Shown in pieces: positions 1 through 64,000 of a stretch of DNA of 64,000 nucleotides; the stretch's first letter is position 1; each line of letters opens with the position of its first letter. Location of the stretch: positions 62,001 to 126,000 of the forward strand of contig NZ_JVVM01000033.1 in assembly GCF_001054325.1 (NCBI RefSeq), in the 5' to 3' direction. The position numbers and the translations under genes were made by a program. A model generated the notes under the pieces. It was not told the origin of the DNA. It saw only the letters and a list, made by a program, of their open reading frames with translations, and did no database searches. The DNA comes from Corynebacterium vitaeruminis. Lineage in GTDB: Bacteria; Actinomycetota; Actinomycetes; Mycobacteriales; Mycobacteriaceae.

Positions 1-213
1 TACGCGCTGCGGGTTGGTGTACTCCCCGAGCAGCAGGCCAAGCAGGACAATGACTACCACGGCGACAGCGACAACCAAAAAATTAGTGCCTGATATCTCG
101 GAGAAAGATACCAATTCACCGCGGACGATTCCGTTAGCGGCGGACAGCGCAACCAGCCAGGCGAGTACATCAAATACACACCAGGCGAGCTGCTTCCAGT
201 CTCGGATAAACAT
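1..213 (-). CDS. N-terminal fragment of a membrane protein, possibly polysaccharide biosynthesis (CapD-like)
   Basis: The ATG at 213-211 is preceded on the minus strand by AAAGG. The frame stays open for 71 codons to the window edge, so only the N-terminus is seen. It begins MFIRDWKQLAW and has two hydrophobic segments (about residues 9-25 and 46-64) separated by a short polar stretch. A short charged start followed by closely spaced membrane helices resembles the N-terminal membrane region of CapD/FlaA1-type nucleotide-sugar dehydratases, but no catalytic part is present, so the product name is a guess. The reading frame itself is well supported. Confidence 0.5.
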   Translation of the reverse strand, partial: MFIRDWKQLAWCVFDVLAWLVALSAANGIVRGELVSFSEISGTNFLVVAVAVVVIVLLGLLLGEYTNPQRV

Positions 214-578
214 ATTTAGGCCTTTTACTACTGGTTAAAATCTAAACGCACGACGCGTACCTCAGACTTGGCATAATATGCGATATGAACTACGTTTACA
301 GCCCCCAATAGATATACCCACCCCTTCAATCGGGTAGCCAAAAAGCCACCCTTTTCACCCATCATTCTCCCTGGTAAAACAACGTTTCATCAACTATTTA
401 CCGAAGCTTCAATCTGTTTACATTCATATAACTAGCTGTACAAACTAACTTCTAACGTAACCACTTCCCGACGATTGCAATTAATGCAAAATCATCTCTT
501 TATTGAGATACTTATTCAAGGAAGTATTTGCGTAAATACTCAAACAATCGTTTTTGACAAAAGGGTTACACTTTCCCC
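214..578. other. AT-rich intergenic regulatory region
   Basis: This 365-base gap separates two divergent genes and is clearly richer in A+T than its surroundings. No credible gene is seen in it. It holds the dyad listed at 523-540 and a TTGACA hexamer at 554-559 that has no good -10 partner before the next start codon. It probably contains the promoters of both flanking genes. Confidence 0.5.
523..540. promoter_or_regulatory. 7-bp dyad, candidate operator upstream of the copper nitrite reductase genes
   Basis: AGTATTT and AAATACT form a perfect 7-bp inverted repeat around a 4-base centre (GCGT). It lies 39 bases before the first plus-strand start codon, a usual operator position. AT-rich dyads of this type are bound by many homodimeric regulators. 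No regulator gene is next to it, so the ligand is unknown; nitrite, nitric oxide or copper control is only inferred from the downstream gene. Confidence 0.4.
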
Positions 579-782
579 GTGAGTACCTCATCCATGCGTC
601 GGACACGCTCCTTCATCATCCGGAAGCCTTGCCTAGCTGCACTGATTACTGCCGTTTCAGTTCTAACGGTGATGGCGCTGTTGCTTGCTACCCTGATGCT
701 GGTTCAAAACCGGATGAGTCAGACACAGCAGGCCACACAGTTCTGGCAGGCCTATAAAAACGGCGTAGACCTGCCCAAATAA
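579..782 (+). CDS. small single-pass membrane protein
   Basis: A 67-residue protein with a basic N-terminus (MRRTRSFIIRK) and one strong transmembrane helix (about residues 20-42), followed by a short polar tail. The GTG at 579 follows AAAGGG at 560-565; an in-frame ATG at 591 is an alternative start. It lies 57 bases upstream of the membrane copper reductase on the same strand and could be co-transcribed with it. No family is recognised. An overlapping frame at 554-757 has no hydrophobic pattern and was not accepted. Confidence 0.5.
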   Translation: MSTSSMRRTRSFIIRKPCLAALITAVSVLTVMALLLATLMLVQNRMSQTQQATQFWQAYKNGVDLPK

Positions 783-839
783 AAGCACTCTTACATGCGC
801 CCCTATTAAATGCGCAACCAGTATGCGTATTATTGATAT

Positions 840-3485
840 ATGTCGTCGCCCGCCACACCAGAACCCCAATCCCCCACAACCAAACCGCCTTCTAAAGCTG
901 GCAAGAGTCACCGCATGTCCTGGCATCGCAAGGCCGGTATGCCGGTACGCTGGTGGTTCGCTGCCATCATTGTGGCCGCATTATTCCACCCATTTGTCAC
1001 CGATGGGCGCTGGCTGTTGGTGCACCTCTTTACCCTCGGCGCCGTCACCAACTCCATCCTTATCTGGAGCCGCCACTTCACCGAGAAGCTACTGAAAATC
1101 GACGTGCCCGATGGCAATCGACATATTCAGTTAGCAAGGATTTACCTGCTCAACGCGGGTATTGTCGCAACGGTCGTCGGCAAGCTGGGCGATTGGTGGC
1201 AAGTGACCACCGCCGGCGCGGCGGTCGTCGGCGTCGCCGTCGCATGGCATGCGATTTCCCTCGGACGCGACCTGATGGCGAAGCGCGATCGACCATTTGC
1301 CATTTCCGTCGCGCACTACGTCGCGTCCGCATGCCTACTCCCCATCGGCGCTGCGCTCGGCGCTATCCTCGCCTCCCCAAAGGGGGACACGCTTCACGAC
1401 GACCTCCTGCTCGCCCACGAAGCCATCAACCTCATTGGCTTCCTCGGGCTCGCGGCCTGCGGCACGCTCATCACCATGTTTCCAGCGCTGTGGCGAACCC
1501 AGATGTCACCGCATTCCCGCCCGAAGCTGGCACTAGCAGTACAGCTCATAGGTATCGCGACTACCACAATCGGTGCACTGACCAGCATCAACTGGCTCGC
1601 TTCGGTTGGCATTGGCATCATCACTATCGGCTGGATCATCGCCGCTATCCCGTGGGCGCACAACGTCATGGCTGTCGCTAAAGACCCCCGCGACCGCCTC
1701 AGCTACCCGGCGCTGTCTGTTGCGGCTGCGGTCGTCTGGCTGATTGGCACACTCACAGTCGCCACAGTCAAGGCGCTTGACGACAGCTTCGTAATCTCAT
1801 CCCTTACGCTGCCGCTGATAATCGGTTTCGGCGCACAATTGCTTATCGGCATGATGAGCCAACTCTTGCCCGCCACCATCGGCGGAGGTGCTGGCCCAGT
1901 CTCTGCCGGTATGAAGGAACTTGACCGCGCAGGTGCGTTCCGATGGGCGACTATTAATATCGGCCTGGCTCTGTGGCTGTTGCCACTGCCATCGTGGATC
2001 AAGGTGGCGGTGTCCGCGCTGGTCTCTCTTGCGCTGGTGTCGTACTTGCCACTTGTTGGCCGCGCGGCAAAGGCGCAGATTGGTGCATTGAAGGCGCGTC
2101 GACAGGCAATGGCGAACAAGGAGCCGTCGCCGAAGCCGGTCGAACTGCAGGCAACCGCGCGTCGCCTCGGAGCTCAAACCACCGCTGCCCTGGCAGTATT
2201 GGGGCTGGTGGTGACCGTCGGCGTCGCCTTGAGCGGTGGCGTCGGTAGCAGTGCAAGTAGCACTGAAGCTGCCAGCGATGTCACACCCACCGGGGAGACA
2301 GTCGAGGTCACCGTCACCGCCCGCGATATGACCTATAGCCCGAACGTCATCGAGGCCAATCCCGGTGACCGCCTGGTCATCACCCTGGTCAACGCCGACT
2401 CCCAGGTCCATGATCTGCGCCTGGCCACCGGCGAGGACACCGGACGTGTCGCCCCTGGCAACTCCGCCACCATTGAAGTGCCGGTTGTTCCCGGTGACAT
2501 TGACGGTTGGTGCACCATTGCCGGGCACCGTCAGATGGGCATGACCCTCACAGTCAATACAGGTAGCACTGACCATTCAAACCACAATGGACATGGCAAC
2601 CACACCGGACATGCCACTCCCGGCGCACTCGGCACAGTAGGCGAGCAACCCGGCCCGGATTCCCCCACCATCAACCCGCTATTAGAGCCCGCCGAGGACA
2701 CCACAGTTCACCACGTCACGCTGCGGGCCAGCGAATTCACCGGTTATGCCGCCCCGGGTGTCGAGCAGCAGCACTGGGTCTACAACGGCAAACCGTTGGG
2801 TCCGACTCTGCGCGGCAAGGTGGGCGACGAGTTCGTCGTCACGCTCATTAATGACGGCACGATGAGCCATTCCATCGACTTCCACGCGGGCATTGTCTCG
2901 CCGGATGAGCCGATGCGAGACATTGCCCCTGGCGAGAAGCTTGAGTACCGCTTCCGTGCCGACCGCGCGGGCATCTGGATGTACCACTGCGCGACCATGC
3001 CCATGTCGATGCATATCGCCGCCGGCATGCACGGTGCGGTCATCATTGACCCGCCGAACCTCGCAGAAGTCGACCACGAGGTCCTGCTGGTGCAGTCCGA
3101 AAGCTACTGGGGCGAAGCCGGTCCCGATGCCGACAAGACCATGGTCGAGGACCCCGATATCTACAAGTTCAACGGCTACCCCGACCAGTATCTCACCCAC
3201 CCAATTCGTATTCGCGCAGGTGAAACCGTGCGTTTCTGGGTACTTGCCGCAGGCCCCAACAAGGGCACGAGCTTCCACATCGTCGGCACGCAGTTCCACC
3301 GCGTGTACAAAGAGGGAACGCTTTTGCTTGACGACGGCGTGGGCGGCGCCCAAGCCCTTGACCTCGGTGCCGCGCAGGGTGGTTATGTTGAGGCCGAATT
3401 CCCGGAGCCGGGCACGTACCGCTTCGTTGACCACCAAATGGTGCATGCCGAAATGGGGGCGCGCGGCGACATAGTGGTGAACTAG
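840..3485 (+). CDS. membrane-anchored copper nitrite reductase-like protein: multi-TM domain, cupredoxin and CuNIR fused
   Basis: The protein has 881 residues. Residues about 37-430 form a multi-helix membrane domain with histidines in or near helices (HLFTLGA, AHEAINLIGFLG), like the domain found in front of actinobacterial copper oxidases and possibly haem-binding. Residues about 500-575 are a cupredoxin with ligands H524, C558, H563 and M568. A His-rich linker (seven His within 579-591) leads to a two-domain CuNIR. Type 1 copper ligands H677, C717, H725 and M730 and type 2 ligands H682, H716 and H865 are present, together with the catalytic Asp680 and His813. All key residues of NirK are therefore kept, so reduction of nitrite to nitric oxide at the outer membrane face is likely, though another copper oxidase role is possible. 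No clear RBS precedes ATG 840; a TATTAT box just upstream suggests a leaderless message, and ATG 915 is an alternative start. Confidence 0.85.
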   Translation: MSSPATPEPQSPTTKPPSKAGKSHRMSWHRKAGMPVRWWFAAIIVAALFHPFVTDGRWLLVHLFTLGAVTNSILIWSRHFTEKLLKIDVPDGNRHIQLARIYLLNAGIVATVVGKLGDWWQVTTAGAAVVGVAVAWHAISLGRDLMAKRDRPFAISVAHYVASACLLPIGAALGAILASPKGDTLHDDLLLAHEAINLIGFLGLAACGTLITMFPALWRTQMSPHSRPKLALAVQLIGIATTTIGALTSINWLASVGIGIITIGWIIAAIPWAHNVMAVAKDPRDRLSYPALSVAAAVVWLIGTLTVATVKALDDSFVISSLTLPLIIGFGAQLLIGMMSQLLPATIGGGAGPVSAGMKELDRAGAFRWATINIGLALWLLPLPSWIKVAVSALVSLALVSYLPLVGRAAKAQIGALKARRQAMANKEPSPKPVELQATARRLGAQTTAALAVLGLVVTVGVALSGGVGSSASSTEAASDVTPTGETVEVTVTARDMTYSPNVIEANPGDRLVITLVNADSQVHDLRLATGEDTGRVAPGNSATIEVPVVPGDIDGWCTIAGHRQMGMTLTVNTGSTDHSNHNGHGNHTGHATPGALGTVGEQPGPDSPTINPLLEPAEDTTVHHVTLRASEFTGYAAPGVEQQHWVYNGKPLGPTLRGKVGDEFVVTLINDGTMSHSIDFHAGIVSPDEPMRDIAPGEKLEYRFRADRAGIWMYHCATMPMSMHIAAGMHGAVIIDPPNLAEVDHEVLLVQSESYWGEAGPDADKTMVEDPDIYKFNGYPDQYLTHPIRIRAGETVRFWVLAAGPNKGTSFHIVGTQFHRVYKEGTLLLDDGVGGAQALDLGAAQGGYVEAEFPEPGTYRFVDHQMVHAEMGARGDIVVN

Positions 3486-3544
3486 TTCAAGGTGCTTCCA
3501 ATAACTACAGGTGTGCCAGCTCACACCTGCAGAGACACCGGAGT

Positions 3545-5086
3545 TTACAGCTTGATTGGAGCATCCTCCGGCTCCACCGCGCGAGGCAGGTTGGACTCGC
3601 CCATCAGGTACTGGTCCACAGCCTCGGCGCAGGCGCGGCCTTCGGCGATAGCCCACACGATTAAGCTGGCACCACGGCCATTGTCACCGGCCACGAACAC
3701 CGGACCGTCGAAGTTCTGCTCGATGTCGCTGCGCACGGCGAGGTAGTCGTCGTCACGCATCATCACACCGCGATCGGTGAACTGAATACCCAGCTCATGA
3801 GGCAGGCCCCCGCGCTCTGGGCCGGAGAAGCCCAGAGCGATGAGAACCAGGTCGGCGTCGAGCTCGAAATCCGTATCTTCCATGGGCACACGCTTTCCGT
3901 CAATGACCTCAACCTCGTTAGCAGACAGGCCGGTTACGTGGCCGTCCTCGCCGTGGAAGGAGACGGTGTTGACATTGAAGACGCGCTTGCCGAGAGTCTC
4001 ACCGGTGACGCGGGCGTTGAGTCCGAGCGCCTCGGTAACCTCTGGTGGCTCGGAACCAGTGATGGTGTACTCGCCCTCTTCGTGAGCGGTGGCCACACGC
4101 CAGACCAGCGGATACATCGGCCATGGTGTCGACGCTGCACGGGACTTCGGGGCACGCGGGCGGATGTCGAACTGTGTGACGGACGCAGCGCCCTGACGCA
4201 GCGCGGTACCGAAGCAGTCGATGCCGGTGTCACCACCACCGATGACGACGACCTTCTTGCCCTTGGCATCAATTGGCGGGGTGTCTAGCTCGCCTGCGGC
4301 AACGCGGTTGGCGCCCGGCAGGTACTCCATAGCCTGATAGATACCCTCGAGGCCACGGCCATCGACGGGCAGATCACGGGGCAGAGTTGCGCCGGTAGCC
4401 AGAACAACTGCGTCGAATTCTGCCAGGTCAGCGGCTGTCGGTGAGACGTTGGTGCGGAACTCGGTGCCCTCGATCTCCATCTGCTCAAGGCGCCGGTCGA
4501 GGAAGCGCTGCTCCATCTTGTAGTCCGGCACGCCGTAGCGCATCAGACCACCAATCTTGTCGTCACGCTCGAAGACCGTGACATCGTGCCCGGCGCGAGT
4601 GAGCTGCTGTGCAGCCGCAAGACCCGCCGGGCCGGAGCCGATGACAGCAATGTGCTGGCCAGTGTCGAAAGTCGGCACAACCGGCTGCACCCAGCCCTCA
4701 TCGAAACCTCGCTCGACGATAGCCAACTCGATGTTCTTGATGGTCACGGCATCGTCGTTAATGCCGAGCACACAACCACCCTCGCACGGAGCCGGGCATA
4801 GGCGTCCGGTCCACTCTGGGAAGTTGTTGGTGGCGTGCAAGCGCTCGAAAGCCTCGTGCCAGCGGTTCTGACGAACCAGGTCATTCCACTCCGGAATGAT
4901 GTTGCCCAGCGGGCAGGCCGCGTGACAAAACGGCACGCCACAGTCCATGCAGCGGGTGGCCTGCTGTTGCACCTGCCCTTTGCGCTGTTCCTCGTAGACC
5001 TCTTTCCAGTCCATAAGGCGCAGCGGAACCGGGCGATGAGCAGGCTCTTCGCGCTGGAATTTCATGAAACCCTTCGGATCAGCCAT
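3545..5086 (-). CDS. gltD: glutamate synthase, small subunit
   Basis: 513 residues, full length for the NADPH-dependent small subunit. The N-terminal region carries the paired cysteine motifs for 4Fe-4S clusters ([14 protein letters not shown] and CPAPCEGGC). [14 protein letters not shown]-binding motif and a [14 protein letters not shown]-binding motif follow. GltD passes electrons from NADPH to GltB for conversion of 2-oxoglutarate plus glutamine to two glutamates. Its ATG overlaps the gltB stop codon by 8 bases (ATGGCTGA), showing translational coupling in a gltB-gltD operon. Confidence 0.97.
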
Positions 5087-8000
5087 TGCTTACTGCCTCC
5101 ATGATTGCCTCGTTGATATCGGCGTCGTTGCCCTTTGCCTTCGCGACTACGTCGAGAATTCGGGCGTAATCACGCGGCATGATTTTGATGAACTGTGCGG
5201 ATGGGAACCGAGTCTTGGAACCCGTGAGCTTGCGGTGCTTCGCCAGCGTGACCTCCAGCCAGCTGATGTCCTCATCACCCAGCGGCACGATATCGACCAA
5301 CTCGGTGTTGATGTTCGCCCGCGTTGCCTCGTTATCCAGCAGGTAGGCGATACCGCCACTCATGCCGGCACCGAAGTTATGCCCCACTGGTCCTGCCACT
5401 ACGACGCGGCCACCGGTCATGTACTCACATCCGTGGTTACCGATACCCTCGACCACGGCCGTCGCACCGGAGTTACGTACGCAGAAGCGCTCGCCGACGG
5501 TGCCGCGAACGAAGATCTCACCACTGGTAGCACCGAAACCAATGACGTTACCGGCAATGGTGTCGGTAGCCAGATCCGCGGTCGGCGGAGCCGAACGTGA
5601 AGGCCGGACCACAATCTTGCCGCCACACAGCCCCTTGCCCACAAAGTCGTTGGCATCGCCCTCCAGCTTGATGGTCACACCGGCCGGCAGGAACGCACCC
5701 AGCGAGTTACCGGCGGAACCGAGCAGGTTGACGACGATGGAGTCGTCGGCAAGCCCCTGCTTACCTGCGACCTTGGTGACTTCGTACCCGAGCCGCGTGC
5801 CCACGGAACGGTTCACATTGCTGATGGCGTGGTGCAATGCCACTGGCGTCGGCGCCAACCCATTCGCGCGCGCCGTGCGCAGTGCGGGCTGCGCTTCGTC
5901 GATGAGGCGCTCGTCCAACGCGCCCTCGAGGCCGTGGTCCTGCGCCTTCGTGCAGTAGGAATCCTGGTCCGCAAAGAAGGGGCTCTCCGCAACGTGCAGG
6001 ATTCGCTCCAGGTCTAGCTTTGCGACGCGCGGAAGGTTGTCGAGATCCTTGCGCGGACGCAGGCACTCGGCATGTCCGACCGCTTCGTCGATGGTGCGAA
6101 AGCCTAGCTCAGCGAGGTATTCACGGACCTGCTGGGCGATGAAGGTGAAGAAGTTGACCACGTGCTCGGCACGTCCGGTGAACTTGCTCCGCAAGTTCGG
6201 ATTCTGGGTGGCAATACCGACTGGGCAGGTGTCCAGGTGGCAGACGCGCATCATGACGCAGCCCTCAACCACCAGCGGAGCGGTGGCAAAGCCGAACTCC
6301 TCAGCACCCAGCAGCATCGCGACCACAACATCGCGGCCGGTCTTGAGCTGACCGTCGCACTGCACGCGGATGCGGTCACGCAGCCCGTTGAGCATCAGGG
6401 TCTGCTGAGTTTCAGCGAGCCCCAGCTCCCACGGACCACCGGCGTGCTTGAGGCTGGTCAGCGGCGAGGCACCGGTTCCGCCATCATGGCCGGAAATCAG
6501 CACGACGTCGGCATGCGCCTTCGACACACCAGCCGCGACGGTACCCACGCCCTGCTCAGAGACGAGCTTGACGTGAATGCGAGCCCGCGGATTGGCGTTC
6601 TTGAGGTCGTAAATGAGCTGCGCCAAATCCTCAATCGAGTAGATGTCGTGGTGCGGCGGCGGCGAGATTAGGCCCACGCCCGGGGTGGTGATGCGGACTT
6701 CCGCAATCCACGGGTAGACCTTGTTCGGTGGCAGCTGACCACCTTCGCCGGGCTTTGCACCTTGGGCCATCTTAATCTGGATGTCGGTGCAGTTGGACAG
6801 GTAATGGCTGGTCACACCAAATCGACCCGATGCGACCTGCTTGATGGCAGAGCGCTTCCAGTCACCGTTGGCCTCCATCTCGAAACGGTCCGGGTCCTCG
6901 CCGCCCTCACCGGAGTTGGACATGCCACCCAGGCGGTTCATGGCGATAGCCAGCGTCTCGTGCGCCTCCGCGGAGATGGAACCGTAGCTCATCGCACCAG
7001 TGGAAAAACGCTTGACGATGCTGGAAATCGGCTCGACCTCATCGATATCGATTGGCTCGCGGTCCGAGGCAAACTCGAGCATGCCACGCAGCGTAGCCAG
7101 CTGCTTCGTCTGCTCATCGACCTTGTTGGTGTAGTCGCGGAAGACCGCGTACTGACCAGTGCGGGTGGCATGCTGCAGCGTGTAGATGGTCTCCGGGTTG
7201 AACAGGTGGTACTCGCCTTCGCGACGCCACTTGTACTCGCCGCCGAGATCCAGCTCGCGGTGTGCTTGCTCTTCCGGACGCGGCAGGAATGCGCTGCGGT
7301 GGCGAGCGGCAACATCTTCTGCGACCTCGTCGAGGCCAATGCCCTCCAGCGGAGAAACAGCGCCGGTGAAGTACTCGTCCAAGAACTCCTGCGACAGACC
7401 GACGGTGTCAGCCAACTGAGCACCACGGTAGGACTGCAGCGAGGCGATACCCATCTTGGACATGACCTTCAGCACTCCCTTGGAGGCTGCCTTGCAGTAA
7501 TTTGAGCAGGCCTGATCCAGCGTCAAATCACCGAGCTGATCCTTCATGCGCAGCTCATCGATGGTTTCGAAGGCCATGTACGGATTGATGGCATCGGCAC
7601 CGAAGCCCAACAGCATGGCCATGTGGTGCACCTCGCGGGCGTCGCCAGCCTCAATGATGAGGCTGGCGCGCGTGCGAGTGCGTTCCTCCACCAGGTGGTG
7701 ATGTACCGCAGAGGTCAGCAGCAGTGATGGGATGGGCGCAAAGCGCTCGTTGGACTCACGGTCAGACAGCACAATCAGTCGCGCACCACGGTCAATGGCC
7801 TCGGAGACCTCACGGCGAACGCGGCGGATAGCGTTGCGCAAGCCACGGCCACCGCGGGCGACCGGGTACAGGCCGGAGATGACCTCGGCGCGGAACTCGG
7901 AGTACTCCTCGTTCTTGCCCGCCTGGCACAGGGTGACAAAGTCGTGGTTGTCCAGGATTGGATGTTCGAGCCGGATGCGACGGGCGGCATCGGCAGTGGG

Positions 8001-9719
8001 CTCCAGGATGTTGGTCTCTGCACCCAGCAACGTATTCATGCTGGTGATGGACTTTTCGCGCAGCGAGTCCAGCGGCGGATTGGTCACCTGTGCAAACCGC
8101 TGCGAGAAGAAGTCGAACAACATGCGAGGACGGTTGGACAGCGCCGCAATCGGCGTATCCGAGCCCATCGAGCCTAGGCCCTCCGCACCGGTGAGGGCCA
8201 TCGGGCGGATGATTAGGTCCACGTCTTCCTCGGTGATGCCGAAGACGCGCTGGCGCAACACCGCGCGAGCATGCGGCATGTACTGGTAGCGCTCTCGTGG
8301 CAGATCAGTGATGTCGACCAGCCCCTCTTTGACCCATTCCTCGTACGGACCAGTGGCGGCCAGTGTGGACTTAATCTCCTTGTCCTCAATGATTCGACCG
8401 GCCTTCATATCGACCAAGAACATCCGGCCTGGCTGCACGCGAGTTCGCTGCACAATCTGCTCCGGTGGGATGTCCAGGACACCGGCCTCGGAAGCCATGA
8501 CCACCAGGCCCTCGTCGGTAACCCAGATGCGCCCCGGGCGCAGACCATTGCGGTCCAGGGTGGCACCGACGACCTGGCCGTCGGTAAAGCAGATGGCGGC
8601 AGGGCCATCCCACGGCTCCATCAGGCAAGCGTGGTACTCGTAGAAGGCGCGGACCTGCGGGCTGAGGTTATCGTCGTGCTCCCAGGCCTGCGGAACCATC
8701 ATCATGACCGCATGCGGGAGACTGCGACCCCCGAGATGTAGGAGCTCCAGAGCCTCGTCGAAACGCGCGGTGTCAGAACCGTTGGGGTCGCACACCGGCA
8801 GTGCGCGATCGATGTTGCCCAGCTTGCCGGAACGAATCAGCGCCTCGCGGGCACGCATCCAGTTCTCATTACCGCGCACGGTGTTGATCTCACCGTTGTG
8901 AGCGACGTAGCGGTACGGGTGCGCCAGCGGCCAGGACGGGAAAGTGTTGGTAGAAAAGCGCGAGTGCACGATGGCGAGCGCAGAGGTGACTTCCTTCTGC
9001 TGCAGGTCAAGGTAGAAATCCTTTAACTGCGGTGTAGTCAGCATGCCCTTGTAGACAATCGTGCGGCTGGACAGCGACGGAAAGTACACGGTGTCGCCAC
9101 CGGAGCCCTCACCAGCGCCCTGTTCACCCAGCTCGCGCTCGCAGCGCTTACGCAGGAAGAACATCTTGCGGTCGAGGTCAATATCGCTGAGCTGGCGGCC
9201 CTCGTGGTTCTTCGCGGTGACGAAGAGCTGACGCAGCACTGGCATAGCCTGGCGAGCCATTTGGCCAAGCCCCTCAGCGTTAATCGGCACATCGCGCCAT
9301 GCCAGGATCTCAATGCCCTCTTCGGCGCAGATGTCCTCAATAGCGCGGATGGCGTCGAGAGTAGCCATGCGCAACTGCGGCAGAAATGCGATACCGGTGG
9401 CGTAGGTGCCAGCCGGTGGCAAAATGACGCCTTCTTTACTCAGCTCAGCGCGGTAATAGGCATCCGGAACCTGAATGAGAATGCCGGCACCGTCGCCAGT
9501 GGTCTTCTCGGCACCAGCAGCACCGCGGTGGTCGAGGTTGACCAGTGCCTGAATGCCCTTTTCCACAATGTCGTGGGTCTGGCGGCCGTAAATGTCGGCG
9601 ACAAAGGCCACGCCACACGCATCGTGCTCGTTCGACGGATGGTAGAGGCCTTCCCTCTGGTGACCACGAGGCAATGTGGTCGTTGTTTCATTCAGAGTCA
9701 TGGCTGTCATGGCTGTCAT
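5079..9719 (-). CDS. gltB: glutamate synthase, large subunit
   Basis: 1546 residues from the ATG at 9719-9717, which follows AAGGGG at a good distance. The frame is open further upstream to 9752 but without support. Two more in-frame ATGs follow within a 9-base repeat. The class II glutaminase domain needs a free N-terminal cysteine, here Cys35 in HDACGVAF, so a 34-residue propeptide must be removed. The central FMN and 2-oxoglutarate domain carries the 3Fe-4S cysteines (CHLDTCPVG), and a C-terminal GXGXG beta-helix domain is present. With GltD it assimilates ammonia via glutamine. In C. glutamicum the operon is under nitrogen control, but no clear AmtR box was found here. Confidence 0.97.
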
Positions 9720-10025
9720 AGTTGTTTTCCCCTTATAGGTGCAATGTGCCAATTGGGGGACACGGGTTATCTATATTTCCAACTGCTTTAACAATGCACT
9801 TTCATCTAGGCGTATCGCAATACGTAATAAGGTAATTAAGGAAATTTATCCACCCCCGAAGGAGCTAGGCCGGCTTGCTATTTCGAATAAAACCGGGCTT
9901 TTACTACCCGTTTTAATCTCATAACCCCCTAATTGAGCCATCACCCCCGCAAACTGCGCACAGTTGTTCGATTCCTTGCCGAATCCCGCACATACCTAAT
10001 CCGCTCTCACCGCTATGGTTAATCC
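9720..10025. other. divergent promoter region gltB / nuclease lipoprotein
   Basis: 306 bases between divergent genes. It contains the dyad CGTAT-CGCA-ATACG at 9811-9824, about 90 bases before the gltB start, as a candidate operator. A weaker inverted repeat lies around 9891-9914 (AAACCGGG...CCCGTTTT). No gene is seen in it. Confidence 0.4.
9811..9824. promoter_or_regulatory. dyad CGTATCGCAATACG, candidate operator of gltB
   Basis: A perfect 5-bp inverted repeat with a 4-base centre, sitting where a regulator or RNA polymerase would act on gltB transcription. It does not match the AmtR consensus, so the binding protein is unknown. Confidence 0.3.
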
Positions 10026-10880
10026 ATGCTCGCCAACCGTCGTCTCCGCTCACCACTGCAGGGCATCGCCCTCCTCGTCGGCGCAGTGGCAATCCTCAGC
10101 GGCTGCGCAGCTCCCACAGCCCCGACCCCAGAGAGCCAGTCGCACAGCCCCGCACCGGCACCCGCATTTACGCCCGAGCCAGCGGAACCCGCACCTGAGG
10201 CATCCCTCGCCCCTGAGGCTCCCGAGGCCCCCGACGCCCCCGACATCCCTGCGCCCGCCGCATCGCCTACCGACGGCATCCGTAGCGCCCTCAATCAACT
10301 GGAGATAAAAGGACGTGCGCCGAAAACCGGCTACACACGCGACCAATTTGGGCAGCGTTGGAGTGATGATGTCTCTGCAGAGTTTGGACACAATGGATGC
10401 GACACCCGGAACGACATTTTGAATCGTGACCTTATTAATAAGGAGTACAAACCAAATACTCGCGATTGCGTCGTCCTTTCAGGGCAATTACTCGACCCCT
10501 ACACCGGCACGGTGATCGAGTTCCAACGTGGCCGCGACACTTCTTCCGCCGTCCAAATTGACCACGTCGTGGCTTTGAGCGACGCCTGGCAAAAGGGCGC
10601 ACAGCAACTCTCACCCGAAGTCCGGCAGGACTTTGCCAATGATCCTATCAACCTCTTGGCTGTCGACGGTTCAGCTAATCAGCAAAAGCGGGATAGCGAT
10701 GCCGCATCCTGGGTACCCGCCAACAAGCCATTTCGCTGCCAGTATGCCGCTCGCCAGGTGGCGGTAAAGCACAAATACAACCTGTGGGTCACCGAGTCGG
10801 AGCACGAAGCCATGAACCGCTGGCTCTCCACCTGCACACCAGCGGACGAGCCAGCATTGGCTGCCCTAACCCCGAATTAG
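10026..10880 (+). CDS. secreted HNH-type nuclease lipoprotein (GmrSD/DUF1524-like)
   Basis: 284 residues. A lipoprotein signal peptide ends in the lipobox LSGC (Cys27). A linker of about 60 residues rich in Pro, Ala and Glu follows, then a domain with IDHVVALSDAW (His-Asp-His core), NDPINLLAV and NQQKRDSD, the pattern of DUF1524/GmrSD C-terminal HNH nucleases. This family is common as extracellular nucleases in actinobacteria and may degrade DNA outside the membrane for nutrition or competition. It is a monocistronic gene between gltB and fadD. The exact substrate cannot be told from sequence. Confidence 0.85.
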   Translation: MLANRRLRSPLQGIALLVGAVAILSGCAAPTAPTPESQSHSPAPAPAFTPEPAEPAPEASLAPEAPEAPDAPDIPAPAASPTDGIRSALNQLEIKGRAPKTGYTRDQFGQRWSDDVSAEFGHNGCDTRNDILNRDLINKEYKPNTRDCVVLSGQLLDPYTGTVIEFQRGRDTSSAVQIDHVVALSDAWQKGAQQLSPEVRQDFANDPINLLAVDGSANQQKRDSDAASWVPANKPFRCQYAARQVAVKHKYNLWVTESEHEAMNRWLSTCTPADEPALAALTPN

Positions 10881-10986
10881 GGCAACCCCTCCCAGCGCTC
10901 GCCAGTGCCACACCTCTAGGCTCGAGCGAACGAACATGTCGCCTATTTAGCTACGTGCTCGTAACCCACCCCTCGCAGTCGCGAAC

Positions 10987-11032
10987 AATCCTCTGTTTCT
11001 AGAGGATTCTTAGCCCCCTAATTTCTGGGGGC
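10987..11032 (+). terminator. two adjacent hairpins, probable terminator
   Basis: AATCCTCT / AGAGGATT (10987-10994 and 11001-11008) form a perfect 8-bp stem with a 6-base loop. GCCCCC / GGGGGC (11013-11018 and 11027-11032) form a second 6-bp stem with an 8-base loop. They lie 107 bases behind the nuclease gene. No long U-run follows, so termination is plausible but not certain. Confidence 0.45.
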
Positions 11033-11124
11033 GACCGCTATTCACTCACTGCCCGCCCCTCAAACAAGCCAGTTGAGATTCCCTGGGCCATACAGTGCCA
11101 AAGACGTCAATACCGAAATTGATT

Positions 11125-11156
11125 TTGTTACTGCAGTGTTATCATTTCGTTATAAT
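11125..11156 (+). promoter_or_regulatory. candidate promoter of fadD
   Basis: A consensus TATAAT lies at 11151-11156. Upstream are TTACTG (11128-11133, spacing 17) or TTGTTA (11125-11130, spacing 20) as possible -35 elements. It is the best promoter-like sequence in the gap before fadD. Confidence 0.4.
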
Positions 11157-11417
11157 CGTCCCTTTTGAGGGGTTCGTAACTGTTTGATAACGCTGTATCC
11201 TCGAATTCACACGCAAGAAGGTGTCCGCCGTAAAGCGCTGCGCACACCAACTGCATATTTCTACTTTTCTTCGCCGAAACTACTTTTTGTCGCGGCACGG
11301 GTTTGTTAAAGTCTGGTTGTTACAAAATCACACTATCGTGACTGGTGGTGTCAATGTGACTGAAGAGTCGCTTGGCGCTATTAATCGCTTGTCCATCATC
11401 TTGGAGGATTCTCACTC

Positions 11418-13115
11418 ATGGCAGCTGAAATGAAGGCTCCGCAAGTACCACTTGGGCTCCAAATCAAGGCTCTTGCCCAGTCGGTTGCGCCACTCCTGCG
11501 TACCGGCGCCCTGCATATGACCCCGAAGACGGCACCGAAGATGCTCGACTACCTGCGTCGCTTGAAGTTTTCCGCCGCCAGCCTGATTTCCATGGGGGCG
11601 CTGCGCTACCCAGACCGCATTGCCCTTGTCGATGATGACGGCGAGCTGACCTACTCCCAGCTGCTGGACAACTCCCACGCACTGGCTCGCGCCTTGATGG
11701 ACCGTGGCATGACCCAGAAGTCCAGCTTCGGCGTTATCGCACGTAACGGCCGCGGCATTATTCTGCCAATGGCTATCAAGGGATTCATCGGCTCCGAAAT
11801 TATGCTGATGAACATCGGCTCCGGCCCGACTCAGATTCGCGGTGTCATTGACCAGAACAAGGCCAAGTTCCTCTTCGTCGATGACGAGTTCCTGGGCAAC
11901 CTTCCGGAAGACCTGGACGATGTCACCGTCGTTATCACTTCCGTCACCAAGCCGGAGACCCGCAAGATCGCGCGCAAGAACTTCGTGTTCATGGAAGACC
12001 TCATCGAAGAAGGTCGTACGTCGAACACCAAGTTCGATCCGAAGCCAGAGCAGGGACGCATCATCATTATGTCCTCCGGTACCACCGGTATCCCGAAGGG
12101 TGTCCTGCGCAATGAGCCAAAGACGCCAGCAACTGTGGGCGCAATTGCCGAGCGCATCCCGTGGCGCCGCAACATGGTCATTCACCAATCTGCATCCATG
12201 TTCCACGCCTGGGGCTGGGCAAATGTGCTGATTGGTCTGGCTACTGGCTCGACCATTGTCACCATGCGCGTCTTCGACCCGAAGAAGGCTGTCGACCAGT
12301 GTGAACAGTACGGCTGTAACGGCATGATTTCCGCAGCCTTCTTCCTGCGCCAGATCAAGGACGTTCTGGATGAGGAGCCGAACCGCAAGATTGGCCCGTT
12401 CAGCTTCATCGTTTCCTCTGGTAACGCCATCCCAGGTTGGCTCGTATCCGCGCTGACTCACCGCTTCGGTCCGGTTATCTGTAACTTCTACGGCTCCACC
12501 GAGGCCGGTCTGTGCTCCATCGCATCTGGTGCTGACCTCGCAGCCCGCCCGGATTCCGCAGGTCGACCGGCAATTGGCGCCAAGGTTCGCATCCTGGATG
12601 ACGACGGCAAGGATGTCGAGCCGGGTGAGGTCGGCATGATCCACACCGCTCAGGAGCTCTCCTTCATCGGTTACCTGAACAAGAAGGACAAGTTCACCAC
12701 CGTCGATGGTCTGTTCCAGATTGGTGACCTCGGTCGTATCGACCAGGACGGTTACCTGTACATCTGCGGCCGCTCCGACGACATGGTGATTAAGGGTGGC
12801 GAGAACATCTTCCCGCGCGAGGTCGAAGAAATCCTCGGCCCAGTGCCGGGCATTGCCGACGTCTACTGCCACGGCTCCAACGAGAACGACGAGATTTTCG
12901 CTGACCTGTTCCTCTACGTTGTCCGCGAGGAAACTGAGGCAGGTAGGAATCTCAGCGAGGAGATGCTGCGCGAGTACGTCCGCGAAACTCTGGCAGAGCA
13001 CTCCACTCCGGATCGTGTCTTCTTCGTCGACTCCCTGCCGCGCAACGCTATCGGCAAGGTTGTCCCGCGCGAGGTCAAGGCCATGCACGAGCGCCTGAAC
13101 CTGGACGCTCAGTAA
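11418..13115 (+). CDS. fadD: acyl-CoA synthetase (AMP-binding, FadD type)
   Basis: 565 residues, start ATG 11418 preceded by GGAGG at 11402-11406. The AMP-binding motif IIIMSSGTTGIPKG lies at residues 216-229, the adenylate motif NFYGSTEAG further on, and the C-terminal hinge motif GRSDDMVIKGGENIFP near residue 455. The enzyme activates a fatty acid with ATP and CoA. Nearby fadH suggests a fatty acid degradation role. It resembles the mycobacterial FadD12 subgroup, but paralogue identity cannot be fixed. Confidence 0.9.
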   Translation: MAAEMKAPQVPLGLQIKALAQSVAPLLRTGALHMTPKTAPKMLDYLRRLKFSAASLISMGALRYPDRIALVDDDGELTYSQLLDNSHALARALMDRGMTQKSSFGVIARNGRGIILPMAIKGFIGSEIMLMNIGSGPTQIRGVIDQNKAKFLFVDDEFLGNLPEDLDDVTVVITSVTKPETRKIARKNFVFMEDLIEEGRTSNTKFDPKPEQGRIIIMSSGTTGIPKGVLRNEPKTPATVGAIAERIPWRRNMVIHQSASMFHAWGWANVLIGLATGSTIVTMRVFDPKKAVDQCEQYGCNGMISAAFFLRQIKDVLDEEPNRKIGPFSFIVSSGNAIPGWLVSALTHRFGPVICNFYGSTEAGLCSIASGADLAARPDSAGRPAIGAKVRILDDDGKDVEPGEVGMIHTAQELSFIGYLNKKDKFTTVDGLFQIGDLGRIDQDGYLYICGRSDDMVIKGGENIFPREVEEILGPVPGIADVYCHGSNENDEIFADLFLYVVREETEAGRNLSEEMLREYVRETLAEHSTPDRVFFVDSLPRNAIGKVVPREVKAMHERLNLDAQ

Positions 13116-13126
13116 GAAGCTCGCAG

Positions 13127-13858
13127 TTAGGCCCGCGGGCGCACCTGGATTTCATCCACGTTTGCGTCCGCACCGGCATCAACGGCCAGACGTACTGCGG
13201 CTGCGATCGATTCCGGTCGCATGTACTTCGTGCCGTCGTAACGCCAATCCGCATCATCGCGGTGCCAATTCGACTGCAGCTGCACCTGCATATCGGTATC
13301 GACGCGCCCGGGGTGCACGGAGCTGACACGCACTGCGCCGCGTTCTTCCTCGCGCAGCGCATCGGTGAAGGCACGCAGCGCGAACTTCGACGCTGCGTAC
13401 GGCGAAGTACCAGCTGACGCGCGGAACCCGGAGCCCGAGTTGATGGTCACCAACGTGCCCTCCGCCTTGCGTAGCGCCGGCAACAGCTGGCGAGTCAGGT
13501 CGGCGACGGCGACGACGTTGATGTCCATAATCCGCGACCAGTCCGCACGCGAAACATCCGCCACATCCCCATCGACGTACACACCCGCCGAGTGCACCAG
13601 CACATCTAGCCCGCGCTCACCGAGCGTCTCCAGCAACTTCGCCACTTCCGCGTTCACGGCGTCGGCATCACCCAGGTCAGCAACGAATACGCTTGCCGAC
13701 GGCAACTGCGACGCCACCTTCTCGGCAGACTCAGCACTGGTAGCGCCCACAATGACGTGGTGATCACGGGAGAGATCCTTGGCAACCGCCAGGCCGATAC
13801 CACGGCTTGCGCCCGTGACCAGGGCAATCTTGGTATCAGCGGCAATATCGATGCTCAT
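13127..13858 (-). CDS. short-chain dehydrogenase/reductase
   Basis: 243 residues with the NAD(P)-binding motif TGASRGIG near residue 16, an HSAG (NNAG-equivalent) motif, a catalytic Ser in NSGSGF and YAASK for the Tyr-Lys pair. AAAGGAG precedes the ATG. It lies convergent to fadD and 48 bases behind another SDR on the same strand, probably in one transcript. Substrate unknown. Confidence 0.9.
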   Translation of the reverse strand: MSIDIAADTKIALVTGASRGIGLAVAKDLSRDHHVIVGATSAESAEKVASQLPSASVFVADLGDADAVNAEVAKLLETLGERGLDVLVHSAGVYVDGDVADVSRADWSRIMDINVVAVADLTRQLLPALRKAEGTLVTINSGSGFRASAGTSPYAASKFALRAFTDALREEERGAVRVSSVHPGRVDTDMQVQLQSNWHRDDADWRYDGTKYMRPESIAAAVRLAVDAGADANVDEIQVRPRA

Positions 13859-13906
13859 GCACGGCTCCTTTATTTAGTCGGTATGTACTTGACTTTGGTT
13901 TTGGGC

Positions 13907-14668
13907 TTACTTCTTCGGCTTGGCCCCGCCCACCTGGTCGATGGGGGTGACCTGCAGGAAGTCGATGTTGACGTGGTTCGGACGGGTGGCTGCAAACACA
14001 ATGATGTCGGCAATATCGTCGGCGGTCAGCGACTCAACGCCGTCGTAGACCGCTGCGGCCTTGGTCTCGTCGCCGTCGAAACGCACAAGTGAGAAGTCAG
14101 TGTGGACGCGACCCGGGTCGATTTCGGTGACGCGCACGCCGTCGGCGGCAACCTCCTGGCGCAGGACTTCCACCAGGGCGCGCTCCGCGTGCTTGGCTGC
14201 GTTGTAGCCGGCACCACCGGTGTAGACCTGACGGCCCGCGATCGAGCCAACGGTGAGCACAATGCCGCTAGTGGTCTTCAGTGCAGGCAACAGCGCGCGG
14301 GTAACACGCAGCGTTCCCAGCACGTTGACGTCGTACATCCAGCGCCACTTTTCCTCGACAGCGCCCTCGACCGACTCCATGCCCCAGGCGCCACCGGCGT
14401 TGTTAACCAGCACGTCAACGCGTGGTTCGGCCTTAGCCAGCGCCGCCACATCCTCATCGGAGGTGACATCGACCTTGTAGACCGTCGCTTCACCACCGGC
14501 AGCGCGGATCTCCTCCGCGACCGCCTCGAGCTTGTCCTCGCGGCGGGCTCCCAGCACAACGCGAAAACCTTCGGCTGCGAACTGCTTCGCAGTGGCCGCA
14601 CCAATACCGGAGGAAGCACCGGTAACAACAGCTACTTTCTGGCCATTGGTTGAAGTTTCAGAGGTCAT
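13907..14668 (-). CDS. short-chain dehydrogenase/reductase (SDR)
   Basis: 253 residues: cofactor motif TGASSGIG near residue 17, NNAG near 91, catalytic Ser in GSIAG and YNAAK. AAGGAG stands at the usual distance before the ATG. It resembles the YdfG/serine 3-dehydrogenase-like SDRs that act on small hydroxy acids or keto substrates. It is the first gene of a two-SDR minus-strand unit divergent from fadH. Confidence 0.9.
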   Translation of the reverse strand: MTSETSTNGQKVAVVTGASSGIGAATAKQFAAEGFRVVLGARREDKLEAVAEEIRAAGGEATVYKVDVTSDEDVAALAKAEPRVDVLVNNAGGAWGMESVEGAVEEKWRWMYDVNVLGTLRVTRALLPALKTTSGIVLTVGSIAGRQVYTGGAGYNAAKHAERALVEVLRQEVAADGVRVTEIDPGRVHTDFSLVRFDGDETKAAAVYDGVESLTADDIADIIVFAATRPNHVNIDFLQVTPIDQVGGAKPKK

Positions 14669-14765
14669 GGGGGCTCATCTCCTTGCTGCATGCGTCTACT
14701 GATATTCCCGACTGTAGTCATATGCCGCGCTCTCGTGCTGAAGACTGCGGATGCTTCACACCTGA

Positions 14766-14781
14766 TGTTCCACGTGAAACC
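14766..14781. other. parS-like ParB-binding site
   Basis: TGTTCCACGTGAAACC matches the bacterial parS sequence TGTTNCACGTGAAACA at every fixed position except the last base. It lies in the intergenic space between divergent SDR and fadH genes, about 70 bases before fadH. ParB spreading from such sites organises origins and loads condensin. In C. glutamicum, parS sites cluster close to oriC, which agrees with the origin-proximal gene block at the other end of the window. No second good copy was found in the 64 kb. Confidence 0.8.
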
Positions 14782-14851
14782 TAGATAAAACTGTTCAGGA
14801 ATTTTTCCGATTCACCCCATACGCCGCCACCAAAACCGCGATACTGGTTTC

Positions 14852-16912
14852 ATGTCTGACCAGCCTCACTTCCCACATCTTCTCTCTCCTCTCGATGTCG
14901 GTCCTCTAACTCTGCGCAATCGCATCATCATGGGGTCAATGCACTCCGGCCTGGAAGACCGCACCCGTGACATTCCCAAGCTGGCCGCCTACCTGGGGCG
15001 TCGCGCCGAAGGTGGCGTGGGACTCATCGTCACCGGCGGTTATGCTCCCAACATCGAAGGCTGGCTGACTCCAGCCGGTTCGATGATGGCGTCGAAGCGT
15101 ATGGCGGACAATCACCGCCGCGTTACTGACCTCGTGCACTCCCACGGCAGCCACATTGTGCTGCAGGTTCTGCACGCCGGTCGTTACGGTTACAGCCCGC
15201 TGGCTCGCTCCGCTGACACCGGCCAGTCGCCAATTAGCCCGTTTAAGGCTCACCGCCTCACCGGTTTTGATGTCTCGCGCACCATCCGCGCTTATGTCCG
15301 CGCTGCGAAGCTCGCGAAGCGTGCCGGCTACGACGGCATCGAGATTATGGGGTCTGAGGGGTACCTGCTCAACCAGTTCCTGGCCGAGCGCACTAACCAC
15401 CGCTCGGACAACTGGGGTGGCAGCGCCGAGGCTCGCATGCGTCTGCCCATCGAAATTGTCCGCCGCATTCGCGCCGAAGTGGGTGAAGACTTCCTGCTTC
15501 AGTACCGCATTTCGCTGCTTGACCTGGTGGAAGACGGCCAGACCTGGTCCGAGACCACCGAGCTCGCACAGCGTCTGGTCGAAGCTGGCGTCGATGTCTT
15601 CAACACCGGTATCGGCTGGCACGAAGCACGCGTTCCCACCATTGTCACGTCCGTGCCGCGCGCCGCATTCACAGATCTGACGGGTCGTCTCCGTTCGCTT
15701 GTCGACGTCCCGGTGGCAGCCTCCAACCGAATTAATCGCCCCGAGGTTGCGGAGAAGATCCTCGCTGACGGCAACGCGGACCTGATTTCCATGGCCCGCC
15801 CGCTGCTGGCTGACCCGGACTTCGCCATCAAGGCCGGCGATGGCCGAGCTGACCAAATCAACACCTGTATCGCCTGTAACCAGGCTTGTCTGGACCACAC
15901 CTTCGCGGCCAAGCGCTCCACCTGTTTGGTCAACCCGAAGGCAGCCTACGAAACCGAGCTGGTTTCCGTGCCGGTTGCGAAGGACAAGGCCAAGCGCGTC
16001 GCCGTCATCGGCGCTGGTGTGGCTGGTCTCGCCTTCGCGGAGGCCGCAGCTCAGCGCGGTCACCACCCGGAGATTTTCGAGGCCGCCGACCAGATTGGTG
16101 GCCAGTTCAACCTCGCCGCACAAATCCCGGGCAAGGAGGACTACGGCGAGACGCTGAGGTACTTCTCCCGCCGCCTGGAGGTGCTCGAAGTTCCGGTTCA
16201 CCTGAACACGCGTGCCGACGTCGACGAGCTCAAGACCAAGTTCGACCACGTAATTGTGGCCACGGGTGTCACCCCACGTATCCCGGGCATTGACGGTATC
16301 GACCACGAGAAGGTCATCCGTTACGACGAGCTGCTCTCGGGTGCGAAGCAGGCCGGCAACAAGGTGGCCGTCATCGGTGCTGGTGGTATCGGTGTGGACG
16401 TATGTGAGTACCTTACTCGCAAGCCGAACCAGACCATCGAGGCCTGGAAGGATGCCTGGGGCGTCGGTGACCCGGCGGAGTTCCGCGCGGGCCTGACTAA
16501 GCCGGGCACGGTCTCCGGCGCGGCTGAGGAGTTTGAGGTTGAGCGCGAGGTACACCTGCTGCAGCGCAAGACCTCCCGCATCGGTAAGGGTCTTGGCAAG
16601 ACCACTGGCTGGGTTCACCGTGCGGAAATCAAGAAGGCCGGTGTTAAGCAGTACACCGGTGTAACCTACAACCGCATTGATGACGATGGCCTGCACATCA
16701 CCATCGATGAAAAGCCACAGGTTATCGCGGTTGACAACGTGATTGTCTGTACTGGTCAGGTATCCAATCTGGACTGCCTGGGCGGTAAGGACCGCGAGAG
16801 CGTCACCGGTGATAACTCCAATGTCACCATTATCGGTGGCGCAGACGTGGCCGCTGAGCTGGACGCAAAGCGTGCCATCCGCCAGGCTGTCGAGGTCGCG
16901 CTAGCGCTGTAA
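14852..16912 (+). CDS. fadH: 2,4-dienoyl-CoA reductase (NADPH), old yellow enzyme family
   Basis: 686 residues. The N-terminal TIM barrel (about 10-330) binds FMN. Cys339, Cys342, Cys346 and Cys358 fit the 4Fe-4S cluster of this family. The C-terminal half has the FAD motif GAGVAG (387-392) and a second dinucleotide motif GAGGIG. The enzyme removes 2,4-double bonds during oxidation of unsaturated fatty acids. No RBS precedes ATG 14852, but a GATACT box 7 bases upstream suggests a leaderless transcript. Confidence 0.93.
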   Translation: MSDQPHFPHLLSPLDVGPLTLRNRIIMGSMHSGLEDRTRDIPKLAAYLGRRAEGGVGLIVTGGYAPNIEGWLTPAGSMMASKRMADNHRRVTDLVHSHGSHIVLQVLHAGRYGYSPLARSADTGQSPISPFKAHRLTGFDVSRTIRAYVRAAKLAKRAGYDGIEIMGSEGYLLNQFLAERTNHRSDNWGGSAEARMRLPIEIVRRIRAEVGEDFLLQYRISLLDLVEDGQTWSETTELAQRLVEAGVDVFNTGIGWHEARVPTIVTSVPRAAFTDLTGRLRSLVDVPVAASNRINRPEVAEKILADGNADLISMARPLLADPDFAIKAGDGRADQINTCIACNQACLDHTFAAKRSTCLVNPKAAYETELVSVPVAKDKAKRVAVIGAGVAGLAFAEAAAQRGHHPEIFEAADQIGGQFNLAAQIPGKEDYGETLRYFSRRLEVLEVPVHLNTRADVDELKTKFDHVIVATGVTPRIPGIDGIDHEKVIRYDELLSGAKQAGNKVAVIGAGGIGVDVCEYLTRKPNQTIEAWKDAWGVGDPAEFRAGLTKPGTVSGAAEEFEVEREVHLLQRKTSRIGKGLGKTTGWVHRAEIKKAGVKQYTGVTYNRIDDDGLHITIDEKPQVIAVDNVIVCTGQVSNLDCLGGKDRESVTGDNSNVTIIGGADVAAELDAKRAIRQAVEVALAL

Positions 16913-16930
16913 GTCCTAGCACTGTAAGTC
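16901..16930 (+). repeat. 15-bp tandem duplication across the fadH stop codon
   Basis: CTAGCGCTGTAAGTC (16901-16915) is followed directly by CTAGCACTGTAAGTC (16916-16930) with one mismatch. The first unit contains the fadH TAA stop. The second unit ends on the first base of the nitroreductase stop triplet. It looks like a small slippage duplication. Confidence 0.8.
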
Positions 16931-17592
16931 TACGCCTCGTAGCGGTCGGTGTAGGCGCGCTGCTCGAACTCGAAGCGGCCCGGGTGAGCCGGAAACTCGC
17001 CCGGGGCACCAATGGCCAACAGCAGCGCCACCGCCACATCGGTGTCACCGGCACCGATAGCTTCCTTGACCCCCTGCTCGCTAAAGCCTGTCATCGGAGA
17101 GCTGGCCCAACCAAAGGCACTGGCGGTGACCATGGCGAAGGAGGCCGCAATCATGGCGTCGCGGATTGCGAACTCGCGGGAGAGGCCCTTTTCCTCGCGG
17201 GCCTCGTGGAAGGAGATCATCGTGGCCTCCCGCTCGGCGGCGGCAACCTCATCCCACAGGCCAGCGGCCTTGTTGGCCTCGACCAGACGCGGAATACCGC
17301 GCTTCCAGCCGGTTGGCTCACCAATGAAGGCCAGCAGCAGCGGTGCGTTGGCAACCTGCTGCTGGCCACCTGCAGCTTCCACTACCTTCTGACGCACCTC
17401 AGGGTCCTCGATACGCACGATTGCGCGGGACTGAATGTTAAAAGCGCTGGGAGCTTCCAGGGATAGCTCGAGGAGGCGGCGCACGTCGGCGTCGTCAAGC
17501 GGCTCGTCAGCGTAGACGCGCGTGGCACGGCGGTTGCGGATGATGTTCTCAAATTCGGTGGCGAACTGGTCGCGCGGAGAATGCGAAGTCAT
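16930..17592 (-). CDS. nitroreductase family protein
   Basis: 220 residues with the N-terminal RRATRVYADEPLD motif for FMN binding, AFNIQSRAIVRI, and the central and C-terminal pattern (SSPMTGFSEQGVKEAIG) of flavin-dependent nitroreductases. It likely reduces nitro-aromatics or quinones with NAD(P)H. It is the last gene of a minus-strand run hydrolase-ogt-nitroreductase, only 3 bases behind ogt, and is convergent with fadH. Confidence 0.9.
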   Translation of the reverse strand: MTSHSPRDQFATEFENIIRNRRATRVYADEPLDDADVRRLLELSLEAPSAFNIQSRAIVRIEDPEVRQKVVEAAGGQQQVANAPLLLAFIGEPTGWKRGIPRLVEANKAAGLWDEVAAAEREATMISFHEAREEKGLSREFAIRDAMIAASFAMVTASAFGWASSPMTGFSEQGVKEAIGAGDTDVAVALLLAIGAPGEFPAHPGRFEFEQRAYTDRYEA

Positions 17593-17595
17593 GCA

Positions 17596-18096
17596 TTAGA
17601 GATTAGCGGTTCGCCAACCTTCGAGTTCGAGTAGCCAGCGCTTCATTTCGCGGCCACCGGCATAGGATCCGAAGGACCCCGCTCCCCCGCTGGCGGGAAC
17701 CACGCGGTGACAGGGAATCAGAATACCCAGTGGATTGGTGGCACAGGCCGACCCGGCGGCTCTAGCGGCACGGGGAGAACCGGCCATCTCGGCGAGCTCG
17801 CCGTAGGTTACGACCTGGCCATACGGTACATCGCGCAGTGCGGTCAGAGCACGAGCGCGGAAAGAATCCTGGGTGAATAAGTCGCAGTCCAGCGGCAGCG
17901 CGAACTCACGGCGCTGCCCGGCAAAGTACTCGCGGAACTGCTGCGCGGCCAGTTCCGCCACCGCCTGCGCTTCGGGGTCGGCGGCGCTGGGGTCGTCGTC
18001 AAGCACGGGGCCTAACAGATTGACTTCGACGACCCCGCGGACGGAGGTGGCGATTCCAAGCGCGCCAAAAGGCGTCTCCACCTGGGCAATCGCCAT
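17596..18096 (-). CDS. ogt: methylated-DNA-protein cysteine methyltransferase
   Basis: 166 residues. The active-site motif IPCHRV carries Cys129, which accepts the methyl group from O6-methylguanine. The winged-helix part with PYGQVVTYGELA and the Arg-finger region (SPRAARAAG) precede it. It is a suicide repair protein acting on DNA. AGGAGG stands just before the ATG. Only 12 bases separate it from the upstream hydrolase gene, so the three genes probably share a transcript. Confidence 0.95.
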   Translation of the reverse strand: MAIAQVETPFGALGIATSVRGVVEVNLLGPVLDDDPSAADPEAQAVAELAAQQFREYFAGQRREFALPLDCDLFTQDSFRARALTALRDVPYGQVVTYGELAEMAGSPRAARAAGSACATNPLGILIPCHRVVPASGGAGSFGSYAGGREMKRWLLELEGWRTANL

Positions 18097-18108
18097 GAAA
18101 CCTCCTAC

Positions 18109-19056
18109 TTAGCCCTTGTTGGCCTGGAACCAGTCCAGCAGCTCGTCCCACTCCTTCTCGTGACCGGAGCGGAAGTACCCACCGTAGCCTACGCCCTTGC
18201 CACCAGCCGGCTGAGCCTGGCGCTTTTCAATCTTTTCAGCAGAGCTCATCACATTGGTGATTAGGTCTGCCGAGGACTCCTCAGTCCAATAGTCATCCGG
18301 AACGCGGATGGACAGGAACGGCTGCGTAGCCTTGGAGAAGCGGTTAGCGAAGTCGAACTCGGAGTCGTCGAAGAAGTAGCCTTCCTTACGAGCCCAGCGA
18401 GCCCACTGACGCATGACACCGTTCGGCGGCTCCACTGCCAGACGCCATGCCGATGCCGGGATGTGACCGGTGATGAAACCGCTGATTGGGCCGAGGATGT
18501 TGAAGGTGAAGAATGCGCGGACCTTGCCCGCCACGGACGGCACCTTGGAAATGCGCATACCGCGGCAGTTGACCAGCGCAGCTGCATCGTAGGTGCCCTC
18601 GGAGCCGGCGTAGGCGATGCCGTGACCACCAACCGCGTGGCCGACAGCGAAGTGCGGCATGTCCGGGTAGGTCTCCTTGGCCCACTCGATCACACCCGGA
18701 ATGTCCTTGGTGATCCAGTCCGACATACGGATGTCTTCATTGTTCAGGTCAGTCTTCAGAGCGGACTGGCCAATTCCGCGGTAGTCATAGGTGATGACGC
18801 CGTAGCCCTTTTCTGCCACGGTCTCAGCGAAACGGTGGTAGAAACCCTGCGGCACACCAGTACCGGAGTGAACGGTGATGATGCCGTTCGAAATGTTCTC
18901 CGGGTTCTCCTTCGGACGGAACATGGTTCCGCGCAGCAGGACGCGGTCATTAGCCGGAATAATGATGTCCTGGCGAGGGCACGGCTCCGGCAACTTTGGG
19001 CTCTTCGCGGAAAAACCGATATTTCCTGTGGGAGTAGTTGAGGCTTCGGAGGTCAT
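18109..19056 (-). CDS. alpha/beta hydrolase-fold protein with Ala in place of the nucleophile Ser
   Basis: 315 residues, similar in layout to COG4757-type alpha/beta hydrolases: HSGTGVPQGFYHRF (oxyanion region) and YDYRGIGQS. The nucleophile elbow reads VGHAVGGHG, so the expected Ser is Ala141 (codon GCG). It may be catalytically dead, or use another residue. GAAGGA precedes the start. It heads the operon with ogt and the nitroreductase. Substrate unknown. Confidence 0.8.
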   Translation of the reverse strand: MTSEASTTPTGNIGFSAKSPKLPEPCPRQDIIIPANDRVLLRGTMFRPKENPENISNGIITVHSGTGVPQGFYHRFAETVAEKGYGVITYDYRGIGQSALKTDLNNEDIRMSDWITKDIPGVIEWAKETYPDMPHFAVGHAVGGHGIAYAGSEGTYDAAALVNCRGMRISKVPSVAGKVRAFFTFNILGPISGFITGHIPASAWRLAVEPPNGVMRQWARWARKEGYFFDDSEFDFANRFSKATQPFLSIRVPDDYWTEESSADLITNVMSSAEKIEKRQAQPAGGKGVGYGGYFRSGHEKEWDELLDWFQANKG

Positions 19057-19222
19057 TTATGCAGTTCCTTCGAGTGGACTTAAACAGTGCATGATTTTGT
19101 ATACACAATCTTAAAGTGTAAGACGCATCACTTTCAGCACTTTCGTGGAATTTAGCTCACTTTGGGTACTGCTGAGTCATTTGCTCCCCTACCGAGCGTT
19201 CTATCGAGCAGCCTCGCGCGCG

Positions 19223-20116
19223 TTACAACTGCACATCCCCATAGGCGCGTTCATCCTCAATTGGCTCCAAATGCGAGGAGATATGCACACCTGGGAAGCG
19301 CTCCCGCAGCTCATCCTCCATCGCGGTGAGCACATCGTGACCGTGCTCCACGCTCCACGCGCCCGGCACCAGCACATGGAACTCAATGAACTGCTGATGC
19401 CCCGACACGCGAGTGCGGATCTCGTGGACGTCGATACCCCGGCTCCGGTCGCGGTGCGAAGCCAGAATCTCGTCCACTGCCTCGCGGTCCTCGCCCTCCA
19501 TGGCCTTATCCATCAGGCCGCCGCCGGAATCACGCAACAGCTTGTAGCCGGTGACCAGGATGTTTACCGCCACGGCCAGCGCGATCAGCGGGTCGAGCCA
19601 CCACAGGCCGGTAATCCACACCAGCGCCACGCCAGCAAGCACGCCGACGGAGGTCCACACATCGGTCATCAGATGCTTGCCGTCGGCGGTCAGCGCCAGG
19701 GAGTTGTGCTGGCGCCCCGCCCTCATCAGAATCAGTGCCACGACACCATTAATCACCGAAGCAATTACGGTCACGATGAGGCCCAGGCCAATTTGCTCAA
19801 TCGGCTGCGGGTTCACCAAACGCTCGATAGAGACATAAATAATGGCCGCCGCCGCCACGAAAATCATGGCACCTTCCAGCCCAGCCGAGAAGTACTCCGC
19901 CTTGGAATGGCCGAACTCATGGTCGCGGTCTGCAGGTCGCGCGATAACCTTGAGCACAATAATTGCGACAATTGCCGCAACCAGATTGACAATCGACTCC
20001 GTCGCGTCGGAAAGCAGGCCCACCGATCCAGTCAGAGCGTAGCCCCAAAACTTCAGCGCGATGGTGACGACCGCCGCCCCCACTGAAAGCCAACCAAAAC
20101 GAGATAAATCCTGCAT
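19223..20116 (-). CDS. cation diffusion facilitator (CDF) metal transporter
   Basis: 297 residues from ATG 20116 (MQDLSRF); the frame is open further upstream but that part would run into hrpB. Six transmembrane helices are seen. The metal-site motifs are LLSDATES, DHEFGHSKAEYF and ADGKHLMTDVW (HxxxD), and a cytoplasmic C-terminal domain carries His and Glu residues. It exports Zn2+, Fe2+ or a similar divalent ion against protons. It is divergent from hrpB with only 43 bases between the starts. Confidence 0.93.
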   Translation of the reverse strand: MQDLSRFGWLSVGAAVVTIALKFWGYALTGSVGLLSDATESIVNLVAAIVAIIVLKVIARPADRDHEFGHSKAEYFSAGLEGAMIFVAAAAIIYVSIERLVNPQPIEQIGLGLIVTVIASVINGVVALILMRAGRQHNSLALTADGKHLMTDVWTSVGVLAGVALVWITGLWWLDPLIALAVAVNILVTGYKLLRDSGGGLMDKAMEGEDREAVDEILASHRDRSRGIDVHEIRTRVSGHQQFIEFHVLVPGAWSVEHGHDVLTAMEDELRERFPGVHISSHLEPIEDERAYGDVQL

Positions 20117-20159
20117 ATGCAGGCACTTTACTCGCCCTCCCGGAGTCACTACCAGTTCT

Positions 20160-22577
20160 ATGAGCACCGATTTCCAGTTCAATTTGCAGAACATTTCTGC
20201 AGGCCTGCCGTTCGCGTCGCAGCTTTCTTCGCTTGCCGACGCCGTGCGCGACCACGACGTGGTAGTCCAGGCCCCACCGGGCACCGGCAAGACCACGCTG
20301 GTTCCACCCGCGGTGGCCAACACCCTGGGCGGCCGCATTGTGGTCACGGCTCCCCGGCGCGTGGCGGTGCGCTCGGCGGCGCGGCGGTTGGCGCAGCTGT
20401 CGGGCACGAAGCTCGGTGCGGAAGTTGGCTACTCGGTGCGTGGCGACGCCAAGGTTTCCCGCGCCACCCGCGTGGAATTTGTCACTCCCGGAGTGCTGCT
20501 GCGCCGCCTGCTGCGCGACGGCGATGTGGACGCCAGCGCGGTGCTCATTGATGAGGTACACGAGCGCGGCTTGGATACCGATTTAGTGCTGGCGATGGTG
20601 CGCGACTTGCGGGATATCCGCGATGACCTGCGTCTTGTCGCTATGTCGGCAACGGTGGACGCGCCGAAGTTCGCGACCCTGCTCGGCGGCTCCACCCCGG
20701 CTCCCATCGTGGCTGCGGAGGCGGCAATCCACCCGCTGGATATTCGCTACTCGCCCTTCCCACAGCGACTGGATGCACGCGGTGTGACCGACGATTTCCT
20801 GCAGCACGTGGCAGCGCAGGCCAGGACACTGGTGGAGGAAGTCACCGGTGATGTCCTGGTTTTCCTCCCCGGCATCCGCGAGGTGGAACGCTGCGCAGGC
20901 TATATCGCCGACGCCTCAGATGCGACAGTGCTAACGCTGCACGGCCAGCAGAGCTCCGAGGAGCAGGACCGCGTGTTCCGTCGACAAGCGGGCGGTAGGC
21001 GCGTGATTGTATCCACCGCAATCGCGGAATCATCCGTGACCGTGCCGAGCGTGCGCGCCGTCGTCGACGCCTGCCTCGCGCGCGGACCGCGACTCGACAT
21101 CGCACGCGGTTTCTCCGGCCTGGTCACCAGCTCGTGCGCTCAGTCCTCGGCGAACCAGCGCGCGGGCCGTGCGGGACGTGAGGGCCCGGGCATCGTGGTG
21201 CGTTGCATCTCCCAGTCGGAGTTCGCGTCCCTCCCCGCCTGGCCCGCGCCGGAAATCGAGGTCGCCGACCTTACCCAAGCGCTCCTCGATGCCGCCGCGT
21301 GGGGCACACCGGGGATGCAGGGACTCAAGCTTCTCGACGCCCCACCACCCCACCACGCGGAGGCTGCAAACCGCATTCTCGCTGGCCTGGGCGCTGTTGA
21401 TGAGACCGGTGACATCACGGAGCTAGGCCGCACCCTGGCTACCCTGCCGGTGCATCCGCGCATGGGACGCGCGCTACTGACCGCCACAGCCATGATGCCG
21501 GAGCACGTCGACACGATTGCGCGCGCAGTGGAAAAACTCACCGATGCCCGCGGTCTGGCCAAGCAGGTGCGCCGCATTGAGCTCGAAACTGAAGCACCCG
21601 CCAACCTGCTGCCCTCGGACATCCCCGCGCTGGTCACCGCTCTGGCCTGGCCGGATTTCATCGGGCGGCGCCGCAGTGCGAACTCCGACGAGTACCTCTT
21701 CACCGGCGGCACCGCAGCGGAGCTGGCACGCGGTTCCGACCTGCACGGCCACGAGTGGATTGCGGCCGCCGACATCTCGCGGCTCTCCCATGGCCGCGCG
21801 ATAATCCGCGCCGGTGAGGCAATCGATCTGGAGATCGCCATGCTCGCCGCGGGTCACCTCGCCCGCACGGAGACCACGGCGCGCGTCGAACAGGGCCGCG
21901 TTCGCGCCCGCGAGCGCGACCTGCTCGGCGCCATCGAACTTTCCTCCCGCCAGGTCTCTCCGACGCCCGAGCAGTGCATCGCCGCCAACTCCGCTTGGCT
22001 TGCCAACGCGCTTGCCGACGCCATCCCCAACCTCGACCGCGACACCGAACAGCTCCGCCGCCGCATGGCCTTTCTCCACACACATCGCGGTGACCCGTGG
22101 CCGGATGTCTCCCCCGCAGGGCTCGCGGCCCAGGCCGAGTTCCTTTTCGCTGGTGAGTTGGACCGTCCGACCCCACCCACATTGGATGCCGAGCACCTGC
22201 GCCGTCTGCTGCCCTGGCCGGAGGCCACGGACTTCGACAGGCTGGTGCCCGAGCGCCTGGAGGTCCCATCCGGTTCGAAGATTCGCCTGGAGTACCCGGA
22301 GGACCCCACGGACGAAGAGGCGCAGATTGTGCTGGCTGTGAAGTTGCAGGAGTGCTTTGGCCTGGCGGAGACCCCACAAATATTGGAAAAGCCGGTGACA
22401 ATGCACTTGCTGTCACCGGCTCAGCGACCACTCGCGGTCACTGGAGACTTGGAAAGTTTCTGGAATGGCGCCTACGCTCAGGTCCGCTCCGAGATGCGGG
22501 GCCGCTACCCCAAGCACCCATGGCCCGAGAACCCGTGGGAGGAGCAGGCTACTGCGAGAACGAAGCGCCGTCGTTAA
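20160..22577 (+). CDS. hrpB: ATP-dependent helicase HrpB
   Basis: 805 residues from ATG 20160 (MSTDFQF). DExH-box helicase: Walker A APPGTGKT (residues 38-45), DEVH (131-134), SATVDAP, the helicase C domain with NQRAGRAGREGPG, then the HrpB C-terminal domain ending near NPWEEQATARTKRRR. The frame is open 99 bases further upstream, but that would overlap the divergent CDF gene. RNA helicase family of unclear cellular role. It ends 4 bases inside the convergent GT87 gene. Confidence 0.95.
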   Translation: MSTDFQFNLQNISAGLPFASQLSSLADAVRDHDVVVQAPPGTGKTTLVPPAVANTLGGRIVVTAPRRVAVRSAARRLAQLSGTKLGAEVGYSVRGDAKVSRATRVEFVTPGVLLRRLLRDGDVDASAVLIDEVHERGLDTDLVLAMVRDLRDIRDDLRLVAMSATVDAPKFATLLGGSTPAPIVAAEAAIHPLDIRYSPFPQRLDARGVTDDFLQHVAAQARTLVEEVTGDVLVFLPGIREVERCAGYIADASDATVLTLHGQQSSEEQDRVFRRQAGGRRVIVSTAIAESSVTVPSVRAVVDACLARGPRLDIARGFSGLVTSSCAQSSANQRAGRAGREGPGIVVRCISQSEFASLPAWPAPEIEVADLTQALLDAAAWGTPGMQGLKLLDAPPPHHAEAANRILAGLGAVDETGDITELGRTLATLPVHPRMGRALLTATAMMPEHVDTIARAVEKLTDARGLAKQVRRIELETEAPANLLPSDIPALVTALAWPDFIGRRRSANSDEYLFTGGTAAELARGSDLHGHEWIAAADISRLSHGRAIIRAGEAIDLEIAMLAAGHLARTETTARVEQGRVRARERDLLGAIELSSRQVSPTPEQCIAANSAWLANALADAIPNLDRDTEQLRRRMAFLHTHRGDPWPDVSPAGLAAQAEFLFAGELDRPTPPTLDAEHLRRLLPWPEATDFDRLVPERLEVPSGSKIRLEYPEDPTDEEAQIVLAVKLQECFGLAETPQILEKPVTMHLLSPAQRPLAVTGDLESFWNGAYAQVRSEMRGRYPKHPWPENPWEEQATARTKRRR

Positions 22578-23773
22578 GCAACTGCCTGTACCCGCACGCG
22601 ACTGGGATTGCACCAGAGGTAGATTGCGTAGCCCAGGCAGGTGAAGAAGAGCACGCCACCCATGATTCCCTGCATGTTGCCGTAGAACCACTGCCCCACG
22701 CCCGCGGCGTGACCGAAGTCGTTGCCCACGAAGACCTTGTACGGCGCCCACCAGTTGGCAATCATGAACAGGGTGCCGACAACGATGTGCCCAATCTCGC
22801 GGACGAAGAGCACCAGCGGCACGAAGACCATGACAATCGACCAGTGGTGGCTGACCGCGTACGGTCCGGCGAAGCTGACTGCCAGCGCAACGAAACCGAG
22901 GGCTGCGACCTCATAGCCATTGCGGTGGTAGATCCACGCCACGAAAGCGGCGGCGATGGCACCAAAGAGGAAGAAACCGTAAATGCCGACATCGAGCGCA
23001 GTGCCCTCCACCCCGGCGCGGGCGAGCAGACCGCTGAATGCCTGGTTGGCCTCATAGGCTGGGGCGCCACCGCGGTTGCCGGCGAAGAACTCATCTGTCC
23101 AGAAGTAGATGGACTCTTCAAAGCGCACAGCGAAACCAATAGCGACGGTCGCCAGGAACCAGCAGAAGCTCTTGGCCACGTCCGCAAAGTCACGGCGCAT
23201 GAGGAACACCAGCGCATACGCCGCGGGGGTGATCTTGATACCCGCTGCGATACCCACGCCGAGTCCACGCAGCTTCTTGGGCAAAAAGCCCAGCACATCG
23301 GAGACCACCAGCAGCGCGAGGAAGACGTTAATCTGTCCGAAGAGCACGTTGGCGCGCAGCGGGTCGAGCAGCAACACAACACCGAGCAGGCAGGTGGCCA
23401 TCAGCTTCGGGCGTTCAGAACCGAGGCGAGTGAAAACCATCCACAGCATCGCCCACACCGCTGCCATCGTGGCAAGCGTCCAGATGATCTGCAGGGTCAC
23501 CGGTCCCGCCCAGGTCAGCGGGTAAAACAGCAGCGCCGCAAACGGTGGGTAGATGAAGCGGAAACCCGATCTGGTGGGAAACTCTGGTGAGTAGAGATCC
23601 TGGTCTCGTCGTAAAGCCCAGCCGGCGTCTTGGAAGACCTCGAGGTCCATCATGTAGGCAGTTGCCGCAAGATAGATGAAGTCGATGACAACGACCAGCG
23701 ACACCAGCCCAAATACAATTGCTAAAATCCGTCGCTGCATAACGGAAAGCGTCGAGAGTCTGTCCATGAGCAT
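22574..23773 (-). CDS. GT87-family membrane mannosyltransferase (DUF2029)
   Basis: 399 residues with about ten transmembrane helices. The first extracytoplasmic loop contains DLEVFQDAGWAL and LYSPEFPTRSGFRFIYPPFAAL, the typical Asp and the F(I/T)YPP motif of polyprenyl-phosphomannose-dependent GT-C enzymes. In Corynebacteriales these build PIM, lipomannan or arabinan-related glycans outside the membrane. Paralogue identity is open. Translation may start at ATG 23773 or 23767; neither has a strong RBS. Confidence 0.85.
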   Translation of the reverse strand: MLMDRLSTLSVMQRRILAIVFGLVSLVVVIDFIYLAATAYMMDLEVFQDAGWALRRDQDLYSPEFPTRSGFRFIYPPFAALLFYPLTWAGPVTLQIIWTLATMAAVWAMLWMVFTRLGSERPKLMATCLLGVVLLLDPLRANVLFGQINVFLALLVVSDVLGFLPKKLRGLGVGIAAGIKITPAAYALVFLMRRDFADVAKSFCWFLATVAIGFAVRFEESIYFWTDEFFAGNRGGAPAYEANQAFSGLLARAGVEGTALDVGIYGFFLFGAIAAAFVAWIYHRNGYEVAALGFVALAVSFAGPYAVSHHWSIVMVFVPLVLFVREIGHIVVGTLFMIANWWAPYKVFVGNDFGHAAGVGQWFYGNMQGIMGGVLFFTCLGYAIYLWCNPSRVRVQAVA

Positions 23774-23830
23774 GATTCGACACTACCGCACTGTTCTTCC
23801 TACTCAGGCCTTAGAGTGGGAGGTATGTTC

Positions 23831-24547
23831 GTGGAAAACTATCGCATGGTTCGCTCCGAGATTGACGACGCTTGCCGACGAGCCGGGCGCCAGCCCTCCG
23901 AGGTCCGCCTGTTGCCCGTCAGCAAGACTGTGCCTGTCGACGCCCTGGTGGAATCCTGGCCGGAGCTCGCGGCAGCCGGCTGCACTGGCCTGGCGGAAAA
24001 CCGCGTCCAGGAAGCGGTGGCCAAGGCGGAGGCATTCCGGGAAGCTTTCGGCGAGAAGGCACCACATATGGCCATCATTGGTCCACTGCAGACGAATAAG
24101 GCCGGCCACTTGGTCAGCTGTGCCGATGAGTTTCAGGCTCTGGATCGCCCGAAGGTGGCCGGGGCGCTGCAGCGCCGCTTGGCTGATGCCGAGCGCACGC
24201 TTGATGTGCTGATTCAGGTCAATGTCTCCCGCGAGCCGCAGAAGTCGGGGCTGGCGCCGAGCCACGCAGCGGAGTTTGTCCGCATGTTCGGGCCCGATGG
24301 CGATTACCCGAACCTGCGTCTGCGCGGGTTTATGACCATCGCGGCCCAGAATGATCCGAATGTGCGCGAGACCTTCGCGGAGCTGCGCCAGCTGCGCGAC
24401 AGTCTGCTCGGTGATTTGCCGGAGGGTGTCAGCCTCGATGAACTGTCGATGGGCATGTCCGGCGACTACCGCGACGCCATCGCTGAGGGGGCGACCACCG
24501 TGCGTGTGGGACGCGCGATCTTCGGTGAACGCGTGTATCGCAAATAG
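23831..24547 (+). CDS. YggS/PROSC family pyridoxal phosphate homeostasis protein
   Basis: About 238 residues. The PLP-binding lysine is in PVSKT (Lys32), followed by GENR-like AENRVQEA, HxIGPLQTNK, FMTIA and SMGMSGDYRDAIAEGATTVRVG, the hallmarks of the family. The GGGAGG at 23818-23823 favours GTG 23831, with ATG 23825 as alternative. It buffers PLP supply and affects amino-acid metabolism. In many actinobacteria the homologue lies in the division cluster with ftsZ; here it is alone, so this is probably a second copy. Confidence 0.93.
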   Translation: MENYRMVRSEIDDACRRAGRQPSEVRLLPVSKTVPVDALVESWPELAAAGCTGLAENRVQEAVAKAEAFREAFGEKAPHMAIIGPLQTNKAGHLVSCADEFQALDRPKVAGALQRRLADAERTLDVLIQVNVSREPQKSGLAPSHAAEFVRMFGPDGDYPNLRLRGFMTIAAQNDPNVRETFAELRQLRDSLLGDLPEGVSLDELSMGMSGDYRDAIAEGATTVRVGRAIFGERVYRK

Positions 24548-24577
24548 AGGCCGCGAAATAGAGGTAATCTCAGTGCC

Positions 24578-24964
24578 ATGAGTTCTCATGTCTCCCCGTG
24601 CTCCCGTCGTCGTTTCCTCCTGGGAACTGCCGCCACTGCAGCTGGCGCACTCGTAGCCGCCTGTGCACCGAAGTCTGAAGTTGAGAAGGTCGCCGCTGCC
24701 GACATTCCGGTTGGCGGCGGTGTGGTTATCGGCAATTACGTCGTCACGCAGCCGGAGGAGGGCAAGTTCGCCGCTTTCTCCAGTTCGTGCCCGCACCAGA
24801 ACGGTCGCATCACTGAGGTCAGCAATGGTGTGATGATTTGCCCGAACCACAACTCCCACTTTGATATTGCTACTGGTCAGGTTGTTTCTGGCCCGTCGCG
24901 TAAGCCCGCGGGCCAGGCGTCGCTATCGGCCAACGGCACTGAGCTGATTGTGGGTCAGAAGTAG
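24578..24964 (+). CDS. Tat-exported Rieske 2Fe-2S lipoprotein
   Basis: 128 residues. The N-terminus has a twin-arginine signal (SRRRFLLG, Arg10-12) and a lipobox-like VAAC (Cys29). The Rieske ligands are C71-P-H73 and C88-P-N-H91, with HF following. Small free-standing Rieske proteins of this type are common in actinobacteria; the redox partner is unknown. It lies 30 bases behind the yggS-like gene on the same strand and may be co-transcribed. Confidence 0.93.
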   Translation: MSSHVSPCSRRRFLLGTAATAAGALVAACAPKSEVEKVAAADIPVGGGVVIGNYVVTQPEEGKFAAFSSSCPHQNGRITEVSNGVMICPNHNSHFDIATGQVVSGPSRKPAGQASLSANGTELIVGQK

Positions 24965-24978
24965 GCTCCGGAAGCAGA

Positions 24979-26193
24979 TTAGTAATCGGTGGAGTCAAGG
25001 CCTAAAAGGTCTGCGCCTGCCGGTGCCAGCTGGAATCGCAGCGGGCGGCGACTCGTCGGCGTTGCCAGCCCTTTCGCCTCTAATTCGGCGAGATACTTTC
25101 GGGCTGTCCGCTTTTCCTTACCGATGGTGTCTGCGACGTGTTCGAGCTTGATTCCATAATCGGGTCCGAACAGCCGAACCTGTGCCAGGACAAACAACGT
25201 GCCAATTTCGTTGTCTGTCAGCGACAAAGACAGTTCCTGCTCTGGCGAATTGGTTAGCTCCGCTATCCGCCGTTCAAGCCTCTCGCACTGGTGGGACTTC
25301 ACCTGCAGCTCTTCCAGCAGATACTGCTGTGCATTCAGAATGACATCAGCCATCACCTCGACGAAGAATGTAACTTCGCCCCGGTTCATTGGGTCTTCCG
25401 TAGTGGTAAAAGCCTTGTAATACTTCGCTTTATCCTCAGCGAGTTGACGAGAAATAGTCAGCGCTGTGGCGGTTGAGAGTGTCTCCCGCAATGCCACTGA
25501 CAGTAGGAAACGTCCCATCCGGCCGTTGCCATCATAAAACGGGTGAACGAATTCGAACATGAAATGGCTTGCCAAGAGTCGGATAAGCCGATTGTCCTCT
25601 GAGGAATTCACAGTTTCCAGGAACTCATTGAGAAGTTGGTGAATAGCAGCTTCACTCTCAACACCGCGGTGGACCTGTCGTTGCCCATCGGTAATTGTGA
25701 CCGTTGATGCTCTAAAGAGTTCACCGTCTAACTCATCCTCGGCGGCAATTTCATCGCCGAGAAGTTGATTGTATTGCTGCCGGATTCCTGTGAGCGTTGT
25801 CGGAAACTCAATCCGCTCATCATTGGCCAGCCGAAAATAGAGCTGACTGAACTCATGGAACCGCTTGTGCTGGGTTCCGGAAGTGTTGTCCAACGCTTCG
25901 GCAACTTCTCGCCGTGTGGAGTGGATTCCCTCAATCTCATTGGTGGCTACCACCTCGGCCAGGAGAAGATTGAAGAGATAGTGCGTCCGCGCAGCACCCG
26001 GTAGGCGATTCCACAACTGTGAAATCTGCAGCTCTAACGACAGAATCTTTTCAACCTTGGCTGCGAGATCGCTTGTAATGCAGCAAAAGAGCGGCCACTG
26101 CCCCAGCGGAAAGTTCCACTGAATCGTCGACGGGGAGTCTTTGCGTAACTGGTATTCGCTCTCCACTGCCTGCTCCGCTTCATTCGCAGACAT
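24979..26193 (-). CDS. Fic family protein with N-terminal inhibitory motif (AMPylator-like)
   Basis: 404 residues from ATG 26193, preceded by AGAGGA. The Fic core HPFYDGNGRMGR starts at His217 and is complete, so AMP transfer from ATP to a target hydroxyl is predicted. TNEIEG at residues 84-89 fits the inhibitory helix motif (S/T)xxxE(G/N) of class II Fic proteins, with Glu88 as the blocking residue. A C-terminal winged-helix-like part (LEHVADTIGKEKRTARKYLAELEAKG split here as LEHVADTIG and ARKYLAELEAKG) probably binds DNA. It is more AT-rich than its neighbours and probably accessory. Confidence 0.9.
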   Translation of the reverse strand: MSANEAEQAVESEYQLRKDSPSTIQWNFPLGQWPLFCCITSDLAAKVEKILSLELQISQLWNRLPGAARTHYLFNLLLAEVVATNEIEGIHSTRREVAEALDNTSGTQHKRFHEFSQLYFRLANDERIEFPTTLTGIRQQYNQLLGDEIAAEDELDGELFRASTVTITDGQRQVHRGVESEAAIHQLLNEFLETVNSSEDNRLIRLLASHFMFEFVHPFYDGNGRMGRFLLSVALRETLSTATALTISRQLAEDKAKYYKAFTTTEDPMNRGEVTFFVEVMADVILNAQQYLLEELQVKSHQCERLERRIAELTNSPEQELSLSLTDNEIGTLFVLAQVRLFGPDYGIKLEHVADTIGKEKRTARKYLAELEAKGLATPTSRRPLRFQLAPAGADLLGLDSTDY

Positions 26194-26235
26194 GTGGAAG
26201 ATCCTCTTAAGCGGATAGTGCTTCACGACGAGTCT

Positions 26236-26245
26236 CCCCCCCCCC
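26236..26245 (-). repeat. homopolymer tract of 10 G on the coding strand upstream of fic
   Basis: Ten consecutive C on the plus strand (G on the minus strand) lie 43 bases before the fic start and just inside a longer in-frame extension that starts at 26256. Such tracts slip in length. Depending on the true transcription or translation start, a change would alter promoter or leader spacing or shift an upstream start out of frame. Confidence 0.6.
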
Positions 26246-26299
26246 TCTCTTTCCAATGCTTTTTACATGATGCTTTCTACATATAGTGCCCTAAAAACT

Positions 26300-26341
26300 A
26301 ACCCTTAATGCAAAAAACAGCGATTTTTTACATTAAGGGTT
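26300..26341. terminator. 18-bp inverted repeat, probable terminator of the MFS gene and/or fic operator
   Basis: AACCCTTAATGCAAAAAA (26300-26317) and TTTTTTACATTAAGGGTT (26324-26341) pair with one mismatch around a 6-base loop. It lies behind the minus-strand MFS gene and before fic. The stem is AT-rich apart from the outer GGG/CCC. Nearby, TTTTACAT recurs at 26262-26269 and 26325-26332, with TTCTACAT at 26276-26283, which may be regulator sites. Confidence 0.55.
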
Positions 26342-26383
26342 CTTTTCGTGGTGTCTAAATGCACTTCGCTGCCGGTTGTGCCC

Positions 26384-27592
26384 CTACCGCCGCGGCTTCA
26401 GCCCCGCCACAGCACAGGCGCCCGCGATGAAGGACAGCACCACCAGCCACGGAATCAGCCCTGCCCACTCGAAGCGGCTGAACACCATGCCGGATACCCA
26501 ACCGACAATGGACGAGCCCGCGTAGTAGCTGAACAGGTACATGGATGAGGCCTCGGCGCGGTCGCGCTGCGCCACCAGCCCCACGCCGGACGAGGATAGC
26601 GAGTGCGCCACGAAGAACGAGGCCGTGAAAATCAGCACGCCCACAATCAGTGCGGGCAGCCACGGCAGCAGCGCCAGCCCCAGGCCTACGCACGCAGCCA
26701 GAGTCGCAATGGCGATGAGGCGACGGCGGCTCACCGTCTTCGCCCACACGCCCGCGCGTGCCGACGACCACGTGCCCGACAGGTAGAGAATAAATACGAA
26801 CCCTGCCAGCGCCGGGGAGAGCCCGAACTTATCGCCCAGTCGGAAACCCAGGTAGTTGTACAGGGAGACAAACGAGCCCATAAACAGGAATGCCAGGGCG
26901 CAAAGCGCGAGGATGCGCGGGTCGCGCAAGTGCCGCGCAATGGCCTGCCCCTCCCCCGCAAACGACAGTTTCTTCGGCTGGAACCTGCGCTGCTGTGGCA
27001 GAAAATACCAGGTCAGGATGGCGAAGATGAACGCCACCGTCGCCGAGACCGCAATCGCCACCCGCCAGGAGGCGAACTCCAACACAATGGATGGGATGAT
27101 ACGGCCGAGGAGGCCACCGACCGTCGTGCCCGAGATATACAGCCCCATCACGCGACTGACATGGTCGGCGTGGACTTCCTCACTGACATAAGCCATTGCC
27201 ACCGCGGGCACACCGGCAATGACAATGCCCTGCAACAGGCGCAGCGCAATCATCGAACCGATGCCCGGCGCGATTGATACCACGAGCCCCAGCAACGTTG
27301 CCACAAATGCGCTGATGACAATCACACGTCTGCGTCCAAAGCGTTCGGACAATATGGACACCGGGATAATCGCACAGGCCAGGCCACCAGTGGTGGCGGA
27401 TACCGTCAGTGCGGCGGTGGCTGGGTCGACCGATAGCTCGTCGGAAAGCGTGGGCAGTAGCGCCTGCGTTGCGTAGAGCGCTTGGAACGATGCCAGGCCG
27501 GCGAAGAGCACGGCGACGAGCGCGCGGCGGAATCCAGGATCTTCTGGCCGTAGTCCTTCGATCTGTTCGGGGTTTTCGTTAGCGCTAGTCAC
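26384..27592 (-). CDS. MFS transporter (YnfM-like)
   Basis: 402 residues from GTG 27592, which has AGGACA just before it; the frame is open upstream to 27754 but without support. Twelve transmembrane helices, with SERFGRRRVIVIS as the loop 2-3 signature and ALYATQALLPTLSDEL at helix 1. It resembles the YnfM/aromatic-efflux MFS group. Substrate unknown. It stands divergent to the enoyl reductase gene. Confidence 0.9.
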   Translation of the reverse strand: MTSANENPEQIEGLRPEDPGFRRALVAVLFAGLASFQALYATQALLPTLSDELSVDPATAALTVSATTGGLACAIIPVSILSERFGRRRVIVISAFVATLLGLVVSIAPGIGSMIALRLLQGIVIAGVPAVAMAYVSEEVHADHVSRVMGLYISGTTVGGLLGRIIPSIVLEFASWRVAIAVSATVAFIFAILTWYFLPQQRRFQPKKLSFAGEGQAIARHLRDPRILALCALAFLFMGSFVSLYNYLGFRLGDKFGLSPALAGFVFILYLSGTWSSARAGVWAKTVSRRRLIAIATLAACVGLGLALLPWLPALIVGVLIFTASFFVAHSLSSSGVGLVAQRDRAEASSMYLFSYYAGSSIVGWVSGMVFSRFEWAGLIPWLVVLSFIAGACAVAGLKPRR

Positions 27593-27698
27593 TTGTCCTA
27601 CGTTAGCCCTCCCTCCAAACCCCTCGCTGGATACCCGGATCTGAAAAACCTTTTTAATTCGCGCGCGGTATCGCGTTCGTTTTATTAGTTTCGTAGGC

Positions 27699-28916
27699 AT
27701 GACTACTTCTCCTGCACAGCCGCAAAGTCGCAACCACGACCGCGAGTACGACATCGTCGTCTACGGTGCCACGGGTTTCGTGGGCCGCTTGATTGTGGAC
27801 TATCTGGCTAACCACGCCGGTCAGACGAAGGTGGCGCTCGCGGGCAGGAATGCCCAGAAGCTTGCCGACGTCGCGGAGAACGCAGGCGTATCGGACTGGC
27901 CGGTCATTGTTGCGGATGCCGCCGACCAGCAGGCGGTGGCAAAGCTTGCGGCCAGTACAAAGGTGGTGCTGACCGTTGTTGGACCGTACGCGAAGTACGG
28001 TCGCACCCTGGTGGCCGAGTGCGCCAAGGCCGGCACTCACTATGTCGACCTGTGTGGCGAGGTGCTGTTCGTCCACGACTCCATCGCGAACAATCACGAG
28101 GTAGCGCAGCAGACCGGGGCGAAGATTGTCCACTCCTGTGGCTTCGACTCGATTCCCTCCGATGTCGCTGTCCGGGAGCTCCACGAGGCGGCCCACACCA
28201 AGCTCGGTGAGACGACCCTGCTGTTCAAGCATGTCAAGGGTGGTGTCTCCGGCGGAACTATCGATTCGGTTCGCGTTCAAATTGAACAGGCCAAGAAGGA
28301 TCCCAAGCTGCGTCGCATCATCGCCGATCAGTACGCGCTGGCTGAGCCGGGCCCCGACCAGGGTAAGTTCGGCGTCGACCTGCGCCCGGCGCGCTTCCGC
28401 CGCCACTGGCGAGCTCCCTTCTTCATGGCGCCTTTCAATACCCGCGTTGTTCAGCGCTCAGCGATGCTGGCGGATTACGGTGATTCCTTCCGCTACCGCG
28501 AGCTGCTCAATGTCGGCCGCGGTCCGAAAGCTTTCGTGCGCGCGAATGCTTTCGCAGCTGTCTGCAGGTTGGCACTGGCAGCGCTGGCATTTGGGCCGAC
28601 GGCCAAGCTTATCGATAAGAAGTTGCCGAAGCCGGGCGAGGGTCCGAGCGCTGAAGCACAGGCCGAGGGTCGCTTCACCATCGAGGCCTACACAGTCGAT
28701 ACCTCCGGCATTCACTGGCGCTCCAGGGTGTCGCTTGAGGAAGACCCAGGGTACGCAGGCACCGCCATGATGATTTCCAGCGCCGCCCTCGCACTCGTTC
28801 ACGACGATCTGCCGGACACCACCGGCGTGCTCACTCCTACCGTCGCGCTTGGCGACGCTCTGTCCCGCCGTCTCCGCGTCGGCGGCATGACCATTGAGGC
28901 GGTGCAGGCTCGATGA
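27699..28916 (+). CDS. saccharopine dehydrogenase-like / trans-acting enoyl reductase family protein
   Basis: 405 residues. N-terminal Rossmann motif VYGATGFVGRLIVDYL. The rest (HSCGFDSIPSDVAV, GGVSGGTIDSV) matches the family of mycobacterial Rv2449c and trans-acting enoyl reductase Rv2953, which act in lipid metabolism. It overlaps the following SDR gene by 4 bases (ATGA), so both are translated from one message and may act on the same substrate. Confidence 0.9.
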   Translation: MTTSPAQPQSRNHDREYDIVVYGATGFVGRLIVDYLANHAGQTKVALAGRNAQKLADVAENAGVSDWPVIVADAADQQAVAKLAASTKVVLTVVGPYAKYGRTLVAECAKAGTHYVDLCGEVLFVHDSIANNHEVAQQTGAKIVHSCGFDSIPSDVAVRELHEAAHTKLGETTLLFKHVKGGVSGGTIDSVRVQIEQAKKDPKLRRIIADQYALAEPGPDQGKFGVDLRPARFRRHWRAPFFMAPFNTRVVQRSAMLADYGDSFRYRELLNVGRGPKAFVRANAFAAVCRLALAALAFGPTAKLIDKKLPKPGEGPSAEAQAEGRFTIEAYTVDTSGIHWRSRVSLEEDPGYAGTAMMISSAALALVHDDLPDTTGVLTPTVALGDALSRRLRVGGMTIEAVQAR

Positions 28917-29764
28917 TTGGTGGCCTGACCGGTACTTTTGCGAATCTCACCCGCGGACCGAAGCTGCCGACTGTAGGTGGCGGTCGCGCGTTAGTGACCG
29001 GCGCTTCCTCCGGAATCGGTTGGGCATGCGCGGAGGCACTGGTCAGGGCCGGTTTCGAGGTCATTGGCACGTCCCGCAGAGGCGCCGAGGCACCACACCC
29101 CGAGGGCGTGCAGATGGTGGCGCTCGACATGTCCAGCGCAGACGATATCGCTGCCGTGGTCGCCCACGGGCCTTACGACGTCGTCGTTGCCAATGCCGGC
29201 GAGAGTCAGTCGGGCGCTTTCGAGGAACTACCCCGCGAAGCGCTTGAGCGCCTCTTCCAGGTCAATGTTCTAGGACAGGTGGAGCTGTTACAGCAGCTGC
29301 TGCCCGGCATGCGTGGGGCCGGTCGTGGCCGAATCGTACTGATTGGCTCGATGCTCGGCGGGCTGCCACTGTCCTACCGTTCTTCCTACGTGGCGACCAA
29401 GGCCGCTATCCGCGGCTTTGGACTCTCGCTGCGCGGTGAAGTCGCGCAGTTCGGTATCGGCGTGACCGTTGTCGAGCCGGGTGCCATAAACACCGGTATT
29501 TCTGCACGTCGGACGACATATAGCGATGAGGGTTCCGTTTACGCTGCTGATGTCCACCGCATGCTGACGAAGTTGAATGCCAATGAGGAAGGGGGCATTC
29601 CCGCTTCCGAGATTGCGGAGGTGGTCATGCGCGAGGTGGCTGCCGAGCGACCTTTGGCCCTGGTGGCGCGGGGGTCGTCGGCAAGCGTGGCTGTGCCCTT
29701 GATGCGGCGAATTCCGACGCAGGCGATGTTAACCATCATGCGTCGGGTGCATGGGCTGCGGTGA
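28913..29764 (+). CDS. short-chain dehydrogenase/reductase
   Basis: 283 residues: TGASSGIGWACAEAL cofactor motif near residue 29, VANAGES, GSMLGG with the catalytic Ser, and YVATKAA for Tyr and Lys. Fused tightly by a 4-base overlap to the upstream reductase gene. A partner in modification of a lipid or keto compound is likely; the substrate is unknown. Confidence 0.92.
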   Translation: MIGGLTGTFANLTRGPKLPTVGGGRALVTGASSGIGWACAEALVRAGFEVIGTSRRGAEAPHPEGVQMVALDMSSADDIAAVVAHGPYDVVVANAGESQSGAFEELPREALERLFQVNVLGQVELLQQLLPGMRGAGRGRIVLIGSMLGGLPLSYRSSYVATKAAIRGFGLSLRGEVAQFGIGVTVVEPGAINTGISARRTTYSDEGSVYAADVHRMLTKLNANEEGGIPASEIAEVVMREVAAERPLALVARGSSASVAVPLMRRIPTQAMLTIMRRVHGLR

Positions 29765-29773
29765 GTAAGCGTG

Positions 29774-30109
29774 CTATTCCGCAATGGCGCGCATTTCGAC
29801 TGCCTGCGCGCACGCCTCCGAGGCTTCGTGGGCTAAGTTGATGGCCTCTTGCTCGTCTTCTACCTCGATGATCCAGAACCCCGAGGGGAAAGTCATCGCG
29901 TTGTAATACGGCAAATCGCTGTGCGAACCATCCGGTAGCACCGTCATGGCCTGCTCCGGCGGCACTAACCCGCCGGCCATAACCCAGTGGCCTTCGTCCT
30001 GGAGCTTCTGATTGAAGCGTCCAACGCGATCAAAGGCAGCGTGCATTTCCTCATCAGAGTCATACGCGTTGATATCTCTGCGGCCATGAACCGTGAAAAA
30101 GTACTGCAC
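29774..30109 (-). CDS. YciI family protein
   Basis: 111 residues: a YCII-like domain with KLQDEGHWVMAGGL and PFxxGFWIIEVEDEQEA-like C-terminus (FPSGFWIIEVEDEQEAI). The His in the DEGHW region and the dimeric ferredoxin-like fold are typical of the family, whose biochemical role is mostly unknown. It stands alone, convergent to the SDR, 9 bases away. Confidence 0.85.
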   Translation of the reverse strand: MQYFFTVHGRRDINAYDSDEEMHAAFDRVGRFNQKLQDEGHWVMAGGLVPPEQAMTVLPDGSHSDLPYYNAMTFPSGFWIIEVEDEQEAINLAHEASEACAQAVEMRAIAE

Positions 30110-30246
30110 ACCAAGCTCCTGGGTTTCGTTTTGCTAAGTGTAACAGATTAGGTGGGGTTGGACCCGGGATGTTTTGGAGAATTTTGGCTTTGGTTGCTGT
30201 TTACCCCCTTGACCGGGGTGGTACTACAGACGGTACTATCAAAGGT

Positions 30247-30412
30247 GTGGGGGACAAAATAGAAAAAGCGCGGGGGCGATCATGAAACATACAAAACACC
30301 GTGGCGCAGCGACCCTCGAGTCAACATTCAAAACCGAAATGGGAAAGCAAAGCCCTACCAGGTCAATCAAGTACTAGCCGCCGTCGACAAACTTCTACTC
30401 GAAGGAAAATAA
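30247..30412 (+). pseudogene. frameshifted remnant of a small toxin-like gene (HicA-like) before hicB
   Basis: The frame from GTG 30247 (VGDKIEKARG) stops after 12 codons. Removing one G from the run of five at 30272-30276 joins it to a frame reading GDHETYKTPW... and ending in VLAAVDKLLLEGK at TAA 30410-30412, two bases before hicB. The GDHE motif and the position directly before hicB recall HicA toxins, but the rest is not a clear match. No intact hicA is visible, so the toxin is either broken or not of the standard type. Confidence 0.3.
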
Positions 30413-30414
30413 CA

Positions 30415-30750
30415 ATGTCTTATCCTGCTGAAAAGTACACCTACCAGGTCTTCTGGTCAGAACCTGATCAAGAATATGTGGCGACGGTACTGGAGTTTCC
30501 TTCACTGTCGTGGGTAGCTGAAAACTCGTCGGAAGCGGAACAAAAACTTCGAGACCTCGTTACTGAGGTTCTTATGGATATGGAAGCCTCCGATGAAGCA
30601 GTCCCAGAGCCCTTCGGTCACCGTTCCTACTCGGGGCGATTCAACGTCCGAATCCCCAGTTCACTGCACCGGAAACTGGCAATGGCAGCTGCCCGCGAAG
30701 GAGTCTCGCTCAACGCTTACATAGCGCAGACACTCGCAGGCGCTGCATAG
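30415..30750 (+). CDS. hicB: HicB-type antitoxin
   Basis: 111 residues, start ATG 30415 with AAGGA at 402-406. The N-terminal half (YQVFWSEPDQEYVATVLEFPSL, broken here as YQVFWSEPDQEYVATV) has the HicB partial RNase H fold, with WVAENSSEAEQKL behind it. The C-terminal part (RFNVRIPSSLHRKLAMAA, LNAYIAQTLA) is a ribbon-helix-helix DNA-binding domain. HicB neutralises HicA and represses its operon. Here the upstream toxin frame appears broken, so this may be an orphan antitoxin. Confidence 0.8.
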   Translation: MSYPAEKYTYQVFWSEPDQEYVATVLEFPSLSWVAENSSEAEQKLRDLVTEVLMDMEASDEAVPEPFGHRSYSGRFNVRIPSSLHRKLAMAAAREGVSLNAYIAQTLAGAA

Positions 30751-30788
30751 GTTTTGATTGGGCGTTTTGCGGGCAGGACCTAGTTTTC

Positions 30789-31280
30789 CTATTTCGCCAT
30801 TTCCTGTTTCACAGCGGCGGCTCGCTGTGCCCTGATCTCCGCTACCTGCTGCTTGCGGGTATTGAACCCCATGCGCCACGGGGCGGCTAGGCCTGACTCG
30901 GGGGCATGCGGGTTATCGCGCCAAGATTTTCCCTCGTTATAGGCCTGCGCGCCCTCACGGTATGCGGCGGACTGCTCGGCAAAGGTTGGGTACGGCTGTT
31001 CAGCAGCCTGCCTGTCCTGCGCACCGACAGCTTTCATTTTCGCGCGCAGTTCCTTGATTTTGTCCTGAATCTTGTTGTTGTAGCGTTCCTGCTGCTCTGC
31101 AATATCGACGAGTGCCTGCTGCTCGGTGATGGGGTCGAACGAGTCTTGGCCTGCCTTGTCGTAGGCTTCCTTAGCGCGCGGGGTGCGCTCCCAATCACGC
31201 AAAGACGGGTTATAAACGCACCAATCTTCCTGGCCGTCGTCTTTGTAGATACTGCCGTTGTGATCCCAGTACTTCGTCAT
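30789..31280 (-). CDS. small hydrophilic protein with an RMF-like C-terminal motif
   Basis: 163 residues, AGGAG before ATG 31280. The middle is a charged coiled-coil-like stretch (EQQERYNNKIQDKIKELRAK). The C-terminal part YREGAQAYNEGKSWRDNPH...PWRMGF follows the GxxAxxxG...NP...WxxGF pattern of the ribosome modulation factor family. A ribosome or nucleic-acid role is only suggested. Its promoter region overlaps the CRISPR trailer flank. Confidence 0.6.
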   Translation of the reverse strand: MTKYWDHNGSIYKDDGQEDWCVYNPSLRDWERTPRAKEAYDKAGQDSFDPITEQQALVDIAEQQERYNNKIQDKIKELRAKMKAVGAQDRQAAEQPYPTFAEQSAAYREGAQAYNEGKSWRDNPHAPESGLAAPWRMGFNTRKQQVAEIRAQRAAAVKQEMAK

Positions 31281-31297
31281 GCGTTTACTCTCCTGAG

Positions 31298-31347
31298 TGT
31301 TTCTGTGGGGATAATATCCCCCTCATGATTAAACCGGAACATCCCCG
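31298..31347 (+). repeat. CRISPR trailer flank, left copy of a ~50-bp direct repeat
   Basis: This stretch (TGTTTCTGTGGGGATAA..., then CCCCTCATGATTAAACC, then the first bases of CRISPR repeat 1) aligns over about 50 bases with 42164-42214 in the same orientation. Most of the differences are C/T transitions, plus one single-base indel. It also contains the palindrome GGGGATAATATCCCC. Confidence 0.8.
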
Positions 31348-33012
31348 TCCACGCGGGGAAAACCTTGACACAGCGCAGGAATTCGAGCGCATGGTGGGAA
31401 CATCCCCGCTCACGCGGGGAAAACATCCGATTGTCCTGGCTCTGCAGCAGCGTCCCGGGAACATCCCCGCTCGCGCGGGGAAAACTCGATGTAGGCGCGC
31501 ATAATGCCACCCTCAGCGGGAACATCCCCGCTCGCGCGGGGAAAACCTGCGACTGCCCAGAAATCGTTATCGTTCTCAAGGAACATCCCCGCTCGCGCGG
31601 GGAAAACTCCAGCCCACGGATATAAGGCAACGTCCCCCACGGAACATCCCCGCTCGCGCGGGGAAAACATGTACGCGGCAGGGCCGTACAACTGCCACAC
31701 CGGAACATCCCCGCTCGCGCGGGGAAAACCTGTTCCGTGTTGCTGCACGGGCAGGCCTTTTCTGGAACATCCCCGCTCGCGCGGGGAAAACGGGGTTTAT
31801 TGAGGAGCCAGCCGCGTCGGAGTAGGAACATCCCCGCTCGCGCGGGGAAAACTGGTTGGACAGCCACTCGGTTCTCACGCTCTCCGGAACATCCCCGCTC
31901 GCGCGGGGAAAACGCAGGTATTTATCGGCGAGCATCTGTTCCAATGGGAACATCCCCGCTCGCGCGGGGAAAACAGTAGGTCGCCGGGCATGGCTTTTCG
32001 GATGGTGGGAACATCCCCGCTCGCGCGGGGAAAACATGCGATTGACGCGTTCACCTCGCTGTCATCGAGGAACATCCCCGCTCGCGCGGGGAAAACTGGC
32101 TGATGTTTGGCGTTGCTTCCCTGCTCTGGGGAACATCCCCGCTCGCGCGGGGAAAACACGCCATCAATCAACCGCGCCCCAGCAAACTGCGGAACATCCC
32201 CGCTCGCGCGGGGAAAACCGACGAGATACGGGGCACCGTCAGCAATGGTGAGGAACATCCCCGCTCGCGCGGGGAAAACCGGATGCGGGACGGGGATGGG
32301 TTGATACCCCTGGGAACATCCCCGCTCGCGCGGGGAAAACGCTGTTGGTGGCGCGCTGAATGCGGTGCCGGAGGGAACATCCCCGCTCGCGCGGGGAAAA
32401 CCTATGGGTGTGTACAAGCGTCCGACCCGAAATAGGAACATCCCCGCTCGCGCGGGGAAAACGTGCCACTGTGGGCGCTAATGGACAGTTGGATGGGAAC
32501 ATCCCCGCTCGCGCGGGGAAAACGCGCCTTGGCTTGACTGTGGTTCCCCTGCTTGCGGAACATCCCCGCTCGCGCGGGGAAAACCGCGGCATCATCGCCA
32601 GCGATAAGCCAGATACGGGAACATCCCCGCTCGCGCGGGGAAAACGCACGCAGACGCGACGCAATCTCCAAAGCTCCGGGAACATCCCCGCTCGCGCGGG
32701 GAAAACCATGGGTGGCTGATGGTGTCCGTGCTGCCGACAGGGAACATCCCCGCTCGCGCGGGGAAAACCAGCGCCACGCACCCCGATGGACAACAACACC
32801 AGGAACATCCCCGCTCGCGCGGGGAAAACGGCGTGATGGGCAGAAGCGGCAGACTCCGAGCAGGAACATCCCCGCTCGCGCGGGGAAAACCGGTTTCCGC
32901 TTCGTTGATCCATGACCCGAGGTGGAACATCCCCGCTCGCGCGGGGAAAACCAGATGTCTGCGCTGATCGTGGTGTGCGGGCCGGGAACATCCCCGCTCG
33001 CGCGGGGAAAAC
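31336..33012 (-). CRISPR. type I-E CRISPR array, 28 repeats and 27 spacers
   Basis: A 28-base repeat starting GGAACATCCCCGCTCGCG and ending CGGGGAAAAC (plus strand) recurs every 61 bases. Spacers are 33 bases except spacers 7 and 23, which are 34. All inner repeats are identical. The first at 31336 has three changes and the second at 31397 one change, marking the old trailer end. The array is therefore read on the minus strand from the leader next to cas2, where the repeat begins GTTTTCCCCGCGCGAGCG. All 27 spacers look unique. Open frames inside the array are artefacts. Confidence 0.99.
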
Positions 33013-33056
33013 ACTTCTTCACCAGCAAAATTCGGTTCCCAGTGAAGAATTTTATA
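33013..33056 (-). promoter_or_regulatory. very short CRISPR leader with an 8-bp inverted repeat
   Basis: Only 44 bases separate the cas2 stop codon from the first repeat. They are AT-rich and contain TTCTTCAC (33015-33022) and GTGAAGAA (33042-33049), a perfect inverted repeat. The leader function (array promoter and integrase recognition) must lie here or reach into cas2. Confidence 0.7.
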
Positions 33057-33422
33057 TTACTCAGAACGACGAGCGTGTCGAGCACGACGCCGTTTAGCTG
33101 GATTTGACCACCCAGGCTTTAATCCGACATCGCCTTTAGCCTCATTTTTGAACGGGCGCCGAATCAGGGACAGTCCTTCAACATCAACTACTTCCCACTC
33201 ATGCCGATGCACCTTGTAGGCATACCCTTGTTCGGCATTCCAATCCGGATAAACCATAATTGCACGACCGCTGCCGACCATTTCGATGACGAGTCCCCAC
33301 AAGATGTCACGGAGACGAGAGTTAACTTTCCCAACAAATACACCTGGGGAGATTTCCTCAAGCCATCGAGTTAAATGGCCCCGCAATCCGGCAGGACAGC
33401 TCGTCAAAACTATTGTCACCAT
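33057..33422 (-). CDS. cas2: CRISPR-associated endonuclease Cas2, type I-E
   Basis: 121 residues, somewhat longer than the usual Cas2e because of a basic tail (NPAKRRRARHARRSE). It starts MVTIVLTSCPAGLRGHLTRWL, split here as MVTIVLTSCPAGLRGHL, with SPGVFVGKVNSRLRD typical of Cas2e. It dimerises between Cas1 dimers for spacer integration. It overlaps cas1 by 7 bases, and its last codons lie next to the leader. Confidence 0.95.
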   Translation of the reverse strand: MVTIVLTSCPAGLRGHLTRWLEEISPGVFVGKVNSRLRDILWGLVIEMVGSGRAIMVYPDWNAEQGYAYKVHRHEWEVVDVEGLSLIRRPFKNEAKGDVGLKPGWSNPAKRRRARHARRSE

Positions 33423-34375
33423 GGTGGTTCTCCGGAGGAGTAGTTTGTACCACCTTTAATCGTGCCGCGGCTGTAATCCCACAACTCGATAACTTCGCCG
33501 AATTCCTCGTTTTCAAGAGGCTCTTTCATTAAGAGCTTTAGGTCCTTAACGCAGCGCGAAATAACTTTTTCTTCACGAATCCGATCACGCACATGTCGCC
33601 TAACCGTAGTGCTTAGTGTTTGAGTATCAACCTCGGTTCCAAGCTCAGAAACCACAGTAAAAGCAACTGGAATCGTTATGTCTGCCTTATACAAATCCGC
33701 AATGTCATAAACAAATGCGCGGTCGTGCCCCGTGTGCACAAACCCCAAGCCAGGACTCATTCCCAGGGAAACTATCACGGCATGCACGACACCGTACAGG
33801 CAAGAATGTGCTGCTGAGAGGGCCTGATTGATTGGCGTGCCATCCGAGAAATCGTCAGGGCGGTATTCACGGCGCGACCACTCAACCCCGGTTATCTTTG
33901 ACCATTCCCTATAAACCGAACGAACCCGAGCACCCTCTCGGCCCCGTAATTGCTGCATATTTAGGGATTCCACATCCTCACCGGAAAAACGCATCCCATA
34001 CATTTCACGCGCAACCGCTAGTCGGGTTTTTCGGTTGCTCACTAGCTTTGCCTGCTGTTCCAGAAGCCGGGTCGACCGACCTATCGGTCGGCCATGCGCG
34101 TAATATCGCACACCGTTTTCTCCCACCCAGACAATTGTCGAACCGGCATCTGCAATAACCACCATCGCCTGATGCGTAACCCGTGTACCAGGGCCCAACA
34201 TAAGCACTCCCAGTGCTGCACTGGGTATATGCATGACGCCCTGGTCGTCAGTCGCAGTGAGAGAATTAGAATCTCGACCGATGGTGCAGTGCTCAAGATA
34301 GAGAAAAGAAATCCGGTCTTCAGCCCTCGCCAATTCGATCGGTTTCGACGGACGCGCTCCTGGAATATTGGCCAT
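33416..34375 (-). CDS. cas1: CRISPR-associated integrase Cas1, type I-E
   Basis: 319 residues. The metal-binding catalytic residues are Glu147 (in LRGREGAR), His214 (GFVHTGHDRAF) and Asp224/Asp227 (VYDIADLYK). With Cas2 it inserts new spacers at the leader end of the array. It starts 2 bases behind cas6. Confidence 0.98.
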   Translation of the reverse strand: MANIPGARPSKPIELARAEDRISFLYLEHCTIGRDSNSLTATDDQGVMHIPSAALGVLMLGPGTRVTHQAMVVIADAGSTIVWVGENGVRYYAHGRPIGRSTRLLEQQAKLVSNRKTRLAVAREMYGMRFSGEDVESLNMQQLRGREGARVRSVYREWSKITGVEWSRREYRPDDFSDGTPINQALSAAHSCLYGVVHAVIVSLGMSPGLGFVHTGHDRAFVYDIADLYKADITIPVAFTVVSELGTEVDTQTLSTTVRRHVRDRIREEKVISRCVKDLKLLMKEPLENEEFGEVIELWDYSRGTIKGGTNYSSGEPPW

Positions 34376-34377
34376 GC

Positions 34378-35079
34378 CTAGTCACTTTTGGAAGTCATTG
34401 GAGCAACAGTCAGCAATCCACACCCATAGCCCTTTGCTTTGCCAATTCCGTTTGTCAAAACACGGCGGAATCTCTCAGCATCAGCTACCTCGATGGCTCC
34501 ATCGAACTGTGCCCGAGCGATCGTGACCATCCGTCCCTGCCTACGGAACTTCACTACTTCCCTACCTGTAACGGAAACAGCTAAATCATCATTGGAGGTG
34601 TCATGGCTATCTGCATGTGAAAACTCAGTCGGTAGAAATCGCACACCCATAACTTCAGCGCGTTCTAACAACCAATTTCGCTGTTGGGCTGCAGTTACAT
34701 GCGCAAGTCTCTTAGACTTACCCGTCTGAGGGTCACGCACTGACTTCACAGGATTCGCTGCCAACCTAAAACGAAATCGCTTTCCGACGGAAATACTTCC
34801 CAAGACCGGTTCGTATTCACGTATCGCCCACGATACTTGATTTTCCCAGCCTGCTTGCTGCTGTAGATGCTCAAATGATGGCTTTTCAGGACTCACCACG
34901 TACAGTGCAAGGGAATGGGCTTCCCGGTCAACTCGCCACAAAACACGACCATCATGGCTGACTAGGTCACTATTTGGCGGAAAAGCTGACAGCACTGCGG
35001 CATGCATGGCCTCTGGGCTGGCTAACAACTTACGAGTCCCCCGCCGTTGCGGATTGAGAAACATGCGTGAAAGGTACAT
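34378..35079 (-). CDS. cas6e: CRISPR RNA endoribonuclease Cas6e (CasE/Cse3)
   Basis: 233 residues. N-terminal MYLSRMFLNPQRRGTRKLL with His26 in SPEAMHAAVL, at the place of the catalytic His of Cse3. The C-terminal glycine-rich loop (GIGKAKGYGCGLL) binds RNA. It cuts the pre-crRNA at the repeat hairpin and stays in Cascade. Three bases separate it from cas5. Confidence 0.96.
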   Translation of the reverse strand: MYLSRMFLNPQRRGTRKLLASPEAMHAAVLSAFPPNSDLVSHDGRVLWRVDREAHSLALYVVSPEKPSFEHLQQQAGWENQVSWAIREYEPVLGSISVGKRFRFRLAANPVKSVRDPQTGKSKRLAHVTAAQQRNWLLERAEVMGVRFLPTEFSHADSHDTSNDDLAVSVTGREVVKFRRQGRMVTIARAQFDGAIEVADAERFRRVLTNGIGKAKGYGCGLLTVAPMTSKSD

Positions 35080-35082
35080 CGA

Positions 35083-35784
35083 CTAGTCACCTCCCAGCAA
35101 CGACATCGGATCGTGAGAAAACACAGGACGCTTTCCTTCTTTATTTTCAATCTCTAGCCATCCATGAACCACTGGTCGCATCTCGTGTTTTCGTTCTCGT
35201 GGATCAAAGCTGACTGGAGTATCCGGAATTAGCTCATCGTAGGTCTCACCATCACGCATATCTCTAACAATTGGCAGCGAAACTACTTCTGGCTGACGTT
35301 TCCGATACCAAGTCGATGCTTGCCAAGGAGCCTCACGCAGAGCGTCTTCCAGTGGCTTTTCCTCAATTCCTAGAACCATTCTTCCTGTCGGTTGGAATGC
35401 ACGGCGGCCTAAGTAGAGGGGGAAAGCTGGTCGCTGTACCGCGTCGGCAAGCCCTTCAAGGACGCTGCGTGGACCTTCAATTCCAACAATGAAGATGGCA
35501 TCAGTGAGGTAATCACGATACGTCAGGGGCTTGGATTTGTTGTTGCGCCAATCAATTTCAGTCTGGAAATCTCGCTCGACCTTTCCAATCTGATCAGTGC
35601 GAACACCAAAGCCGAGTGACGCCAAATCTTCAATCGCATCAGTACGGCGACGTCCGCTTGCAGCTGCAAGCAAACCCACTACCCCGCTTTTCGTCGGCTC
35701 TCTCCGAGTACCACGGTGATTGAATCGACTCGAGTCTCCCCATGCTTGCATAGGTCCAGCGAGCCTCAAGAGGAGAACCGACAT
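35083..35784 (-). CDS. cas5e: Cascade subunit Cas5e (CasD)
   Basis: 233 residues: LLLRLAGPMQAWGDSSRF at the N-terminus and EPTKSGVVGLLAAASGRRR, the typical Cas5e signature. It caps the 5' handle of the crRNA in Cascade. Its start codon overlaps the cas7 stop by one base. Confidence 0.96.
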   Translation of the reverse strand: MSVLLLRLAGPMQAWGDSSRFNHRGTRREPTKSGVVGLLAAASGRRRTDAIEDLASLGFGVRTDQIGKVERDFQTEIDWRNNKSKPLTYRDYLTDAIFIVGIEGPRSVLEGLADAVQRPAFPLYLGRRAFQPTGRMVLGIEEKPLEDALREAPWQASTWYRKRQPEVVSLPIVRDMRDGETYDELIPDTPVSFDPRERKHEMRPVVHGWLEIENKEGKRPVFSHDPMSLLGGD

Positions 35785-36905
35785 TAGAACTCAGCCTTCT
35801 CCATGACAGCCTGCTCAACTAAATTGACTAAACCAGCCATGTCAGTGCGATCGCCAAAGACATTCAACTTTTCCATTGCGGCTTCAGTAGCTGCGCCACC
35901 AGTGGCAAGGTATGCACCTCCGAGTGGATGAGAATCGTATGCACCGTCCTGCTCGGCGGCATACTCTGCCAGCTTGATGGATGCGTTTTCTGTGCGGCCA
36001 CGAGTGGCTTCCACTGGGTCTTCAAAAGCTTCTGACAGATTGACAGGCTGATCATCACGAACTTGAACCACGATCAAATCTGGTCGCGTTCGGTTAGCAA
36101 ACGTGTTCTGCTTACCAGTTGGCATCGAAAGCGCAAATGCCTTGAGTAGCGCACCAGCAGCTTCCGATGCCGCCTCCTTTGACCCCAAAGACTGAGCCAG
36201 TTCACTAGCGTTGACCGTTGCGTAACGGTACAGCGTAGACGAGGTGAACTCCACCGTGCCGATCATGCCAGCACCAGCGTTGTCCTCTGCTGCGTTGTCA
36301 TCAACCGCAGTGAAGTAGTCAAACTCTGTAACTGTCGGATGAACAGAAATAGCATGATTGAACTGGCACGTTGCATCAACATTGAGGTCTGGAGCATCAG
36401 CCAGCATGCGACCGAAGAGTGCAATGTCGACTGAATGCTCGTTATTTAATGCTTCCTTCGCTTCCTTCGCAGGAATTTTTGCGGGATCATCCTGGTACCG
36501 AATTGCCAGATCAGCTAGCGCTTTGATTTGCGCGCGGGACACAAAAAGCAGGTACTCAGTACGGATACGCGTATCTTCCTCGCCCTTCTTGGGCTTTGCC
36601 TGCTTCAGCTTTGTCTTCTGCAGAACACTGAGCGCTAAATGCTCAGCACTTTCTTCCAGCTCCGGAGCCTGCGAAATGATTTCCGCGGCAATCAATGACG
36701 GACTGAAGCGAGTACGCTGTCCCAACTTATCTAGGTCAAGTAAGTTCTCGAATTCCTTACGCGCTGCGCGCTTCCAAGCTTGGCTGGAAACTCGGGCCCG
36801 TCGTACACCGCCGTAGTTGGCAGTCTTTGGACTGCCGGTGTCATCTCGGTTGAGGTTTGATGGCGGAACAGTTTGGAGCGCGTGAATATCAATGTAGATG
36901 GTCAT
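35784..36905 (-). CDS. cas7e: Cascade backbone subunit Cas7e (CasC)
   Basis: 373 residues. N-terminal IDIHALQTVPPSNLNRDDTG and RARVSSQAWKRAAR are diagnostic of Cas7e (Cse4). Several copies wrap the crRNA spacer. AAAGG lies before the ATG. A 20-base gap separates it from cse2. Confidence 0.97.
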   Translation of the reverse strand: MTIYIDIHALQTVPPSNLNRDDTGSPKTANYGGVRRARVSSQAWKRAARKEFENLLDLDKLGQRTRFSPSLIAAEIISQAPELEESAEHLALSVLQKTKLKQAKPKKGEEDTRIRTEYLLFVSRAQIKALADLAIRYQDDPAKIPAKEAKEALNNEHSVDIALFGRMLADAPDLNVDATCQFNHAISVHPTVTEFDYFTAVDDNAAEDNAGAGMIGTVEFTSSTLYRYATVNASELAQSLGSKEAASEAAGALLKAFALSMPTGKQNTFANRTRPDLIVVQVRDDQPVNLSEAFEDPVEATRGRTENASIKLAEYAAEQDGAYDSHPLGGAYLATGGAATEAAMEKLNVFGDRTDMAGLVNLVEQAVMEKAEF

Positions 36906-36925
36906 GATGTGCCTTTCTGTTGTTA

Positions 36926-37549
36926 CTAGTTTTCTACTGCGCGGTCATGGTCATCGATTTCGGATTGCGGAACTCTGTTCATATCCCGGGCCCAACGAAG
37001 TCGCACACGGCGAGCTGAATCTGAATAGGTCAACGCCACCAAATCATTAGCCAACTGGCCGTAATCCATCGGAATGCTGTAACTCCTCAGCATCTGAATT
37101 AGTCCGCGTAAATGGTGAACCAACTCACCGGTTGTCTGTGCAGTAAGCACCGCGTTAAAGCGTCGCTCAATACCCTTTTTCTGGTTTTCACCTGCTACTT
37201 GATGAAGACGACAAATGGCCGTTCCGAATCCTTCGTTGGCCTTATGCATGGATTCACTTCTCGATTGCTGATGAAGTGCAAAAAATGCCAATGCAAGGTG
37301 CGCTGCAGTTTCATAGACGCCGGGTTCATCTCGAGGGCCTTCAAGCTCCGCCGGGAAAGAATTGAATACCTCTGACCACACCTGGGGCTGCTCTGCCAGC
37401 GGCGCGCTCAGTGAGCGGCGGAGCACTGCAAGCGAGGCACGAGCTTCCGAGGTTTCGTTGGCCAGACCGCCTGCTAAGCTTTGTGCTTTGCCGGCAACAA
37501 ACCTGTACAGCAGGGAGCTGCGCGACTGCGACTTATTCATATCTGCCAT
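36926..37549 (-). CDS. cse2: Cascade small subunit Cse2 (CasB)
   Basis: 207 residues, mostly helical, with the family pattern ARASLAVLRRSL at the N-terminus and RRFNAVLTAQTTGELVHHLRGLIQ, split here as RRFNAVLTAQ and LVHHLRGLIQML. It stabilises the R-loop in Cascade. Two bases separate it from cse1. Confidence 0.94.
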   Translation of the reverse strand: MADMNKSQSRSSLLYRFVAGKAQSLAGGLANETSEARASLAVLRRSLSAPLAEQPQVWSEVFNSFPAELEGPRDEPGVYETAAHLALAFFALHQQSRSESMHKANEGFGTAICRLHQVAGENQKKGIERRFNAVLTAQTTGELVHHLRGLIQMLRSYSIPMDYGQLANDLVALTYSDSARRVRLRWARDMNRVPQSEIDDHDRAVEN

Positions 37550-37551
37550 TG

Positions 37552-39186
37552 TTACTTAACTCTCTCTCCAGGATTTCGTTCTTCCGGCCGTGGCAGAACT
37601 TTTCCGAGACCTCGTCGGAACCACAGCTCAGCGTGCCCCACGTTGTACTGACGCTCATCAACCTCACGACCTGACCATGCGCTGTCGGGCACACCCGCTA
37701 TCAACTCTGCAGCCTTCGTGGTTGCTAAGTTCCGCAATTGATCGCTCCACAGCGCAAGATGACTATTTAGGTCTGTTTCTGGTGTGAGTCCATTAATCCA
37801 CTGGCGGAATACTGGGTCTACATCCGAGTAGAAGGACCCCTCTGCACTAAAGCCTGCAGCCCCGCGTTCGCCACCAGATGCAATGGCCAAATTATTGGCA
37901 AATTTTCGCAATTCGGCTGCTGTATCTTGTGTTCGGTTTGCGGCCAACAACACGAATTGGACGGTTTGTTTATCGGCAGCCAAAAGGGCAGGGAACGCCA
38001 GGTTGTCTGTTAATAGGCGGTTGTACGAAGCCATTTGAGGACCATATTCGTAACCAACCATCCGAAGACTCAACCGGTAATTCTGCGGCACAATGCCACT
38101 GCGACGACCTGTACGAGTCTTCAACGCTTCCATGACACCGGCGGGCTTTGAAACTGTTACTTCGCTACCAGTGCGCCCCTTGGTCGTATCAACGTCCGCT
38201 TCAGGTAGCACAGCCGAGAGTCCTCTCCAAAGCGCGCGATCAGGATTGATGGCCTTTGGCATGTAGATATCTTCTTTGGCCTTCTTCGATTGCGGCTCGC
38301 TATAACGCCATGGAGACATCATTTCGAGTGCATCTTGATACAGATAGTCCACCGGATCGCCATTGCAAACAAGTGCTCCGGTAACCATGCCATTTTCCAC
38401 ATGAAGACGGATACGTCGCTGTGGCCACGTCATAAGAGTGAGTTGGCCTTTTGGAAGCGGTTCGGCCGAGACTGCCGCTGTCGGAACCGGCAATTCCCAT
38501 ATAGGAGCACCGGCCCAGGCAGCGGGATTGTGATCAACGATATTTAGCAGCAGCGTTTCAAGGAGACTATGTCCTTCGAGTACGGTCCCGCCTAACCAGC
38601 CTGCCCAACCAATGCCAATGGGATAACCTTTCCCGCCTTTGACGCGAGGGTCACCGACTGCACCTGATTTAATTCCCGAGAAATCAAAGGCTAGGCAATG
38701 AACCAGCCAACGACCTGCTTCCGCCAATGGAAGTGGCTCAATTGCTGAGCGCCGGTAAAAGAGGTCACCTAGCTCTGGTGAGTCCGGAATAATTGCTTCA
38801 AGGCTCTTCCATTCCCCACTTTTTGTAGCCAACGAAGGAGTTTGCATGAAAGGGGCTTCCCGATCGAGCAAATCGAATCGGTGCGAATATTCATCCAAAT
38901 AGTTGTTAATCTGCTCTAACGGCAGCTTTTTGTCCTCCCATGCTGCCGCCCATTGTTTACGGTTTTCCTTGACATCTTCTCCAAAGTTGAATGCGCGATA
39001 AAGAACCGCAAGAGCCACCCGCAAAACCGCAAAATCCTGCGCTGGCGACTCACCAGAGATCCGTTTTAACTCACCAGCCTGCGCAAAGATATCTCGAAGG
39101 CCTAATTCCCGACCACTGCCATCGTGTCCCGTGACTTTAATCCAGGGCTCATCGAGCAGATTAAAACTCGGCTCAGCTCCGCTCAC
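37552..39186 (-). CDS. cse1: Cascade large subunit Cse1 (CasA)
   Basis: 544 residues. FNLLDEPWIKV near the N-terminus is the Cse1 signature, and a YPIGIGWAGWLGGTVLEG region and a C-terminal four-helix part follow. It recognises the PAM and recruits Cas3. It overlaps cas3 by 4 bases. Confidence 0.97.
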   Translation of the reverse strand: MSGAEPSFNLLDEPWIKVTGHDGSGRELGLRDIFAQAGELKRISGESPAQDFAVLRVALAVLYRAFNFGEDVKENRKQWAAAWEDKKLPLEQINNYLDEYSHRFDLLDREAPFMQTPSLATKSGEWKSLEAIIPDSPELGDLFYRRSAIEPLPLAEAGRWLVHCLAFDFSGIKSGAVGDPRVKGGKGYPIGIGWAGWLGGTVLEGHSLLETLLLNIVDHNPAAWAGAPIWELPVPTAAVSAEPLPKGQLTLMTWPQRRIRLHVENGMVTGALVCNGDPVDYLYQDALEMMSPWRYSEPQSKKAKEDIYMPKAINPDRALWRGLSAVLPEADVDTTKGRTGSEVTVSKPAGVMEALKTRTGRRSGIVPQNYRLSLRMVGYEYGPQMASYNRLLTDNLAFPALLAADKQTVQFVLLAANRTQDTAAELRKFANNLAIASGGERGAAGFSAEGSFYSDVDPVFRQWINGLTPETDLNSHLALWSDQLRNLATTKAAELIAGVPDSAWSGREVDERQYNVGHAELWFRRGLGKVLPRPEERNPGERVK

Positions 39187-41993
39187 TGCGACTCCTTTTC
39201 TCGAATGGACCGCAAACCATAGTTCATATCGTATGAAAAACTAACTTCGTTCACATGGCATTCCCCACTTTCATCCAAAGGGAATGGAAGAAGTCCCTTT
39301 AGCCAAGAGCTGAGTTGCCAAGAAGGGCTACCAAACCGCTCCAATTCAGCGATGAACTCGTCCACTCCCCCGACTTGCCAAAAAGGAAGCGAAATAGTGC
39401 ATTTGGCAACTTCACGTGCTAACTCGTCGTCAACTCCATTGGCATCACTCAGTGACTCACCACCGCGATTTTCCAGCCACGGCAATGAATAGAGTTCGCT
39501 GCCTCGCTGTTCCACAAGAACTACTTCGATTGACTCTTCGATGTCTCTGACCTGCGACTGTCCACGAAACTCTTCTTCCGACCCATGCCGGAACCACAGG
39601 CTCATCTCTTTTTCGTTTGGCGATGGACCGAGCGACCGTTGCGCTTTTTCAGCAAGCTTCTCTCCACTTTCTCGCTGCTCCTGCACCGCCGCATCCCAGT
39701 CTTCTCGCCAACTGACTGGACACTGTGCGTCTATGTCATACGTTTCACGAACTATCCCTGCGACATGATCTGGCGATATAAACTGCTTCCGCCCCATCAA
39801 AGCTGAAGCCGTCCGCATCAACAACGCAGTGCCATAAATCCGTTTACTACCGCTCACAAACTCTGGAGCATCGCTATCCCTAATCTCAGTGACCCCGAAG
39901 AGCACCAGTCGTGGCGCTTGAAGTCGCTCCGGACGGTTTTTACGGCCATGACGGTGGAGGCGACCCGCCCGCTGAATTAGCAAGTCCGAAGGCGCAAAAT
40001 CACTGAACATAATGTCAAAATCCAAGTCAAGAGACTGCTCGACAATTTGTGTTGACACCACTACTCCCCGTCGTGGACGCACACCAGACTTGCCATATTT
40101 GGCAACAAGTTCTTCTTCTTTAGCCCGTCGATCTGCCGCAGCGAAGCGTGAATGAAGCAAAAATACTTCCTCATCAGTGAAGCTGCCGTCAGCAAAAATT
40201 TCGTCGTAAAGCGTTTGGGCACGCTGAACTGTATTACACACGACTACAGCGCAACCGCCATCACGAAGCTCTTCCGTCAACATCGAAACTACAGATGAGT
40301 CGTCACAGTATTCGAGTGACACAACCTGTCTGCGAGAAGAAGCTTCTGGCTTACGGATAGATACGCCGTCAGCATTGACAAAGGTCAGAAGCGGATAAGC
40401 CCGTTCATCTTTGGCAACTTCCATCTCGCCAAGAATCTTGTTGGAAATTTGCGCATTTTCTAACTGTGCAATTCCCGAGGCGTAGGCCTCCATCAAATGA
40501 AAACGAGTATCCGGTGGAAGCGTTGCCGACAACGCAATGACTGGAACTCCATATGCACCACACCATTCCAATGCGCGGTACAAATACTGCTGCATGTAAA
40601 TGTCTGCAGCATGCACCTCATCGAGAATCAATACCTTTCCGGCAAGCCCCAGATGCCGCAACATGATGTGCTTCGACTGCAGCGCCGAGAAAAGGAACTG
40701 ATCGATTGTGCCAACAGTAAAGTCTGCCAGCGCTGCAGTTTTTCGAGATCGTAGCCACCAATGAGCCTCAACTGCAGGCTCTTTAGAATTGGCACCATAT
40801 TCTTCGTCATAAATAGCCGAAAAACTCTGTGACGGAAACTTAAGACCTTGGAATTCATCATTAAACTGCGCGCGACTATGTGTGAGCATCGCAGAGGCCA
40901 ACTGGTCTTCCGCAATCGCACGATCGAGCCACTTCAAAACACGAGAAAACATGGCATCTGATGTGGCGCATGTAGGCAACGCGACTTGCACACCACCACA
41001 GCCGAACTTGGCTGCAAATACTTCCGCGGCCGCAAGCGCAGCCTCCGTCTTGCCTTCACCAGTCGGTGCTTCCAACAGCAACAGACCTGGTTTATCCACT
41101 TCCTCAGCAAGTTTTACTGCGTCAAGCTGAACTGGGTATGGGGTGGCACCAGCGGGCAGGTCAAACCGAGCGCGAAATAGGTCATCCGCACTACTTTCCG
41201 GGCGAGGATCCCACGGATCAGGAAGATTTAACTTGTTGATTGCATCATCGCTTCTGTTTGTCGACGGTGCATCAGACATCGACAGGGGGAATAAATCAGT
41301 ATTCGAAGCAAGCCAGTCAGCCATGACCACAATGCCCGTCAGCAACATTTGCGTTGACGCTGACAGTCCTTGTTCTCGGCGTTGTTCAAAATAAGTCGCC
41401 GTTAAACCTGCCCTTGTGGCCATGACGTCGAAGAATTCAAAACGAATCTGTTGCCACTTTTCATCTTCGAGCTCCTCAACGAAATCTTCGGCAGAATGCA
41501 GCAGATTCTCATCGGGAAACTTGCCGTGATGGCCACCAATTGGTGCAACATATGTGTCGGCAGCATCTTCATCGAATCCATGGTTTTCCACCAACCAAAC
41601 CCACAATGTATATGCGCCGACAGCCCCGTGGGGTGCTCCACGTAATTCTTTGGAGGAAAGTGTTGTCGCAGCGCCTAGCCCATACGAGCACACTCGGTCA
41701 TACAGTTCGGGAACTTTGACGGAGAAAGAATACGATGCTTTCCCAATATCGTGACACCCAGCGTAAAAAGCCAACCATGCACGCGCCTGCCCCTTCGAGC
41801 CGAATTCATCGGTAAGTACTTGCCTTAGTGATTCCGGCAACCACTCATCCCAGAGATAAAAAGCCACATCCTGGGAATCATTTAAATGTTGCGCGAGACT
41901 CAACGCTTCTTCGCGTTGCCAATCCCATTTAGCCCACTGCAAGCGGGCTACTTCAGACAATGCATCTGCCAAGTTCGAGTCCATGTTCGACAT
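39183..41993 (-). CDS. cas3: CRISPR-associated nuclease-helicase Cas3
   Basis: 936 residues. The N-terminal HD nuclease has H81-D82 in GCHDIGKAS, H122, H155-H156 (GGHHGKF) and a likely metal Asp226. The helicase has Walker A PTGEGKT (310-316), DEVH (458-461), SATLPP and RAGRLHRHGR. It degrades DNA marked by Cascade. ATG 41993 follows GGACGGAG. It is the first gene of the eight-gene cas operon. Confidence 0.97.
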   Translation of the reverse strand: MSNMDSNLADALSEVARLQWAKWDWQREEALSLAQHLNDSQDVAFYLWDEWLPESLRQVLTDEFGSKGQARAWLAFYAGCHDIGKASYSFSVKVPELYDRVCSYGLGAATTLSSKELRGAPHGAVGAYTLWVWLVENHGFDEDAADTYVAPIGGHHGKFPDENLLHSAEDFVEELEDEKWQQIRFEFFDVMATRAGLTATYFEQRREQGLSASTQMLLTGIVVMADWLASNTDLFPLSMSDAPSTNRSDDAINKLNLPDPWDPRPESSADDLFRARFDLPAGATPYPVQLDAVKLAEEVDKPGLLLLEAPTGEGKTEAALAAAEVFAAKFGCGGVQVALPTCATSDAMFSRVLKWLDRAIAEDQLASAMLTHSRAQFNDEFQGLKFPSQSFSAIYDEEYGANSKEPAVEAHWWLRSRKTAALADFTVGTIDQFLFSALQSKHIMLRHLGLAGKVLILDEVHAADIYMQQYLYRALEWCGAYGVPVIALSATLPPDTRFHLMEAYASGIAQLENAQISNKILGEMEVAKDERAYPLLTFVNADGVSIRKPEASSRRQVVSLEYCDDSSVVSMLTEELRDGGCAVVVCNTVQRAQTLYDEIFADGSFTDEEVFLLHSRFAAADRRAKEEELVAKYGKSGVRPRRGVVVSTQIVEQSLDLDFDIMFSDFAPSDLLIQRAGRLHRHGRKNRPERLQAPRLVLFGVTEIRDSDAPEFVSGSKRIYGTALLMRTASALMGRKQFISPDHVAGIVRETYDIDAQCPVSWREDWDAAVQEQRESGEKLAEKAQRSLGPSPNEKEMSLWFRHGSEEEFRGQSQVRDIEESIEVVLVEQRGSELYSLPWLENRGGESLSDANGVDDELAREVAKCTISLPFWQVGGVDEFIAELERFGSPSWQLSSWLKGLLPFPLDESGECHVNEVSFSYDMNYGLRSIREKESQ

Positions 41994-42102
41994 AACGACT
42001 CCGTCCGGCCGAACCCTTATCCGGCCTCTGTTCTAATCTCGAAGATAACTCAGATATTAGTTTCATTCAACATGGAAAATACCCCCTTTGGTACCCCACA
42101 TA

Positions 42103-42125
42103 ATCAAATGTTCATATAATTTGAT
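42103..42125. promoter_or_regulatory. ATCAAAT...ATTTGAT dyad upstream of cas3
   Basis: A 7-bp inverted repeat with a 9-base centre in an AT-rich stretch about 110 bases before the cas3 start. It may be an operator of the cas operon or part of its promoter region. No cas regulator gene is in the window. Confidence 0.35.
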
Positions 42126-42153
42126 CGCTCTCTACAAGTGCAGCACAGACATA

Positions 42154-42230
42154 AGAAAATCCCCGCTTCCGCGGGGATAACATCGCCCCTCATAATCAAA
42201 TCGGAACATCCCCGCTCACACAGGGAACCC
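42154..42230 (+). repeat. degenerate CRISPR repeats and trailer flank, right copy of the direct repeat
   Basis: 42154-42181 matches the CRISPR repeat at 23 of 28 positions. 42203-42230 is another degraded repeat, starting GGAACATCCCCGCTCACA. The 21 bases between them (ending CCCCTCATAATCAAATC) match the trailer flank of the real array, not a spacer. The first unit also forms the hairpin ATCCCCGC/GCGGGGAT, which could terminate the PepSY gene. Confidence 0.8.
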
Positions 42231-42249
42231 GAGGGCGACAGAACCTACC

Positions 42250-43578
42250 CTAACCTCTCCGGAGCCTCCGCCAGGCCCAATCCACAATCACGAAGCCAAC
42301 GAGCGTCACACCGAACAGTGGCGCAGCCACTGAATACGCAATCAACAGCGCCACAACAGCCGCTGCAACACCCGGGCGAATATCCCGCCAGCGCGTCGGT
42401 GCCGGGAACCTGCCCGGACGACCACCACGACCGCGCCCAAACCACATGGCGTAGCCGCGCACAATCATCGCCAACAGAGCAACACCGATAAGCGCCAGGA
42501 CCAGCTGATTCACCCACCCGAACAGGATGCCCATGTGCGCGTTAATCAGCCACTCGGTCAGCTTCGCCGGCAGCGGCCAGTCTGCAAAGTGAATCCGATC
42601 GACCATCGCTCCGGTCGAGCCATCAACGGTGACGGTCTCAATGCCCATCCGCCATTCCTCACGGGCTTCCTTGGCTATCCACACCGTGCCAGCTTCCGGT
42701 GGAGTCAGCTCGACCTTCCCGGACAGGCCCTCGGCACGCGCGAGGTTCATAACACTATCTGCCTCTGACCAGTCATAATTCGCAGGGGCAGTCGCAGTCA
42801 CAGCTGGTTTCGGTGCGTACCAATCCATGGTCTCGCGTAGCTTTGCGATGCCCGTTCCAGCCACCCACGACCACGTCAAGCCAGTGACGGTCAGGAACAA
42901 AAGTCCAACACTAACTGCCACGCCAACATTCGCGTGACGACGCATATGATGCGCCCTCTTACTTGTTCCGTGTGTCCGCTTGCGGCGCGAACGGTCCCAC
43001 CAAAGCCAAAGGCCACCAATAGCCAGTGCACCCATCCAGGATGCTGCCGTTTCGGAGTATAGGCGACCAAAGTTGCTATCAATCCAGAGCCTGCGGTGCC
43101 CTTCCGAGATCCACGCCCGCAGTGGCAGCGCCGCCGAGGAGCCGTATTGCACCAGATCACCCTTGATGCTCAAGTCGCCTGGGTCGACAAACACCGCATG
43201 TCGGTAGGACTCCGACTTCAGCTGCTCATCGTTGAACATAACTCGCGTTGTCTGCCCCGGCTTTTCCGGGACCTGCACTGCGGTCACCGGCAGCTCAGGA
43301 TGCACGCGCTGCGCGACCTCAACCTGCTTTTCCAGAGGCTGTGCGGGAAGGCTTGAAGTTGCAGTTAGTTCTTCGTGGTAAACCACCTTTTCTATGCTCG
43401 GGGCGAGGGCATATGCCACGCCTGTGATAGCTGCAATAACGAGTAGCGGCGCAACGAGGATGCCTGCAACGACATGGATTCGGTGCAGTAATGCTCGTGG
43501 CCCACCATTTTTCTGAGTCTTTGCGACGGGGTTTGCGGCTGGTACTCCAGCGGCATCGCCTGTGGCTAGTGAAGTCAT
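42250..43578 (-). CDS. PepSY-associated transmembrane protein
   Basis: 442 residues with four or five membrane helices: one near residue 35-60 (HVVAGILVAPLLVIAAITGVAY, shortened here to IHVVAGILVAPLLVI), others near 185-200, 225-245 and 360-430, and two PepSY-type extracytoplasmic domains. The family is found with siderophore uptake or reductase systems. No iron box is evident before the start at 43578. It may ferry electrons or reduce iron or copper at the membrane. Confidence 0.85.
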   Translation of the reverse strand: MTSLATGDAAGVPAANPVAKTQKNGGPRALLHRIHVVAGILVAPLLVIAAITGVAYALAPSIEKVVYHEELTATSSLPAQPLEKQVEVAQRVHPELPVTAVQVPEKPGQTTRVMFNDEQLKSESYRHAVFVDPGDLSIKGDLVQYGSSAALPLRAWISEGHRRLWIDSNFGRLYSETAASWMGALAIGGLWLWWDRSRRKRTHGTSKRAHHMRRHANVGVAVSVGLLFLTVTGLTWSWVAGTGIAKLRETMDWYAPKPAVTATAPANYDWSEADSVMNLARAEGLSGKVELTPPEAGTVWIAKEAREEWRMGIETVTVDGSTGAMVDRIHFADWPLPAKLTEWLINAHMGILFGWVNQLVLALIGVALLAMIVRGYAMWFGRGRGGRPGRFPAPTRWRDIRPGVAAAVVALLIAYSVAAPLFGVTLVGFVIVDWAWRRLRRG

Positions 43579-43723
43579 GCTCTATTAGTCGGACGAACCG
43601 CCTCAGTTGTTCCCCAGCAAGCTCACTTTTATTAATTCCAGGGGTAACCATTTGGCCACGTGCCTCGTTGAAGGCCACCTCGTGCGCAACTATCCGTCGT
43701 AAAGCCCGCGTACCCTCGAACAC

Positions 43724-44761
43724 ATGGCTTATCCAGACGTGTACCACGCCAATGACAACCGCTATGAAACGATGCCATACAACCGCTCCGGCAACACCGG
43801 CCTGAAACTTCCAGCCATTACGCTGGGGCTTTGGCATAACTTTGGTGATGACCGGCCGCTCGAGACGCAGCGTGAGATCCTGCGCACCGCGTTCGACCAC
43901 GGCGTCACGCACTTTGATCTCGCCAACAATTACGGCCCACCGCAGGGTTCTGCGGAGGCAAACTTCGGTCGCATTATGGCCAAGGACTTCGCTCCCTACC
44001 GCGATGAAATGATCATTTCCTCCAAGGCCGGTTGGTACATGCAGGATGGTCCCTACGGCTTCGGCGGTTCGCGGAAGTACCTCGTGGCCAGCTGCGATGC
44101 CTCGCTGAAACGCATGGGCCTGGACTATGTGGACATTTTCTACCACCACCGCCCCGACCCGGATACGCCTATCGAGGAAACCGTCGCCGCCCTCGACTTC
44201 CTCGTCCGCTCGGGACGCGCGCTCTACGTCGGCGTGAGCTCCTACTCCCCCGAGCTGACTCGCCGTGCGCAGAAAATCGCCCGTGAGCTGGGCACTCCGC
44301 TGACTATTCACCAGCCGAGCTACTCCATGTTCAACCGTTGGATCGAGGACGAGCTGCTGGCAACCTGCGCCGACGAAGGCATGGGTGTCATCGCCTTTTC
44401 CGCGCTTGCGCAGGGGCTTCTCACCGACCGCTATCTGGATGGCGTGCCGGAGTCCTCGCGTCTCGGGGCGCACAAGATGAACTCGGGGTTCCTCAACGAC
44501 GACACGCTCACCGCCATCCGTGAGCTCAACGCCATTGCTTTACGACGAGGCCAGTCCCTGGCACAGATGGCCATCTCGTGGGTTCTTCGCCGTGACGAAG
44601 TGACCTCCGCCCTAATTGGGGCTTCGTCGGTGGAGCAGCTGAAAAACAGCCTCGGCGCCCTGGACGCTGCGCCGTTTAGCGATGAAGAACTCGCGGAGAT
44701 CGACAAGTGGGCCGTCGACCGCGGGATCAATCAGTGGCAGGGCGCTACGGAGTCTGTGTAG
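43724..44761 (+). CDS. aldo/keto reductase (YghZ/L-glyceraldehyde 3-phosphate reductase type)
   Basis: 345 residues. The AKR tetrad is visible: Asp in THFDLANNYG, Tyr in NNYGPP, Lys in ISSKAGW and His in FYHHRPD. The N-terminus YNRSGNTGLKLPAITLGLWHNFG, shortened here to SGNTGLKLPAITLGLWHNF, is typical of the YghZ/Kv-beta-like AKR14 group. It probably detoxifies aldehydes with NADPH. It is divergent from the PepSY gene. Confidence 0.92.
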   Translation: MAYPDVYHANDNRYETMPYNRSGNTGLKLPAITLGLWHNFGDDRPLETQREILRTAFDHGVTHFDLANNYGPPQGSAEANFGRIMAKDFAPYRDEMIISSKAGWYMQDGPYGFGGSRKYLVASCDASLKRMGLDYVDIFYHHRPDPDTPIEETVAALDFLVRSGRALYVGVSSYSPELTRRAQKIARELGTPLTIHQPSYSMFNRWIEDELLATCADEGMGVIAFSALAQGLLTDRYLDGVPESSRLGAHKMNSGFLNDDTLTAIRELNAIALRRGQSLAQMAISWVLRRDEVTSALIGASSVEQLKNSLGALDAAPFSDEELAEIDKWAVDRGINQWQGATESV

Positions 44762-44780
44762 GACTAGGCCTTGAGGCTTC

Positions 44781-46787
44781 TTAGGACACTTTTTGAGGGT
44801 CTCCCTCGATTTCTCTAATGATGAACTCGAGGTAGGCCTTCATAAAGCGGGTCGCGCTCTGCGCTTGTTCAGAACCTGGGCTAATAGATCGAACGACTCT
44901 GAAATCGGAGATAAAAGCATCGTTTGTGATGACTTCAACGTGAACCGAATCTCCATTTTGTGCACCACAGGGTAATGTCTCCATGATTTCAGACCCCACA
45001 ACCGAACAAATCTTTTCTTCCAGTGCCAGCTGGTTTGTCTGAACATTGTCGGACAAGAAATCTCCTCGACGCAGAGATGGATGATTGAAATTTAGCCAGT
45101 ACTTTCCAGTTCGTGGATAACGAAGATAGAAAACGCCATTACCACGGAGATTGATGCGATCTAAAAACTTCTGATTCAAACGAATCCGAATCCGACGAGG
45201 ACCATTTTCAACATAGAAGTATTTATCAAAGTCAGGAATCTCGCCAAAAACCTTCGCAAATTCATCAATCTGCTTCCTCGCGGCCATAGTTAGAGGCTTA
45301 TTTTCCTCAACGAAGGTCGCGTCCAGATTTTCAGCAGTTCGCTCAATGCCAATTCCAGTCTTTTCTCCCTTATTAGTTGAAGTCGCCTCTACTGCTGTTA
45401 GCCGAGCTAGTTGTACCACTTTTTCAAAGCTTTTATGCCACTGCTTAGCTGTAAGCTGAGTTGACCCCGAACCGTCGTAGTTTCTCAGCATGCTTAAAGC
45501 GTTTACTCCCGTATTGCCAATTGGGGCTAGCCATGGGTTCAAATCGCCCACAACTAATTCTTGATTGATTTCGTCGATGGTATCGCCGATTTCGGTGCCA
45601 TCATGGTCACCTTCTTCATCGTCGCTGTCATCAGTTTGAAGTACAAGTTGCAGCTTTGGTGGATTAGAATCGGACAAATCTTCAGTTATTTCATTAGCCA
45701 ACTTGAAGTCAGTGACCTGAATACACAGCAGCCAGTAAAGATAGAGCAAATCATCATCATTCTCGAATACCTTTGAAATATCACTACCGGAATGATTCGC
45801 ATTTTCCGTAATTAGCTTCAAAAGCAACATAGAGTTTGCCACGCGCTTAATCGAGCGGGGATTGGAAAATAGCAACTTCTGCGAGAGTTCAGCGAATTTA
45901 TCCGCATTCTTTAAAGTTCTTCTTTTCCCAGATTTTAGGTCCGCAAGCAGTGTCACAATCAGTGCTTCAATTTCGTTACCTGGAGAAGGGACATTAAAGG
46001 GAACCTGGATGATTTTATCGAAAAACTGCTTGGCTTTCGCTTCATCCATTGACTCACCATAGATTGCACGCGCACCCTTTTGCACGACGTCAAAATCAAT
46101 CGCTAGGATGAACACACAGTTCTCTGTCTCAAAGAACAGTTTGATAGTCTCCATAATTTGGACAGCACGAACTGGTGGCAAACGGTCTAAATCATCAACA
46201 AATATCGCGAACGTTTTAGTCCCAGAGATACTTTCTAAAGTTTCGGAAAATACCTCTTTGAAATCCTTCTGGAGTTCGCTCTGTCCCTGAAACGCTTCTT
46301 CTGTTAGATCGAATAGCGCCCCTGCTGCGACACTTAGCAAAGTTGAACTTGCGCTACCTTTGACCCCGCTATCCAACAAGAACTTCTCGGTATTTTTTCT
46401 TACAGTTGGGCTGATCGCACCAAGAACCCTTTTAACCTTATCTGGAACACTTTTCTTAATCTGGTCTTTTTGGAATTTTTGACTTACTCGAAATAGCTGT
46501 TGATATACTTCTGCCGCGAATGCTGCTGGAATGTCCTCCTCTGCTGCAATATGAGCAAACTTCCACGTTTCAATTTTTATCGATGTGACGTTGTCATCGT
46601 TTAACTCGTTCTGGACAAGCTGAATCATCGTAGATTTACCACTTCCCCAGCCCCCCTGAATTGCTAGGGTCATCGGCGTAGGACATGATTGGATAAATGA
46701 TGCTAAACCTTTTGCTTTATCAGTAAAGCTTAATAGATCTTTCTCCGCCGGAATATCTGTGCGTGCGATACTCAATAACTCAGACAT
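44781..46787 (-). CDS. KAP-family P-loop NTPase
   Basis: 668 residues. Walker A GGWGSGKST (45-53, Lys51) and the KAP Walker B motif VDDLDRLPP (Asp198-Asp201) are clear. KIETWKFAH between them is also family-typical. The usual membrane insert of KAP proteins is weak or absent here. The gene is visibly more AT-rich than its neighbours and has no operon partner, so lateral acquisition is likely. KAP NTPases occur in mobile and phage-defence settings; the function here is not known. Confidence 0.85.
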   Translation of the reverse strand: MSELLSIARTDIPAEKDLLSFTDKAKGLASFIQSCPTPMTLAIQGGWGSGKSTMIQLVQNELNDDNVTSIKIETWKFAHIAAEEDIPAAFAAEVYQQLFRVSQKFQKDQIKKSVPDKVKRVLGAISPTVRKNTEKFLLDSGVKGSASSTLLSVAAGALFDLTEEAFQGQSELQKDFKEVFSETLESISGTKTFAIFVDDLDRLPPVRAVQIMETIKLFFETENCVFILAIDFDVVQKGARAIYGESMDEAKAKQFFDKIIQVPFNVPSPGNEIEALIVTLLADLKSGKRRTLKNADKFAELSQKLLFSNPRSIKRVANSMLLLKLITENANHSGSDISKVFENDDDLLYLYWLLCIQVTDFKLANEITEDLSDSNPPKLQLVLQTDDSDDEEGDHDGTEIGDTIDEINQELVVGDLNPWLAPIGNTGVNALSMLRNYDGSGSTQLTAKQWHKSFEKVVQLARLTAVEATSTNKGEKTGIGIERTAENLDATFVEENKPLTMAARKQIDEFAKVFGEIPDFDKYFYVENGPRRIRIRLNQKFLDRINLRGNGVFYLRYPRTGKYWLNFNHPSLRRGDFLSDNVQTNQLALEEKICSVVGSEIMETLPCGAQNGDSVHVEVITNDAFISDFRVVRSISPGSEQAQSATRFMKAYLEFIIREIEGDPQKVS

Positions 46788-46927
46788 GGCTCAATACCTT
46801 CCCTCGGTCTTTTAAATTCTTTAGACTGCGGACGTGAACAATCTTCTTTGATGATATTAAATTGGGTACGTATCTTTCGGTGATTTAATTGACTTTTCCA
46901 ATACGCATTAACTCAGCAGAAACCTCG

Positions 46928-47905
46928 CTACACCATCTCCGGCAGCACATACTCAATCAGCTCATCAATCTGTTCTTCCGCATCGCGTTTAGAGGTGCGG
47001 AAGTTGATGCTGACGTGATTGATGCCGAGCTGTCGCTGGGAGTGCAGCAGTTCGATGAGCTTGTTGCGGCCAAGGCGGTACCCGAAGTGACCGCCCTGCG
47101 CAGGCGCGTCGGGGTCTTCATGCAGGTCGATCCACAGTGATTCCAGGAAGGGCTTGAACACGTCCTCACCACACTCCTTGGCCACCGCCTCCTGCCAGTG
47201 CGCGATGTTCTTCTTCTGCATTTCCAAACCCTTGTGGTACATGAACCACCCGTCGGTATGCGCAGCCTTCCACTCCAGGCTCTGCTGACAGGAGCCGGTG
47301 GCCAACAGCGGAACTCGACGGGCCAGCGGCTTGGGCACCACATCGGATCCGCCCATCTTGCCCTCGGACCATCGGATAGGCCGGTAGGTAGTGCTGAGGG
47401 CCTTTTCATAGACCTCGATGTGCTCGCGGAAACGCTCACCGCGCTTGCCTTTGTCCTGGTTAAAGGCAGGGAATTCCTCGGGTCGGTCGCCGGTGGCAAC
47501 GCCGAAGAGGAAACGGCCGTCGGAAAGCCTGTCCAGCGTGGCAGCGCGCTTGGCCATCACCAACGGATGCTGGAAAGGCACGACGATTGCACCCGTTCCG
47601 AGCGCGATGTCGCTGGTGTGTGCAGCGATGTAGCTGAGGTACATCCAGGGGTCGTAGACCTGGCCGACGTCGCCGAACGTTTCCACGCGCAGCGGAATGT
47701 CGCGTGCCCACACCGCCGCGATGCCTGCGCGTTCGGCTTTCTGAATCAGCCGAATCTGATTGCTCAGCGCGTCCTTGGGTTCGGCTTCGGCGTCCTGCTC
47801 GATGGGCAGGCTGAGCCCCACCGTGAGTCGGCCCGGCGCGAATGTGCGCTGGTAACCGGGCAGTTCGTCGATGGGCTTGTCCGAAAGATCAAACAGCGAG
47901 CTCAT
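46928..47905 (-). CDS. luciferase-like (LLM class) flavin oxidoreductase
   Basis: 325 residues with the bacterial luciferase TIM-barrel pattern: VWARDIPLRVETFGDVGQVYDPW, shortened here as VWARDIPLRVETF, GTGAIVVPFQHPLVMAKRAATL and RFLFGVATGDRPEEF. It matches the TIGR03571-type group. It needs FMNH2 or F420H2. It is divergent from a hydrolase with 74 bases between starts. Substrate unknown. Confidence 0.88.
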   Translation of the reverse strand: MSSLFDLSDKPIDELPGYQRTFAPGRLTVGLSLPIEQDAEAEPKDALSNQIRLIQKAERAGIAAVWARDIPLRVETFGDVGQVYDPWMYLSYIAAHTSDIALGTGAIVVPFQHPLVMAKRAATLDRLSDGRFLFGVATGDRPEEFPAFNQDKGKRGERFREHIEVYEKALSTTYRPIRWSEGKMGGSDVVPKPLARRVPLLATGSCQQSLEWKAAHTDGWFMYHKGLEMQKKNIAHWQEAVAKECGEDVFKPFLESLWIDLHEDPDAPAQGGHFGYRLGRNKLIELLHSQRQLGINHVSINFRTSKRDAEEQIDELIEYVLPEMV

Positions 47906-47979
47906 GGTGCTCCACGGTAGTACAGCTGCCGCCGCGAAAACCGCGGAATTTTTAGTTTTGCTCAGTGTATTATCGGTGA

Positions 47980-48849
47980 ATGGACTCCACGACTAGTAAC
48001 TTCCTCACCACGAATCACCACTCGGACAAGACAGCGATTGCCTATTCGCTACACCAGCACCGCGGTTCCAACCTCCCGATCTTGGTGCTGATTCATGGTG
48101 TGTGCCATTCGCGACATGCCTGGAATGACGTAATTACGCACCTAGTCAACGATTTCCGCGTCATCACTGTGGATCTTCCTGGGCATGGCGAATCGGGGCG
48201 GCCAACACTCAAAACCTCCGCCAGCGAGGACATGGGCAAGCGCATGCTGGCCGAACTGCGCGCTTTCTTGGATGAGCTATCCACCACGCTTCCCGGCGCC
48301 GATGCAAAACCGCATATCGCAGGAAACTCTCTGGGCGGTTACTTCGCCCTTGAACTTGCACGTCAGGGATATGCCGCATCGGCGGTGGCTTTTAACCCCG
48401 CCGGCTTTTTCCACGGCAAACTCGACCAAATCCGCACTGCCAGCCAATTCCTGGTTTTGTATGGCACTGCCAAGGTGCTTCGAAAGCTGCTTCCGACAAT
48501 GGCAAAAACAAAAGTGGGTCGTACGGCGATGTTCGGAATGTTTTCCGCACGCCCCTGGAAATTGTCGCCTGAGCAGGTCAGCCGGGATGCCGCGGGGCTG
48601 CTCAAGAACAATATCTTCCTGTCCGCGCTCGACACTGAGTTCTCTTTTTCCGCCGACACCGGCCAGGCAGCTCAGACGTGCTATTGGGGCACCACGGATC
48701 TGACTCTCATTCGAGGCTGGAAGCGTCATTACGACGTGCTTCCCAATGCTGAGCTCCACCTACTACCCAAGCTCGGCCACGTGCCCATGGTCGATGATGC
48801 TCGACAAGTCGCGGCTGCCATTATGGCCAGTGCACAGCCGCGACCGTAG
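47980..48849 (+). CDS. alpha/beta hydrolase
   Basis: 289 residues: HGVCHSRHAWNDV (oxyanion region), GNSLGGYFAL with the nucleophile Ser, and LGHVPMVDD with the catalytic His. It may be a lipase or esterase. Its stop codon is directly next to the stop codon of the convergent monooxygenase. Confidence 0.9.
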   Translation: MDSTTSNFLTTNHHSDKTAIAYSLHQHRGSNLPILVLIHGVCHSRHAWNDVITHLVNDFRVITVDLPGHGESGRPTLKTSASEDMGKRMLAELRAFLDELSTTLPGADAKPHIAGNSLGGYFALELARQGYAASAVAFNPAGFFHGKLDQIRTASQFLVLYGTAKVLRKLLPTMAKTKVGRTAMFGMFSARPWKLSPEQVSRDAAGLLKNNIFLSALDTEFSFSADTGQAAQTCYWGTTDLTLIRGWKRHYDVLPNAELHLLPKLGHVPMVDDARQVAAAIMASAQPRP

Positions 48850-50334
48850 CTAACGACTGAGCACATAGGCTCCATCGTCGAACTTCCTGGTCTTGGCCCT
48901 AAACAGCCATGTCCAGCTCGGCCATACGGCCGGGGCATTGCCGTGGGCGTCGCGATACCAGGAACCGCAGCCGGTAATCCAAACTGTCGTCTTCACCCGC
49001 TCCCGCACCCAGTCATTCCATTTATTAAATGCCTGCTCGCGGACTTCCGCGACGTTCACCCCGGCACGCTTTTTGGCTTTGAGCATTTCGACAAAGTACT
49101 TCACCTGCGACTCGATCATGTAGATCATGGACGAATGCCCAAGCCCTGTGGCAGGTCCCATGATCATTGTCATATTGGGGAAACCTGGCACGGTGGCCCC
49201 CTTGTAGGCACTCATGCCCTCACGCTGCCATTTAGTAGCTAGGGACTGTCCACCTCCGTCGTGTATCAGGTCGAACGCCGGAGAGTCCGTCACATGGAAT
49301 CCGGTGCAAATAATTAGCACGTCAATCGTGCGCTCAGTGCCGTCGACAGTAGTAATTGAATGCGGACCGACCCGGTCGATTGGACTCGTGACAAGCTCCA
49401 CATTGTCCCGGGCGATTGCGGGGAAATACGTATTCGAAATCAGCATCCGCTTGCAGCCGATAGTGAATTTCGGCGTGAGCTTCTCACGCAATTCGGGATC
49501 TTTCACCTGCATGCGAAGCAGTCCCTGCGACGCAAGCTTAATTGGCACCATGAAGCGGCTATCCCGCGTTAACCCGGGAATTTGGAGCTCGCGGAAAAAC
49601 CAATCTTGAGCCCGCATAACTCGGCGTAGCCCTGGGAGTTTACGAAGCGCGGTACGTTCAATACTGGTGTAATTCCGATCCAGGCGCGGAATCACGTAGG
49701 GCGCGGTGCGCTGGTACACATCAAGATGGCCAACAATGGGCGCAATCTTGGGGATGATCTGAATCGCCGAGGCACCAGTGCCGATAACTGCGACTCGCTT
49801 ATTGCGCAGGTCGACTTCGTGATTCCAGCGCGAGGAGTGGAAAACGTCTCCGGAATAGGTCTCAATGCCCTGGATGTCAGGCATACGCGGCTCGCATAGT
49901 GCGCCCACCCCCAGCACCAGCTCTTTGGCCGCCCATGTTGTTCGGGCACCAGAATCGATGTCTTCGGTTACTACCACCCAGCGGGCAGCGTCGTCGTCCC
50001 AGCGAGCATCAACCATCTCAGTTTTAAAGTGAGCGCTGCTGTACAGCCCATGATTCCTCGCAACCTCGCGCTGATACTGATAAATCTCGGGCTGCGTGCC
50101 AAAGCTGCGGGACCAGTCGAAGTCCTGAGCAAATGAAAGTGAATACAGATGGCTCGGAACATCGCAGGCAGCTCCAGGGTAGGAGTTATCCCGCCACGTT
50201 CCACCGAAATCATGACCGCGGTCAATGATGTGGAAGTCGTTAATCCCCTCTTTTTGCAGAGCAACGGCCGTTGCCATTCCGGAAAAGCCGCCGCCAATAA
50301 TCAACACATTCGTTTGTTTATCGAAAGTATCCAT
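48850..50334 (-). CDS. flavin-containing monooxygenase (Baeyer-Villiger type)
   Basis: 494 residues. FAD motif GGGFSGMA near residue 15, NADPH motif GTGASA, and YSGDVFHSSRWNHE, which corresponds to the FxGxxxHxxxW fingerprint of Baeyer-Villiger monooxygenases with Tyr in the first place. Likely oxidises ketones or thioethers using NADPH and O2. It faces another flavoprotein gene in divergent orientation 71 bases away. Confidence 0.9.
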   Translation of the reverse strand: MDTFDKQTNVLIIGGGFSGMATAVALQKEGINDFHIIDRGHDFGGTWRDNSYPGAACDVPSHLYSLSFAQDFDWSRSFGTQPEIYQYQREVARNHGLYSSAHFKTEMVDARWDDDAARWVVVTEDIDSGARTTWAAKELVLGVGALCEPRMPDIQGIETYSGDVFHSSRWNHEVDLRNKRVAVIGTGASAIQIIPKIAPIVGHLDVYQRTAPYVIPRLDRNYTSIERTALRKLPGLRRVMRAQDWFFRELQIPGLTRDSRFMVPIKLASQGLLRMQVKDPELREKLTPKFTIGCKRMLISNTYFPAIARDNVELVTSPIDRVGPHSITTVDGTERTIDVLIICTGFHVTDSPAFDLIHDGGGQSLATKWQREGMSAYKGATVPGFPNMTMIMGPATGLGHSSMIYMIESQVKYFVEMLKAKKRAGVNVAEVREQAFNKWNDWVRERVKTTVWITGCGSWYRDAHGNAPAVWPSWTWLFRAKTRKFDDGAYVLSR

Positions 50335-50405
50335 GGGGCAAGCTTAGTCATTGCCACCGAATCACCCAACCGAACCGTCGCCGCACTCGCAGTTAAACTG
50401 GGACC

Positions 50406-51359
50406 ATGCTTGAGGATGTCATCATCGTCGGAGGCGGCCAAGCTGCCCTCGCTACCGCCTACTACCTGTGCAAACACGGCATTGATCCGCTCATCCTGGA
50501 CAATCAGCCCGCACCTGGCGGCTCCTGGCGCAATGTCTGGCCCTCGATGACACTCTTTTCTACCCCAGGTTTTTCCAACCTTCCGGGCATCCAGATGCCC
50601 GATTATGACGGCTTTCCGCCCGCTTCCCATGTGATTGATTACCTCAGCTCCTACGAAAAGCGCTACGAACTGCGCGTTCAGCGCCCGGTTAACGTCACCC
50701 ACGTCACCCACAACGGCACCTTCCACCTCACCAGCGATGCTGGCGACTTCGAATCCCGCCAGCTCATCGCCGCCACCGGCAACCGCCCCTTCGTCCCGCA
50801 CTACCCCGGCACGACCTCCGCAAAGCAGTGGCATTCGGCCAACTATCCAGGCCCCAAACCCTTCGAAAGCTCCCGCGTTGCCGTTGTCGGCGCGGCGAAC
50901 TCCGGCGCCCAAATCGCCGCTGAACTGATACTTTCCGACATCGACACCACCTGGTTCACCCGCCACGAACCGCGCTGGATGCCCGACGACGTCGACGGCC
51001 GCGTCCTGTTCAAACGCAACCGTCAGCGAGCACTCGCCATCGCACGTGGCGAACCCGACCCCGGCCCCTCCGACAGTATCGGCGACATCGTTGTCCTACC
51101 GTCCGTCCGCAAAGCCCGCGACTCCGGTGCCCTCACCTGGACACCCATGTTCTCTTCGCTTGACGACGTCCACGCGGACCACCTCATCTGGTGCACCGGT
51201 TTCCGCCCCGCGCTCGGCCCCTTCCGCAGCGTCGACTCCGACCTCATCGAGTTCGTCGGCTACGGTGACTGGGTTGGCCCCGGTGCCGCCACGATTATGG
51301 GTGTCGGCCCCTTCGCTAAGCGCGCGGCTGAGCGGGTGGCTGCCCGCCTGTCAGCATGA
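50406..51359 (+). CDS. FAD-dependent oxidoreductase (CzcO/FMO-like)
   Basis: 317 residues. GGGQAALATAYYL FAD motif at the N-terminus, GGSWRNVWPSMTLFS, and a second motif VVGAANSGAQIAAEL. It is shorter than the neighbouring monooxygenase and resembles CzcO-type flavoproteins. It overlaps the convergent GNAT gene by 44 bases. Confidence 0.88.
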   Translation: MLEDVIIVGGGQAALATAYYLCKHGIDPLILDNQPAPGGSWRNVWPSMTLFSTPGFSNLPGIQMPDYDGFPPASHVIDYLSSYEKRYELRVQRPVNVTHVTHNGTFHLTSDAGDFESRQLIAATGNRPFVPHYPGTTSAKQWHSANYPGPKPFESSRVAVVGAANSGAQIAAELILSDIDTTWFTRHEPRWMPDDVDGRVLFKRNRQRALAIARGEPDPGPSDSIGDIVVLPSVRKARDSGALTWTPMFSSLDDVHADHLIWCTGFRPALGPFRSVDSDLIEFVGYGDWVGPGAATIMGVGPFAKRAAERVAARLSA

Positions 51360-51837
51360 CCTGCATCAACATCATGTCCAACCAACGCCCGTTCTTCGTC
51401 CCCACCTGTGGCAACAGTCCAACACGCTGAAAGCCGTACTTTTTATGCAGCGCAATCGACCCCTCATTACTGCCGTCAATTGCTGCAACCAAAACATGCT
51501 TTCCCGCCTCCCGGGCAGCATCAATGGTTTTGTTCAATAGTGCCCCGCCAATGCCCCGGCCCTGAAAGTTCGGATGCACGTAGATGGAGTTTTCCACCGT
51601 GTACCGAAACCCATCGAAGTCACGGAAGTCACTAAAGGTGGCATACCCAGCGACTTCGTCGTCAAGCGTGGCGACGAAAACCGGGTAGCCCTTGCCCCAG
51701 TGCGCCTCCAGCCATGCGATGCGATTCTCCGCGCTGACCGTGTCATCGTTCCAGATGGCGACGGTGTTAATCACGGTCTCGTTGTAGATTTCCGCGATTG
51801 CCGCGGCGTCCTCCCGCGTTGCTTGCCGAATGATCAT
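51316..51837 (-). CDS. GNAT N-acetyltransferase (phosphinothricin acetyltransferase-like)
   Basis: 173 residues from ATG 51837 (MIIRQATREDAAAI). The acetyl-CoA motif is in VHPNFQGRGIGGALL, with HKKYGFQRVG following, as in the PAT/YncA group that acetylates small amines such as methionine derivatives. The frame is open upstream to 51978, but that part is not conserved in character. It overlaps the convergent flavoprotein by 44 bases. Confidence 0.9.
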   Translation of the reverse strand: MIIRQATREDAAAIAEIYNETVINTVAIWNDDTVSAENRIAWLEAHWGKGYPVFVATLDDEVAGYATFSDFRDFDGFRYTVENSIYVHPNFQGRGIGGALLNKTIDAAREAGKHVLVAAIDGSNEGSIALHKKYGFQRVGLLPQVGTKNGRWLDMMLMQVMLTGGQPPAQPRA

Positions 51838-52118
51838 GGTTTTGCCCCGTTTTCTGCGCTGGTTTCTACACTCCGCCTTTATAAATGCGAGATTATCAAG
51901 CTTCCGTTTTCGAACGGGTGTTTTATTTATATTTTTCCGCAACCCTCCAAGCGCCACCCGCAAACAACCTGGTAACAAACACTTTTATGGCTAACCAACA
52001 TCTACAAAAACCATTCAAAATCTCTCATCATTTCTCTTTACAAACCAGAACGGCACCTGTACGATAGCAAGTAAGTTCGAAAGAAGGCCGACAACCATTG
52101 GAACACCAGGGGGATCCA

Positions 52119-53686
<1,568 letters not shown>

Positions 53687-53764
53687 CTAAAGGGTTGACT
53701 TTTCTCTTGGGCGACCAAGCTACGCGCACCCTCCCCCACCCTGTCAACCCGTATCCTGGAAAGC

Positions 53765-54778
53765 ATGTCCGTGGCAGATGTCGTCCGCAAAACCGAGAGA
53801 AGAATCAACGCACTGGCCGCCAAGCGTTCCAAAAACGCTGGTTGGAAACCGGAAATCATCGGATTCACCGGGTACGGAAATGCAGAGCGCGTTCGCGTAC
53901 TCGGCCGTGTCCTCATGAAGGATCCAGCCAAAAAACGAGACGAGGAACAAAACAAAAAACGCGGCTTCTGGCAGTTTTTCACCGTCGAACTCGCGGACTT
54001 TCCGGTCACCATCACTGCCGGCAATCGCACGGTGGAAACCACCACGGATAGCAACGGCTACATCGAGGTACTAATCAGGAATCACGGCCTCGAACCCGGC
54101 TGGCACGAGATTAAAATCAATGACACTCCGGCCGAGGTCCTCATCCTCTCCCCGGAGACCAAATACGGCATCGTCTCCGATATTGATGACACGGTGCTGG
54201 TCACCATGCTGCCGCGCGCCCTCATCGCCGCCTACAACTCCTGGGTTAAGGAGACGGACGAGCGCAAGGCCGTCGCTGGATTCAGCGAGTTCTATGCGCA
54301 ACTTCGCCGTCGTTACGCGAGCAAAACTGACGAGGACACGGACGTTCCCGTCATCTACCTCTCCACCGGCGCGTGGAATACCTTCACTACGCTGCAAAAA
54401 TTCCTGCACCGCAACAACCTGCCGAAGGGTCCACTACTGCTCACCGACTGGGGGCCAACGCCCACCGGCCTGTTCCGCTCGGGTAAGGAACACAAGAAGG
54501 TGCGACTGCGGGACCTGTTTATTGACTTCCCCGAAATCAACTGGATTTTCGTGGGCGATGATGGCCAGTACGACCCGCTCATCTACGGCACGGCAGCGGC
54601 GGAGCATCCCGATAAGGTCGCGGCAATCGCGATCCGCAACCTCACTCCCAGCGAGCACGTGCTCTCCCACGGCACGGCAGTGCCGATTGAAAAACTGGAG
54701 AACAAGGAGGTCCCGTTCATCGAGGGCGCCGACGGCTTTAAGCTGCTCAAACAGATCGACCAGCTGCCGCAACCATGA
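53765..54778 (+). CDS. App1-type phosphatidate phosphatase (DUF2183)
   Basis: 337 residues. The haloacid-dehalogenase motif SDIDDTVLVT corresponds to DxDxT of App1 phosphatases, with YLSTGAWNTF and FVGDDGQYDP as the further motifs. It may dephosphorylate phosphatidate or a related lipid. It overlaps the following ATPase gene by 4 bases. Confidence 0.9.
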   Translation: MSVADVVRKTERRINALAAKRSKNAGWKPEIIGFTGYGNAERVRVLGRVLMKDPAKKRDEEQNKKRGFWQFFTVELADFPVTITAGNRTVETTTDSNGYIEVLIRNHGLEPGWHEIKINDTPAEVLILSPETKYGIVSDIDDTVLVTMLPRALIAAYNSWVKETDERKAVAGFSEFYAQLRRRYASKTDEDTDVPVIYLSTGAWNTFTTLQKFLHRNNLPKGPLLLTDWGPTPTGLFRSGKEHKKVRLRDLFIDFPEINWIFVGDDGQYDPLIYGTAAAEHPDKVAAIAIRNLTPSEHVLSHGTAVPIEKLENKEVPFIEGADGFKLLKQIDQLPQP

Positions 54779-55467
54779 TCTACCTCCGCCATGCCCGTAT
54801 TCACGATGATGCCGAGCTCCCGGCGTACGTCGTAAAGCTCGCCCTGCCGTTCCCCATGGCCTTCACCACGCCAATTACCATCCTGACCGGCGAAAACGGC
54901 AAGGGAAAGTCGACGGTGCTGGAGGCGCTGGCATCGGCGATGGGTGTCGATACGGACGGCGGCTCGCGGTTTAAAACGCAGGAGCGCACCTCCCCGGTCC
55001 CGCTGGCGCTGACCAGGCGCAATCCCCCGGATACGTTCTTCTTTCGCGGCGACGCGCACCTGAACCTCGCGCGTTTCTATGCATCGATCGGCAGTCTCCC
55101 CGGCGGTGACGGCATGGCGGACCTCACCCAGATGAGTCACGGCCAATCCATCATGGCGCTGGCCAAACGCCGCTTCGGTGCCGAATCGCTGATCTTCCTC
55201 GACGAACCCGAGGCCGGACTGTCGGTACTGCGCCAGCTGGAACTCCTCGGCCGCCTCGGCGCGCTCGCCGAAGCCGGCGCACAGATCATCATGGCGACGC
55301 ATTCCCCCATCCTGCTCGCCGCACCGGAAGCAACGATCATTTCGCTTGACGACGCCGACACCACCCACTTCGAAGACACCCTCGCGGTACGGGCGACCAG
55401 GGATTTTCTAGCCGACCCCGTCGGCATCGCGGACTACATGGTGGAGCGTTTTACTTCGGATTCTTAA
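54775..55467 (+). CDS. AAA-type ATPase (ABC-like, RecF/SMC-type Walker motifs)
   Basis: 230 residues. Walker A GENGKGKST, ABC-like signature region LTQMSHGQSIMAL and Walker B FLDEPEAGLS. It resembles the short AAA_15/COG3910-type ATPases of unknown role. The ATGA overlap with the App1 gene shows translational coupling, so the two proteins may act together. The end overlaps the convergent MFS gene by 17 bases. Confidence 0.88.
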   Translation: MIYLRHARIHDDAELPAYVVKLALPFPMAFTTPITILTGENGKGKSTVLEALASAMGVDTDGGSRFKTQERTSPVPLALTRRNPPDTFFFRGDAHLNLARFYASIGSLPGGDGMADLTQMSHGQSIMALAKRRFGAESLIFLDEPEAGLSVLRQLELLGRLGALAEAGAQIIMATHSPILLAAPEATIISLDDADTTHFEDTLAVRATRDFLADPVGIADYMVERFTSDS

Positions 55468-56833
55468 GCCCCAGCGATGCCACGACGCCTGCCGCCGACA
55501 GTGCTACCGGCAACCACATGGCGTTACTCATTGCGGTGGTGAAGTCGCCACGGTTGCTGCTGAGCGCCGCAGCCATGACGGTGGCAATCAGCGCGCTGCC
55601 CAGCACACTGCCAATCTGTCGGATGGTGTTGTACACACCGGAGGCGGCACCGGCGAGGGACGGATCAATGTTGCGGGTCGCGGCCGTCGACAGTGTGCCC
55701 CAAATAAACGCGTTGGCCACACCGAACGCAGCACCCGGCAGTAGCAGCCACAGCACGGAGAGGTCCTCGTGAATGAGGTAGTGAAACCCGAGCATGCCCA
55801 CCAGCGAGGACCCAAAACCGATCAGCGCGAACTCGCGGAACTTCAATCGGTCCAGCATTCGCCCAGTCCAGGGCGCCATGACACCGGAAATGAGCGCCTG
55901 TGGCACCAGCAGCAGTGAGGCCTGGATGGTCGACAGGTCGCGGGCATTCTGGGCGAAGAGGATGATCGGGAAACCAACCGCGACCACCAGCGCTCCCATC
56001 ACGGCAATGGCCAGCGAGGAGATGGTGAAGTTGCGATCCTTAAAAAGGGACAGCGGCATCAGCGGTTCGGCCGTGGTCTTGGCCTCCCACGCAGTGAACA
56101 GTCCAAGAATCACCACGCCACCGGCAATCAATGCCCAGATCCAACCGGACCAGCCGGCACTCTCCCCCTCCTGAATGCCGAAGACCAGCAGGAACATACC
56201 AATCGCGCTGAGCACGACGCCCAGATAGTCAATCTTGTTGCGGTGCGTCTCGAAAGTCGGCAGATAGCGAAACGCGAAGACGAGCCCGACTACGCCGATT
56301 GGCACATTAATAAGGAAAATCCAACGCCAGCTCAGCAGCTGAATCAACACGCCACCAGCCAGCGGCCCCGTCAGCGAAGCAATTCCGGCCGCCGCTCCCC
56401 ACAGGCCCATCGCCGCACCGCGATGCGCCGGTGGAAACATCTGCGTAATCAGCGCCATCGTCTGCGGTGTCAGCAGCGCGGCCCCCAGTCCCTGCACCAC
56501 GCGGGCAATGATCAGCATGCTTAACGACGGCGCCAACCCACACGCCAGCGACGCCAACACGAAGATAACCAAGCCCGCTACATAGGTGTGCTTGACTCCC
56601 CAGAGGTCACCGAGCCTGCCGGTAATAAGCAACGGCACCGCATAGGCCAGCAAATAACCACTGGTCACCCACATGACCTGGTTGAGCTCACCGCCCAGTT
56701 CATGCTGGATGGTGTTGATGCCAACAGTGACAATAGTGGCGTCGACCAGGATCATGAAGAAGCCGAGCAATACGGTCCACAGCGCTGGCCACGCCTTTTG
56801 AGGATCAAACTGAGTATTCAAATCTGTAGCCAC
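55451..56833 (-). CDS. DHA2 family MFS drug transporter
   Basis: 460 residues, start GTG 56833. Fourteen-helix EmrB/QacA type: LVDATIVTVGINTIQ (helix 1 motif D1), GRLGDLWGVKH (motif A) and GAALLTPQTMALI. It probably expels cationic or hydrophobic compounds. Its start codon is 8 bases from a divergent short gene. Confidence 0.92.
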   Translation of the reverse strand: MATDLNTQFDPQKAWPALWTVLLGFFMILVDATIVTVGINTIQHELGGELNQVMWVTSGYLLAYAVPLLITGRLGDLWGVKHTYVAGLVIFVLASLACGLAPSLSMLIIARVVQGLGAALLTPQTMALITQMFPPAHRGAAMGLWGAAAGIASLTGPLAGGVLIQLLSWRWIFLINVPIGVVGLVFAFRYLPTFETHRNKIDYLGVVLSAIGMFLLVFGIQEGESAGWSGWIWALIAGGVVILGLFTAWEAKTTAEPLMPLSLFKDRNFTISSLAIAVMGALVVAVGFPIILFAQNARDLSTIQASLLLVPQALISGVMAPWTGRMLDRLKFREFALIGFGSSLVGMLGFHYLIHEDLSVLWLLLPGAAFGVANAFIWGTLSTAATRNIDPSLAGAASGVYNTIRQIGSVLGSALIATVMAAALSSNRGDFTTAMSNAMWLPVALSAAGVVASLGLKNPK

Positions 56834-56841
56834 TCGGAGTC

Positions 56842-57093
56842 ATGTTAGTTGATGGCACTTTCATTATCGGCTTCTCCTACGCCAAGAAGCACATGGCTAT
56901 CGCCCCGGAGCGCGATGGCATCGTGAAATTCGCCGACGAATTCGATGATAGTGGCCTCTCCTACGGCAAGATGATGGTCCGCTTCCCCTGGCCGAAGGAC
57001 GGCAAGGCCGAGTCCATGCCGCTGGACCTGCTTGCCAAGATGATTGAGTTCAACATGGAGGACAAGCGCGGGATGACCAAGTTCTGGCGGTAG
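56842..57093 (+). pseudogene. 5'-truncated DUF1801-like gene
   Basis: 83 residues. FIIGFSYAKKHMAIAPERDGI corresponds to the middle and end of DUF1801/YdhG-type proteins (shown here as GFSYAKKHMAIAPE), which are normally about 110-130 residues. The N-terminal third is missing, an in-frame stop lies 15 bases upstream of the ATG, and only 8 bases separate it from the divergent MFS start codon. So it is probably a remnant, though a short functional protein is possible. Confidence 0.5.
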
Positions 57094-57115
57094 GCCAGAC
57101 TCAAACCAAACCCAC

Positions 57116-57322
57116 CTACATCGCTAAATCCGCCAGGGCATCCTCATCAACAATGGCCGTCCACCGTCGGCCCGAATCGATGATGCCCTCGCGCTTCCAC
57201 TTGCTCATCACCCGCGAGACCAACGCCCCAGCACTTGCGACTGCCAATACCGGGTGCGGCTGGTACGAGCGTGGCAATTGAAACGGCCGACGCATCCGAC
57301 GACTTGTGGCCACGCTATTCAC
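57116..57322 (-). pseudogene. C-terminal remnant of a Crp/Fnr-type regulator
   Basis: The 68-codon frame ends with ALVSRVMSKWKREGIIDSGR and AIVDEDALADLAM, the helix-turn-helix and terminal part of Crp/Fnr regulators (usual length about 220). Nothing of the cyclic-nucleotide domain is left and the beginning of the frame is unrelated sequence. A broken gene. Confidence 0.6.
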
Positions 57323-57466
57323 CTATCGATGCGCTGTAGCGTGTCCACAAGTGAATAGCGCATCGATAGGTGAGAGGGACTGGCCCACAGCGTGCGCATA
57401 AGTGCCGAAAAACATCGATAAGTGAGACAAATACATCGATAAGTGCCCGAAACCTGGCCATAAGTG
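57313..57466. repeat. cluster of CAT(CGAT)AAGTG motifs with a 17-bp inverted repeat
   Basis: CATCGATAAGTG occurs at 57413-57424 and 57434-57445, CATCGATAGGTG at 57361-57372 and its reverse complement at 57320-57331. CATAAGTG occurs at 57397-57404 and 57459-57466. The pair TCACCTATCGATGCGCT / AGCGCATCGATAGGTGA forms a perfect 17-bp inverted repeat. The cluster lies between a gene remnant and the tRNA terminator and has no coding explanation. Confidence 0.75.
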
Positions 57467-57547
57467 CCGGACAAGCCAACAAACTGCCCCAACAACCTGC
57501 CTCTGCTTCAACCCAAGCCCCACTCCAACCGCCACCACAAACAAAAA

Positions 57548-57577
57548 ATCCCCGGAAGCTTTTACACTTCCGGGGAT
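57548..57577 (-). terminator. rho-independent terminator of tRNA-Leu
   Basis: ATCCCCGGAAG and CTTCCGGGGAT form a perfect 11-bp stem with an 8-base loop, followed on the minus strand by a T-run. It stands 8 bases behind the tRNA end. Confidence 0.9.
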
Positions 57578-57585
57578 CTTCACTG

Positions 57586-57669
57586 TGGGCGAAGGGGGAC
57601 TTGAACCCCCACGTCCGTAAAGGACACTGGCACCTGAAGCCAGCGCGTCTGCCATTCCGCCACTCGCCC
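57586..57669 (-). tRNA. tRNA-Leu (anticodon CAG)
   Basis: On the minus strand the gene starts GGGCGAGTGGCGGAATGG. The anticodon stem CTGGC/GCCAG encloses TT-CAG-GT, a long variable arm follows (class II tRNA), and the T arm GGGGGTTCAAGTCCCCC is perfect. The acceptor stem GGGCGAG pairs with TTCGCCC with one G-T pair. The discriminator is A and CCA is not encoded. Confidence 0.95.
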
Positions 57670-57862
57670 GTGGGAACGAATAGAACTATAACACCCCGCG
57701 CTAATACACTACCAAATCCCCAGGACAGCGCCCGTTTTTCACCATTTTTCAACAGTTTTTAAGCGCCATTTAACGCTTAGCAACAGCCACTTACTGCACA
57801 ATCACCGTCACTATTTGATAAACCTCAGCAGTTCCTAGCCCTCAACTGAAGGTGTAGGGCTC

Positions 57863-57868
57863 TATACT
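57863..57868 (+). promoter_or_regulatory. candidate -10 box of the fhaA operon
   Basis: TATACT, preceded by an inverted repeat AGCCCT...AGGGCT, lies about 90 bases upstream of fhaA. No strong -35 is seen. It is the best promoter candidate in the 285-base gap before the operon. Confidence 0.35.
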
Positions 57869-57954
57869 GTTTCTTAAGTAACGATAATTTTTAGTGCACA
57901 TTTCTCACGTAACCCGCCGCGGTTTGGCGGGAGAAGGCGAATTTCTTTAGTCAT

Positions 57955-58854
57955 ATGGATTTCCTAGGACGCATCCGCAAGCTCGACAGCTCGCTTCAGC
58001 GCGGGCTCGACAACAGCTTTGCGCGCGTGTTCGGCGGCAAGGTTGTCCCGAATGAGTTAGAAGAATGCCTGAAGCAGGAAATTGAAGACTTCCTGATGCA
58101 GGACGCCAACGGTCAGTACTTGGCTCCCAATGATTTCCGCATTGGTATCAGCGCCGCCGATTACAAGAACCTTTCCGCGTCCGAGCCGAACCTGCCGAAT
58201 CAGTTGGCCGACCGCATGACGCGCTACTGCCGAAACAACGGCTGGGGTTTCACCGGTTCCATCAGCGTCCACCTGCAGGCAGTGGAGTCGCTTCACACCG
58301 GTCAGCTGAAGACCGCAAGCACTTTCACCGAGGACACCGTAGGCACCTCGGAGTTCGTGCCTTTCGTTGACAACGCCGATGATGCCAACACTGACGCAGC
58401 CCCGTCGCAAAGCGATGACGAACCCCAAGCCGCAGAGACCTCTGCCGCCTACCACCCACAGCCGGAAGCTGAGCAGTTCCCCACTGCTTCCCGTCCCGCC
58501 CCTACCGCCGACCCGGAAGCGGCAACTGAGCTAAGCAACTCGGCCATGGGCGGCGGCCAGCCGCAGGAAAAGACTGTCACTCTGCTGTTGCAGGATGGCT
58601 CCTCCCGCGTGTTTGAAGTACGCCAGGGCTCGAACATCATCGGCCGTGGCACCGCTTCCGACTTCCGTCTCCCGGACACTGGTGTTTCTCGCCAGCATGC
58701 GGAAATCACGTGGGATGGCCAGGATGCGGTTCTCGTCGATTTGCATTCAACCAACGGAACCATTGTCAATGGCGAACCCATTGATAACTGGCTGCTGGCC
58801 GACGGTGATGAGATCTCGCTGGGACACTCTGTTCTCGAAGTTCAGATTCGCTGA
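57955..58854 (+). CDS. fhaA: FHA domain protein FhaA
   Basis: 299 residues. N-terminal DUF3662 domain (about 1-115), an acidic low-complexity linker (about 125-200), and a C-terminal FHA domain with IGRGTASDFRLPDTGVSRQH and LHSTNGTIVNG, shown here as GRGTASDFRLP and STNGTIVNG, containing the phosphothreonine-binding Arg, Ser and Asn. It reads kinase phosphorylation of cell-wall proteins such as MviN. First gene of the operon fhaA-fhaB-pstP-rodA-pbpA-pknA. Confidence 0.95.
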   Translation: MDFLGRIRKLDSSLQRGLDNSFARVFGGKVVPNELEECLKQEIEDFLMQDANGQYLAPNDFRIGISAADYKNLSASEPNLPNQLADRMTRYCRNNGWGFTGSISVHLQAVESLHTGQLKTASTFTEDTVGTSEFVPFVDNADDANTDAAPSQSDDEPQAAETSAAYHPQPEAEQFPTASRPAPTADPEAATELSNSAMGGGQPQEKTVTLLLQDGSSRVFEVRQGSNIIGRGTASDFRLPDTGVSRQHAEITWDGQDAVLVDLHSTNGTIVNGEPIDNWLLADGDEISLGHSVLEVQIR

Positions 58855-58989
58855 TTCAGACCCGCTAAGTAGTGAAATTCACCAGGTTCGGGCGTCACTC
58901 CCCTAGGTTTGCCGACACATTCCTGGAATAATTACGTCCGTGTGTTCGGTTGCGGACCCACCAGCTCTATATAAGGAGGTTCCTCGGAC

Positions 58990-59451
58990 GTGGAAGCTAT
59001 CGTTTTTCTGCTTTCGCGCATCGGTGTGCTGGTCGTCCTGTGGTTTTTCATTTGGATGACACTTCGCACCCTGCGTACAGAAACAACAGGTTCGGCTCCG
59101 CTGCGCCCACTTCGGCAGACCAGCAGCGCTCCGGCCAAGCGTTTCCAGCGCTCGCAGACTCCGCATCAGCTCCTTGTCACCTCGGGGCCGCTGGCGGGTT
59201 CGCGCATGAACTTGAATAGTCAACGGGACATCACTATTGGTCGTTCAGAGTCGAATGCTTTCGTTCTTAACGATGATTTCGCTTCCGGCCAGCACGCTCG
59301 CGTCATCAACCGCGACGGCATTTGGTACTTGGAGGATCTGGACTCCCGCAATGGCACATTCCTCAATGGCCAGCGCGTGGAACAGCCGGAACGCCTAGCT
59401 CCGGGTATGGAATTTCGCATTGGCCGTACAACTTTGAGGTTGCAACCATGA
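58990..59451 (+). CDS. fhaB: FHA domain protein FhaB (FipA)
   Basis: 153 residues, GTG 58990 with AAGGAGG at 58974-58980. An N-terminal membrane helix (about 2-22) is followed by the FHA domain (IGRSESNAFVLNDD, SGQHARV, DSRNGTFLNGQ). In mycobacteria it links the kinases to FtsZ/FtsQ and division. Its stop overlaps the pstP start (ATGA). Confidence 0.95.
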   Translation: MEAIVFLLSRIGVLVVLWFFIWMTLRTLRTETTGSAPLRPLRQTSSAPAKRFQRSQTPHQLLVTSGPLAGSRMNLNSQRDITIGRSESNAFVLNDDFASGQHARVINRDGIWYLEDLDSRNGTFLNGQRVEQPERLAPGMEFRIGRTTLRLQP

Positions 59452-60818
59452 GTCTTGCACTGAATTACACGGCCCGCTCTGACCGCGGCCTCATCCGACA
59501 GAACAACGAGGACTCCGCCTATGCGGGTTCGCGTCTGCTCGCGCTTGCCGACGGCATGGGCGGCCACGCCGCCGGAGAAATCGCATCCCAGCTGATGATC
59601 GCGGCCGTTTCTCGGCTGGACAATGATCAGCCCGGCCCCGATTTGCTCGAGTCCCTGCGCCGTGCCTGCATTGAGGGCAACAACTCCATTGCGGATGAAA
59701 TTGATCAGAACCCCTCGACGCAGGGCATGGGCACCACGCTGACTGCTCTGCTTTTCGACGGCACCCGCCTGGGCATGTGCCATGTCGGTGACTCGCGTGG
59801 CTATCTGCTGCGCGACGGGGAACTCATTCGTATTACCCGGGATGACACCTATGTGCAGTCGCTGGTGGACGAGGGCAATATCACCGAAGAAGAAGCGGCA
59901 GTTCACCCGCAGCGCTCACTGATTTTGAAGGCTCTTACCGGTCGTCCGGTGGAGCCTACTTTGTCTTATCGCGATGTCCACGAGGGCGACCGCTACCTTT
60001 TGTGCTCGGATGGTCTGTCCGATCCGGTGTCTGCGGACACCATCAAGGATGTGCTCTCCGAGGGCACTCCGGACGAGGCCGCTACCAAGCTCATTGACTA
60101 CGCATTGAAGTCCGGTGGTCCGGATAACGTCACCGTGGTGATTGCCGATGTTGTTGATTCGTCGGCACGCACGCCTTACGAGCCCGCCCTGGCCGGCGCC
60201 CTGCAGAGTGCGGATGAGGAACTCCCCCGCCCCAATACTGCAGCGGGTCGCGCGGCAGCATTGCGCCCGCGGAAGTCGCAGGAAATTGCCGTGACTTCGG
60301 AGCCGGAGAAGAAGGCTTCCAAGGGCAAGTGGCTCGTTATCTCTGTGGTTCTGGTGCTGGTGGCCGGTTTGGCCGGCCTTGGTATTTGGGGCTGGCAGAA
60401 GAAGGAGTCGATGTACCATCTCGCAGTGGTTGACGGGAACGTGCAATTGATGCACGGCGTGCCCGGTAGTTTGCTGGGCTTCGATCTGCAAGAGCCGCAT
60501 CAGTTCATCTGTTTGACCGATGACAACGAGGTTCAGCTGCCTCCGGCCGGGACGCCGAAGGAGAAGGTCAACTGCCACATCATGACGCCGGGTGATCTCT
60601 CGCCGGCGGCACGCAATTCGCTGGATGGTCTGCCGGCTGATTCCTACGACGGTGTCAGCGACCAGATCGGCCGCTTAGCGGAGTCGGCACTGCCGGTATG
60701 TCTGTCCGTTTCCGACGATGACAGCACCAATGGCAACAAGGACACCACATCCGCCGACAAGAAAGATGAAAAGCTGGGCTCGAAGCCAGGAGTCAACTGT
60801 AGGCAGGTGCGAAAATGA
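59448..60818 (+). CDS. pstP: PP2C-type Ser/Thr protein phosphatase
   Basis: 456 residues from ATG 59448. The N-terminal PP2C domain has the metal-binding motifs NNEDS, LADGMGGHAAG, GDSRGYLLR, CSDGLSD and GPDNVTVVI. A transmembrane helix near residue 300-320 and an extracytoplasmic domain of about 130 residues follow. It removes phosphates placed by PknA and PknB. It overlaps rodA by 4 bases. Confidence 0.96.
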   Translation: MSLALNYTARSDRGLIRQNNEDSAYAGSRLLALADGMGGHAAGEIASQLMIAAVSRLDNDQPGPDLLESLRRACIEGNNSIADEIDQNPSTQGMGTTLTALLFDGTRLGMCHVGDSRGYLLRDGELIRITRDDTYVQSLVDEGNITEEEAAVHPQRSLILKALTGRPVEPTLSYRDVHEGDRYLLCSDGLSDPVSADTIKDVLSEGTPDEAATKLIDYALKSGGPDNVTVVIADVVDSSARTPYEPALAGALQSADEELPRPNTAAGRAAALRPRKSQEIAVTSEPEKKASKGKWLVISVVLVLVAGLAGLGIWGWQKKESMYHLAVVDGNVQLMHGVPGSLLGFDLQEPHQFICLTDDNEVQLPPAGTPKEKVNCHIMTPGDLSPAARNSLDGLPADSYDGVSDQIGRLAESALPVCLSVSDDDSTNGNKDTTSADKKDEKLGSKPGVNCRQVRK

Positions 60819-62176
60819 GTGAAACTACCACGAAGCGACAGCTTCGGATGAAGGAAATGCTCCTGCTGCTGCTGTCGGCAGGATTGTTGCTTTTGGCACT
60901 TATTTCGCTGGAGCTGGCTCAGGGCAACTCCCTGACCTCCGATGTTTTTTACATCATCGGTGGATTCTTTGTGATCTTTGCGGTGGCGCACATCGCGCTG
61001 ACCTTTGTGGCACCCAATGCCGATCAGGTGATGCTGCCGGTTGCGGCCACGCTCAATGCGCTGGGGCTGGTGATGATTCACCGCCTTGACCTGGCCAATG
61101 ACACCTCGTTGGTGCGCAACCAGATCATGTGGACCGTGCTCAGCGTGGCGCTATTTATCGGCGTGATTGTCCTCGTGCGCAACCATCATTCACTGTCGCA
61201 GTACTCGTATCTGCTGGGGCTCGGTGGACTGATTCTGCTGGCACTGCCACTGGTGTGGCCGTCGTCGATTAACTCCGATGCCCGTATCTGGATTTCCATC
61301 GGCCCGTTTTCCATGCAGCCGGGTGAGTTCGCCAAAGTTATGCTGCTGATTTTCTTTGCGCAGCTGCTGGTGAATAAGCGTTCGCTGTTCAATGTCGCAG
61401 GCAAGCGTTTCCTGGGTATTGATTTCCCACGTGTTCGCGACCTCGGCCCGATTCTGCTGATTTGGGGCATTGCTACCGTCATCATGGCCCTGCAGAATGA
61501 CTTTGGCCCGGCGCTGGTGCTCTTCGGTACCGTGCTGGCAATGCTCTACGCTGCCACCGGTCGTGGCTCCTGGCTGATTATCGGCATGGTGCTGGTGACC
61601 ATCGGTGGCGTCGGCGTCTACATGGTGTCCGACAAGATTCAGGCGCGCGTCACGCACTTCCTGGACCCGTTGGGTTCCTACGACGTGGGCGGCTACCAGC
61701 TCTCGCAGGGACTGTTCGGCATGAGCTGGGGCGGCATCAGCGGCACCGGCCTGGGCCAGGGCTACCCGCAGAACATCCCAGTGGCACACTCTGACTTCAT
61801 CCTCTCCGCCTTTGGCGAGGAGCTCGGTTTCACCGGTCTGAGTGCCATCATCCTGCTGTTCGCGATTCTGATTTCCCGCGCTATTTCAGCCAGCTTGGCG
61901 GTGCGTGATTCCTTCGGCAAGCTGCTGGCGGCCGGTGTCGCATTCTCGATGGCCATTCAGCTGTTCGTGGTTGCAGCCGGCGTTTCCAAGCTGATGCCAC
62001 TGACCGGTCTGACCACACCGTTCATGTCAGCGGGTGGTTCCTCACTGCTGGCCAGCTACATCATGTTGGCTATCGTGCTGCGCGTGTCCGACGAGGCCAA
62101 CCGACCCTGGGGTATTCCGAGCAATCCTTCCAGCTCCAACGAAGCTGCCAACACGACTCAGGGGGTGAACCAGTAG
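60815..62176 (+). CDS. rodA: SEDS glycosyltransferase RodA
   Basis: 453 residues with about ten to twelve transmembrane helices. SEDS motifs: MQPGEFAKVMLLIF, LQNDFGPALVLFG, GGYQLSQGLFGM and MPLTGLTTPFMSAGGSSLL. It polymerises lipid II into glycan strands with PbpA. It begins inside the pstP stop (ATGA) and ends directly before pbpA. Confidence 0.96.
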   Translation: MSETTTKRQLRMKEMLLLLLSAGLLLLALISLELAQGNSLTSDVFYIIGGFFVIFAVAHIALTFVAPNADQVMLPVAATLNALGLVMIHRLDLANDTSLVRNQIMWTVLSVALFIGVIVLVRNHHSLSQYSYLLGLGGLILLALPLVWPSSINSDARIWISIGPFSMQPGEFAKVMLLIFFAQLLVNKRSLFNVAGKRFLGIDFPRVRDLGPILLIWGIATVIMALQNDFGPALVLFGTVLAMLYAATGRGSWLIIGMVLVTIGGVGVYMVSDKIQARVTHFLDPLGSYDVGGYQLSQGLFGMSWGGISGTGLGQGYPQNIPVAHSDFILSAFGEELGFTGLSAIILLFAILISRAISASLAVRDSFGKLLAAGVAFSMAIQLFVVAAGVSKLMPLTGLTTPFMSAGGSSLLASYIMLAIVLRVSDEANRPWGIPSNPSSSNEAANTTQGVNQ

Positions 62177-63613
62177 ATGAATAAGACCATTCGCCAAATC
62201 TTTGTTGTCGTACTTGGACTCTTCGTCCTTCTGCTGGCGAACCTGACCTACATTCAGGGCTTCCAGCAGGATAAGTACGCCTACAATCCGCTGAATAGCC
62301 GCCAGTTCCTGGAGGAAAAGTCCAAACCTCGCGGCCAGATCACCACCGATGGCGCCATTTTGGCCCACTCGGTCAAGGGCGATAACGGTTTCTACGACCG
62401 CAGCTACGACACCGATCCGGAGGCCTACGCCGCAGTGGTCGGGTACCTGTCGGACATCTACGGCTCCGCCGGTATCGAACGCTCTCAGAACGAAATCTTG
62501 AACGGCAGCGACCCTTCGCTGTTTACCTCCCGCGCCCTCGACATGGTCACGGGCAAGGAACCCTCTGGCGCCTCCACCGAGCTGACACTGTTGCCGGAGG
62601 CTCAGCTGACTGCGTACCGCCAGCTCGCCGAGCGCGGCTACGTCGGCTCCGCCGTCGCCATTCGCCCATCGACGGGTGAGATTCTCGCGATGGCCTCCAC
62701 GCCGTCGTTCAACCCGAACGACATCGCCGCCGGCGACGAGACCGCCTGGCAGTCCCTCAACAGCAACGAAGGCGCTCCACTGCTCAACCATGCCACTCAG
62801 CGTCCGCTGCCACCGGGTTCCACCTTCAAGGTGCTAACCACGGTGACGGCTCTGGAGCAAGGTGCCTCCCCGGACACCTCGGTCACTGGCGCACCGCAGA
62901 TTACGCTGCCGGATACCACCACCACGTTGGAGAACTACGGTGGTTCGACCTGTGGTGGGGCCAGTACTACTCTCCGTCAGGCTTTCGCACAGTCCTGTAA
63001 TACGGCATTCGCTGAGCTCGGTATGCAGTACGGGGCCGATGCTCTCAAGGACGTCGCTAAGCGATTCGGCATCGGTGAGACCCACGACGACACGGGCCTG
63101 CCGATTGAGGCCTCCACCGTCGGTGAGATCCCGGATACGTCCTCGCTGGGACAGACCTCGATCGGTCAGCGCGACGTGTCCTTCACGCCGCTGGACAACG
63201 CGATCATCGCCGCGACGATTGCCAACGGCGGCGTCCGCATGGAACCGCAGATCATCAAATCGGTGCGCGGCGCCGACCTCTCCGAAATCAAGTCCTTCAA
63301 GCCGATCGAGGTTGGTGAGGCCATTTCGCCGGAGGTCGCGGAGACCGTGACTGAGCTGATGCGCGGTTCCGAGTCACACTCGGGCGGCAACGGTTCGCGT
63401 ATTGCCTCCAAGACCGGTACCGCGGAACACGGTGCCGTCCGCGGCGAGTACGCACCGCACGTCTGGTACATTGCCTTTGCTCCGGACTCCGATGTCGCCG
63501 TGGCTGTCGTCGTGGAAAACGGTGGCGGTCAGGGCCAAGGCGCCACCGGCGCATCCGTCGCTGCCCCGATTGGCCGCGCGCTCATTAACGCGGTCGAACA
63601 GGCAGGTGGATAA
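62177..63613 (+). CDS. pbpA: penicillin-binding protein PbpA (class B transpeptidase)
   Basis: 478 residues: N-terminal signal anchor (about 7-25), then the transpeptidase with Ser215-x-x-Lys218 (GSTFK), Ser273-x-Asn275 (SCN) and Lys412-Thr-Gly-Thr. It cross-links peptidoglycan together with RodA. Its start is adjacent to the rodA stop. Confidence 0.97.
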   Translation: MNKTIRQIFVVVLGLFVLLLANLTYIQGFQQDKYAYNPLNSRQFLEEKSKPRGQITTDGAILAHSVKGDNGFYDRSYDTDPEAYAAVVGYLSDIYGSAGIERSQNEILNGSDPSLFTSRALDMVTGKEPSGASTELTLLPEAQLTAYRQLAERGYVGSAVAIRPSTGEILAMASTPSFNPNDIAAGDETAWQSLNSNEGAPLLNHATQRPLPPGSTFKVLTTVTALEQGASPDTSVTGAPQITLPDTTTTLENYGGSTCGGASTTLRQAFAQSCNTAFAELGMQYGADALKDVAKRFGIGETHDDTGLPIEASTVGEIPDTSSLGQTSIGQRDVSFTPLDNAIIAATIANGGVRMEPQIIKSVRGADLSEIKSFKPIEVGEAISPEVAETVTELMRGSESHSGGNGSRIASKTGTAEHGAVRGEYAPHVWYIAFAPDSDVAVAVVVENGGGQGQGATGASVAAPIGRALINAVEQAGG

Positions 63614-63615
63614 GT

Positions 63616-64000
63616 ATGGATGCCCACCAAGTTCAAGATATCGTCGGCAACCGCTATCACGTCCGCCGTCTGCTCGGCCGTGGCGGCATGTCCACCGTCT
63701 GGCTTGCCGACGACGCCAACAGCGGCGAACTGGTTGCTATCAAACTTCTGAACCAGGAGTACTCGGACAATTACGAGTTCCGGCAGCGCTTCCAGAACGA
63801 AGCTGCTGCTGCCCGCAGCGTCAACAGCCCGAACGTGGTGAAGATTGTCACCTACGAGGAAGGCGACATCGGCAGCCACGGCGCGTGTTACATCGTCATG
63901 GAGTACATCCGTGGTGAATCCCTGTCGCAGGTGCTGCAGCGACGTCGCACCTTGCCGGAGCACCTGATGCTCGACGTACTGGAGCAGACTGCGCACGGCC
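63616..64000 (+). CDS. pknA: serine/threonine protein kinase PknA (N-terminal part)
   Basis: 128 codons are seen before the window ends. The glycine-rich loop GRGGMSTVW (21-29), catalytic Lys43 (VAIKLL), a helix C Glu and the hinge MEYIRGESL are present. Position directly behind pbpA, with the order fha-pstP-rodA-pbpA, identifies it as PknA rather than PknB. Confidence 0.93.
   Translation, partial: MDAHQVQDIVGNRYHVRRLLGRGGMSTVWLADDANSGELVAIKLLNQEYSDNYEFRQRFQNEAAAARSVNSPNVVKIVTYEEGDIGSHGACYIVMEYIRGESLSQVLQRRRTLPEHLMLDVLEQTAHG

Follow-up and report, generated by a model that had tools for sequence, protein, structure and literature searches.

A predicted CreR-type guide-RNA gene upstream of cas3 in a type I-E CRISPR-Cas locus of Corynebacterium vitaeruminis

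The primary paper on CreRs is reportedly that of Liu et al. from 2023. In two reviews, CreRs are described as crRNA-like RNAs that involve no toxin gene and that, being partially complementary to the promoter of the system's own cas genes, bring Cascade there; they are known for types I-B, I-E and V-A (PMC12737573, PMC13131331). The literature on CreA/CreTA describes divergent psiR1 and psiR2 repeats with a conserved 5' handle, and the guide of one CreA pairs beside a PAM through its positions 1-5 and 7-11 (PMC8501985). Upstream of cas3 in the present locus lies an element that resembles these CreRs in having a guide partially complementary to a region upstream of cas3 and no recognised toxin gene. 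It differs in having a decaying sister at the distal end of the array and in the place of the best target, which, depending on the species, is either upstream of cas3 or between cas3 and cas8e. It likewise shares with CreA the divergent psiR1/psiR2 pair and conserved 5' handle, and the CreA positions 1-5 and 7-11 would equal positions 2-6 and 8-12 of its guide; unlike CreA/CreTA, it features no recognised toxin gene and a target upstream of cas3 itself. Judged from sequence, the element is very probably a CreR, a gene for a guide RNA through which the type I-E system regulates cas genes, and, type I-E CreRs having already been described, most likely a further example of a known mode of control.

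The window, by which we mean the whole 64,000-nt stretch of DNA analysed, carries all of the features given here on its minus strand. Gene identification assigns the system linked to the cas3-side element to type I-E with Cascade genes: cas3 (39183-41993), cas8e (cse1; 37552-39186, with a 4-base overlap with cas3), cse2 (36926-37549), cas7e (35784-36905), cas5e (35083-35784), cas6e (34378-35079), cas1e (33416-34375) and cas2e (33057-33422). The CRISPR array of 28-nt repeats (31336-33012) has its cas2-side end at 33012 and its distal end at 31336, where it gives way to a trailer (31301-31335) upstream of an adjoining gene for a 163-aa protein (30789-31280). The latter, matched in five of 242 genus genomes (in G063 only partially), has no family assigned, with no match in Pfam, NCBIfam or PADLOC at E 0.001. 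The neighbour of the cas3-side element is a gene for a PepSY-TM protein (42250-43578). An Rfam search over 30000-44000 returned no match.

The element itself is a miniature CRISPR that sits outside the array, beside the cas genes. It consists of a first degenerate repeat (psiR1, 42203-42230), the last 8 nt of which are the crRNA 5' handle, the same as that of the array repeat; a 21-nt pseudo-spacer, the putative guide (42182-42202); and a second degenerate repeat (psiR2, 42154-42181), whose Cas6-type hairpin is intact and, with the T-rich tail that follows it, also resembles a terminator (hairpin 42178-42159). The fold z is -3.26. A first-pass annotation of this DNA had recognised both degenerate repeats, correctly, and had reported that the trailer sequence recurs upstream of cas3. 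The recurrence is real: aligned with the minus-strand sequence upstream of cas3, the last array repeat and trailer give 61 columns, with 50 identities, 10 mismatches and 1 single-base gap. The likeness, moreover, exceeds that of the repeat palindrome alone, as the non-repeat flank (31335 downwards) scores 41 against the spacer and second repeat, far above the shuffle maximum of 24 (0/2000 as high). When the window is tiled on both strands in 70-base tiles, no score above 26 for the 40-base flank occurs anywhere but at its own position and at the cas3-side copy; together, shuffles and scan rule out chance likeness. The homology extends to about 31301, and the second repeat is represented in it by a decayed copy (GATATTATCCCCACAGAA versus GATGTTATCCCCGCGGAA). 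An ordinary CRISPR array trailer would look like this one in position and in its decayed last repeat (31301-31335), but here the non-repeat part is homologous to the putative CreR guide and second repeat. The two copies have a common ancestry, and the one beside cas3 derives from a CRISPR.

What the earlier annotation missed is a third occurrence of the 17-nt non-repeat segment, at 42110-42094, with no adjoining repeat and with AA in front of it (42112-42111). This predicted CreR target, with 15 of its 17 nt the same as the guide, lies 92 nt downstream of the spacer and just upstream of cas3, its end being 100 nt from the cas3 start. Over the first 17 guide positions, 2-12 and 14-17 match, the only mismatches falling at 1 and 13, and the seed, taken as the ten guide positions 2-6 and 8-12, thus matches at 10/10. 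Exact matches to TTTGATTATGNGGGG in the whole genome are the guide and the target only; within the window, AA precedes the target only and the crRNA handle precedes the guide only. AA is the system's presumed PAM, and is seen before just two of four usable phage protospacers, all from relatives' array spacers; AG precedes one of the other two, and CA the other, which is a weak match. These four derive from six phage matches opened among 12, 26 and 208 matching records, the remainder being a mini-array and a match to Shandong1, which was not used as it falls partly within the repeat. The two guides of the phage-borne mini-array, considered as a CreR mimic, fit 95 cas3-upstream regions no better than shuffles do, and a pattern from its second guide is absent from the 242 genomes.

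The partial, seed-centred match lies upstream of cas3, in a region that would contain the cas3 promoter. The putative promoter (42042-42070) comprises TTGAAT (42070-42065), a 17-nt spacing and TATCTT (42047-42042); a consensus promoter scan reported no cas3 promoter, and this one was read from a three-genome comparison, both hexamers being the same in the present genome (G000) and in its relatives G005 and G083. Rather than covering the putative -35, the target ends 23 bp short of it on the upstream side.

Guide and target change together between species. In the present genome, the guide is GATTTGATTATG and the target CATTTGATTATG; in G083 they are GGTTTTATTGTG and CGTTTTATTGTG, with three guide seed changes mirrored in the target and the remaining seed positions unchanged. 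The array trailer fits the target less well than the CreR does in two of three genomes. The system of G005 may be decaying, since guide and target disagree there at one seed position and cas3 carries an in-frame TGA at about codon 412. Upon one-by-one examination of 20 loci, a repeat-guide-repeat unit near cas3 was seen in 15 and no element in five. The best seed match is 10/10 in 12 of the 15 and 9/10 in three, while shuffled guides reach 10/10 in 6/3000 and 9/10 in 130/3000; AA stands at the best site in 13/15, with TA in Gordonia and GT in G217 in the PAM place, and the best target falls between cas3 and cas8e in seven. When all 15 guides are set against all 15 targets, the sole off-diagonal 10/10 is the G005 guide on G083, a guide common to both.

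An automatic scan was applied to 95 cas3-upstream regions. Of these, 92 come from the genus, in which 99 genomes gave a cas3 match (G014, G070, G099, G132, G133, G189 and G240 were dropped for a partial or distant cas3), and three from a set of four named records (L036 was unused). A seed of at least 9/10 with AA was found in 47/95, representing 36 distinct guides; shuffles with AA gave 10/10 in 0/2880 and 9/10 in 3/2880. Mismatches at positions 1-13 number 25, 0, 0, 1, 0, 0, 25, 0, 0, 3, 1, 4 and 26, with the peaks at 1, 7 and 13 that are expected of type I-E Cascade. As these positions had been set aside after the window match was seen, and from E. coli Cascade data, a ranking blind to position and PAM serves as the check: 44 genomes reach at least 13/18, 40 of them with AA, as against 97/2880 shuffles, 10 with AA. 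Guide and target occupy opposite strands in 33 of the 36 distinct pairs. The 48 regions below the automatic threshold comprise 36 without a candidate and 12 with one; nine of the 48 carry an element with a 9-10/10 target by one-by-one analysis (in seven of them the target sits between cas3 and cas8e, G038 escaped the filter, and Gordonia lacks AA), and 39 stay unexplained. N-filled candidates were excluded (one gave a false match in G159, which is counted via another candidate), and regular-expression matches inside cas3 (Propionibacterium, G204) were set aside by eye. A first, hairpin-based element scan was too permissive and failed to find the window's own element. A general link between trailer and CreR in the genus was rejected: in three other loci, the guide's fit to the 600-base stretch that starts at the last exact array repeat does not surpass that of shuffles, which do at least as well in 429/500 (G089), 473/500 (G179) and 433/500 (G217).

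As a CreR, the element would be transcribed as a short RNA from 42230 to about 42150, which would be cut by Cas6e and loaded into Cascade. Its guide would then pair with 42110-42094 beside the AA PAM upstream of cas3. Pairing so short would permit binding, not Cas3 cutting, so that Cascade at the target would instead stand in the way of transcribing cas3 and the cas operon. Cas expression would rise whenever array crRNAs or anti-CRISPR proteins divert Cascade. The array trailer would be an old sister copy of the CreR. More tentatively, it is possible that the array's last unit and the CreR were sister copies at the regulator's birth, a duplicated repeat-spacer-repeat unit having become a guide that tracks the cas3-upstream site while its twin decays. 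Since the same border pair holds other cargo in a sister species without cas3, the flanks may, on this tentative account, mark a site of gain or replacement of the whole immune system.

It had been proposed in the first-pass annotation that recombination between the copies could still delete the system. The longest identical run between them, 13 bp, lends no support to easy loss of this kind, and the two relatives found to lack the system show no single-copy scar. G006, without a cas3 match, retains both sides: next to PepSY stands a copy of the first repeat, and the opposite border carries a diverged set of PepSY-tail, repeat and trailer. Between them lie about 430 bp of other DNA that include a 66-codon frame (to which none of Pfam, NCBIfam and PADLOC assigns a family at E 0.001). 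In G195, which also lacks cas3, the 700 bases examined beyond the PepSY gene contain neither copy, and the 163-aa gene is missing as well. Trailer-to-trailer excision is rejected as the main reading on account of the 13-bp limit and these arrangements; the long near-identical copies, reduced to one upon loss, that typify recombination-flanking repeats are not seen. An old duplication around a replaceable segment is possible. That the copies flank a cassette swapped or lost by recombination, which would be compatible with a CreR at one border, we consider rather unlikely: the cargo of G006 speaks for it, whereas the short identity, the missing scar and the state of G195 (at one genome per species) speak against it.

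It is improbable that the element is a CreTA-type addiction module whose guide represses a small toxin RNA between element and cas3 instead of cas3 itself. CreA antitoxins have the same anatomy (PMC8501985), and a 7-codon reading frame does follow the target in the window, but its ATG is ATA in G005 and G083, and inspection by eye of the DNA beyond the target shows no small frame whose ATG is kept across the three relatives (RNA toxins can be tiny). Nor do the 100 nt between target and cas3, or the seven of 15 loci with the best target between cas3 and cas8e, fit such a module.

The first-pass annotation had also read the cas3-side copy as the trailer left over from a collapsed second array, or as a mark of recombination; on such a view it would have no present function. 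Of that interpretation, the common ancestry and CRISPR origin stand, and the homology of the copies and the shared site in G006, with both sides and different cargo, agree with it. From a dead remnant, however, one would expect neither a retained, PAM-flanked matching site that changes in step with it from species to species, nor repeated occurrence near cas3 throughout the genus with guides particular to each species, and we regard this reading as very improbable. Least credible is an ordinary DNA-binding regulator with spacer and target as its two operators, which would account for two similar short sequences upstream of one gene but not for AA before the target only and the crRNA handle at the guide only, guides that differ by species, mismatches with period 6, or the opposite strands of most pairs.

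Read as a CreR, what appeared to be a scar becomes a predicted autorepression circuit. Because its repeats are degenerate, such an element is easily overlooked, and cas operons of the genus may therefore be mistaken for unregulated ones or for ones preceded by a dead array. The genus-wide guide/target pairs would constitute a natural record of a guide RNA and a promoter evolving together, and the set independently recovers the six-base rhythm with which type I-E systems read their targets.

The genome of the window (2.49 Mb) carries a cas system that family models assign to type I-E, its genes running on the minus strand in the order cas3, cas8e, cse2, cas7e, cas5e, cas6e, cas1e and cas2e, with a minus-strand CRISPR array downstream of cas2e (33012 to a distal end at 31336). 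The view of the first-pass annotation that trailer-like copies lie on both sides of this locus holds: the last array repeat together with the distal flank of the array (the trailer, 31301-31335, minus strand) and a stretch upstream of cas3 are identical in 50 of 61 aligned columns, with one single-base gap, and their non-repeat part aligns with a score of 41, whereas none of 2000 shuffles exceeds 24. The cas3-side copy reads, on the cas3 strand, as a repeat-guide-repeat element: a first repeat (42230-42203) whose last 8 bases are those of the array repeat, a 21-nt guide (42202-42182) between the two repeats, and a second repeat (42181-42154) in which an 8-pair hairpin is retained, with a T-rich tail behind it, and which could thus double as Cas6 site and terminator. 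The 87-nt stretch of the element folds better than 200 of 200 shuffles (z -3.26).

A second occurrence of the guide sequence lies 92 nt further downstream (42110-42094) and has AA in front. Among the first 17 positions, guide and target differ at 1 and 13 only, and the pattern TTTGATTATGNGGGG has exactly two mismatch-free occurrences in the genome, namely this guide and this target. A putative cas3 promoter (42070-42042; TTGAAT, 17 nt, TATCTT) lies 23 bp downstream of the target's end; three genomes share its hexamers, and it is absent from the output of a consensus promoter scan.

The same arrangement is found in two close relatives, G005 (cas3 99% identical) and G083 (92%). Within the seed (guide positions 2-6 and 8-12), the G083 guide differs from that of the window's genome, G000, at 2, 6 and 10, and the G083 target is altered there to the same bases; G005 shares the G083 guide, its target having one seed mismatch, at position 10. 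The trailer copies start with GGTTTAATCATG in G000, GGTTTGATTATG in G005 and AGTTTGATTATG in G083, and by eye match their own genomes' targets at 7, 9 and 8 of the 10 seed positions, versus 10, 9 and 10 for the cas3-side guides; judged by these counts, the cas3-side copy therefore tracks the target better in G000 and G083, with a tie in G005. The cas3 of G005 has an in-frame TGA near codon 412, so its CRISPR system may be decaying; guide and target there are still largely matched.

We inspected 20 cas loci singly (18 from the genus, plus one Gordonia contig and one Propionibacterium MAG), seeking targets upstream of cas3 and between cas3 and cas8e. The element is present in 15 and was not found in G113, G121, G140, G204 or G208. 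In 12 of these loci the best target agrees with the guide seed at 10/10, and in 3 at 9/10; 8 of the 15 best targets lie upstream of cas3 and 7 between cas3 and cas8e. Shuffled guides reached 10/10 in 6 of 3000 trials and 9/10 in 130. Of guides tried on foreign loci, only that of G005 on G083, a shared guide, gave 10/10. AA precedes the best target in 13 of the 15; Gordonia has TA there, with AA before its second-best site (9/10), and G217 has GT.

Of the 242 genus genomes searched, 99 gave a cas3 match at E 1e-30. We also scanned automatically 95 regions upstream of cas3, from 92 genomes of the genus and 3 named records. Candidates turned up in 59; in 47 of these the seed matches at 9/10 or better and AA is present (36 of the 47 at 10/10; 36 distinct guides), and Gordonia reached 10/10 without AA. 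With AA, none of 2880 shuffles gave 10/10 and 3 gave 9/10; without AA the counts were 3 and 77. Both analyses combined place an element whose target scores 9 or 10 of 10 in 56 of the 95 regions, and none in the other 39.

Numbering from the base adjoining AA, mismatches at positions 1-13 across the 36 distinct guides are 25, 0, 0, 1, 0, 0, 25, 0, 0, 3, 1, 4 and 26. A ranking blind to position and PAM put 44 genomes at 13/18 matches or more, AA being present in 40, and its mismatches peak at the same three positions across 30 distinct guides; shuffles reached 13 in 97 of 2880 cases, 10 with AA. Positions 7 and 13 are, we take it, the sixth and twelfth in E. coli numbering, and it is the sixth and twelfth bases that are flipped out in type I-E Cascade.

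Array spacers of relatives that match phage genes show AA before the protospacer in Mycobacterium phage Mitti and Corynebacterium phage IME1320_01, AG in Corynebacterium phage Dina and CA in Gordonia phage Vendetta (a weak match); a match of the window's array to Mycobacterium phage Shandong1, partly in repeat, was left out. Phage support for AA as PAM is therefore thin, and the predicted CreR targets carry the weight. Separately, Corynebacterium phage StAB (MK937613.1, ~22473-22643; L156 1430-1600) has an unannotated mini-CRISPR-like element lying between genes 23 and 24, in which three degenerate repeats of I-E type and two spacers can be made out by eye. A 161-base query from it is matched over 99% or more of its length in 12 Corynebacterium phage records and has no match in the cas3-upstream regions tested; it could be a phage guide RNA.

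The suggestion that the system might be lost by recombination through the two copies finds no favor: neither G006 nor G195, relatives without a cas3 match, shows a recent excision, and the longest identity between the copies is 13 bp, which is little for homologous recombination. In such relatives a single trailer copy would be expected at this site; G006 instead has both borders, with other cargo between them, and G195 shows neither in the stretch read. G006 has the PepSY gene, a copy of the first repeat, ~430 bp, a diverged second PepSY tail, a degenerate repeat, the trailer and the 163-aa gene that adjoins it in the window; the join is inferred, one contig stopping within the first codons of that gene and another starting with the remainder. 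The ~430 bp, holding a 66-codon frame for which no family was found, occupy the CRISPR-Cas site of the sister species. The copies thus enclose other cargo in at least one species, and from this arrangement the pair is probably older than the divergence of G000, G005, G083 and G006. In G195 the genes after the PepSY gene (88% identical) are, by eye, related to the HicB-type and YCII-type genes of the window; the 163-aa gene has no match there, and the 700 bases read contain neither copy.

That gene (30789-31280), to which family-model searches matched no family, has matches in 5 of 242 genus genomes, one partial, G006 being one of the four long matches and without a cas3 match. Ahead of the start of this gene the trailer shows, at 31290-31316, TATTAT and then AGGAG, so that the gene's promoter may lie in the array end. 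Near the CRISPR locus, a 668-aa protein (44781-46787) matches the PADLOC models PDC-S20, PifA and QatA (best E 5.4e-37); it is possibly an NTPase, presumably of KAP type, of a further defense system.

Anatomy, guide/target match, AA, co-variation and periodicity make the case for a CreR, a cas-regulating guide-RNA, at the level of sequence. The element would be transcribed, its RNA processed and loaded, and the loaded guide would repress. According to one review, CreRs autorepress types I-B, I-E and V-A via a partial promoter match (PMC13131331); another sets out a crRNA-competition model (PMC12737573). Genes of the antitoxin CreA show the two-repeat anatomy seen here, one guide pairing at positions 1-5 and 7-11 (PMC8501985), the first repeat being the more degenerate of the two (PMC9458426). 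Among the literature matches listed, none concerns a Corynebacterium CreR; the primary CreR paper lies outside that scope, and we do not claim that the element is unpublished. We file it as a CreR, a kind already described, and its unusual feature is the decaying sister at the array end.
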